The position numbers were made by a program, and so were the translations under genes. Of a stretch of DNA of 33,363 nucleotides, positions 1 through 33,363 are shown piece by piece. Where the stretch lies: positions 1 to 33,363 of the forward strand of contig JAMPIG010000041.1 in NCBI GenBank assembly GCA_023662875.1, given 5' to 3'. This DNA comes from Roseburia sp. Its GTDB lineage: Bacteria > Bacillota > Clostridia > Lachnospirales > Lachnospiraceae. Numbering within the stretch: the first letter of the stretch is position 1; every line of letters begins with the position of its first letter. Below the pieces are notes generated by a model, which saw only the letters and a program-made list of their open reading frames with translations, was not told the DNA's origin and made no database searches.

Positions 1-320
1 TCCGGGGCGGCGGCGGGGAGACCGTCGCCCACGCCGCAGCCCTCGCCATGAAGAATCTCCTGGGCCTGGCCTGCGATCCGGTGGCGGGTCTGGTCGAGGT
101 GCCCTGCGTCAAGCGCAACGTCATAGGTGCCGTCAACGCTCTGACCAGCGCCGACCTGGCCTGCGCCGGGATCCGCAGCAAAATCCCCCCGGATCAGGTC
201 TTCGACGCCATGCGCAGCATCGGACGGAGCCTGCCGGAGGATCTGAAGGAAACCGGCAGGGGCGGCCTTGCGGCGACTCCTGCCGGTCTGTCCTGGAAGG
301 AAAAGATATCGGGGTTTTAA
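1..320 (+). CDS. sdaAA: L-serine dehydratase (iron-sulfur type), alpha subunit, C-terminal part
   Basis: This is the 3' end of a gene that begins before the window; the frame is open from base 3 and ends at TAA 318-320. The product deaminates L-serine to pyruvate and ammonia and uses a [4Fe-4S] cluster. The visible residues read GGGETVAHAAALAMKNLLGL, followed by CDPVAGLVEVPCVKRN, the cysteine-containing signature of the SdaA C-terminal domain; its cysteines belong to the cluster-binding set of the family. The ending (SLPEDLKETGRGGLAATPAG) is also typical. The two-subunit (alpha/beta) form is usual in clostridia, but single-chain enzymes share this domain, so alpha subunit is inferred. The next gene is convergent and starts only 13 bases away; no clear terminator is seen between them. 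Confidence 0.93.
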   Translation, partial: RGGGGETVAHAAALAMKNLLGLACDPVAGLVEVPCVKRNVIGAVNALTSADLACAGIRSKIPPDQVFDAMRSIGRSLPEDLKETGRGGLAATPAGLSWKEKISGF

Positions 321-333
321 CGCGGCTGCCGCT

Positions 334-1671
334 TTATTCCTCCGGAAGCCAGGTCTGGTACAGCTTAACCTGGTCGCTCATACAATTGGAGCTTCCCGCG
401 GAGCCGCCGGTCACGCAGATATATTCCCGGCCGCTTCCGTCCGTCGCCAGACTGGCGGCGCAGCTCCTGGACTGCAGAACATATCCCGTCTTCCCGCAGA
501 TTACCTCCCCGTGGGTATCCTTGTCCTCGATTCGGCGCAGAAACCAGTTGGAGATCAGAAGCCCCTCGGGATGCTGCGCCGTGGCCGTAGTATGATAAGT
601 CCGCGCCGACAATACGTCCCGGCAGAAGGGATTGTCCGCCGCCGTCTTCAGGATCACCGCCATATCGTAGACCGTGCTGTAATGCTCCGGATCATAAAGC
701 CCGACGCAGTTGGTAAAATGGGTGCTGTCCGCCAGCTTCAGACGCTCCAGCTCCTGATTCATCAAGTCCACAAAGGCCTCGTGGGAGCCCGCCGTATAAA
801 TCGCCAACCCCAGCGCGGCGTCCGCGCCGGAGGGAAGGATCGTCCCGTAAAACAGATCCCGCACCGTCACCTCCTCGCCCACCTCGAAGCCGACGTTGCT
901 GCACTCGTTTACAAAGCTGTAATCCGTGATCTCGATCGTAATCGTAAACTTCTCGTCCAGAACCGCCGCCGTCCGCCAGTCCTCGCCCTCGATCCCAAGG
1001 GCCCTGGCCGCGGTCAGCACGGTTAAAATCTTCGTCATGGACGCGGGATACATCCGCGACCTTCCCTCCCGCTGCGCCAGAATCACCTCGTTTTCCACGT
1101 CGATCAAAATTCCGTAGGCGCTGATAATCTCCTCCGAAAAGCCCGCCGTCCCGCTGTCCTCCGTAGCGGAAAAGACAGCTGCCTCCGGCGGAAGGAAGGG
1201 ACCGTAAATCTCCCCGGCCGCTTCCGCCGACGTCTGCTGAACCCTGGGCCGCCGCCCGCCCTTCCCCAGGGCCTCCCCATTCTGTCCGGGCTCGGCCCGG
1301 TAAGCATCCGCCTGCGGCCCATTGCCGGATTGTTCTTGCTCCGATCGCAACGCATCGTCTGGCTGATCCCCCTCTGACAAGACCTGGCTGCCGCTCTGTC
1401 CGCCGCCTGACGGTGCCGCGCCGTCCTCCGTCCACCGGCTCTCGTTCTCTTCGGGTTCCTTGTCCTTCCCCTTCGCCGCTATCCCAATCCCTGCCGCCGC
1501 CACGATCAGAAATACCGCCAGCGCCGCGGGAAAAACTCTTTTCTGTAAGATCTCCGCCCGGCGTTTTCTGCGCCTCATCTCCTGAATACGCGCCTTATGC
1601 CGCCGGATTCGCTCTTCTTCCCTCACTCTGTCGATCGAATCCTCTTCCTCGTTTGTCCACTCGTCATACAT
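334..1671 (-). CDS. D-alanyl-D-alanine carboxypeptidase (peptidase S11, PBP5/DacA family), membrane-anchored
   Basis: Predicted penicillin-binding protein of 445 residues that trims the terminal D-Ala from peptidoglycan stem peptides outside the membrane. A very basic, charged cytoplasmic N-terminus (1-45) precedes one membrane segment (about 46-66). A low-complexity Gly/Ser/Glu linker (about 70-160) leads to the S11 domain. The active-site SxxK is S211-M-T-K214 (context YPASMTKI) and the KTG triad is K394-T-G396. The second motif, normally SxN, reads S281-G-A283, so the usual Asn is Ala; this may be a sub-family trait or reduced activity. The N-terminal anchor replaces the cleavable signal and C-terminal amphipathic helix of PBP5. 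The start at 1671 is the first ATG; its ribosome site is weak and distant. No partner gene is adjacent. Confidence 0.88.
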   Translation of the reverse strand: MYDEWTNEEEDSIDRVREEERIRRHKARIQEMRRRKRRAEILQKRVFPAALAVFLIVAAAGIGIAAKGKDKEPEENESRWTEDGAAPSGGGQSGSQVLSEGDQPDDALRSEQEQSGNGPQADAYRAEPGQNGEALGKGGRRPRVQQTSAEAAGEIYGPFLPPEAAVFSATEDSGTAGFSEEIISAYGILIDVENEVILAQREGRSRMYPASMTKILTVLTAARALGIEGEDWRTAAVLDEKFTITIEITDYSFVNECSNVGFEVGEEVTVRDLFYGTILPSGADAALGLAIYTAGSHEAFVDLMNQELERLKLADSTHFTNCVGLYDPEHYSTVYDMAVILKTAADNPFCRDVLSARTYHTTATAQHPEGLLISNWFLRRIEDKDTHGEVICGKTGYVLQSRSCAASLATDGSGREYICVTGGSAGSSNCMSDQVKLYQTWLPEE

Positions 1672-1990
1672 CCGATGCTTTTTCCCTGTCCTTCCTCTTT
1701 TCCCGGGTTTTCGCCCGCAGTAAGAAAATCCCTTCTTCCAGCTTCTCCGATCATCGTATTTCCCGGAGCCTTCCTAAAATTTTCTCAGCCTGTCGGCTTT
1801 TCCTGAAATTTTTCAGCTCTTTCCACCCTGACTGACGCCAAATCCACGTCTTTGTTCCCGGGCCACTCTGTCGGAAAAAACTTTTCCGCCTCTGCGAACC
1901 GACGATCACCGTATACTACGGACTCGACCGCCGAGCCCGGCAGGCAGCCCTGTCCCTTCAGTCGACCCTCTTCCGGTTACTCTGACCCGT
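1672..1990. other. Intergenic stretch with a small hairpin
   Basis: This 319-base stretch separates the carboxypeptidase start from the stop of the glycosyltransferase gene, both on the minus strand. It should hold the carboxypeptidase promoter, but I see no convincing -35/-10 pair. A short perfect hairpin, CGGAAAA/TTTTCCG (1872-1878 with 1882-1888), has an AT-rich core and could be a weak terminator for the glycosyltransferase gene. Frames that stay open here are low-complexity and unlike proteins. Confidence 0.4.
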
Positions 1991-3313
1991 TCATTCCGCT
2001 CCGGTTCCCTTCAGACACTTCCGAATTCCCTCCTGCAGCTTTCCGGACAATTTTCCGTAAATCTCCCTTTCCTCCAGCCTCAGCTCCGCACAAACCGCTT
2101 CCTCCAGCTCCTTCTCCGTCTTTTTCAGCTCCTCCAAAACGAAATCCGCCTCCGGACAGAGCTGATAGAGCTTCTGCCTCTTTACCGTCTCCCGCCGGAT
2201 CATCTGCCGCTTTTCCAGCTTCTGCAGCGCAGCGCCCACGCCGCGCCTTGTCAGCCCCGTCAGCTCCGCCAGAACCTCCGTGCCGATCACCGGAAAGCCC
2301 TGATTCAGGTACAACAGAACCAATACCTCCTGCAGAGTCATATCATGCCTGTCCGCCACAGCCTTGCCATAGCGCTCCAGAAGCTTCCGATACCGGTAAA
2401 AGGTCAGGGCGGGGCTGTCCCCCTCCAGGGCCTCCGGCAGCGCATAGCTCTGCCTCTCCTGCCCCAGCCTCACGCTGCCCGGCAGAATCGAAGGCGGCAC
2501 AAACCCGTCCTTCGCACCGGTCACAAAAAAGCGATAGACCTGAAACCGGATATTCTCGTAGCTCTCCTCGTCGTAGACCTCCCGGTAAAACTGCTCGTAA
2601 TACTCAAACACATTCAGCTTCATGCGGATCGTATTGTTGATACTGGCCCCCTGGCTGTTTACCAGACTGCCCTTCGTCTTGACATAATAATAGACCGGAA
2701 CATTCAGCGCATAAATACTCTTGCAATGCCTGATGTACTCCAGGTTAAAAATAAAGTCCTCGCACCAGCTGATCTCCGGATCCATCCTCAGGTTCAGCCT
2801 CTCGATCAGCTCCCGCCGAAAAAGCTTGTTCCAGAGGACGCCGTAATAAAAATCCGCCGGATTCTCCATCATCAGCGCGGCAAATTCCTGTCTGGTCAGC
2901 AGCCCCTCCCTCTCGATATCGCCCTTGTGGGAGAGCTTTTCCCCGGACACCCGGTAAAAGTCTGCGATCACCATATCGCAGCCGCTGGATTCCGCGCTGC
3001 GCACAAAAAGCTTTGTGGCCTCCGGCGTCAGCCAGTCGTCGCTGTCAAGAAACTGAATATATTTTCCCGCCGCCTCGGCCAGCGCACAGTTGCGGCTGTC
3101 GGAAACGCCGGTATTCTCCTTATGGATGACCCGGATCCGGGAATCCCTCTCCGCGAACCCGTCGCAGATCGCGCCGGAATCATCCTGGCTGCCGTCATTC
3201 ACCAGCAACAACTCAAAATTGGCATACTCCTGCCGCAGCACGCTCTCGATACAGCGCACCAGATATTTTTCCGCATTATAAACCGGAACAATGATTGAAA
3301 CCAAAGGCTCCAT
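1991..3313 (-). CDS. Family 2 glycosyltransferase fused to a MarR-like winged-helix domain
   Basis: The 440-residue product starts with a classic GT-A family 2 domain. It has the nucleotide-binding start VSIIVPVYNAEKYL, the VNDGSQDDS segment (38-46), NTGVSDSRN (67-75) and the metal-binding D90-S-D-D93 followed by W. This part should transfer a sugar from a nucleotide donor, probably for a surface polysaccharide. After about residue 300 comes a different module. Residues 325-386 read as a MarR-type winged helix: the helix MTLQEVLVLLYLNQ, a helix-turn-helix around GTEVLAELTGLTRRGVGAALQKLEKRQMI, and a basic wing RRETVKRQKLYQL. A charged helical tail (388-430), like the MarR dimerisation helix, follows. 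No stop or frame change separates the halves. AGGGGA lies upstream of the ATG. The acceptor is unknown and there are no polysaccharide genes nearby. Confidence 0.85.
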   Translation of the reverse strand: MEPLVSIIVPVYNAEKYLVRCIESVLRQEYANFELLLVNDGSQDDSGAICDGFAERDSRIRVIHKENTGVSDSRNCALAEAAGKYIQFLDSDDWLTPEATKLFVRSAESSGCDMVIADFYRVSGEKLSHKGDIEREGLLTRQEFAALMMENPADFYYGVLWNKLFRRELIERLNLRMDPEISWCEDFIFNLEYIRHCKSIYALNVPVYYYVKTKGSLVNSQGASINNTIRMKLNVFEYYEQFYREVYDEESYENIRFQVYRFFVTGAKDGFVPPSILPGSVRLGQERQSYALPEALEGDSPALTFYRYRKLLERYGKAVADRHDMTLQEVLVLLYLNQGFPVIGTEVLAELTGLTRRGVGAALQKLEKRQMIRRETVKRQKLYQLCPEADFVLEELKKTEKELEEAVCAELRLEEREIYGKLSGKLQEGIRKCLKGTGAE

Positions 3314-3416
3314 GCTATCATTCCCCTATTCTGACTTTTATATCATGAATCTTCGATTCATGATCGCCATTCGCCGCTCGCCGAATGAACAAGCTCATTC
3401 TTCTCGCTAACGCTCA
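3314..3416. repeat. Intergenic cluster of small hairpins
   Basis: Between ykgJ and the glycosyltransferase gene, three short inverted repeats sit back to back. On the plus strand these are ATCATGAATC-TTC-GATTCATGAT (3343-3365, a 10-base perfect stem), ATTCG...CGAAT (about 3369-3386) and GAATGA...TCATTC (about 3382-3399). None is followed by a T-run, so they look more like an intergenic structured repeat or mRNA-stability element than a standard terminator. The triloop of the first is GAA on the minus strand, the transcribed strand. Confidence 0.5.
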
Positions 3417-4082
3417 TTATATCATGAATTTCTTCCGAAACAATTCCAGCTTTACCTCGAAATCCTCATAAAAATCAACCCGCGACGGTTCCGAAAAATA
3501 GAATACAGTCAGAAGACCCAGATTCAGCTCCCGGGCGGCCTCGCTGTCCTCCCGGCCCGAAACCGCCTCCTCCGCTTCCTTCAACAGCTGATGCCAGGCG
3601 CAGAGAAAACGATGATTTTCAGCCTGTCGAGGCGTATCGAGCCACTTGCTGGCCTTAATCTTGGTACGGTTTTTCGCGGCGCATTCTCCCGTCTGTAAAA
3701 AAAAGCGGAAGTCGCCGTCCTCGTAATATCGCCCCAGGGGAAACAGCCTGCAGATTCCCGGCCGGTAAGCGTGGATACTGCATCGTCCCCCCTCATCCAG
3801 AAAAGCGCAGGCCTCTTCCCGCCCGTTCATCGCCAGGTTCGGCAGAATACAGCCGTCCACCACATGAAGCTCGATTTTCCCCTCATCCAAAAGCGTCGCA
3901 AAGGGCAGGCCCAGCCCCTCCTGCAGCCTCCAGGCGTCATAAGGATCCAGCACCACGGAATTTCCCATACCGGCACAGCATTTGTGGCAGCCCTGGCATC
4001 CGTGGCAGTCCGCCCTCACCATATCCTGATAACCGTACAGACGCCCGTCGGATATCTCCTCCAGGCTGACGTTTCTCTTCAT
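3417..4082 (-). CDS. YkgJ-family cysteine cluster protein
   Basis: The 221-residue protein belongs to the YkgJ/CxxCxxCC family, predicted to chelate zinc or iron. The N-terminal cluster is C26-x2-C29-x2-C32-x2-C35-C36. A second set appears in CAFLDEGGRCSIHAYRP followed by GICRLFPLG, and a last cysteine in TGECAAKN, in the order usual for the family. The biochemical role of the family is not established. Its start codon overlaps the stop of mtnA by four bases (ATGA), so the two are probably translationally coupled. No membrane segment or signal peptide is seen. Confidence 0.85.
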   Translation of the reverse strand: MKRNVSLEEISDGRLYGYQDMVRADCHGCQGCHKCCAGMGNSVVLDPYDAWRLQEGLGLPFATLLDEGKIELHVVDGCILPNLAMNGREEACAFLDEGGRCSIHAYRPGICRLFPLGRYYEDGDFRFFLQTGECAAKNRTKIKASKWLDTPRQAENHRFLCAWHQLLKEAEEAVSGREDSEAARELNLGLLTVFYFSEPSRVDFYEDFEVKLELFRKKFMI

Positions 4083-5173
4083 CCGTTTCCTTCCTTATTC
4101 TCCATGATTTTACGCAGACTCTCCGTATAGGGCGCTCTCGCCACCCCGTATTCCGTAACGATCCCGGCGATCAGCTCGTGGGAAGTCACGTCGAAGGCCG
4201 GATTGTAAACCTTTACGCCCTCCGGTGCCATCCGCTCCCGATACCACATCTCTGTCACTTCCTCCGCCGGACGCTCCTCAATCCGGATCTGTTCCCCCGC
4301 AGGGGTCGCCATGTCGATGGTAGACGTCGGCGCGCAGACATAAAGGGGAACCCCGTAATACCTTGCCACCGCCGCGACGACGGAGGTTCCGATCTTGTTC
4401 GCCGCGTCCCCGTTGGCCGCCACCCTGTCGCAGCCGACAAACACCGCGTTGATCAACCCCTTCGCCATAACGCTGGCGGACATATTGTCGCAGATCAGCG
4501 TCACATCCACCCCGGCGGACTGCAATTCATAAGCTGTCAGCCGGGCTCCCTGCAGCAGGGGTCTGGTCTCGTCCGCATACACCCGAAAGCCGTAGCCTCG
4601 CTCCTGCCCCAAATAGATGGGCGCTGTCGCCGTCCCGTACTTAACCGTGGCCAGCTGCCCCGCGTTGCAATGAGTCAAAATCCCGTCGCCCGGCTTTACC
4701 AGCTTCAGTCCGTTCTCCCCGATCCTGCGGCAGACCTGAATATCCTCGTCCCGAATCGCCAGCGCCTCCCGGCGCAGGGCCTCCTTTACCTCCGTCACCG
4801 GCCTTCCTTCCTCCCGCCCGACCTGCAGCGCCCTTCCTTCCATCCGCCGCAGCGCCCAGGAAAGGTTCACAGCAGTAGGCCGGGCGGAATCCAGGTAACG
4901 CTTATATTCGCAAAACTGCTCGTAAAATTCCCCGAAATTCTCCGCCGCAATCCCCTTTGACAACACATAGATCCCCATAGCCGCCGCCACGCCGATAGCC
5001 GGCGCGCCCCTTACTTTAAGCAGGTAAATCGCGTCCCAGATCTCCTGCGCCGTCCGCAGGGCGATCAACTCCGTCCGCCCCGGGAGCAGGGTCTGGTCGA
5101 TAATGACGACCGCATTCCGCTCCTCATCCAACGCGACGGTATCGTAATCCATAATATTTTTCTTCTCCGGCAT
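4079..5173 (-). CDS. mtnA: S-methyl-5-thioribose-1-phosphate isomerase
   Basis: The 364-residue enzyme converts methylthioribose-1-phosphate to methylthioribulose-1-phosphate in methionine salvage. Family signatures are the LKVRGAPAIGVAAAMG phosphate-binding segment, THCNAGQLATVKYGTA with the catalytic Cys, and VGCDRVAANGDAANKIGT with the catalytic Asp. The start is placed at 5173 (MPEKKNIMDY) because AGGAG lies seven bases before it; an earlier ATG at 5215 would add 14 residues without family similarity. The gene is coupled to ykgJ downstream. Other salvage genes (mtnK, mtnB, mtnD) are not nearby, so this may serve a partial pathway. The related eIF2B-like ribose-1,5-bisphosphate isomerases are less likely given the match to the MtnA signatures. 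Confidence 0.92.
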   Translation of the reverse strand: MPEKKNIMDYDTVALDEERNAVVIIDQTLLPGRTELIALRTAQEIWDAIYLLKVRGAPAIGVAAAMGIYVLSKGIAAENFGEFYEQFCEYKRYLDSARPTAVNLSWALRRMEGRALQVGREEGRPVTEVKEALRREALAIRDEDIQVCRRIGENGLKLVKPGDGILTHCNAGQLATVKYGTATAPIYLGQERGYGFRVYADETRPLLQGARLTAYELQSAGVDVTLICDNMSASVMAKGLINAVFVGCDRVAANGDAANKIGTSVVAAVARYYGVPLYVCAPTSTIDMATPAGEQIRIEERPAEEVTEMWYRERMAPEGVKVYNPAFDVTSHELIAGIVTEYGVARAPYTESLRKIMENKEGNG

Positions 5174-5251
5174 CCGTTCTCTCCTCTCCGTCATTCCCGG
5201 GCCGCAGCCCGTCAAGCTTTCCTGTCGTCGCCCCGACCCCGTCCTGTCAGT

Positions 5252-5317
5252 CCCTCGTGTCGTCCTCGTCTTCCGGCCTGTCGAATCCTCTCATCGTCCT
5301 CGGCCTCCGGCCCGTCA
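5252..5317. repeat. Imperfect 32-base direct repeat, two copies
   Basis: Two adjacent copies (5252-5283 and 5286-5317) match at 24 of 32 positions by hand count, with a 34-base period. They lie between ybaK and mtnA and run into the ybaK stop codon. The sequence is simple (TCCTCG/GGCC-rich), so slippage or local duplication is the likeliest origin. No function is apparent. Confidence 0.35.
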
Positions 5318-5800
5318 TGCCCTCGCGATCTCCGCGAATTCCGCCTCCGCGGCCCGGGCCAGATCCCCCGGCCTCAGCTCCAGCTGGGAACCGATGCGGC
5401 CTCCGCTGACAATCATCCGCTCCAGCTCCAGAGCCTCGCTGTCGATCCTCGTCACATACCGCTTCTTCATCCCCACGGCGGTACACCCGCCCCGGATATA
5501 GCCCGTGACGCCGTTGATCTCTTTGACCGGCAGCATCTCCACGCTCTTTTCCCCCACGCTGCGGGCCGCCGCCTTCAGATCCAGCTCCTTCGCCACCGGG
5601 ATTACAAAAACGAAATAATTCCCGCTGCTCCCCCTCGTCACCAGCGTTTTATAAACCTTCTCATAAGGCAGCCCCAGCAGATCTGCGATCTGCAGCCCGT
5701 CGACAAACTCGTCGCACTCATAGGTATAATGCTCAAAGGGAATCTTCATAGATTCCAGAATCCGCATGGCATTCGTCCTGACTTCTTTCTGCTTCGCCAT
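5315..5800 (-). CDS. ybaK: Cys-tRNA(Pro)/Cys-tRNA(Cys) deacylase, YbaK/EbsC family
   Basis: The 161-residue protein belongs to the YbaK family, trans-acting editing enzymes that hydrolyse Cys mischarged on tRNA(Pro). Length is normal. Supporting segments are the N-terminal TNAMRILESMKIPFEHYTYE, the YKTLVTRG strand, the VIPVAKELDLKAAAR stretch holding the family's conserved Lys, and GVTGYIRGGCTAVG with its conserved Gly-rich turn. The end (VSGGRIGSQLELRPGDL) is also typical. GGAGG sits six bases before the ATG. It is divergent from the MFS gene and lies 141 bases upstream of mtnA in the same direction, so cotranscription is possible but not shown. Confidence 0.92.
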   Translation of the reverse strand: MAKQKEVRTNAMRILESMKIPFEHYTYECDEFVDGLQIADLLGLPYEKVYKTLVTRGSSGNYFVFVIPVAKELDLKAAARSVGEKSVEMLPVKEINGVTGYIRGGCTAVGMKKRYVTRIDSEALELERMIVSGGRIGSQLELRPGDLARAAEAEFAEIARA

Positions 5801-5880
5801 CTCAGACCTCCGGGAGGACGAAGCTGACCTGAAATATTTTTTTATCTTTTTCTGTCATTTCCCGCTCCTCCGTGCTATAC

Positions 5881-5909
5881 TTGTTTCCGTACTATTTATC
5901 CAGTATAAC
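5881..5909 (+). promoter_or_regulatory. Candidate promoter for the MFS gene
   Basis: TTGTTT (5881-5886) and TATAAC (5904-5909) are 17 bases apart and lead into the MFS gene 57 bases downstream. The -10 matches consensus at five of six positions, the -35 only at three. The region is AT-rich and probably also contains the divergent ybaK promoter, which I could not place. Confidence 0.4.
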
Positions 5910-5965
5910 ATAGCTTTTCCCATACCGCTATAGCAGATTTTTTCATTTTGGGAGGTAATTGACAA

Positions 5966-7180
5966 ATGTATTCCCTTCTTCTCGTCATCATCTATATCGC
6001 CTTTATCAGCCTGGGGCTGCCGGATTCCCTGATCGGCTCCGCCTGGCCCGTCATGCACCTGGAGCTGCAGACGCCAGTGTCGTCCCTGGGAATTCTTACC
6101 ATGCTGATTTCCGGCGGTACGATTCTTTCCAGCCTGCTGGCGGATCGGCTGACCCGTCGGTTCGGGACGGGCCTGGTCACCGCGGTCAGCGTCTTTCTCA
6201 CGGCAGCCGCCCTGTTCGGCTTTTCCGTCAGCGGCTCCTTCTGGCTGCTCTGTCTCTGGGCCATTCCCTACGGCCTGGGTGCGGGCGCGGTGGACGCCTC
6301 CCTGAACAATTACGTCGCCCTCCACTACGCCTCCCGCCACATGAGCTGGCTGCACTGCTTCTGGGGCGTGGGCTGTTCCGTCAGCCCCTACATCATGAGC
6401 TTCGCCCTGACCGGATACTCCAGCTGGAGCCTGGGCTTCCGCATCGTATCCGTCCTGCAGATCCTGCTGACCCTTTGCCTGTTCCTCAGCCTGCCCCTCT
6501 GGAAAAAGGCGGCGGCCGCTTCCGATACAGGACTCTCCGAAACCTGCGCTTCGGACACCGGTATTTCCGAAATTTCCGGCCCGAACGACAGCCCCTCCGG
6601 CAAGGCCCTCCCCCTGCGGAAGGTCCTGCGGCTCAAGGGCGTGCCGCTGGTTCTGATTACCTTTATCTCCTACTGCGCTTTGGAATCCACCGCCGGCATG
6701 TGGGCCAGCAGCTATCTCGTGCAGTACCGCGGCATCGGGGCGGAAACCGCCGCCCGCTTCGCCTCCCTCTTTTATCTGGGCATCACCTTCGGCCGCTTTC
6801 TCTGCGGCTTTGTGGCGGATCGGCTGGGAGACAAGACCCTGATCCGGATCGGCTCGCTCACCGCCCTGGCCGGGATCCTGCTGGTTCTCCTCCCCCTGCC
6901 CTTTGAGCTTCCCGCCCTGGCCGGACTGGTGATCATCGGCCTCGGCTGCGCGCCGATTTATCCCTCGATTATCCACTCCACGCCGGAGCATTTCGGCCGG
7001 GAGAATTCCCAGGCCGTCATTGGGGTACAGATGGCCAGCGCCTACGCGGGCTCTACCTTTATGCCGCCTCTGTTCGGCCTGCTGGCCGCTCACGTCAGCA
7101 TCGGCCTGTACCCTCTGTATCTGCTGCTCTTCGACGTCCTGATGCTGGCGATGTCGGAACGGCTGCGCCGAAGCCTATAA
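5966..7180 (+). CDS. Major facilitator superfamily transporter
   Basis: The 404-residue, very hydrophobic protein has the length and pattern of a 12-helix MFS carrier. It begins with a membrane helix (YSLLLVIIYIAFISLGLPDSLIG), and the GLPDSLIGSAWP segment is common in FucP-like and related sugar-type MFS proteins. A basic cytoplasmic loop DRLTRRFGTG follows helix 2, matching the family's conserved loop 2-3 motif, and a second copy (DRLGDKTLIRIGS) lies in the C-terminal half. The central loop (about 175-210) is Ser/Thr-rich. GGGAGG is ten bases before the ATG. The substrate cannot be read from sequence. The gene stands alone: the neighbour upstream is divergent and the one downstream convergent. 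Confidence 0.85.
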   Translation: MYSLLLVIIYIAFISLGLPDSLIGSAWPVMHLELQTPVSSLGILTMLISGGTILSSLLADRLTRRFGTGLVTAVSVFLTAAALFGFSVSGSFWLLCLWAIPYGLGAGAVDASLNNYVALHYASRHMSWLHCFWGVGCSVSPYIMSFALTGYSSWSLGFRIVSVLQILLTLCLFLSLPLWKKAAAASDTGLSETCASDTGISEISGPNDSPSGKALPLRKVLRLKGVPLVLITFISYCALESTAGMWASSYLVQYRGIGAETAARFASLFYLGITFGRFLCGFVADRLGDKTLIRIGSLTALAGILLVLLPLPFELPALAGLVIIGLGCAPIYPSIIHSTPEHFGRENSQAVIGVQMASAYAGSTFMPPLFGLLAAHVSIGLYPLYLLLFDVLMLAMSERLRRSL

Positions 7181-7182
7181 AA

Positions 7183-7225
7183 AAGTGCCGCGTTGCGGCA
7201 CTTAGAAGAATGCTTCGCATTCTTC
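7183..7225. terminator. Two tandem hairpins after the MFS gene
   Basis: Three bases after the MFS stop, AAGTGCCGC-GTT-GCGGCACTT (7183-7203, 9-base stem) is followed by GAAGAATGC-TTC-GCATTCTTC (7205-7225, 9-base stem). The T-run flanking the first hairpin is on the minus-strand side (A-run 7179-7184 on plus), so as a classic terminator it would work best leftward, yet its position suggests it ends the MFS transcript. The second has a GAA triloop on the minus strand (GCGAAGC core). Confidence 0.55.
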
Positions 7226-7255
7226 CCTTACTACGACAAAACTTTCTAACTAGAG

Positions 7256-7287
7256 TAAAAAAAGAGACACCGGAGCAGTGTCTCTTT
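7256..7287 (-). terminator. Rho-independent terminator of the arabinofuranosidase/esterase operon
   Basis: A perfect 10-base stem, AAAGAGACAC/GTGTCTCTTT (7261-7270 with 7278-7287, loop CGGAGCA), is followed on the minus strand by a run of seven T including stem bases. It lies 74 bases past the stop of the carboxylesterase gene at 7361. Confidence 0.75.
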
Positions 7288-7360
7288 AAAAAAGAACTAT
7301 TTTATGATATCATCCGGCGGCTCATCTGCTTCGTCAGCGAGGGTGTCACCGTGACGGACT

Positions 7361-8911
7361 CTATTTATCTCCGAAAACCTTCCTGCCGAACTCCAGCCGG
7401 AAATCCAACACCGCACAATCCTGCAAGACTTCCGGCACTGGCTTATCCGTAAACCGCATGGCAACCTTTTTTTCTTTCCGGTAAGGCCCCCATTTCGGCA
7501 GCGGATTCCCATTATAGTCCGAACCGTTGGGATCCAGGTTTTTCACAAAATTAGTCCAGTAGGAGGTTACCTGTCGGGCCAGGTCGTAGTGCTTTCCCTC
7601 GAAGGGCCGCCAGCTGTTCCCCAGAGAATCAAACATAAACCACAACTCCGAGCCGTGGAAAGAACCTGCGTCATCTCCCGGAATATCATGATCGAAAATG
7701 GCATAATACACCGTCTGTCCCGCGGCGGAGCGCAGTTCGCAAAACCCACGGCTGCCTCCCAGGAAGTTGTTGAACGCATCCCCCGAAATCAGGGCGTCCG
7801 CCCCGGCATCATCGGTTACCCTCGCAAGATTTAAAAATTCTTCTTTCCTGTCGCCGTATTTTTCAGCCGTCTTCAGATATTTTGCATAATCCATACCGCC
7901 CTTGATAAAGGGATTCTGTGTCTCTCCCTGACAGACGCATACGATCAGAGGAATATCCGCCACCCGGTTATTGTAATAGGCTCCTGCGGCGGATTCCCGG
8001 ATAAATCTGCCGTCCACGCACATACCGAACACATATCGGGAGAACCTGCGGGAGGCCTCGTCCAGGCGGCGCATCAGTTCATAGGAATCCATCTCCCGGG
8101 CTTCCTGCAGGCTGTGTATCCCAATGGCGGACAAAAAGCTCACGCCATAATCTTCCGCCTCTTTCAGAGAGGGAATCCGCGCCATAGACTGCTCTTCATC
8201 GCCAAACATCATCGAGACTCCTGACTGGATGATAGCGCCCTTTATGATTCCGCCGTTCATGGCAGTACAGATCTGAGCCTGCACACTCCTGGCTCCGGCG
8301 CTCTGCCCGCAGATCACAATGCGCTCCGGATCTCCGCCAAAAGCCCTTATATTGTCATAAACCCAGTGGATTGCCAGGGACTGATCCTGCATGCCGAAAT
8401 TGGATACCACGCCTCCTTCCGGGGTCTGAGCCGTAATTTCCGGATGCGCCAGAAAACCGAACAGTCCCAGCCGGTAACTGACCATAACAACTATCACCCC
8501 CCTGCGGGCCACACGCTCCGGATCAAATTCTACCTCATAACTGTATCCGTCCTGAAGACCTCCGCCATGGATGTAAACAAAAACAGGAATATTGTCCTTC
8601 TCCGTTTCAGCCGGCGTAAAAATATTCAGATACAGGCAGTCCTCGCTCATCCGATACTCCGCCGCCGTGGGATGCAGCTCCCTCGTGTAAAAATCATCAT
8701 CCAGTCCCGGATGAACACGCATCATCGCCATATCCGCATATTCATAACATTTTCTTACGCCCTCCCAGTCCTCCGCAGGCTGAGGGGCCCTCCATCGAAG
8801 CTCTCCCACAGGCGGCTTCGCATAAGGCACTCCTCGAAACACGGTAATACGGGGATCCTTGCCCACCAGTCCCTGCAGCACTCCGTTTTTCACCCGAACC
8901 TTTCTCAACAT
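7361..8911 (-). CDS. Type-B carboxylesterase (paralogue 1)
   Basis: The 516-residue alpha/beta-hydrolase is of the carboxylesterase type-B family (PNB esterase-like). It has the N-terminal FRGVPYAKPPVGELRW motif, SEDCLYLNIF, the oxyanion loop IHGGG (114-118) and the nucleophile elbow G-Q-S204-A-G. The catalytic His probably lies in the FHGSELWFMF segment. No signal peptide is seen, so it should act in the cytoplasm, probably removing acyl groups from imported sugars; the substrate is inferred only from context. The start at 8911 is chosen because GGGAGG lies nine bases upstream; an extension to 8953 would add 14 residues unlike the family. It is the last gene of the minus-strand operon, four bases after the GH51 stop. 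The protein at 17368-18930 is a close paralogue: 171 of the first 210 residues are identical with no gap. Confidence 0.9.
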   Translation of the reverse strand: MLRKVRVKNGVLQGLVGKDPRITVFRGVPYAKPPVGELRWRAPQPAEDWEGVRKCYEYADMAMMRVHPGLDDDFYTRELHPTAAEYRMSEDCLYLNIFTPAETEKDNIPVFVYIHGGGLQDGYSYEVEFDPERVARRGVIVVMVSYRLGLFGFLAHPEITAQTPEGGVVSNFGMQDQSLAIHWVYDNIRAFGGDPERIVICGQSAGARSVQAQICTAMNGGIIKGAIIQSGVSMMFGDEEQSMARIPSLKEAEDYGVSFLSAIGIHSLQEAREMDSYELMRRLDEASRRFSRYVFGMCVDGRFIRESAAGAYYNNRVADIPLIVCVCQGETQNPFIKGGMDYAKYLKTAEKYGDRKEEFLNLARVTDDAGADALISGDAFNNFLGGSRGFCELRSAAGQTVYYAIFDHDIPGDDAGSFHGSELWFMFDSLGNSWRPFEGKHYDLARQVTSYWTNFVKNLDPNGSDYNGNPLPKWGPYRKEKKVAMRFTDKPVPEVLQDCAVLDFRLEFGRKVFGDK

Positions 8912-8915
8912 ATCA

Positions 8916-11438
8916 TCAATCCTCCCTTCCTGGCACGTCCAACACCACCACACTGACGGAATGAGCCGGTGCCCGATACAGGAAATCGGAGCCGCCTTTT
9001 AGCCTTCTGATTTCGGAAGATACCCTCTCCCTTTCCTCGAAGGAATTCACCGCCTCCGGCGGCGCGGCCAGCACCTCCGCGAAAGCCTCTTCCCTTACGG
9101 CGCAGTCTGTCAGAATCCGCACCTCTCTCTCCTCCTGATCCACATTTACCACCTTCAGGTAGATTTTATCCGCATCCCGGGTGGCCGCCGCATGAATCAG
9201 CGGGTGCAGGGGGTGCTCCCTTTTCTGAATCAGCCTGCCGTCCAGCCAACACTCGTAGCCAAAAGCATCGCAGACCATTTTATAATGATGGTACTGCCCG
9301 CCGGGAACGGACAGCGGAACCTTCTCCTCCTCCGAAAGCGGCTTATCAAAAAACCTGGGCACCCTGGTAGCGCTTACTCCACCGGCGATCCTCCAGACCT
9401 GGTTCCTCACCGTCCTGTTGTTCCATTCCGTATCCCTCGGCTCGTTGCATCCCGCGTCCGTCTCCGGATGATGATTCCATACCGACAAAGTCAGAGGATT
9501 ATCCTCCTGCGTCTTCACATCGATCTCGAAGCAGTATTCCTCCGTTTCCTCCGTGTCGAACACCGCCCAGATCACAGGATTTTCACGGAATCCCCGGCTT
9601 TCGACAAAGGCTTCAAACGCCTGGTTCCACTCGTCGCTCTTGCCGGTAAAGCGGTGCTTCTTCCCGCCGAAAACCATCCGCCAGGCATCCTCTTCCTCCG
9701 CCCTTTCCAGGGTCCCGTAAATACACCGGGAAACCTCCACCGGCTTTCCGTTTACCCGGGCGTTTTTAAACAAAAGCCCCTCCTTCTCGCACAGAATACC
9801 CGGCAGCCCCCGGTAGATCGGCGGTTTCCTCTCGCTCTCATTCCGAATTTCCAGCACTTCCTCCCCCCGGTATTTCCCCAGCAGAGAGACCATGTGATAG
9901 CTTGGAATTTCATAGACCTGATGGTTATCAAATACAATCATATTCGGCTTCCACGCCGTATAATCCGAATTCTGGAACAAGGGCGCGTAGGCGGTCAGCC
10001 GGACAATGTCCTGGTTCCTTTCTACCCCCAGCAGAAACGCCGCTTCCGCCAGGGCGCATTCCATAGATGCAATGGTATTCCCTCCGTTTACCGCGTATTC
10101 TCCCAGAAAGATTTCCGGGCCATTTCTGTCGTAGTCGTCAAATAGATCCGTATTTTCCAGGAAAAATTCCGGCGCGTTGTAATAATGCTCGTCCGCAAAG
10201 TCTGTCGGGAGTCCCTCCCTCTCCGTATGTCCGTTGGAGATATAGGTCACCTGCGGAAACGCCTCCTTCAAGGTTCTGTAAAACAGAGCATAACGGGCGT
10301 TATATTCCGGCCCGAAGTTCTCGTTCCCGATCTCTACATATTTCAACCGAAAGGGCTCTTTTCGCCCGTTCTCGGCACGCTGACGCCCGTATGGCGTATC
10401 CTCGGAGCCCAGCGCGTACTCCAGGGCATGCAGGGCCTCCTCCAGGTATTCTCCCGTTATCTCCTCCGAAAATCCGCCGCCGTGACGGGCCTGGCAGCTC
10501 ATGCCGCAGTTGATCACATACAGAGCTTCCATCTCCAGATCCTCGCAAAGCTGCAAGTACTCGTGGAATCCCAAGCCGTTCGTCGTGCGGTAATGCCACA
10601 TCAACTGACATCCAGGACGCTCCCATACCGGCCCGATGGTTCGAGAAAAACGAAGAGCGCCGCGTTCATTGATTCCTTCTACCACGCAGCCGCCGGGAAA
10701 GCGGATAAACTTTGAATGGGTATTTTTCAACGCCAGGGCCAGATCTTCCCGCAGGCCATGTCCCTTAAAGGTTTTTTGAGGCATCAGCGAGGTGAATCCA
10801 AGCACCATCCTGCATTCCCGGTCGCAGGAAATGCTGACGATTCCTTTATAATCCGTCCCCCTGGCCGTCAGATCGCAATCGTAGCGCCGGTAATCGGCGC
10901 TTTCCCGCACGGCAATCTCAGCATCTCCCAGATTCTCCCCTTCGGCGGAGCCCAGAGAAATTGTAAGCCTGGCATCCTGCTCCGACCGAAGCATAACGTA
11001 AAAATGATAGCCCTCTCCCGCCTTGACCGGGACGCCGCAATATCCCACATTATACAATTCTCCACCCGGCCGGAAGGTCACCTCCAGAGCCGTCCTGCGA
11101 TTGGGATGAAGGGTTCCTTCGGTCAGAACCCGGAAGGAGGCCTCTTTCGCATACCATCCGGCCGTCTCTGCGGGCTCCACACGAGCCGCCCACTCGTCCA
11201 TACCTTCTCCGTGGTTGAAGGCTCCCGGCCAGCCGTATTCGGTCACAAAGATCCGCTCCTTGGGATCTACCGTACATCCCTCCGGCGGCAGGGAGTCCTC
11301 AAAGGCTCTGTTGCGGATCATCTCCGGATATAGGCCTCCGTCCGCCGCATGATTGATATCCTCGAAAAAAAGTCCGTAAAGTTCAGGAGCGGTTTGAAAC
11401 CTGATATTTTTTGACAGAATGTGAATGGTATCTTTCAT
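8916..11438 (-). CDS. GH51 alpha-L-arabinofuranosidase, long multidomain form
   Basis: The 840-residue enzyme releases terminal alpha-L-arabinofuranose from arabinan, arabinoxylan or their oligosaccharides. GH51 signatures are LYGLFFEDINHAADGGLYPE near the N-terminus, RFPGG (246-250), the acid/base G-N-E373 in YVEIGNENFG, and the nucleophile E447 in FLGEYAV. Residues about 85-215 look like the carbohydrate-binding beta-sandwich inserted in long GH51 enzymes. A second beta-rich insertion (about 555-720) interrupts the C-terminal beta domain. Short GH51 enzymes are about 500 residues. No signal peptide is present, so action is intracellular on imported oligosaccharides. AGGAGGG precedes the ATG closely. 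It lies between the response regulator gene and a carboxylesterase gene, which suggests combined removal of esters and arabinose. Confidence 0.93.
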   Translation of the reverse strand: MKDTIHILSKNIRFQTAPELYGLFFEDINHAADGGLYPEMIRNRAFEDSLPPEGCTVDPKERIFVTEYGWPGAFNHGEGMDEWAARVEPAETAGWYAKEASFRVLTEGTLHPNRRTALEVTFRPGGELYNVGYCGVPVKAGEGYHFYVMLRSEQDARLTISLGSAEGENLGDAEIAVRESADYRRYDCDLTARGTDYKGIVSISCDRECRMVLGFTSLMPQKTFKGHGLREDLALALKNTHSKFIRFPGGCVVEGINERGALRFSRTIGPVWERPGCQLMWHYRTTNGLGFHEYLQLCEDLEMEALYVINCGMSCQARHGGGFSEEITGEYLEEALHALEYALGSEDTPYGRQRAENGRKEPFRLKYVEIGNENFGPEYNARYALFYRTLKEAFPQVTYISNGHTEREGLPTDFADEHYYNAPEFFLENTDLFDDYDRNGPEIFLGEYAVNGGNTIASMECALAEAAFLLGVERNQDIVRLTAYAPLFQNSDYTAWKPNMIVFDNHQVYEIPSYHMVSLLGKYRGEEVLEIRNESERKPPIYRGLPGILCEKEGLLFKNARVNGKPVEVSRCIYGTLERAEEEDAWRMVFGGKKHRFTGKSDEWNQAFEAFVESRGFRENPVIWAVFDTEETEEYCFEIDVKTQEDNPLTLSVWNHHPETDAGCNEPRDTEWNNRTVRNQVWRIAGGVSATRVPRFFDKPLSEEEKVPLSVPGGQYHHYKMVCDAFGYECWLDGRLIQKREHPLHPLIHAAATRDADKIYLKVVNVDQEEREVRILTDCAVREEAFAEVLAAPPEAVNSFEERERVSSEIRRLKGGSDFLYRAPAHSVSVVVLDVPGRED

Positions 11439-11453
11439 AGTCCCTCCTATACG

Positions 11454-11470
11454 GAACGGCCTTGCCGTTC
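11454..11470 (-). other. Small intergenic hairpin between regulator and GH51 genes
   Basis: GAACGGC-CTT-GCCGTTC is a 7-base perfect stem in the 48-base gap between the response regulator stop and the GH51 start. It lacks a T-run. It may protect mRNA ends or tune relative expression rather than stop transcription. Confidence 0.4.
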
Positions 11471-11486
11471 TTTGCCGGATATTCCG

Positions 11487-13121
11487 CTATCGCTCCGACA
11501 GCCGCCGGTCTGTATTCCGCTCCCCGACCGCGCCCTTTCGGTATTCCATCGGGGTACAGCCCTCCAGCTGTTTAAAGCTTCTGGTAAAATTGGAGTAATT
11601 TCCATACCCCACATGACTGGAAATCAATGTCACAGGCAGGGAGGTGGTGGCCAGCAGCATTTTGGCCGATTCCATTTTTTCTTTTATGATATATTCCTTT
11701 AACGTGTACCCGGTATTCTTTTTAAAAAGCTTTGTCAGGTATTCCGGGTTCATACCTGCAAACTCCGCTATTTCCGAAACGGACAGATCCGTGTCCAGCC
11801 TCTGCCGGATATATTTCATGGTCTCCCGGATCACATCCCTGGATTCCTCCTTCGCCTCCAGCTCCTGCAGTCTTCCCGCAATGTGAGATAAGGCCTTTTC
11901 AAATAATTCCAGGCTCTGCCAGGCGCTCATATAAGTCAGGTAGGGCAGATCCTCGTCGAAAACCAAATCGCTGCCAATCTGCCGTTCCACCAGGTACGAA
12001 AGAAGAAGCTGAGTTACGCTTTGGTGCAGATTCATCATATCGGAGGCATTCATATGTCGTCGGGAATCCCCTCCGATATAACAGAGAACACTGTCCCGAA
12101 AGGGAAGGAACCGATTCTGCTCCAATAGTCTCTTCCATGCCCCCAGCTGCAGCCTGTAGGAACGGTTTTCCACATCCTCCTCATCCTTTTTCGGGCAGAA
12201 CACCCGACTCTCCTGACGCACATTGTCCGTTTTCGCCTGAAGCAAAAGCTCTGCGCAGCGCAAAAGCTTTTCCGGCCCGCCTGCTTCGCCGCAGTAAACG
12301 GCCGCCGTAGTCTGCATCACACGGAACAGCAAAATTCGGAAATTCTCCAGACTCTCCGCGATGATCTCCCGGGTATGGGGTGCCTCCTTGTCCCAGTACA
12401 GGAGCACCGTGAAATCCGTCCCCTCTTCCTCCAGCAAAATAATGCTGTATACCTTTAAGGCCTGAAACACCTCGTCCAGAATATTCTGGTAAATCAGGCG
12501 CAAGAGAGGCTTTTCAATCTCCTGCAGCCTCTTCTGAGTCTTCAAAATCTGAACCAGAACCGGCAGATAGACCGACACCCCAGCCGGATAAATATTGTGA
12601 AGGGCAATCATCCTCCTCAGATAGGAATTATCCGTATTCCGGCCGTCCAGATACTGTAGAGCGCCTACCTCCAGTATATTTTCCTCGTGCGACTGAAAAA
12701 AAGCCCCGCGGTTCATCAGCACTCTGTTTTTCTTTTCGATCTTAATCTGAGAAACCGCCCTTTCCACCACGCTGCGCAGCTCCTCCAGGCTGGCGGGCTG
12801 GAACACATAATCAAAGCTCTGCATGGCGATGGCTTCCTTCATGTAATTGACGTCCGCGTATGCCGTCAGAAAAATAATCTTGACTTCCGGATCTCGTTCC
12901 AGAATCCATCGCGCAAAGGTGATTCCGTCCTCCTTCGGCATCACAATATCGCAAAGAAAAATATCGTAATGGCGGCGGCTCATACATTCCCGGGCCTGGG
13001 CGGCGCTTTCCGCGATATCAATCTCTTCCACCCCTCCTAACTGCATTCTGGACAGCTGCGAATACACTGTCTTTAAAATGGTTCTTTCATCATCGATAAT
13101 CAATACATTCATCTTCGTCAC
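11487..13121 (-). CDS. YesN-type response regulator with AraC-family DNA-binding domain
   Basis: The 544-residue protein has a receiver domain (about 4-125: acidic D10-D11, phospho-acceptor D58 in LCDIVMPKEDG, T86). A long middle region of unclear family follows (about 140-420). Two AraC-type helix-turn-helix motifs end it (about 435-535: LSVSEIAEFAGMNPEYLTKLF, then SSHVGYGNYSNFTRSFKQ). Such proteins bind paired direct half-sites and activate sugar-transport operons. The receiver's conserved Lys, usually in a KP motif, is Gln108 (DYVFQPAS), so phosphorylation switching may be altered. A GTG start at 13121 is preferred: it overlaps the upstream stop as GTGA and has AGG six bases before it; ATG at 13112 is the alternative. 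No kinase gene is adjacent. The YesM-type kinase at 23900-25627 is the candidate partner. Confidence 0.9.
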   Translation of the reverse strand: MTKMNVLIIDDERTILKTVYSQLSRMQLGGVEEIDIAESAAQARECMSRRHYDIFLCDIVMPKEDGITFARWILERDPEVKIIFLTAYADVNYMKEAIAMQSFDYVFQPASLEELRSVVERAVSQIKIEKKNRVLMNRGAFFQSHEENILEVGALQYLDGRNTDNSYLRRMIALHNIYPAGVSVYLPVLVQILKTQKRLQEIEKPLLRLIYQNILDEVFQALKVYSIILLEEEGTDFTVLLYWDKEAPHTREIIAESLENFRILLFRVMQTTAAVYCGEAGGPEKLLRCAELLLQAKTDNVRQESRVFCPKKDEEDVENRSYRLQLGAWKRLLEQNRFLPFRDSVLCYIGGDSRRHMNASDMMNLHQSVTQLLLSYLVERQIGSDLVFDEDLPYLTYMSAWQSLELFEKALSHIAGRLQELEAKEESRDVIRETMKYIRQRLDTDLSVSEIAEFAGMNPEYLTKLFKKNTGYTLKEYIIKEKMESAKMLLATTSLPVTLISSHVGYGNYSNFTRSFKQLEGCTPMEYRKGAVGERNTDRRLSER

Positions 13122-14188
13122 ACAATACCTGTTTTCTGTCCTTCGGCGCAATACATATTCTGCATAAACTGATCTGCCAACATCTCCCAGACTTCAAAGT
13201 TGGGATATTTCACCGTCCCGTCCAGAAGCTTCCGCCCGGCCTGTCCGTGAGGCACGCCGGAGAAGGTATGTAATTCGACGGTTATCCCCCGGCTGACCAA
13301 CTCAGGATAAAGCCTATTGATATTATCCATGTTAAAATCCTCCAGCCCCAGCGCATGAAACACCGGCGGGTATACCACTCTGCTGTAATCGAAGGAATCA
13401 TGATTCATTCTGGGACCGTAGATACAGAGAAAAACATCCATGGAGCCGCTGATTTGATCCAGGGCGTCCTCCTCATACCCCGCAAATACATCCGCCACCT
13501 TCTGATCCCCGGAATAATACTGGATACATGCCTCTCCCGTCAGGCCACCATTGGAGAAACCGGCAAAGGCCACCCTGTTTTCCGCAATCCGATACTTCGC
13601 GGCGTTGGCCCGGACGATGCGGATCGCCCTGGCCACATCCGCCCCCGCTTCCCTGGAATCCCAGGGATTCCCATTCGGGCGGTTTAACAGGATAAAGCAC
13701 TGATAGCCCATTTTATTAAAGTCCAGTGCTACCTGATAGCTTTCACACAAAACCGGAAACCCATGATCGCCCCCCGCGCAAAGAACTATCGCTCCCTTCG
13801 GCGTTACCTCCTCCGCTACCAACATTTCATACAGATAAGGTACGAAATCAGGATTATGGTTATATCGCCAGGCGGAATTATCCCGATAATCCGTCAGCGT
13901 GGGAACCTTGCTTTCCGGCCACAGCATAATTCTGGGCCGTTCTGTCTTTTTCCCTTCGATCTCCAGTCGCAGCTTCTTAAATTCCGGCAGTCTTTCCCGA
14001 ATCTTCTCGGGATCTCCCAGCTCCTCGATTTCTCCGGCCATCTTCGCCAGCCGAACCAGCAGATCGACAGGATAGCACACACAATCCTCAAACAGAGGAA
14101 CCGCCGCCAGATTTTCCTCCCCAAAGACACTGCGAACCAGATCCATTCTGGCGCGCATTTTTTCAAATAATGCCTTCATATCCTCCAT
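13118..14188 (-). CDS. Alpha/beta-hydrolase, probable esterase
   Basis: The 356-residue protein has a helical N-terminal segment (1-80) and then an alpha/beta-hydrolase core. The strand GAIVLCAGGDHGFP could form the oxyanion region, the nucleophile elbow is G-F-S212-N-G-G, and a late H in SGVPHGQAG is a likely catalytic His. FILLNRPNGNPWDSREAGADVARAIRIVRANA resembles sugar-esterase-type hydrolases, but I cannot name a family with confidence. No signal peptide is seen. It is the second gene of the operon, 18 bases after the BD-FAE-like gene, and its stop overlaps the GTG of the regulator gene by four bases. GGAAGGAG lies nine bases before the ATG. Deacylation of imported sugars is inferred from context. 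Confidence 0.72.
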   Translation of the reverse strand: MEDMKALFEKMRARMDLVRSVFGEENLAAVPLFEDCVCYPVDLLVRLAKMAGEIEELGDPEKIRERLPEFKKLRLEIEGKKTERPRIMLWPESKVPTLTDYRDNSAWRYNHNPDFVPYLYEMLVAEEVTPKGAIVLCAGGDHGFPVLCESYQVALDFNKMGYQCFILLNRPNGNPWDSREAGADVARAIRIVRANAAKYRIAENRVAFAGFSNGGLTGEACIQYYSGDQKVADVFAGYEEDALDQISGSMDVFLCIYGPRMNHDSFDYSRVVYPPVFHALGLEDFNMDNINRLYPELVSRGITVELHTFSGVPHGQAGRKLLDGTVKYPNFEVWEMLADQFMQNMYCAEGQKTGIV

Positions 14189-14206
14189 TTTCTTCGTCTC
14201 CTTCCA

Positions 14207-15178
14207 TTACTTTTTCAGCATGAGCTTTTTCCAGAAAAAGCCCAGCACAATATCGTAATAGCCCTGCCCCTTGAAAAAACCGTGTCCCTGCCCGGGCACC
14301 ACTACAAAGGTAGCGTCATGTCCGTATTTCAACAGGGCGTCATAATAGTTATAAGAAAACAGCGGCGTCACCGCCTGATCGCTATCCCCGTGCATCAAAA
14401 GGAAAGCGGGCTGTCTCTGATCCACATAGAAAATAGGACTGATCTCCATCGAAAGCTCAGGCGCTTCCCGCCCGGGCTTTCCGAACATCTGCAGAAAAAT
14501 CCCCTTCTGCACCTCGTCTGTCTTTTGACCCCCGTTCTCCGTCTGTCTCGGCATCAGGGTCAGCCGGATTCCCAGCTCCCTGGCCCTGGCCTGTACCTCC
14601 GGACATTCGTAAGCGCCCATATGGGTCATATCCCCGCCGCAGTACCAGTCGCAGACTGCCCTCACCTCGCTGCTGTATTCCTGCCAGCCCCCGTTTCCTT
14701 CCAGCTTGGGATTCGCATAAGAAGCGCCGACCAGCGCGGCCAGCTGGCCTCCCGCCGACTCCCCCCAGATCCCGATTCCGTCCGGGTCGATGCCCAGTTC
14801 CCCGGCATGGGCCTTCAGAAAGCGAACCGCGCACTTACAGTCCTCTACAGGTGCCGGGAAGGGAGCCTCCGTCACCAGACGATACTCGATGCTGGCGCAG
14901 ACAAAGCCCATTTCGCACGCCTGGGCCAACGCCTCCGCCGGGCGATATTTCTTCGTCAGCTCTGGGATACTCCATCCGCCTCCGTGCACCCAGATGATCA
15001 CAGGACGGAGCCCGGACGCCTCTCCCCGGGGCATCATCAAATCGAGATACATGGGATGTCCGCCGCCTCGTCCGTACTCCACATCCTCATAGAAATCAAT
15101 ATCCCTGCTCTCCCAGTCCATCCCGCAGCCTTCCATGACGCCGGTCTCTTCCCCCGCCCGTTTTTTCCACTCTGCCAT
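14207..15178 (-). CDS. BD-FAE/Aes-like alpha/beta-hydrolase (acetyl or feruloyl esterase-like)
   Basis: The 323-residue esterase has the hormone-sensitive-lipase-like motif HGGGW (65-69) and nucleophile elbow G-E-S141-A-G-G. The acidic residue is probable in LLMHGDSDQAV and the catalytic His in PGQGHGFF. MYLDLMMPRGE before the HGGGW is the usual start of the BD-FAE (bifunctional feruloyl/acetyl-xylan esterase) group. No signal peptide is seen. It is the first gene of the minus-strand operon. The leader is only about 20 bases, with AAGGAGGAG before the ATG, and a promoter with operator lies directly upstream. Feruloyl or acetyl ester hydrolysis is an inference from family and neighbours. Confidence 0.83.
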   Translation of the reverse strand: MAEWKKRAGEETGVMEGCGMDWESRDIDFYEDVEYGRGGGHPMYLDLMMPRGEASGLRPVIIWVHGGGWSIPELTKKYRPAEALAQACEMGFVCASIEYRLVTEAPFPAPVEDCKCAVRFLKAHAGELGIDPDGIGIWGESAGGQLAALVGASYANPKLEGNGGWQEYSSEVRAVCDWYCGGDMTHMGAYECPEVQARARELGIRLTLMPRQTENGGQKTDEVQKGIFLQMFGKPGREAPELSMEISPIFYVDQRQPAFLLMHGDSDQAVTPLFSYNYYDALLKYGHDATFVVVPGQGHGFFKGQGYYDIVLGFFWKKLMLKK

Positions 15179-15200
15179 AGCATTCTCCTCCTTGTCGTTT

Positions 15201-15234
15201 ATTCTATTATAACGGACGGCGGCAAAATATACAA
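15201..15234 (-). promoter_or_regulatory. Promoter of the esterase/GH51 operon
   Basis: On the minus strand TTGTAT (15229-15234) and a perfect TATAAT (15206-15211) are 17 bases apart. A second possible -10, TAGAAT (15201-15206), overlaps it and lies exactly 35 bases from the start of the proximal operator half-site, the same geometry as the other two promoters of the locus. The start codon is about 20 bases beyond the expected transcription start. Confidence 0.75.
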
Positions 15235-15263
15235 AAACAGATTTTACCTATCATATTTTCTGA
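15232..15263 (-). promoter_or_regulatory. Tandem operator before the esterase/GH51 operon
   Basis: In transcription direction the distal half-site TCAGAAAAT (15263 down to 15255) is followed exactly 22 bases later by TCTGTTTTTGTATAT (15241 down to 15227). The proximal half overlaps the -35 hexamer. It matches the operators at 15372-15408 and 23866-23898 in sequence, order and orientation. Binding by the AraC-type regulator encoded in this operon is inferred. Confidence 0.65.
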
Positions 15264-15371
15264 TTTTCCCACGGATACATCTTTTCCGGGCAGAATCTCC
15301 GGCGGCGACGTTCCTGACGTAAATTTCCGGCAACGGCTCCCTGGACGCGAATTCCAGCCGAAGCTTCGTTG

Positions 15372-15408
15372 TCAGAAAATAAGACTCCCGATATCGGATT
15401 TTGTATAT
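15372..15408 (+). promoter_or_regulatory. Tandem operator before the CocE-type gene
   Basis: TCAGAAAAT (15372-15380) and TCGGATTTTGTATAT (15394-15408) start 22 bases apart. The proximal half matches TCAGATTTTGCATAT of the binding-protein promoter at 13 of 15 positions. Orientation relative to transcription is the same as at the other two promoters. Confidence 0.65.
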
Positions 15409-15428
15409 GATTCTCCCTCAAATTCTGA

Positions 15429-15434
15429 TATCAT
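15429..15434 (+). promoter_or_regulatory. -10 element of the CocE-type gene
   Basis: TATCAT starts exactly 35 bases after the start of the proximal half-site at 15394, as TATAAT does at the binding-protein promoter. No good -35 is seen at normal spacing, which fits an activator-dependent promoter. Confidence 0.5.
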
Positions 15435-15440
15435 AACGAT

Positions 15441-15540
15441 GTCCAACCGTTTTACCGTCCTGTGCGCAGAACGGTTTTGACTCATGATAATAGAATTCTC
15501 GCAAGGCGTGAATTCTATCGTTCCAAAAAGATAGGAGGTT
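15441..15540 (+). other. Structured leader of the CocE-type gene
   Basis: If transcription starts near 15441, the leader is about 107 bases, much longer than that of the divergent operon. It can fold two hairpins: AACCGTT/AACGGTT (15445-15451 with 15470-15476) and ATAGAATTC/GAATTCTAT (15490-15498 with 15510-15518). The second ends 14 bases before the AGGAGG (15533-15538). No riboswitch family is recognised. Confidence 0.4.
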
Positions 15541-15547
15541 TACTACC

Positions 15548-17227
15548 ATGAGAATCATCAAGAATTTTTCCTGCGTGACCCGCGATCAGATCAAATTGGC
15601 CACCGATCTGTATCTGCCTGACGAAGAGGGGCGTTATCCCGTCATCCTGATGCGCACGCCCTACAACAAGGAGGGGATTGTGCGGGAGCCTCTCTACGAG
15701 CACTATCCCCGGTTCGTGGAGGCCGGTTACGTCGTGGCGATCCAGGACTGCAGGGGAACCTGCGCCTCGGAGGGGAAGATGAACCTGAACGGCGGCAACG
15801 AACACGAGGACGGCTATGACGCCGTGGAATTCCTGTCCGCCCAGCCCTTCTGCGACGGCAGCGTCGGGATGTTTGGCCTGTCCTACTTCGGCTTCACCCA
15901 GCTGGCTGCGGCATCCGGTGCCCCGGCCCACCTGAAGGCGATCTGTCCCTTTATGTGCTGCTCCCTCGCGTCCTTCGGAACCAGCCCCATGCAGACCATA
16001 GCTCCCTTTCATCTGGGCTGGGCTTACAATCAGCTGCTGGAGCACATCGAGCAGTACCTGCCGGACGAGGCGTTTCGCGGTAAAATGCTTCCCCTGCTGA
16101 AGGAAAACCGGGACAAGCTGGGCGAATACGCTAAAATTCTTCCCATGAATCAGAATCCCGCCGCCCTCCTGGAGGGCGTTCCCATGCTGAAGGACTATCT
16201 GGATCTGGTGGAGGGCGTAGAGAAAAAGGAATTCTGGGACAGTATCCACAGCCCCATTTCCTACGACGGAATCCATACCGCCATGCTCTGTGGAACCGGA
16301 TGGATGGACGCCGCATGCAACAGCACCATTGACAATTATATGGCCGCCCGCAAGTCCGCGGATTCTTACACAAGGGAGAACGCCTTCCTCCTGATCGGCC
16401 CCTGGACTCACGGCGGAGTTATGCCCAGCCGGGTCGAGGACGTTGATTTCGGGGAAGAAAATTCCGGCGAGGCCCGGGATGTGGCCGGTACTATGCTTCA
16501 CTGGTTTAACCGCTACCTGAAGCAAAGGGACGAAGCCTTCCTCCCTGACCGGGTATATTACTTCATGCAGGGCAGCAACGACTGGCACACCGCGGCGGAC
16601 TGGCCCCCGCCCCGGGCAGAGTCCGTAAAATTCTATCTTGCTCCCCATCGAAAGCTGGAAATCACTGCGTCGGAAGCCGGAGAGGAAGCTCTGGTCTATG
16701 ACCCCATGAATCCCGCCCCTTCCGCCATCACGGATAAAGAGGGCCGCATGGCTATGGCGGACTGGTCGGAAATTTCCGACCGGGAGGACATCCTGGAGTT
16801 TCGCTCGGATCCGTTTACCGAGGATCTTCGTCTGGCAGGCCGTATCCTTGTAAACCTATACGCCGCCACAGACGTGCCGGACACGGATTTCGTCTGCCGT
16901 CTCACCGATATCTCTCCGGACGGCCGCCAGCGTCAGATCGCGGCGGGCTACGTCCGCGCCCGCCACAGGAACGGACTGTTTACCAATGACTTCCTCACTC
17001 CTGGGGAAACCGTGCTCTACCGCTTCGGAATCGGCCACGCTGCCTACCGGATTCCCGCCGGACACGCCGTCGGCATCCAGCTTTCCGGGAGCATGTTCCC
17101 CGGCATCAACCGGAACCTGAACACAAAGGAGCCGCCCGCTCTGGGAAGCGGTTACGCCGTGGCCCACGACCGGATCTTCTTTGGCGGAGAGCAGGCATCC
17201 TGCCTGGATCTGCCCATTCTGAGATAA
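15548..17227 (+). CDS. CocE/NonD-family hydrolase (peptidase S15-like fold)
   Basis: The 559-residue protein belongs to the CocE/NonD family (X-Pro dipeptidyl-peptidase-like alpha/beta-hydrolases: acyl esterases and amidases). It has an N-terminal hydrolase domain with PVILMRTPYNKEG, the QDCRGTCASEG segment, the nucleophile G-L-S112-Y-F-G, the probable Asp in GTGWMDAACN and the catalytic His in GPWTHGG. A C-terminal jelly-roll domain follows (from about 400; ends with LSGSMFPGINRNLNT). No signal peptide is visible. AGGAGG precedes the ATG by nine bases. It is monocistronic, divergent from the esterase operon, and ends at a strong terminator. The substrate is unknown; sharing the operator suggests it hydrolyses an ester of the same imported carbohydrate. 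Confidence 0.88.
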   Translation: MRIIKNFSCVTRDQIKLATDLYLPDEEGRYPVILMRTPYNKEGIVREPLYEHYPRFVEAGYVVAIQDCRGTCASEGKMNLNGGNEHEDGYDAVEFLSAQPFCDGSVGMFGLSYFGFTQLAAASGAPAHLKAICPFMCCSLASFGTSPMQTIAPFHLGWAYNQLLEHIEQYLPDEAFRGKMLPLLKENRDKLGEYAKILPMNQNPAALLEGVPMLKDYLDLVEGVEKKEFWDSIHSPISYDGIHTAMLCGTGWMDAACNSTIDNYMAARKSADSYTRENAFLLIGPWTHGGVMPSRVEDVDFGEENSGEARDVAGTMLHWFNRYLKQRDEAFLPDRVYYFMQGSNDWHTAADWPPPRAESVKFYLAPHRKLEITASEAGEEALVYDPMNPAPSAITDKEGRMAMADWSEISDREDILEFRSDPFTEDLRLAGRILVNLYAATDVPDTDFVCRLTDISPDGRQRQIAAGYVRARHRNGLFTNDFLTPGETVLYRFGIGHAAYRIPAGHAVGIQLSGSMFPGINRNLNTKEPPALGSGYAVAHDRIFFGGEQASCLDLPILR

Positions 17228-17295
17228 AACGGTTTTCTGCCGCAAGCCTGCCGAAAAGCGGTTTCGCCGCGCAACGCCCGGACTGAACAGCAATC

Positions 17296-17341
17296 GGCCG
17301 CCGCGCCGGGATTAGATTCCCTCCCGGCGCGGCGGCCTTTT
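17296..17341 (+). terminator. Rho-independent terminator after the CocE-type gene
   Basis: A 15-base perfect GC-rich stem (GGCCGCCGCGCCGGG at 17296-17310 with 17323-17337) is followed by TTTT. The convergent carboxylesterase gene stops at 17368, so the hairpin may also limit transcription arriving from the other side, although no T-run exists on that strand. Confidence 0.85.
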
Positions 17342-17367
17342 CTCATCCAGCTCTTTTAGCTTTTTCC

Positions 17368-18930
17368 TTACCGATCCGTCAGCTTTTCCTTCCCATAGGC
17401 GAGACGGAAGTCAAGCGCCGGACATTCCTCCAATACCCCTGGCACAGCGGTATCCAAAAACCTCATAACGTTCTTCTCCTCCGGGCGATAAGCCTTCCAC
17501 TCCGGCAGGGGCTTTCCGTTGTAATCCAGGCCGTCCCCGTTGGGATCGCCGGTCTTAACGAAATTCGTCCAATAAGAGGTCACCTGCCTCGCCAGATCAT
17601 AGTGCTTTCCCTCGAAGGGTCTCCAGCTGTTGCCAAGGGAGTCGAACATGAACCAGAGATCCGAGCCGTGGAACGCTCCCGCGTCGTCCCCCGGGATATC
17701 ATGATCAAAGATATAATAGTATACTCTCTTGCCCATGCCGGAGCGCAGCTCACAGAATCCCCTGCTTCCGCTCAGGAACATGTTAAAGGCATCCGTCCTG
17801 GTCAACTCCGCCGCCTCCTCGTCGCCGGATACGTTAACCGCCTTCAGAAAGGCTTCCTTCCGCTCTCCGTACCCCTCCGCTTTCTCCAGCACATCCTGAT
17901 AGGTCAGCTGCCCTCTGCCGAACATTCCCTGGGTTTCTCCCATACAGACGCCCACCATCATGGGAACGTCGGGCAGCCTGTCGTTGTAATAGGAGCTTAC
18001 CACCGACTCCTTCACGAATTTCCCGTCGATACAGGTACCGAAGGAAAGCCCGAACATGGCTCCCTTGGGAGACACACTGTCCAAAAGCCGCATCAACTCC
18101 TCCGCGTCCATAGCGCGGGCCTGAGCCAGGCTGCTTATCCCTACCTTCCGGAAGAAGTCCGCCCCGTGCGCCTCCGCCTGCGCCAGCGTCATGTCTCGTC
18201 CCATGGACGCCTTCTCGTCCCCAAAGCCGAACGATACGGCCGACTGGCAGATCGCGCCCGCAATAATTCCCTCGTTCATGGGACTGCAGAGCTGGGTCTG
18301 GACGCTGCCCGCTCCTGCGCTCTGGCCGCAGATCACGATCCGCGAAGGATCGCCGCCGAAGCCCGCAATATTCCTGGCTACCCAGTGCAGCGCCATGGAC
18401 TGATCCTGCATGCCGAAGTTCGACACTACGCTTCCCTCGGGCGTCTCCGCCGTGATCTCCGGATGGGCCAGGAAGCCGAACAGTCCCAGACGGTAGCCGA
18501 TCATCACTACGATCACTCCCCGCCGGGCTACACGCTCCCCGTCGAATTCCACCTCGTAATTGTATCCGTCCTGCAGGCCGCCGCCATGAATGTAACAAAA
18601 TACCGGCAGCTTTTCGTCCGCCTTCTCCGCCGGGGAGAAAATATTCAGATAGAGGCAATCCTCGCTCATACCGAAGTCCGCGGACACAGGATGCAGCTCC
18701 CTCTTATAAAAGCTGTCGTCCGTGCCGGGATGCACCCGCATCATAGGCATATCGCCGTACTCATAGCACTTGCGCACGCCCTCCCAGCTTTCCGCCGGCT
18801 GCGGTGCCCTCCAACGAAGCTCTCCCACCGGCGGCTTCGCGTAGGGAACCCCGCGGAATACCGTGATTCTGGGATCCTTTCCCACAAGCCCCTGTACTGT
18901 ACCGTTTTCTGTCTGAACCGTTCTAAGCAT
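17368..18930 (-). CDS. Type-B carboxylesterase (paralogue 2)
   Basis: The 520-residue alpha/beta-hydrolase is co-linear with the protein at 7361-8911. Both share FRGVPYAKPPVGELRW, SEDCLYLNIF, IHGGG and nucleophile G-Q-S204-A-G at identical positions, and the C-terminal segment from FDSLGNSWRPFEG to SYWTNFVK is nearly the same. They differ most in 212-400, which in this fold lines the acyl or alcohol pocket, so they may act on different esters. No signal peptide. The ATG at 18930 follows GGAAGG. It is the last gene of the importer operon, after the GH93-like gene with a 113-base gap. The catalytic role on imported acylated sugars is inferred. Confidence 0.9.
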   Translation of the reverse strand: MLRTVQTENGTVQGLVGKDPRITVFRGVPYAKPPVGELRWRAPQPAESWEGVRKCYEYGDMPMMRVHPGTDDSFYKRELHPVSADFGMSEDCLYLNIFSPAEKADEKLPVFCYIHGGGLQDGYNYEVEFDGERVARRGVIVVMIGYRLGLFGFLAHPEITAETPEGSVVSNFGMQDQSMALHWVARNIAGFGGDPSRIVICGQSAGAGSVQTQLCSPMNEGIIAGAICQSAVSFGFGDEKASMGRDMTLAQAEAHGADFFRKVGISSLAQARAMDAEELMRLLDSVSPKGAMFGLSFGTCIDGKFVKESVVSSYYNDRLPDVPMMVGVCMGETQGMFGRGQLTYQDVLEKAEGYGERKEAFLKAVNVSGDEEAAELTRTDAFNMFLSGSRGFCELRSGMGKRVYYYIFDHDIPGDDAGAFHGSDLWFMFDSLGNSWRPFEGKHYDLARQVTSYWTNFVKTGDPNGDGLDYNGKPLPEWKAYRPEEKNVMRFLDTAVPGVLEECPALDFRLAYGKEKLTDR

Positions 18931-19043
18931 CCTTTTTACCTTCCTTTCCTGACTCTATGATTATCGATTCTCTACGTCTTTCTTTCCCGCCTCGCACCGG
19001 CGGTTTTCTTTCGCCGCTTCCCGCCCCTTAAGCGGAAAGCGCT

Positions 19044-20216
19044 TTACAGCCGCTCGTAAATGTCCGCCACCGCCGCCTCAATCAGCGCCAGCTCCGGCGA
19101 AATATGGCGAGGACAAAGATTTAAAATCCGCTTCCCTCCGTGCAGGGCGATCATGCACTGGCTATATCCAGTAAAATTGTAGGTATTGTCAACCTCCACC
19201 AGCGCGTCCATTTTCTCCCAGAAGCCCTCCCCCATACAGGAATTCGCGAAAATATGGGAGTATCCCCTGCCGGATACCAGCAGCGTACCGTTTTCTCCGC
19301 CTCCCGGAATCCAGAGCACATAGGGAGTCCCGGTAGGGTAGCTGCCGTCGGCCGCAATGACCGGATTCCCCATAAAATCAGGACTTCCCCAGTCATCCAT
19401 GGAATCCGATATCCGAAAATACACCGGAATCCGATCCTCATTGACCATCTCATAAACCATAATAAATCTTCCGTCCGGCAGATACTCCACAACAGGCATG
19501 CCGGGACGCAGATTACCGTCCGCAAACGCCACATCGATCTTTTCTTCTCCCCAGGTATAGCCGCCATCCTCCGAAACCTTGTGGGCGAGGAGCTGATTGT
19601 ACCCCTTTTCCTTATACCGCTCGTCCGAATAATAGCAGTAAAGCCTGTGATCCGGGGACTGTAGTAAGAACGGCTCCCAGACCGGCTTCCCCCTCTGATA
19701 ATCCGGCGTGGCCTTCCCGCCCTGCAGGATCTCGCTCATAAGCTCCCAGCTTTTTCCCGCGTCCTCGCTCTTATACAGCTGCAGCGACGTGGAAGAAAAA
19801 TCCCCCGGAATAATATTCCCCGCACAGAGAACAGTTCCTTCCTTTAAGCTTCCCATGGCACAGGGAAGCTCAAACAGATGCGGCTGAAAACGGATCCCGC
19901 TTCCGGCAGCTCCCTCGGCCACTCCGCTCAGGAAATGCCAGGTTCTCCCCTCGTCCGTGCTCTCATAAACAGGAAACAGCGGCTTCTCTTTATTGTACCA
20001 CTCCATGGTAGCCAGCAGCGTCCCGTTCTTCTCCCCGTTATGGGCCAGGCAGATACAGCGGGGATACATGGCCCCGGGGCGGCGTTGTCCCTCCCCCGGG
20101 CAGCATACCATCCCGGAATATCTCTTTTTCAGCAGAACATTACTGCTTCCCCCTTCCTTCGGGATGAAGCCGCCGTTCTTTTCATACAGCGTGTCGTGTA
20201 CATTTCGATCCGTCAT
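19044..20216 (-). CDS. Sialidase-fold (BNR/Asp-box) glycosidase, GH93-like, possible exo-arabinanase
   Basis: The 390-residue protein has a six-bladed sialidase-like fold indicated by Asp-boxes STDEGRTW (86-93), SEDAGKSW (150-157) and SEDGGYTW (215-222). WEPFLL (180-185), CYYSDER (194-200) and the LRPGMPVVEYLPDGRFIMVYE stretch resemble my recollection of GH93 exo-1,5-alpha-L-arabinanases more than true sialidases. The FRIP motif and Arg triad of sialidases are not evident. With a GH51 gene in the same locus, release of arabinobiose from arabinan fragments is plausible. No signal peptide. The ATG at 20216 (MTDRNVHD) with AAGGGG before it is preferred over an upstream TTG at 20243. It follows the importer permease genes after a strong hairpin. 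Confidence 0.68.
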   Translation of the reverse strand: MTDRNVHDTLYEKNGGFIPKEGGSSNVLLKKRYSGMVCCPGEGQRRPGAMYPRCICLAHNGEKNGTLLATMEWYNKEKPLFPVYESTDEGRTWHFLSGVAEGAAGSGIRFQPHLFELPCAMGSLKEGTVLCAGNIIPGDFSSTSLQLYKSEDAGKSWELMSEILQGGKATPDYQRGKPVWEPFLLQSPDHRLYCYYSDERYKEKGYNQLLAHKVSEDGGYTWGEEKIDVAFADGNLRPGMPVVEYLPDGRFIMVYEMVNEDRIPVYFRISDSMDDWGSPDFMGNPVIAADGSYPTGTPYVLWIPGGGENGTLLVSGRGYSHIFANSCMGEGFWEKMDALVEVDNTYNFTGYSQCMIALHGGKRILNLCPRHISPELALIEAAVADIYERL

Positions 20217-20238
20217 ACTTATACCCCTTTGCGTACTT

Positions 20239-20269
20239 CCCAAGAGGGTGTGTAAACACCCCTCTTGGG
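20239..20269 (-). other. Strong intergenic hairpin between permease and GH93-like genes
   Basis: CCCAAGAGGG-TGT-GTAA-ACA-(C)-CCCTCTTGGG folds into a 13-base-pair stem with one bulge and a GTAA tetraloop on the plus strand. No T-run follows on the minus strand, so it is more likely an mRNA processing or stability element than a terminator. It would separate transporter message from enzyme message. Confidence 0.6.
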
Positions 20270-20289
20270 CATACCAATCAATATTTTCC

Positions 20290-21180
20290 TCATCCCTTGA
20301 CGCCGCCGATTACAATTCCCTTGATAAAGGCCTTCTGGAAGAAGGGATAAATCATGAGAATCGGCAACACCGAGATCACTGCTATCGCCATACGCACTCC
20401 CTGCGTGGGAATCTGATTGACAATCTGGGCGCTGGCGGCGTCCAGCGTATTTTCCTTTAGAAACTGCACGTTATTCATCATGCTGTTCAGCACATTCTGA
20501 ATCGTGTACAGATCCTTTCTCCGGGTCAGATAATAGATACCGTTGATCCAGTCATTCCAATAGGCCAGCGCGGAAAACAGCGCCACTGTAGAGATCATGG
20601 GCTTGGAAAGCGGGATAGAGACATAGAACAGCTTCCCGATCTCACTGCAGGAGTCCATCTCCGCTGCCTCCAGAATCTCCTGGGGAACGTTGGTGCTGAA
20701 GTAGGTTCTCATCAGAATGACGTTATAGGCCCCCAGCAGCAGATTAGGACAGATCAGCGCAAATATGGAATCTCCCACATGCATATACTGACTCCACACG
20801 ATGTAGCTGGGCACCATGCCGCCGGAAAACAGCATGGTAAAAAAGATAAAGAAGGAAAGAAAGCCCTTCCCCGGCAGATCCGGCTTGGAGAGAAGATACC
20901 CCATGAACATTGTCATAAACACATTGATTGTAGTGCCGATCGCCGTGACCAGCACCGTCATACCATAGGCTCTTACAATTCCCCCGAAGGACTGAAACAG
21001 ATACTGATATGCCTTGAAATTAAACACCTCCGGAATAAAGGCATAGCCGTTTTTCATCAGCGTGGCCTCATCTGTTACGGAGGATGAGATCAGCAGGATG
21101 AAGGGCAGCACGCAGCCGAGAGCCAGCAGGGTCATGACCACGTTTGCAAAAATCCGAAACCCATTTTTTGTACAAACCAT
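20290..21180 (-). CDS. Carbohydrate ABC transporter permease (LplC/YtcP type)
   Basis: The 296-residue inner-membrane permease has about six membrane segments. The cytoplasmic EAA loop reads ILEAAEMDSCSEIGKLFYVSIPL, the contact site for the ATPase. The C-terminus (PFFQKAFIKGIVIGGVKG) is the typical MalG/LplC-type ending. It forms the second half of the channel with the permease at 21211-22167. AGGAGG precedes the ATG, and the gap to the upstream permease gene is 30 bases. No ATPase gene of the MsmK/UgpC type is in the window, so the importer probably borrows a shared ATPase encoded elsewhere, as is common in this transporter class. Confidence 0.93.
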   Translation of the reverse strand: MVCTKNGFRIFANVVMTLLALGCVLPFILLISSSVTDEATLMKNGYAFIPEVFNFKAYQYLFQSFGGIVRAYGMTVLVTAIGTTINVFMTMFMGYLLSKPDLPGKGFLSFFIFFTMLFSGGMVPSYIVWSQYMHVGDSIFALICPNLLLGAYNVILMRTYFSTNVPQEILEAAEMDSCSEIGKLFYVSIPLSKPMISTVALFSALAYWNDWINGIYYLTRRKDLYTIQNVLNSMMNNVQFLKENTLDAASAQIVNQIPTQGVRMAIAVISVLPILMIYPFFQKAFIKGIVIGGVKG

Positions 21181-21210
21181 ATATATATTCCTCCTAACTG
21201 GAACGCGGCG

Positions 21211-22167
21211 TCAGAACAGAGCGCTCTCGTTATCCACCTTCCGCACTACCGCATTGGTTATCATAACTACAATGAAGCCTAGAATCGACTGCAGGAACCC
21301 TGCCGCCAGAGATCTGCCCACATCGTGATCCTGCATCAGCGTACGATAGACAAAGGTGTCGATGGTGGTTGTGGTCGAATACAGCATGCCGCTGTTCTGA
21401 GGCACCTGGTAAAACAGGCCGAAATCGGAAGCAAACATTCTTCCCAGAGACATAATCGTCAGAATGATTACCGTAGGCTTTAAAAGCGGCAGGGTAATCC
21501 GGGTAATCTGCTGCCAGACCGACGCCCCATCCATCACAGACGCCTCATAATACGCCTTGTCAAAACCGATGATCGTGGCAAAGTAGACAATGCTTTGGAA
21601 GCCGAAGCTTCTCCACAGCTGCACGATCACCAGAATTACCGGCCAATAGCTTGCCTTAGTGTACCAGCTGATGGGATCCACCCCCAGAGGAGCCAGAATC
21701 CCGTTATTGACAAAGCCGTTCTTCTCCGAGAGGAACGCAAAAACCAGATACCCGATCAAAACGGTACTGACCAGATGAGGAATCAATATCAGGGTCTGGT
21801 ACGTCTTTTTGAGCAGATTATGGCTGATCACGCTCAGTAATATGGCTACAAAAATGGCAAAAGCCGTCCCCAGCACAAGAAATACGATATTATAGCAGAT
21901 TGTGTTCCGGAACATGATCTTAGCCCATTTGGATCCGAACAGAAAGGTAAAATTATCCAATCCGTTCCAGGGACTGGCCAGAATTCCCTTCGCAAAGCTG
22001 TACTTCTTAAAGGCCAGAATCAAACCGCCCATCGGCAGATAATTGTTGATTATCAGATAAATAAAGCCCGGAAGGGACAGCAGATAGAGCGGCACGTATT
22101 TGCGCAGTCTCTTCGTAATCTGCTTTTTCTTTCCCGGACCTTGCTTTCCTTTTCTAACATTTTGCAT
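21211..22167 (-). CDS. Carbohydrate ABC transporter permease (LplB/YteP type)
   Basis: The 318-residue membrane protein begins with a basic N-terminus (KGKQGPGKKKQITKRLRKY) and a first helix LYLLSLPGFIYLIINNYLPMGG, which is characteristic of LplB/YteP permeases that pair with LplC. The EAA loop is YYEASVMDGASVWQQITRITLPLLKP. Six membrane segments are expected. It lies directly downstream of the binding-protein gene, separated by an attenuator-like hairpin. The ribosome site is weaker than those of its neighbours (GGCGGG about six bases before the ATG), which also fits lower expression than the binding protein. Confidence 0.93.
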   Translation of the reverse strand: MQNVRKGKQGPGKKKQITKRLRKYVPLYLLSLPGFIYLIINNYLPMGGLILAFKKYSFAKGILASPWNGLDNFTFLFGSKWAKIMFRNTICYNIVFLVLGTAFAIFVAILLSVISHNLLKKTYQTLILIPHLVSTVLIGYLVFAFLSEKNGFVNNGILAPLGVDPISWYTKASYWPVILVIVQLWRSFGFQSIVYFATIIGFDKAYYEASVMDGASVWQQITRITLPLLKPTVIILTIMSLGRMFASDFGLFYQVPQNSGMLYSTTTTIDTFVYRTLMQDHDVGRSLAAGFLQSILGFIVVMITNAVVRKVDNESALF

Positions 22168-22184
22168 CGCAATCCCGCCTTTCT

Positions 22185-22219
22185 AAAAATTGCCGGCTGT
22201 AGCTGTCACAGCCGGCAAT
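22185..22219 (-). terminator. Attenuator-like hairpin between binding-protein and permease genes
   Basis: ATTGCCGGCTGT/ACAGCCGGCAAT (22189-22200 with 22208-22219) is a perfect 12-base stem, followed on the minus strand by TTTTT. It lies 18 bases past the binding-protein stop and ends just before the ribosome site of the permease gene. Such partial terminators typically keep the binding protein in excess over the permeases. Confidence 0.75.
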
Positions 22220-22237
22220 CACATCCAAAATCGACTT

Positions 22238-23782
22238 TTACTTGTCTTCCAGCGCCTTCAGGAATTCATCGAACTGTCTCTGCTCCTCTGCGATGATTTC
22301 ATCGATCCCGGCATCCTTCAGCTCCTGGTTGAACTTTGCCAGATATTCGTCCACATCCACAAGGCCGTAAAGCAGAGCAGGCCTGTATTCCGCCACCACT
22401 GTAGCGCATGCCGCCATCTGGTCATATACGTTCGCGCTGTCGAAGACAAAACCCATGGCGCTGGAGAACTGCGCGTGGTTGGGCGCATCCCACATATCCG
22501 TATAATAAGCGGTAAAATCTGTCTCCAAAGGCAGGCTCAGACACTGATTCGGCCAATACCAGGGGAAGGTCAGGTTCCAGGTAGAGGTGTTGGAATCTAT
22601 GCCCTCGGGATATCTGGCGATTCCCTTTTCATCTACCGTATAGGTCTGTCCCTCCACGCCCAGGATAATGTAGCGGGCTACGTTCTCGTCCGTCGTCATC
22701 AGATACAGCATCTTCATGGCAGCATCGGGATGTTTGCAGACAGAGGAAATCATCCATCCGCCCAGAACCGACGCGCTGGTACCCACCAGGTCGGTAAGCT
22801 TAAACTGTACATTGTCATATGTATAAGAAACAAGCGCCTTAATGTAGTCCGCACTGTAGCCGCCCACATAGCAGCCTGCCGCCACATCGTTATTGTACTG
22901 TTCGATGGTCATGGAATTATTCAACGGATCGTCGCACAAAAGTCCTGCCTCGTTCCATTCCTTCATCAGATAACAGAAATCGCGGAATTCCTCCGTCTCG
23001 TAGTAGTTGACGATATCCGTGGTTCCAACGCCTCTGTTCAGCAGCACTCCCAGCCAGTTACCGTTGCCCAGGCTGTCCAGCCCCTGTACGGGATCATCGT
23101 TCGTGTTGATCATATAGGCGTATTCCGGATGGATAGCCTTCGCGTCCTTCATGATCTGGGTCATCTCCTCCAGCGTAATCTCCTCGCCGTCTCTGTCCGC
23201 GATTCCCATCTCTTCCGCGATGTCCTTGCGCAGCATGTACACCTCATAAGTTCCGTAGCTATCCACGGAAGGCACCGCATACTGCACGCCGTCGATCTGC
23301 TGCGTCATCAGCACCTTCTCCGGGAACATCTCCCACATATCGGCATACTCCTCCAGATAGGGATCCAGGGAGATACACTGCTCATTCTTAACGCAGCCGT
23401 CCACGGTAGAATAGAATCTCCAGCAGAACAGATCCATGGGATTGGTGTTGTCGCTGAGGGACAGCGTCAGCTGCGTCGCCAGGTCGCCGATGGCGATCTG
23501 AACAATGTCCGCCTGTACCCCGGCATTGATGGAAACCAGATATTCATTTAACGCTTTCTCAACATCCACCTCCGCAGCCATTGTCGTTGGCGCCGGATAC
23601 ATGATGGAAATCACCGGCCATTCGGACGGGTCGTCTCCCGCTACAAATTCTCCCGCAGGCTCCCCGCCTCCGGCGCCGCCTGTGCCTCCCGCAGACTCTT
23701 TGTCGTCGGTACCGCCCCCACAGGCCGCCAGAGAAAGTGTCATTGCCGCTGCAAGGAGCAGCGCGAGTAACTTCTTTTTCAT
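22238..23782 (-). CDS. Extracellular solute-binding lipoprotein of a sugar ABC importer (LplA-like)
   Basis: The 514-residue protein begins MKKKLLALLLAAAMTLSLAAC: a lipoprotein signal with lipobox cysteine C21, so the mature protein is tethered to the outer face of the membrane. A Gly/Ser/Glu linker follows. The long length and contents (AEVDVEKALNEYL..., YAVPSVDSYGTYEVYMLRKDIAEEMG) fit the LplA-type family-1 binding proteins for oligosaccharides. The start at 23782 has AAGGAGG seven bases upstream. The first gene of the importer operon, it sits directly behind an operator and -10. The ligand cannot be read; arabino-oligosaccharide is inferred from the glycosidases in the locus. Confidence 0.92.
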   Translation of the reverse strand: MKKKLLALLLAAAMTLSLAACGGGTDDKESAGGTGGAGGGEPAGEFVAGDDPSEWPVISIMYPAPTTMAAEVDVEKALNEYLVSINAGVQADIVQIAIGDLATQLTLSLSDNTNPMDLFCWRFYSTVDGCVKNEQCISLDPYLEEYADMWEMFPEKVLMTQQIDGVQYAVPSVDSYGTYEVYMLRKDIAEEMGIADRDGEEITLEEMTQIMKDAKAIHPEYAYMINTNDDPVQGLDSLGNGNWLGVLLNRGVGTTDIVNYYETEEFRDFCYLMKEWNEAGLLCDDPLNNSMTIEQYNNDVAAGCYVGGYSADYIKALVSYTYDNVQFKLTDLVGTSASVLGGWMISSVCKHPDAAMKMLYLMTTDENVARYIILGVEGQTYTVDEKGIARYPEGIDSNTSTWNLTFPWYWPNQCLSLPLETDFTAYYTDMWDAPNHAQFSSAMGFVFDSANVYDQMAACATVVAEYRPALLYGLVDVDEYLAKFNQELKDAGIDEIIAEEQRQFDEFLKALEDK

Positions 23783-23835
23783 ACATTTTCCTCCTTTTTT
23801 TGAATTCCGCCCTTGCGGTTCTTTCTGATAACACA

Positions 23836-23841
23836 ATTATA
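23836..23841 (-). promoter_or_regulatory. -10 element of the importer operon
   Basis: A perfect TATAAT on the minus strand lies exactly 35 bases after the start of the proximal operator half-site at 23876. At 17-base spacing the -35 position reads TATTTT, a poor match, which fits a promoter needing an activator. The start codon is 54 bases further on. Confidence 0.65.
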
Positions 23842-23865
23842 CGCAGGCGAAACAAAGGAAAATAT

Positions 23866-23898
23866 GCAAAATCTGACAGCCGCTGCCGCATTTTCTGA
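23866..23898 (-). promoter_or_regulatory. Tandem operator before the importer operon
   Basis: In transcription direction TCAGAAAATGC (23898 down to 23888) and TCAGATTTTGC (23876 down to 23866) start 22 bases apart; nine of eleven positions are identical between the two half-sites, so this is the clearest copy of the repeat. It begins two bases past the stop codon of the histidine kinase gene. Confidence 0.68.
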
Positions 23899-23899
23899 T

Positions 23900-25627
23900 T
23901 TAAAGCGATCCGGCCTCCTCCCTTTTTGGCAGAAGCAGCTCCGCTACCGCCCCGCCCGCAGGGGCATTGTAAAAGAAAAACCGGGCCTGGCTTCCATACA
24001 TCAGATAGATACGGTATTTGATATTATCGATTCCTATATGGCGGGAATGATAACAGAATTCCGTCACAGGAGCGTTGAATTCCTCCAACTTGTCACCCGG
24101 ATATCCCTCTCCGTTGTCCGATACCCGGACGCTGATATACATGCCGTCCTTCCTCTCGACCTCCTCTACGGCTACCTCTACCGCCAGAATCTGTCCCTTG
24201 CGGCGGGCATGCTTTACGGAATTTTCCACAAAGGTCTGAATCGCCAGAATCGGCACACAGCAGTCCATCAACTCCTCCTTCACGTCCTTCTGCACCAGAA
24301 TCGGCATCTCGCCCCGCACCATATAAATCTGGCAATAGGCCTCCACTTCCTTCAGTTCCTCCCGTATGGTTACCAGGCTTTCCTGATTTCGGAAAACATA
24401 GCGAAAATGCTCCGAAAGCCACCGTATCATGAGGCGCACCGTATCCACATTTTTTTCCGATAAGAGAGAATCCATCAAATTCAGACAGTTGATAAAAAAA
24501 TGAGGATTTACCTGCAGCTGGTAATACTGCAGCTTGGCCGCATTGGCCTCCATCTCCTTCATGTATTTCTCCTGCTGCATATGCTGCATCTCACTTACGA
24601 TTTCATCCAGCCTCCGATTGATTTTCAAAAGCTCCAGCGCCTTTACTCCCTCCGCCTCGTCCTCCGCCTGCCCGTCTTCCTTCATTTTATCAAGACGCCT
24701 GGCCAGATGCTCCACCGGCCAAACCAGGGCATGGTTGAAGAGGTGCAGCACCGCCAGAAGAACGATAATCAGGATCAGCGGGATGAGAATGAACAGCAGC
24801 CAGAATTCCCAGCTGCCCATCAGCTCCGGAATGCTCCCTGTCTCCTGTATCACCGCCAGCCGCATCTCGAGAAAGCTGATCGAATCCGTCGCCACAACAT
24901 ATCCAACCCCCCGGGCAGCTCCCCGATCCGTACCCAGGGCGAGCAATTTCGCCGCTTCCTGCCCGGTCAGACCTTTCCCCACTGTTTCCAGTATCTCCCC
25001 GCCGTTATAAAACACAAGAGCAAAATCTTCCTCCGCCGGAAAATAGCTGTTCAGGTTCAGGACAAAGCCCACCAGCTTTTGCCGGATTCCCTTCATATAG
25101 ACAAGATAGGTTTCCTCCTCATACCGAAAATACCCTTCATGATAAGCCTCGTCGCCTATCCGGTTCAAATAGGATTTCAGACAGAGATTCAGGCGGTAAT
25201 TATCTCCTCTGTGGTCAAACTCGCTGTATTGACTTCGCAGGGTCTCCTTTGAGGCATCGTAGAAAAAAACGCCTCCGAAATAATTCAGTATCCCGGCCCT
25301 TCCCTCCAGATTGTTTGTCAGATAATAGGTGGAGCTGTACCATTCCGGCTCCGACAGAAACGGCCTCTTCAGGATCTGGAACTGCACGTTTTCGCTGTAT
25401 ATCCGGTCTACATAGCTCTTCATGGACTCAATATCCTTATTCAGACGCTGGGCGTAATGATTTGCCACAATCTGATTACTCCCGGTCAATTCCTCCGTCG
25501 TTCTCAGAATGGAATAAACTCCGTAAAGTACAAAAACGGCCAGCATCAGGCCGGAGGCCACCGCCCAGCCCGCCAGCAGATATCTGCGCAAAGAAATGAC
25601 TCTTTCTCCTCTGTTAATCCTTCTCAT
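23900..25627 (-). CDS. YesM-type sensor histidine kinase
   Basis: The 575-residue membrane kinase has helix 1 at about 16-40, an extracellular sensor region (about 45-270), helix 2 at about 275-299, a HAMP-like and coiled linker (to about 360), then the His_kinase domain with phospho-acceptor H376 in QVNPHFFINCLN. The ATPase domain has the N-box FVENSVKHA, DNGEGYPGD and GIDNIKYRIYLMYG. YesM kinases sense sugars or a binding protein and act on YesN regulators. The start at 25627 has GGAGAGG eight bases upstream; an upstream TTG at 25669 is less likely. No regulator gene is adjacent. The YesN-type regulator gene at 11487-13121 is the probable partner. The gene precedes the binding-protein gene in the same direction. 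Confidence 0.93.
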   Translation of the reverse strand: MRRINRGERVISLRRYLLAGWAVASGLMLAVFVLYGVYSILRTTEELTGSNQIVANHYAQRLNKDIESMKSYVDRIYSENVQFQILKRPFLSEPEWYSSTYYLTNNLEGRAGILNYFGGVFFYDASKETLRSQYSEFDHRGDNYRLNLCLKSYLNRIGDEAYHEGYFRYEEETYLVYMKGIRQKLVGFVLNLNSYFPAEEDFALVFYNGGEILETVGKGLTGQEAAKLLALGTDRGAARGVGYVVATDSISFLEMRLAVIQETGSIPELMGSWEFWLLFILIPLILIIVLLAVLHLFNHALVWPVEHLARRLDKMKEDGQAEDEAEGVKALELLKINRRLDEIVSEMQHMQQEKYMKEMEANAAKLQYYQLQVNPHFFINCLNLMDSLLSEKNVDTVRLMIRWLSEHFRYVFRNQESLVTIREELKEVEAYCQIYMVRGEMPILVQKDVKEELMDCCVPILAIQTFVENSVKHARRKGQILAVEVAVEEVERKDGMYISVRVSDNGEGYPGDKLEEFNAPVTEFCYHSRHIGIDNIKYRIYLMYGSQARFFFYNAPAGGAVAELLLPKREEAGSL

Positions 25628-25725
25628 ATACCGTACCTCTCCATTGCTGGTATCCTTCACACAATCCAAAATTCAGCCTGACTTCTTTTGCATACTTATT
25701 CCAGCCGTACAGCATATTCAACAGC

Positions 25726-26443
25726 TTATACTCCCAGCGTTCCGTCCGCGAGATCCTTTGCCGCAAACGGGATAAAATAAAACGGTATGGTCAGCAATTT
25801 CTGTTCCGCATGATAGCCATAATGATTCCTGGAGACCTTAATTGCGATCTCAAACTTGTTGCCATGCCATTTCTGGCACAAATGATCACGAAAGCTGTAT
25901 GGCAACAAGTTGATGCACACAAAACGCCAAAGGGCGGCGTTTTGGTGCCCGCTGTCTCGGATTTTGGCAAGAGATGCCAAAATCTCTCGCGGCTCCGTCT
26001 GACGTCATTTACTTTCATACTTATGATTTGAAATTTTTCCGAGTAAATTAAGCGTTCCTCTGCCTTTCTTGACGTCGATCGGATAAAGCCAGTTTTCAGA
26101 CTCGACAATAAACGCAAGCTCGGCGGAAGCCTTGCCACGCCAATCTTTTTATGGCGTTATATAGCATTCTATTGCCGTTCAGCAAAAACTCGTCAAAGGT
26201 CATCGGATAGATGGTAACCTGATTTATTTTACCCACAGGGAAAAAGAATTTGCCGCTTTCCCTTGCGCCTCTCTTTTTGCTCTCTATTTGAAGCTTAATT
26301 CGAACCATTGAACCGGTTGCAACAACGGGAATTTCTCTGAAATCCTGACAAAAATATTTCAGAGAAGATAGAATATTGGGACATTCCTGCGCTTCATCAA
26401 ATTTTATAATGCAATTCGTTCCACAAAAGAACCCCTGGGACAT
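25726..26443 (-). pseudogene. Decayed AAA_14/DUF4143-type ATPase
   Basis: Pieces of one gene lie in different frames on the minus strand. The first reads DEAQECPNILSSLKYF, VVATGSMVRI and FFFPVGKINQVTIYPMTFDEFL, the Walker B and downstream part of AAA_14 ATPases, and stops after about 115 residues. A second frame holds ELAFIVESENWLYPIDVKKG, the conserved end of the DUF4143 domain, up to a stop. A third holds VSRNHYGYHAEQKLLTIPFYFIPF, the usual C-terminus. The Walker A region and most of the middle are gone. These genes are often mobile or horizontally acquired, and the stretch is visibly richer in A+T than its surroundings. It is not expected to make a working protein. Confidence 0.75.
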
Positions 26444-26665
26444 TTGATAGCAGTATCATAATATAATCCGCACCTTTTTGCAAGTTATTTTAATAATTGT
26501 TTGCACCATTTCCCGGATTTCCGAGTTAATTATCTGCATCAAAATCGCTGTTTTTGCGTCATCTATTTGCACCTTCTTCGATATTCGGTTGCCATGTGTG
26601 CCCCGAAGCGCACAATGGCATAAATCCACTCCCTTGAAACAGTATACCAGGAGAACCGGGAACTA
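26444..26665. other. AT-rich gap without a recognisable gene
   Basis: This 222-base stretch lies between the decayed ATPase and the exporter ATPase gene. A minus-strand frame of about 40 codons (DDAKTAILMQIINSEIREMV within it) is open but has no start or ribosome site that I trust. It may be further debris of the decayed gene. No clear terminator for the exporter operon is seen here. Confidence 0.35.
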
Positions 26666-27316
26666 TCATTCCGCCTTCCTCAGCTCCTTCGAATCGATCT
26701 GATAAACGTTCCGGCACAAACCCTCTATCTCCTCCTGATGATGGGATGTCATAAGGATCGTAACGCCCTCCTGCGTATTCAGCCTCGCCAATAATTCCCG
26801 GAAGTCCTTCACCGTTTTTTTATCAATCGCGTTAAACGGCTCATCCAGAATCAGCAGCGCAGGCTTTTCCATAAGAGCCTGCGCGATGGCAAGACGCTGC
26901 TTCATGCCCAGGGAATACTTGCCCACCCTGACCTGAGAGGCCGGATCCAAACCCACCAGCCTCATGGTCTCTTCCAGCTCTGCTCTCGTTACTTTTTTTA
27001 AGATTCCCGCTATAATCGAGAGATTTTTCAGCCCCGTCTCATTGGGCAGAAACCCGGCATTATCCAAAATAACGCCTATGTCCTTAGGAAACTTCCCTTT
27101 TTCGAGCTTTTCGCCTCCTACCGTGATCTCCCCTTCGTCCGGTCGGACAAGTCCACAGATCATTTTCAGCAGCACGCTCTTCCCCGAACCGTTTTCGCCT
27201 ACAATAGCGCAGCTCTCCCCCCGCTCCACCCGGAGGTTCAGATCCGTAAACAGAACATTGCCCTTATATGCCTTTTTCACATGGTTTATCTGTATCTTAC
27301 TTTCCGATTTTTCCAT
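26666..27316 (-). CDS. ABC transporter ATP-binding protein (exporter type)
   Basis: The 216-residue ATPase has Walker A GENGSGKS, a Q-loop-like region around DIGVILDNAGFLPNETGLKNL, signature YSLGMKQR, Walker B ALLILDEP and the switch His in MTSHH. The short size, and a Q-loop position that reads IGVILDN instead of the usual Gln, fit small exporter ATPases of the BcrA/LanF type. It is last in the operon after three ABC-2-like membrane proteins. AAGGAGG lies ten bases before the ATG. The exported substrate is unknown; antimicrobial peptide resistance or peptide export is typical for this architecture. Confidence 0.9.
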   Translation of the reverse strand: MEKSESKIQINHVKKAYKGNVLFTDLNLRVERGESCAIVGENGSGKSVLLKMICGLVRPDEGEITVGGEKLEKGKFPKDIGVILDNAGFLPNETGLKNLSIIAGILKKVTRAELEETMRLVGLDPASQVRVGKYSLGMKQRLAIAQALMEKPALLILDEPFNAIDKKTVKDFRELLARLNTQEGVTILMTSHHQEEIEGLCRNVYQIDSKELRKAE

Positions 27317-27357
27317 AGCCTCTGTTCCTCCTTATTTTTGTTTTCACGAGCAATGAG

Positions 27358-27444
27358 TCAAAGCCATGCCTGTACGACCTTGACAAATGTCGCGAAAGTC
27401 AAATTCTCCGCCCCTTGGAGCGCTTGTCCCTCCGCCATGGTCAT
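27358..27444 (-). other. Possible 28-residue peptide gene in the exporter operon
   Basis: The 160-base gap between the third membrane protein and the ATPase contains ATG-to-TGA frame 27444 to 27358, with peptide ending ENLTFATFVKVVQAWL. A purine-rich but poor ribosome site (GGCGGGCGGG) is close to the ATG. There is no double-Gly leader or Cys-rich core. It may be chance, an unlisted small peptide, or remnant sequence. Confidence 0.15.
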
Positions 27445-27476
27445 CCCGCCCGCCGGAAACCGGCTGTCGCCTCTGT

Positions 27477-28127
27477 CTACCTGTCTGCATATTTTTCCGC
27501 GAAATCCCGAAACGCAAGAAAGAAAACCGCGCACACCATAATCAAATTGACCGCCAACTGAACCGGCAAGGCCGGACGCTCCCCGCCCGTCACAAAATTC
27601 AGCAACAGTCTTCCCGCAAGAACCGCCAGAAAACCCGCCTCCGCCTTCCCGAAAATACAATGCAACGCATACGCGGCAAGACAAAAGCTCAAGGCTTCCA
27701 GGCCTTCCTCCGCCAGAAGAAACGGCAGACCGCTCCGCTGCAAAAGAACTCCCGAATTTCCGCCAAATACCGTCAGGCTATGGAAAACTGCCATAACCGC
27801 CGTCCCGACGCCATAATAACATACAGCCCTTCCGACGCATCCCGCGTAAATGTGCAAAAATACGCTTCCATAACTTCTCCGCCGCAAAAAAAGATAGATG
27901 GAAAACCCGCTTTCCAGGCGCAGTAAATGCAGATACACAGAGAGCCAGGCCGCCAGGCGCATGGCGATCCAATAAATGCAGTCCGCCCCCAGCCTGTGGA
28001 ACGTGCGGTTCCACAGACAGACCAAAAAATCCTCTCCGCTCTCCCTCAGAAAAACCTCTGAATACCAGGCAAGCAGGCAAAAGAGCAGAAAATAACTACT
28101 CCGTCTTACGAGTTTCCTCGAAAACAT
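27477..28127 (-). CDS. ABC-2-like membrane protein, third subunit of the exporter
   Basis: The 216-residue hydrophobic protein has about five to six predicted membrane segments and no assigned motif. It contains aromatic-rich helices (SSYFLLFCLLAWYSEVF near the start) and basic cytoplasmic loops (FLRRRSYGS). The start at 28127 (MFSRKLVRRSSYF) has GGGAG eight bases upstream and overlaps the preceding gene by 32 bases, which suggests coupled translation. Upstream starts would add a Cys-rich segment translated from the overlapped gene and are unlikely. Its role as a permease subunit rests on gene context. Confidence 0.68.
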   Translation of the reverse strand: MFSRKLVRRSSYFLLFCLLAWYSEVFLRESGEDFLVCLWNRTFHRLGADCIYWIAMRLAAWLSVYLHLLRLESGFSIYLFLRRRSYGSVFLHIYAGCVGRAVCYYGVGTAVMAVFHSLTVFGGNSGVLLQRSGLPFLLAEEGLEALSFCLAAYALHCIFGKAEAGFLAVLAGRLLLNFVTGGERPALPVQLAVNLIMVCAVFFLAFRDFAEKYADR

Positions 28128-28851
28128 AATCCTTTCTCCCATTCCATTCATCTGCCAGAAAAAACAAAAGCAACAGCAGGAAGATCCAGTACGTCCCGTA
28201 AAACCGATACCCCGGTCTCTCCCGCCCAAACAGCCTGTAAGCGATATTCCCCCAGGGAGTCCACATGATTACCGTTTTCAGCGCCAGCTTTACCGCTAAA
28301 AGATTGAGCAGTGAAACCGACACGGTCAGCATCACGCCCAGTATTGCATTCCCCGCCGCATGAAGCAATAACTCATACAGCAGGATCATCACACAGACAT
28401 AGCAAAAAAGATTCAGAAACTGCATGAGGATAATCCCCGCAGGATGTCCGGAGGATAGAAAGAGCCTCTGCGGAGCAATCGGCAGAGAAAGCCCTATGAG
28501 AAAAAGAATCCCTATATGCTCCAGCAATACCGCCATGGCAAAAAAAGCCTTCGCCAGAAATCGGATCAGGAAAAACTCATTTCTCGTGCGATACCGGAGT
28601 AAAAGAGGATATCTGCAGACCTCCTGACTCTTTCCGCCGGTCCATGCCAGGCACAAAAAAGGAAACAATACCAGGAAATAATTCTCCTGTGTCAATGAAT
28701 ATACAATAAATTCACCGACAGACGCTCCCGGCCAGTCCATCCGAAAAGAATCCAGATGTACATATGCCGCCATGACCGAAAGCAGGCCTTGAAGGATTAG
28801 CTTTTTCCAGAAACAAAACTCCCCCGATTCCAGCCTAAGCTTTGCCAGCAT
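28096..28851 (-). CDS. ABC-2-like membrane protein, second subunit of the exporter
   Basis: The 251-residue protein has about six membrane segments. It begins MLAKLRLESGEFCFWKKLILQGLLSVMAAYVHLDSF, has a basic loop RYPLLLRYRTRNEFF as seen in ABC-2-type permeases, and ends with FLLLLLFFLADEWNGRKDYVFEE. GGGGAGGGG lies six bases before the ATG. It overlaps the preceding gene by 17 bases and the following gene by 32, so the three are surely one transcription and translation unit. No specific family is recognised. Confidence 0.72.
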   Translation of the reverse strand: MLAKLRLESGEFCFWKKLILQGLLSVMAAYVHLDSFRMDWPGASVGEFIVYSLTQENYFLVLFPFLCLAWTGGKSQEVCRYPLLLRYRTRNEFFLIRFLAKAFFAMAVLLEHIGILFLIGLSLPIAPQRLFLSSGHPAGIILMQFLNLFCYVCVMILLYELLLHAAGNAILGVMLTVSVSLLNLLAVKLALKTVIMWTPWGNIAYRLFGRERPGYRFYGTYWIFLLLLLFFLADEWNGRKDYVFEETRKTE

Positions 28852-29638
28852 GATAATCCCCTCCCCAGTACAACGCCAATCCGACTGCCGCCAATACTGC
28901 CTCATAAATCGGAACCGTCCAATATCCCAGCGGGTACACGTCTTTATAATAATATATTTGTAAGGGCATCATATCCAGAGCCGCAAACCAATTACCAATA
29001 AATGAACTTAGAATGGATGATGAAAAGATCGCATAGCAGAAAGGCAGCAACAACGCCAGATACTTGTTTTTGACCACCGCGCTTAAGCCCAGCCCGAACA
29101 GAGCAAATGCAGTACCTAATAGAGCGGCATGGAACGCATACATTACACAATACAGAACCACATGCTCCTCATAAAAGGAAGGGGCAAACAGGATATTGTG
29201 TCCGTAATATCGTTTAGCATAGTCCCAATCCGTATCCCCTAACAACCTGCAGACGGGAATCCATGCGAGACAAGGCAGCAGGATAGCCCCAAGGGCCGAA
29301 GCGCCGACCGCCAACGCCTTCGCTGACAAATAGCTTTTCCGAGAAGATTTCAGCAAAAGGAGCTGTCTGTAACCGCTGTCTCGATCGCTCCGATAGGAAA
29401 GGACATAGGGAATCATAACCACAATCGGGTAAAATACCGGCAACGCGGTTTTCATCCCCAAAAAGAAGCAATGAAAGTAAAAAATCCACCATGGTTCAGG
29501 AATCTTAATCGTGGCATGAGCGGGCGACAGATAATCGCTGCTGCCGAAAGCAAGCATCGCCAATGTAATTCCGCAGGTCACCCAAAAAGGTTTCGAGCCA
29601 AAAGCTCTTTTCAACTCGGTTTTTACCATGTCCTTCAT
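28835..29638 (-). CDS. ABC-2-like membrane protein, first subunit of the exporter
   Basis: The 267-residue protein begins MKDMVKTELKRAFGSKPFWVTCGITLAML, the cytoplasmic amphipathic start and first helix typical of ABC-2 permeases. About six helices and a cytoplasmic loop SYRSDRDSGYRQLLLLKSSRKSYLSAKA follow, the latter resembling the coupling loop of such permeases. A predicted outer loop (SPAHATIKIPEPWW) lies after helix 1. AAGGAGGG precedes the ATG. The gene starts 107 bases after the kinase gene in the same direction, with an inverted repeat between them, so it is the likely target of the two-component pair. The exported substrate is unknown. Confidence 0.78.
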   Translation of the reverse strand: MKDMVKTELKRAFGSKPFWVTCGITLAMLAFGSSDYLSPAHATIKIPEPWWIFYFHCFFLGMKTALPVFYPIVVMIPYVLSYRSDRDSGYRQLLLLKSSRKSYLSAKALAVGASALGAILLPCLAWIPVCRLLGDTDWDYAKRYYGHNILFAPSFYEEHVVLYCVMYAFHAALLGTAFALFGLGLSAVVKNKYLALLLPFCYAIFSSSILSSFIGNWFAALDMMPLQIYYYKDVYPLGYWTVPIYEAVLAAVGLALYWGGDYHAGKA

Positions 29639-29698
29639 TGGCCTTGCCCTCCTTTCGGATCAAGCATACCGCAAAAAACTTCTTTGTGCCGTCCGTTG

Positions 29699-29725
29699 TA
29701 CTAATTGGGTAACATTAATGTAGTA
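29699..29725 (-). promoter_or_regulatory. Inverted repeat upstream of the exporter operon
   Basis: TACTA (29699-29703) and TAGTA (29721-29725) flank an AT-rich core containing ATTAAT in the 107-base gap between kinase and exporter genes. LytTR regulators usually bind paired short sites near promoters, so this could be the operator. No confident -35/-10 pair was found. Confidence 0.3.
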
Positions 29726-29745
29726 ATCAGGCGCTTCCCCAAAAG

Positions 29746-31032
29746 TCAGTCTTCCTCTTTTCCTTCCGGCATATACAGGAGCAATACGACGCGAAACAGA
29801 TCTCCCTCCGGAGACACCTCCATGATCCCATCATATTTTTCCACCATCTTTCTGACATTTTCCAGGCCAATTCCATGAAGACCTTCTTCCCTTTTTGTTG
29901 TCAGCAGCTTTTTACGTCCCGCTTCGCTGTCGAAAGCAGCTTTTCCGTTATAACTGTTTTCTATCTGAATCCTTAAAACGCCCTGCTGTAATTCAATAGC
30001 GACATCCAACCTTTTTTCCTCCGTCTGCCTTGCCGCCTCAATGCCGTTCTCCAGCAGATTACCCAGAATCACATTAATGTCAAAGGAGTGTCCCATCGAC
30101 TTCGGCAGCCTCACATTTACAGTTACGGTGTTCAGCTCCTCCTTTGCCCTGCGGAGCAGATAGTTCATCACGCTGTCGATCTCCAGATTTCCGGAAGACA
30201 CGATCTCATTCGGATTGGTTATAAAATCCTGCATCGCGCTGATATATTCCTCCATCGCCCTGTTTTCGCCTTTTGCCGCCAGTATTTTCAGTTCATTCAT
30301 ATGATGCTTCATATCGTGCCGCAACGCCCTGACCTTTTCTTCTCCCCGCAGCATGACGTCCAATTGATTTGCATATCCCTGAATTTCCCGACGCAGTACC
30401 TCGTTTTCATATTGATGAAAAAGCGCGTTCGAGAGCATGTTATATCGATAAAACGTAAAAAAATTCACCAGAATAAGGCCGATACTCGCTATAACCAATC
30501 CCGTTTCCGTACTGCTTTTCGTAGAAATAAGCATCCAGAGCATTCCAATACTGCATATGGGAACGAATGCCAAAGACAGATTCCGGATATTTTGCGCCCT
30601 CCGCCTGGCATCCACAAGCTTCTCTGTGAGAAGCTCGCAAATCAATATCAGAAATACCGTAAACACCTCGTAAATCTGGCTGAATCCCAGGCCGTCCTGA
30701 TAATTGACAAACAAAAGAGTGGAAATCGTATCGCATCCCATATGAATCAGATATACCGAACCGGTCACAAACAGAATCATTTTAAGAGATCTTGTATAGG
30801 TCAAAACGATCAAACCGATCCCCGCCAGATTACAGGCGATATTCATCCAGACGGTATGAAAGGCCAGATAAACAGCCGTATTGACTACGAAAAATCCCAC
30901 ATATGCCAGCATATGTCTCATCCGCCTGGCACCATTTCCCTTTTCCCCATCCTCCAAAAAGATATGGACAAATCTGCTGATCAGGTAAATCCGAAACAGA
31001 TTCGTTGTCACACAAAGAATAAGATCCCTCAT
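29746..31032 (-). CDS. GHKL-type sensor histidine kinase (AgrC-like architecture)
   Basis: The 428-residue protein has about six N-terminal membrane segments (to about residue 195), a coiled helix (200-235), the phospho-acceptor region RALRHDMKHHMNEL with H239 most likely, and a GHKL ATPase domain with N-box NLLENGIEAA and HGIGLENVRKMVEKYDG. This is the layout of peptide-sensing AgrC-like kinases. It follows the LytTR regulator gene after three bases, so the pair is cotranscribed. No AgrB or AgrD gene is in the window, so the signal is unknown. It probably controls the exporter genes downstream. Confidence 0.88.
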   Translation of the reverse strand: MRDLILCVTTNLFRIYLISRFVHIFLEDGEKGNGARRMRHMLAYVGFFVVNTAVYLAFHTVWMNIACNLAGIGLIVLTYTRSLKMILFVTGSVYLIHMGCDTISTLLFVNYQDGLGFSQIYEVFTVFLILICELLTEKLVDARRRAQNIRNLSLAFVPICSIGMLWMLISTKSSTETGLVIASIGLILVNFFTFYRYNMLSNALFHQYENEVLRREIQGYANQLDVMLRGEEKVRALRHDMKHHMNELKILAAKGENRAMEEYISAMQDFITNPNEIVSSGNLEIDSVMNYLLRRAKEELNTVTVNVRLPKSMGHSFDINVILGNLLENGIEAARQTEEKRLDVAIELQQGVLRIQIENSYNGKAAFDSEAGRKKLLTTKREEGLHGIGLENVRKMVEKYDGIMEVSPEGDLFRVVLLLYMPEGKEED

Positions 31033-31035
31033 CTT

Positions 31036-31737
31036 TTATCCTCTCAACAGCCTTTCCCTTACCTGCTTTCGATATGCCTTACTGATGGGCAGTACCGCAC
31101 CGTCATCCATCTCCACCGTTTCGTAAGTATAACGTACCACATGCATCCTGTTGATCACATACGACTGATGAACCGTAAAGAAATCCCGGGGCAGCCTTCT
31201 CTCCAGCTCCCTTATCGCGCCATAAAACTCTCTTTCCGCCCCCTGCGCCGCGATCTTTATTTTTCGACCTTTGCTCTCAAAATAAAGGATTTCGCCATAG
31301 GAAAGATAGTAATAATCTCTGCCGTTTCGGAATTCAAAACGCTCCGTATTTTTTTCGAGCAGCTCCATTGCCAGATCAAGCGCCCTCTCGATCTGCTGTG
31401 CGGTAATCGGCTTTACCAGGAAATCCATAGGTTGTGTTTTGAATAATTCCAATGCGTAGGAGGAATGATTCGATATATAAATAATCTGCATCCCCCGATC
31501 CATCCTCTTATTTCGGATAAAGTCTCCCACCTGTATTCCGCTTAGCTCCATCAGCTCGATATCGAGAAAAAGAACGTCCAAATGACCGCCCCGTTCCAGA
31601 TATTTACACAGTTCCTCGCCGGTATACCACACTTGAATATCTATTTTCCGTTTGTTCTTTTCCGCATACCGCAGTATCATTTCCTCAAGTGATGCGCAAA
31701 TATTTTTACCGTCGTCGCATATCCCTATGTTATACAT
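31036..31737 (-). CDS. LytTR-family response regulator
   Basis: The 233-residue regulator has a receiver domain (acidic D8-D9, phospho-acceptor D59 in LFLDIELMELSG, conserved Lys in DFLVKPI) and a C-terminal LytTR DNA-binding domain (about 134-233: YLSYGEILYFESKGRKIKI, FTVHQSYVINRMHVV). The start at 31737 (MYNIGICDDG) is preceded by GAGGGG; an upstream TTG at 31767 would add ten residues. It is first in a unit with the GHKL kinase and probably the exporter. Unlike the YesN-type regulator in this window, its receiver keeps the conserved Lys. Confidence 0.92.
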   Translation of the reverse strand: MYNIGICDDGKNICASLEEMILRYAEKNKRKIDIQVWYTGEELCKYLERGGHLDVLFLDIELMELSGIQVGDFIRNKRMDRGMQIIYISNHSSYALELFKTQPMDFLVKPITAQQIERALDLAMELLEKNTERFEFRNGRDYYYLSYGEILYFESKGRKIKIAAQGAEREFYGAIRELERRLPRDFFTVHQSYVINRMHVVRYTYETVEMDDGAVLPISKAYRKQVRERLLRG

Positions 31738-31840
31738 ACCACCCCTCGCAATATTTGATCTACACAATATCGCTTCGTTTCCTTGTTTACCGCCTCATTT
31801 GAAGCCTTGTTCCGACCAACTGTTCTCCTATTATGCGCAG

Positions 31841-31957
31841 AACAGACTCGGAAGCCTTCGCCTTCCTCGTTCGCGTTGCTCGGACGAAGCTTTCTCGGCC
31901 CCCGGCTCGTTCAGGCACGGCCTGCGCCCGAGAAACCTCCGTCCTCTGCTCATGCGC
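31841..31957. repeat. Tandem 120-base structured repeat, copy 1
   Basis: Copy 1 matches copy 2 (offset 120) at 110 of 117 positions by hand count. It contains the same three inverted repeats as copy 2, but each has one mismatch. One stem pair is exchanged (T31893-A31933 here, C32013-G32053 in copy 2), which preserves pairing. It lies in a 413-base stretch without a convincing gene between etfA and the LytTR regulator gene. Confidence 0.75.
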
Positions 31958-31960
31958 ATG

Positions 31961-32077
31961 AGCAGACTCGGAAGGCTTCGCCTTCCTCGTTCGCGTTGCT
32001 CGGACGAAGCTTCCTCGGCCCCCGGCTCGTGCAGGCACGGCCTGCGTCCGAGGAAGCTCCGTCCTCTGCTCATGCGC
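31961..32077. repeat. Tandem 120-base structured repeat, copy 2
   Basis: All three inverted repeats are perfect here: GGAAGGC-TTC-GCCTTCC (31970-31986), AGCTTCCTCGG/CCGAGGAAGCT (32008-32018 with 32048-32058) and, nested inside it, GCAGGC-ACG-GCCTGC (32031-32045). The nested pair forms a forked stem. The copy ends three bases before the terminator-like hairpin of etfA. On the minus strand the first loop gives a GCGAAGC core. Confidence 0.75.
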
Positions 32078-32079
32078 GG

Positions 32080-32123
32080 AAAATCGCCGCGGCCCGCCCC
32101 TCAGGGCCGCAGCCGCGGCGATT
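32080..32123 (-). terminator. Rho-independent terminator of the etf operon
   Basis: AATCGCCGCGGC/GCCGCGGCGATT (32082-32093 with 32112-32123) forms a 12-base GC-rich stem, followed on the minus strand by TTTT. It lies 28 bases past the etfA stop. Confidence 0.75.
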
Positions 32124-32150
32124 CTTACCATTTTTTCGTCCGAAAATTTC

Positions 32151-33215
32151 TCAGTTCCTGTTCTTCGCTTCCTTCTCCGCCTTCAGAGCCGCGGTCAGCG
32201 CAGGCACGATCTTGTTCAGATCCCCTACCACGCCGTAGTCCGCCACGTCAAAGATCGGAGCGTCCTCGTCCTTGTTGATTGCAACAATGATATCGGACTC
32301 TTCCATACCCGCGACATGCTGAATCGCGCCGGAGATACCGATAGCGAAATAAATCTGGGGACGTACCGTCTTGCCGGTCTGTCCTACCTGCAGATCCTTG
32401 GGCTTCCAGCCCGCGTCCACAACGGCACGGGAACAGGATACGGTTCCGCCCATGACCTCCGCCAGCTCCTCCAGAATCTTAAAGTTCTCCGGACTGCCCA
32501 CGCCGCGGCCGCCGGATACCAGAACCTTCGCGTCCATGATATCTACGGTATCGCTGACCGCCTTGACGACCTCTTTGATCGTCACATACCGATTGTTGGG
32601 CTTAAAGCCGGGATTATACTCCACGACCACAGCCTTTGCTCCTGCGACAGGCTCCCGCTTCTGCATAACGCCGGGGCGAACCGTCGCCATCTGCGGGCGG
32701 TTGTCAGGGCAGGCGATGGTAGCGATCGTGTTTCCGCCAAAGGCCGGACGGGTCATCAGCAGCTGATTGTGCTTCTGCTCCACGCCGGGTCTGGGCTCCA
32801 GCGGGAAATCGCCGATCTCCAATACGGTACAGTCTGCCGTCAGACCGGTCGCCACTCTCGCGGAAACGGTAGGGCCTAAGTCTCTGCCGATGGCGGTAGC
32901 GCCTACCAATACGATCTCGGGCTTAAACTCGTCGATGACGGACGCCAGAGCGTGTGCATAAGGCTCCGTCCGGTAGGTCGCAAGCTCCGGATCATCCACG
33001 ACGATCACCTTGTCCGCGCCATACTCCGCCAGCTTGTCGGCCAGTCCCTTCACCTGATATCCGATGAGCACCGCCGTAACCTCTGTCTCCAGCTTTGCGG
33101 CAAGCTCTTTTCCCTTTCCCAGCAATTCGTATGCGATACCGCTGATCTCATTGTCTACCTGCTGGGCAAACACATATACCCCTTTATAGTCCTCCAGGAC
33201 AATCTCTTTCTTCAT
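32151..33215 (-). CDS. etfA: Electron transfer flavoprotein, alpha subunit
   Basis: The 354-residue subunit binds FAD and, with EtfB, carries electrons between dehydrogenases such as butyryl-CoA dehydrogenase and their partners. The N-terminal domain includes VLVGATAIGRDLGPTVSARV and GLTADCTVLEI. The C-terminal FAD domain has SGGRGVGSPENF, VDAGWKPKDLQVGQTGKTV and FAIGISGAIQHVAGM, all strong family signatures. The start at 33215 (MKKEIVLEDY) has GGAGG six bases upstream; a TTG two codons earlier is unlikely. It follows etfB after 29 bases and precedes a terminator, so it is the last gene of its operon. Association with butyryl-CoA formation is inferred, as the upstream genes are outside the window. 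Confidence 0.96.
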   Translation of the reverse strand: MKKEIVLEDYKGVYVFAQQVDNEISGIAYELLGKGKELAAKLETEVTAVLIGYQVKGLADKLAEYGADKVIVVDDPELATYRTEPYAHALASVIDEFKPEIVLVGATAIGRDLGPTVSARVATGLTADCTVLEIGDFPLEPRPGVEQKHNQLLMTRPAFGGNTIATIACPDNRPQMATVRPGVMQKREPVAGAKAVVVEYNPGFKPNNRYVTIKEVVKAVSDTVDIMDAKVLVSGGRGVGSPENFKILEELAEVMGGTVSCSRAVVDAGWKPKDLQVGQTGKTVRPQIYFAIGISGAIQHVAGMEESDIIVAINKDEDAPIFDVADYGVVGDLNKIVPALTAALKAEKEAKNRN

Positions 33216-33244
33216 GGTCAACCTCCATTTTTCTTCCGACTTTA

Positions 33245-33363
33245 TCAGATCACATGCTTCTCCTTGAATTTCCCGACAATATAGGCAACCGCATCCTCGG
33301 GGGACTCAGGAACCACCTTCTCGCCCGCGCCCTTGCGCACCTTGTCGGACGCCTTCGCGATCT
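33245..33363 (-). CDS. etfB: Electron transfer flavoprotein, beta subunit, C-terminal part
   Basis: Only the last 38 codons are in the window; they end at TGA (33245-33247). The residues read KVRKGAGEKVVPESPEDAVA and end in KFKEKHVI. The short length limits the call, which rests mainly on the invariant etfB-etfA order in clostridia and the 29-base spacing to etfA. Confidence 0.8.
   Translation of the reverse strand, partial: IAKASDKVRKGAGEKVVPESPEDAVAYIVGKFKEKHVI

Follow-up and report, generated by a model that had tools for sequence, protein, structure and literature searches.

Which protein reads the composite site that stands before three promoters of one Roseburia sp. gene cluster, and in what way would it switch them? 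In Firmicutes, oligosaccharide importers are commonly regulated by two-component systems of the YesM/YesN type, the DNA sites of which are poorly defined. The window, i.e., the whole stretch of DNA analysed, comprises positions 1 to 33,363 of contig JAMPIG010000041.1 (assembly GCA_023662875.1), and the genome it belongs to has a size of 3.72 Mb.

The three composite sites

In the window sequence, the composite site reads TCAGAAAAT-N13-TCNGNTTTTGNATAT and is present at the following promoters:

23862..23898, minus strand: predicted composite operator serving the importer operon, with half-sites starting at 23898 and 23876
15372..15408, plus strand: predicted composite operator serving cocE, with half-sites starting at 15372 and 15394
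15227..15263, minus strand: predicted composite operator serving the esterase/regulator/GH51 operon, with half-sites starting at 15263 and 15241

These sites, together with the -10-like hexamers described below, were all found where a first-pass annotation of this DNA had placed them. Within the window, exact copies of TCAGAAAAT are limited to the three composites, as are copies of half-site 2 with up to one mismatch. The cocE and esterase-operon sites share one divergent intergenic region.

Such crowding of all three sites into a single cluster, with two of them in one intergenic region, would also fit promoter DNA that was duplicated recently, or a chance similarity, and hence a site with no regulatory meaning. 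However, the 13-base spacer, the 20 bases preceding the -10 and the -10 hexamers differ between the promoters, while the site and its offsets are fixed; furthermore, the site is kept in orthologs and is unique genome-wide, which makes this explanation barely credible.

Genes of the cluster

The cluster encodes an importer, several esterases and an arabinofuranosidase, assigned by domain scans unless stated otherwise:

22238..23782, minus strand: solute-binding protein of the importer (Pfam SBP_bac_1, DUF3502), with ATG 23782 taken as the start codon on account of its ribosome-binding site
21211..22167, minus strand: importer permease 1
20290..21180, minus strand: importer permease 2
19044..20243, minus strand: BNR_2 (sialidase-like propeller) protein
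17368..18930, minus strand: carboxylesterase-family protein, end of the predicted importer operon
15548..17227, plus strand: CocE/S15-type hydrolase (Peptidase_S15, PepX_C)
14207..15178, minus strand: BD-FAE-type (feruloyl-esterase-like) alpha/beta hydrolase, opening the third operon
13118..14188, minus strand: another, divergent alpha/beta hydrolase, the best Pfam matches of which stay under their cut-offs
8916..11438, minus strand: alpha-L-arabinofuranosidase (GH51-type)
7361..8953, minus strand: carboxylesterase-family protein, closing the third operon

Downstream of this last gene lie terminator-like hairpins at 7287-7261 and 7203-7183. The extents of the operons are putative. A regulon of at least 11 genes had been proposed earlier; the number of 11 genes, the regulator's own included, is a prediction from gene spacing.

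The regulator and its putative kinase

Two further genes of the cluster encode the candidate two-component system:

11487..13121, minus strand: YesN/XuaR-like response regulator carrying an AraC-type DNA-binding domain, the predicted binder of the three operators (Pfam and ortholog alignments)
23900..25669, minus strand: sensor histidine kinase, YesM/LytS-like, predicted partner (Pfam His_kinase 5.7e-17, HATPase_c)

The domain scan of the regulator, run on the longer frame 11487-13151, yielded Response_reg (2.6e-22), HTH_AraC (1.8e-21, two stretches) and HTH_18 (5.6e-21). The protein combines an N-terminal receiver with a C-terminal AraC-type double helix-turn-helix. The earlier assignment as an AraC-family activator fits these domains and is refined to a response regulator with a receiver domain, which should therefore be signalled to by the kinase 23900-25669. 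This YesM/LytS-like kinase lies beside the importer, 10 kb from the regulator gene, and no operator was found before its gene. Kinase orthologs adjoin the regulator gene in five related genomes (G398, G399, G277, G451 and G714), and this neighbourhood in relatives makes it likely that the two proteins are partners.

Occurrence of the site in the genome and the family

The whole-genome motif search that the first-pass annotation suggested returned just the three sites. When spacers of 10-16 were allowed, every match had a spacer of 13, and the same three were the only matches at up to three mismatches; the reversed-pattern control gave 0 matches in both searches. A 7-site profile, the training set of which includes the three window sites, scored them at 31.7, 30.9 and 29.8 bits, and the next best match reached 11.8 bits (150 of 1243 candidates scored). 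With regard to a wider regulon, the genome holds no fourth site at up to three mismatches; its completeness is 92%, and weaker sites may have gone undetected.

Among 397 family genomes, the window's own is alone in matching with at most one mismatch, and 82 have some match when three are allowed. At this tolerance, the pattern is commoner than its reversal outside the window's genome, with 89 matches vs 15 for the control. None of the 89 has fewer than two mismatches and 5 have two. The 29 background matches that were examined look like coding sequence and not like operators, since 25 lie inside stop-free stretches of at least 100 codons and 1 has a TANNNT at +35. No match to the DNA-binding domain of the regulator was detected near these 29 (about 1.5 kb per side, less at contig ends). 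A chance origin of the site is rejected by the scans of the own genome, the family and the orthologs.

Likeness of the half-sites

The two half-sites are only moderately alike, sharing TCNG followed by AAAAT in one and NTTTT in the other. In a self-match test run for both orientations and for shifts from 9 to 45, a direct match at a shift of 22 came first (7.44; next direct 4.71; permutation P 0.005). An inverted-repeat reading of the operator was rejected, as its best score lies below that of the direct reading (6.46 vs 7.44).

A cruder single-promoter repeat test covered 26 of 30 related solute-binding-gene loci and omitted the window's own, L080, L091 and L093. Among 30 spacings, the mean self-match peaked at spacing 21 (9.00 of 15), and spacing 22 reached 8.38. 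This test does not single out the window's own repeats and for that reason decides nothing on 22 as a general rule. In 4 of the 30 loci (L083, L084, L098 and L099), a match to the regulator's DNA-binding domain lies shortly upstream of the solute-binding gene.

Promoter geometry

Each composite site is followed by a -10-like hexamer:

23836..23841, minus strand: TATAAT of the importer operon, starting 35 bases past half-site 2
15429..15434, plus strand: TATCAT of cocE, with TGA before it, starting 35 bases past half-site 2
15201..15211, minus strand: overlapping pair of the esterase operon, TAGAAT at 15206-15201 (offset 35) and TATAAT at 15211-15206 (offset 30)

For the esterase promoter, either hexamer could be the -10, given the perfect TATAAT present 30 bases past half-site 2. 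Counting the window and related genomes, a TANNNT starts exactly 35 bases past half-site 2 in 8 of 9 sites, which was reached by none of 5000 shuffles. The 22- and 35-base spacing had been claimed to be fixed, and it is also kept in orthologous promoters: outside the window, the offset is 35 in five of six sites and 34 in the remaining one. A loss of this spacing in orthologous promoters, which would speak against the claim, was checked for and did not occur.

A good -35 is absent at all 9 sites, with TTGACA matched at no more than 3 of 6 positions at a distance of 16-19 bases. A TTGACA within the importer leader of G398 was dismissed as a -35, as it is misplaced, just 12 bases from the -10. 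Half-site 2 overlies the position of the missing -35. A direct pair of half-sites spaced by about two helical turns, with its proximal member over a poor -35, corresponds to the geometry of a class II AraC-type promoter.

The placement of half-site 2 where polymerase would contact the -35 region could also point to a repressor operator or a mixed site, at which the bound regulator would keep the promoters shut until the signal comes. We consider this very unlikely, as a poor -35 at 9 of 9 sites suits an activator. In addition, AraC-type two-component sugar regulators of Caldicellulosiruptor bescii with tandem sites upstream of promoters are inferred to be activators in the cited passages (PMC8579813), and, according to PMC11127375, XuaR activates the region upstream of xuaA in E. 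coli.

Sites in genomes with regulator orthologs

Ortholog searches, in which three candidates were scored per genome, retrieved the regulator in at least 2 of 397 family genomes, one being the own genome, and in at least 3 of 394; further orthologs may have been missed owing to this number of candidates. The DNA-binding domain of the window regulator is identical to those of the orthologs at 57/101 to 88/103 positions. Two distant regulators (G405 and G415, 30% identical) were not accepted as orthologs, and neither was the second AraC-type response regulator of the own genome (L049).

A pattern derived solely from the window has matches in three of four regulator-ortholog genomes. All four sites stand at promoters of kinase-regulator, importer or esterase genes, and one of them, in G397, has 0 mismatches and is the ortholog of the importer-operon operator. 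The remaining genome, G277, was counted as a miss: no site was found, and its ortholog of the receiver part (53% identical) is a gene cut by the contig end. Two orthologs found later have weaker sites at importer promoters. In G451, the site is the genome's best profile match (16.7 bits), overlaps the regulator stop codon and precedes a solute-binding gene; its second half-site is altered to ACAGAATTTTGATAG. In G714, a weak site (11.9 bits, third in the genome) precedes permease-permease-solute-binding genes, and the stretch before the first solute-binding gene has no clear site. Judged by these sequence comparisons, the recurrence of the site in regulator-ortholog genomes is not a matter of chance.

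Another regulator, encoded elsewhere, might use the site while 11487-13121 binds something else. The own genome does hold L049 and a further two kinases of the YesM type, in G277 the receiver-part ortholog occurs with no site, and binding of the regulator to the composite is itself a prediction. However, the site recurs with regulator orthologs, beside the regulator, kinase or importer, although gene neighbourhoods differ between these genomes; the DNA-binding domain is conserved alongside it, and the own genome has no strong site elsewhere. This makes a foreign regulator unlikely, and the site very probably serves as a docking site for the cluster's own activator protein.

Proposed mechanism

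The domains, the 22-base tandem geometry, half-site 2 over the missing -35 and the ortholog-genome sites thus support the AraC-family activator first suggested. With good confidence, we regard the composite as the operator of the cluster's own two-component system, used for class II activation of an importer, esterase and arabinofuranosidase regulon; binding, phosphorylation, activation over repression and the ligand are what we infer. The membrane kinase 23900-25669 would sense a sugar fragment, probably acylated arabinoxylo-oligosaccharides, and phosphorylate the response regulator 11487-13121. The regulator would bind as a tandem dimer, its two AraC-type domains docking head to tail on TCAGAAAAT and TCNGNTTTTGNATAT, 22 bp apart on one DNA face. 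The proximal unit would cover the missing -35 and recruit polymerase to the -10 starting 35 bases past its half-site, thereby activating the importer operon, the CocE-type hydrolase and the esterase/GH51 operon. As the latter holds the regulator's own gene, positive feedback would act on the regulator and not on the kinase.

Taken jointly, the observations allow a tentative reading to which we give slightly less than even credit. The 22/35 promoter grammar may have been kept across several Lachnospiraceae-type genomes while its targets changed (importer, CocE hydrolase, esterases, kinase-regulator pair), with the pair split in the lineage of the window and G397, so that feedback would act on the regulator alone. 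The half-sites may be under different constraint, the distal one being a solid 9 bases and the proximal one discontinuous where it runs across the -35 position; a single protein would then read two half-sites that are unlike each other.

In one genome, the operator, its -10 distance and its three targets are fixed with single-base precision, and they are found again in relatives. The gene switch is sharply defined and of an ordinary, known kind, belonging to a cluster for plant-fibre sugar fragments. Such a fixed, recurring operator offers a direct test bed for transcription activation by a receiver-controlled AraC-type dimer, as well as a route to assigning sugar regulons in uncultured bacteria.

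Comparison with known systems

In E. coli, the araI1-araI2 half-sites are spaced by 21 bp and overlap the -35. AraC bound together at these two proximal operators recruits RNA polymerase, which is what we propose for the window; unlike the window regulator with its receiver, AraC itself binds arabinose and is described without a receiver domain (PMC4760080). The C. bescii regulators AxuRS, BxgRS and AviRS have large-spacer tandem-repeat sites upstream of CUT1 importer promoters, like the window, in an organism and at targets other than those considered here (PMC8579813, in the passages cited). In Clostridium cellulolyticum, the response regulator of XydS/XydR is likewise AraC-type, and gel shifts show it binding DNA upstream of genes for hemicellulases; unlike for the window, the cited text gives no clear consensus operator, noting that a consensus site for AraC/XylS activators could not be identified, and autoregulation was not found (PMC3572039).

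The closest counterpart is XuaSR/xua of Ruminiclostridium cellulolyticum. As far as the cited accounts go, both systems have a LytS-family sensor with an AraC-type response regulator, a three-gene importer without its own ATPase gene, a GH51 arabinofuranosidase and esterases (PMC11127375, PMC9675976). The xua regulator activates the solute-binding-gene promoter, and the same is predicted for the window (PMC11127375). The xuaA-J genes form one operon with xuaSR adjacent, whereas the window has three promoters under one operator, kinase and regulator genes that lie apart, and the regulator inside a target operon (PMC11127375, PMC9675976). No GH43, GH8 or GH39 partner enzymes were detected among the cluster genes scanned (7361-25669), and the cluster is therefore not filed as a xua system. 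It would work like one, combining an importer, a GH51 enzyme and esterases, assumed to be cytosolic, under an AraC-type two-component system.

The operator and its predicted regulon

Three promoters carry the composite site TCAGAAAAT-N13-TCNGNTTTTGNATAT together with a -10-like hexamer, read in the direction of transcription. The first-pass annotation had placed one shared site at these promoters, and its coordinates were confirmed in the sequence. The relevant features are:

23862..23898, minus strand: importer operator, upstream of genes for a DUF3502 solute-binding protein, two permeases, a BNR_2 protein and a carboxylesterase
15372..15408, plus strand: cocE operator, upstream of a CocE/S15-type hydrolase gene
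15227..15263, minus strand: operator of the third operon, upstream of genes for a BD-FAE-type esterase, a second hydrolase, the regulator, a GH51-type arabinofuranosidase and a carboxylesterase
11487-13121, minus strand: regulator
23900-25669, minus strand: sensor kinase, the predicted partner

The window's genome (3.72 Mb, 151 contigs, 92% complete) was searched with a spacer free from 10 to 16. Exactly three matches were obtained, all in the window and all with a spacer of 13, while the pattern read backwards gave none in this genome over the same range. The proposed genome-wide motif search returned just these sites, and raising the tolerance to 3 mismatches changed neither the three matches nor the empty control. 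Within the window, neither half-site 1 (exact) nor half-site 2 (up to one mismatch) was found outside the composites. Judged by its sequence, the composite is a real and sharply defined operator, with predicted binding by a known kind of regulator.

The protein proposed as an AraC-family regulator does contain an AraC-type double helix-turn-helix, in addition to a receiver domain. The kinase gene lies upstream of the importer, whose operator begins one base after the kinase stop codon. If the operons run through, as gene spacing suggests, the predicted regulon comprises 11 genes. Terminator-like hairpins follow the last gene, although comparable matches are also common in shuffles. The predicted importer operon (17368-23836) contains no ATPase gene, so the importer presumably depends on a shared ATPase whose gene lies elsewhere. 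Another cluster for a DUF3502 importer, at L050 7680-15177 (G000 contig C11), includes a YesM-type kinase of its own.

The cocE leader (15440-15550) can form two strong hairpins, one of them ATAGAATTC/GAATTCTAT; its folding has a z of -2.5, with an equally good fold in 2 of 200 shuffles. Shorter hairpins occur in the leader of the solute-binding gene, both in the window (z -1.0) and in two genomes with regulator orthologs, G397 (z -1.75) and G451 (z -1.9).

Sites in genomes with an orthologous regulator

As a held-out test, the window-derived pattern was tried on four genomes in which a protein search had found a regulator ortholog. Three contained matches, four sites in total, with 0 control matches. 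The G397 site, without mismatches, lies between the kinase and solute-binding genes. G398 has one site before the solute-binding gene and another before the kinase-regulator pair, and the G399 site lies between the regulator and a carboxylesterase gene. No site was found in G277, where only about the first 338 regulator residues are visible before the contig ends. A regulator search in 394 relatives of G397 matched 3 genomes, G397 included; the others were G451 and G714.

A profile built from seven sites, the three in the window and the four in G397, G398 and G399, scores its own training sites at 26.4 to 33.2 bits, and among the matches listed for nine genomes (150 first-look candidates scored per genome) everything else reaches at most 16.6 bits. 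In G451, the highest profile score of the whole genome (16.7 bits) belongs to a match that shares bases with the regulator's stop codon and is followed by the solute-binding gene; its first half-site is perfect and its second altered. G714 has a weak full-length match (11.9 bits, third in the genome) before two permease genes and the solute-binding gene best matching that of the window, with the regulator on the same contig. No clear site was found in the stretch before its other solute-binding gene. The two DUF3502 solute-binding genes of the orthologous cluster in G714 (L106 3888-5459 and 10054-11619) enclose a GH51 gene and two permease genes.

The DNA-binding domains of the orthologs share 57/101 to 88/103 identical residues with that of the window, and in the alignment the presumed recognition helices of G397 and G398 differ very little from those of the window. 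MatE-family transporter genes occur in or beside orthologous clusters (L052 1391-2779 in G397, L051 2881-4266 in G277); speculatively, these transporters might serve to expel phenolic acids that the esterases release.

Promoter geometry and background matches

The distance from the start of half-site 2 to that of TANNNT is exactly 35 bases in eight of the nine sites and one base shorter in the ninth. The claimed fixed offset is thereby retained, also outside the window (5/6 sites). At other offsets the hexamer occurs in a mean of 0.19 of 9 sites, and none of 5000 shuffles reached eight sites at any offset. The G399 hexamer, TAATGT, is poor. In the esterase promoter, a perfect TATAAT also occurs at an offset of 30 bases from half-site 2, which makes the -10 of this promoter ambiguous. 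At 16 to 19 bases from the hexamer, TTGACA is matched at no more than 3/6 positions in all nine sites. The half-sites are alike in TCNG and little beyond; their best self-match over shifts 9 to 45 in both orientations is direct at 22, the spacing originally described.

Among 397 family genomes, 82 contain some match with up to 3 mismatches. Five other genomes have a two-mismatch match, and only the window's genome has one with at most one mismatch. Outside the latter, the pattern is commoner than its own reversal (89 versus 15 matches). Of the 29 background matches fetched, 25 fall within stop-free stretches of at least 100 codons. TANNNT at the 35-base offset accompanies one of the 29, and the fetched flanks contained no relative of the regulator's DNA-binding domain.

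Proposed mechanism

In the most probable mechanism, the phosphorylated regulator would bind both half-sites head to tail. In class II AraC-type activators, the proximal unit at the -35 position contacts the polymerase. Here, the proximal unit would likewise lie over the missing -35 and make this contact.

The original account is upheld, and it is extended by the sensor kinase, the sites in ortholog-bearing genomes and the apparent split of the two-component pair. Some 10 kb separate the kinase and regulator genes in the window; in G397 the two lie on different contigs (L053 and L052), with the same neighbours as in the window. They are adjacent in G398, G399, G277, G451 and G714. Apparently the pair became separated, leaving the regulator within a target operon; in G398 an operator precedes the kinase-regulator pair instead. 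Of these two genes, only that of the regulator belongs to a target operon, so feedback would act on the regulator.

Comparison with known systems

No description of this operator was found in the accessible portions of the open-access literature searched. Among five AraC-type two-component regulators of C. bescii, three, inferred to be activators, have large-spacer tandem-repeat sites upstream of mapped promoters (PMC8579813). XydR binds its targets, but its study identified no consensus and detected no autoregulation (PMC3572039). The gene content described here resembles the xua system of R. cellulolyticum, which is associated with arabinoxylo-oligosaccharides in two reports (PMC11127375; PMC9675976), the first of which describes activation of the xuaA upstream region by XuaR in E. 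coli (PMC11127375). By analogy with xua, the genes present suggest acylated arabinoxylo-oligosaccharides as the probable ligand.
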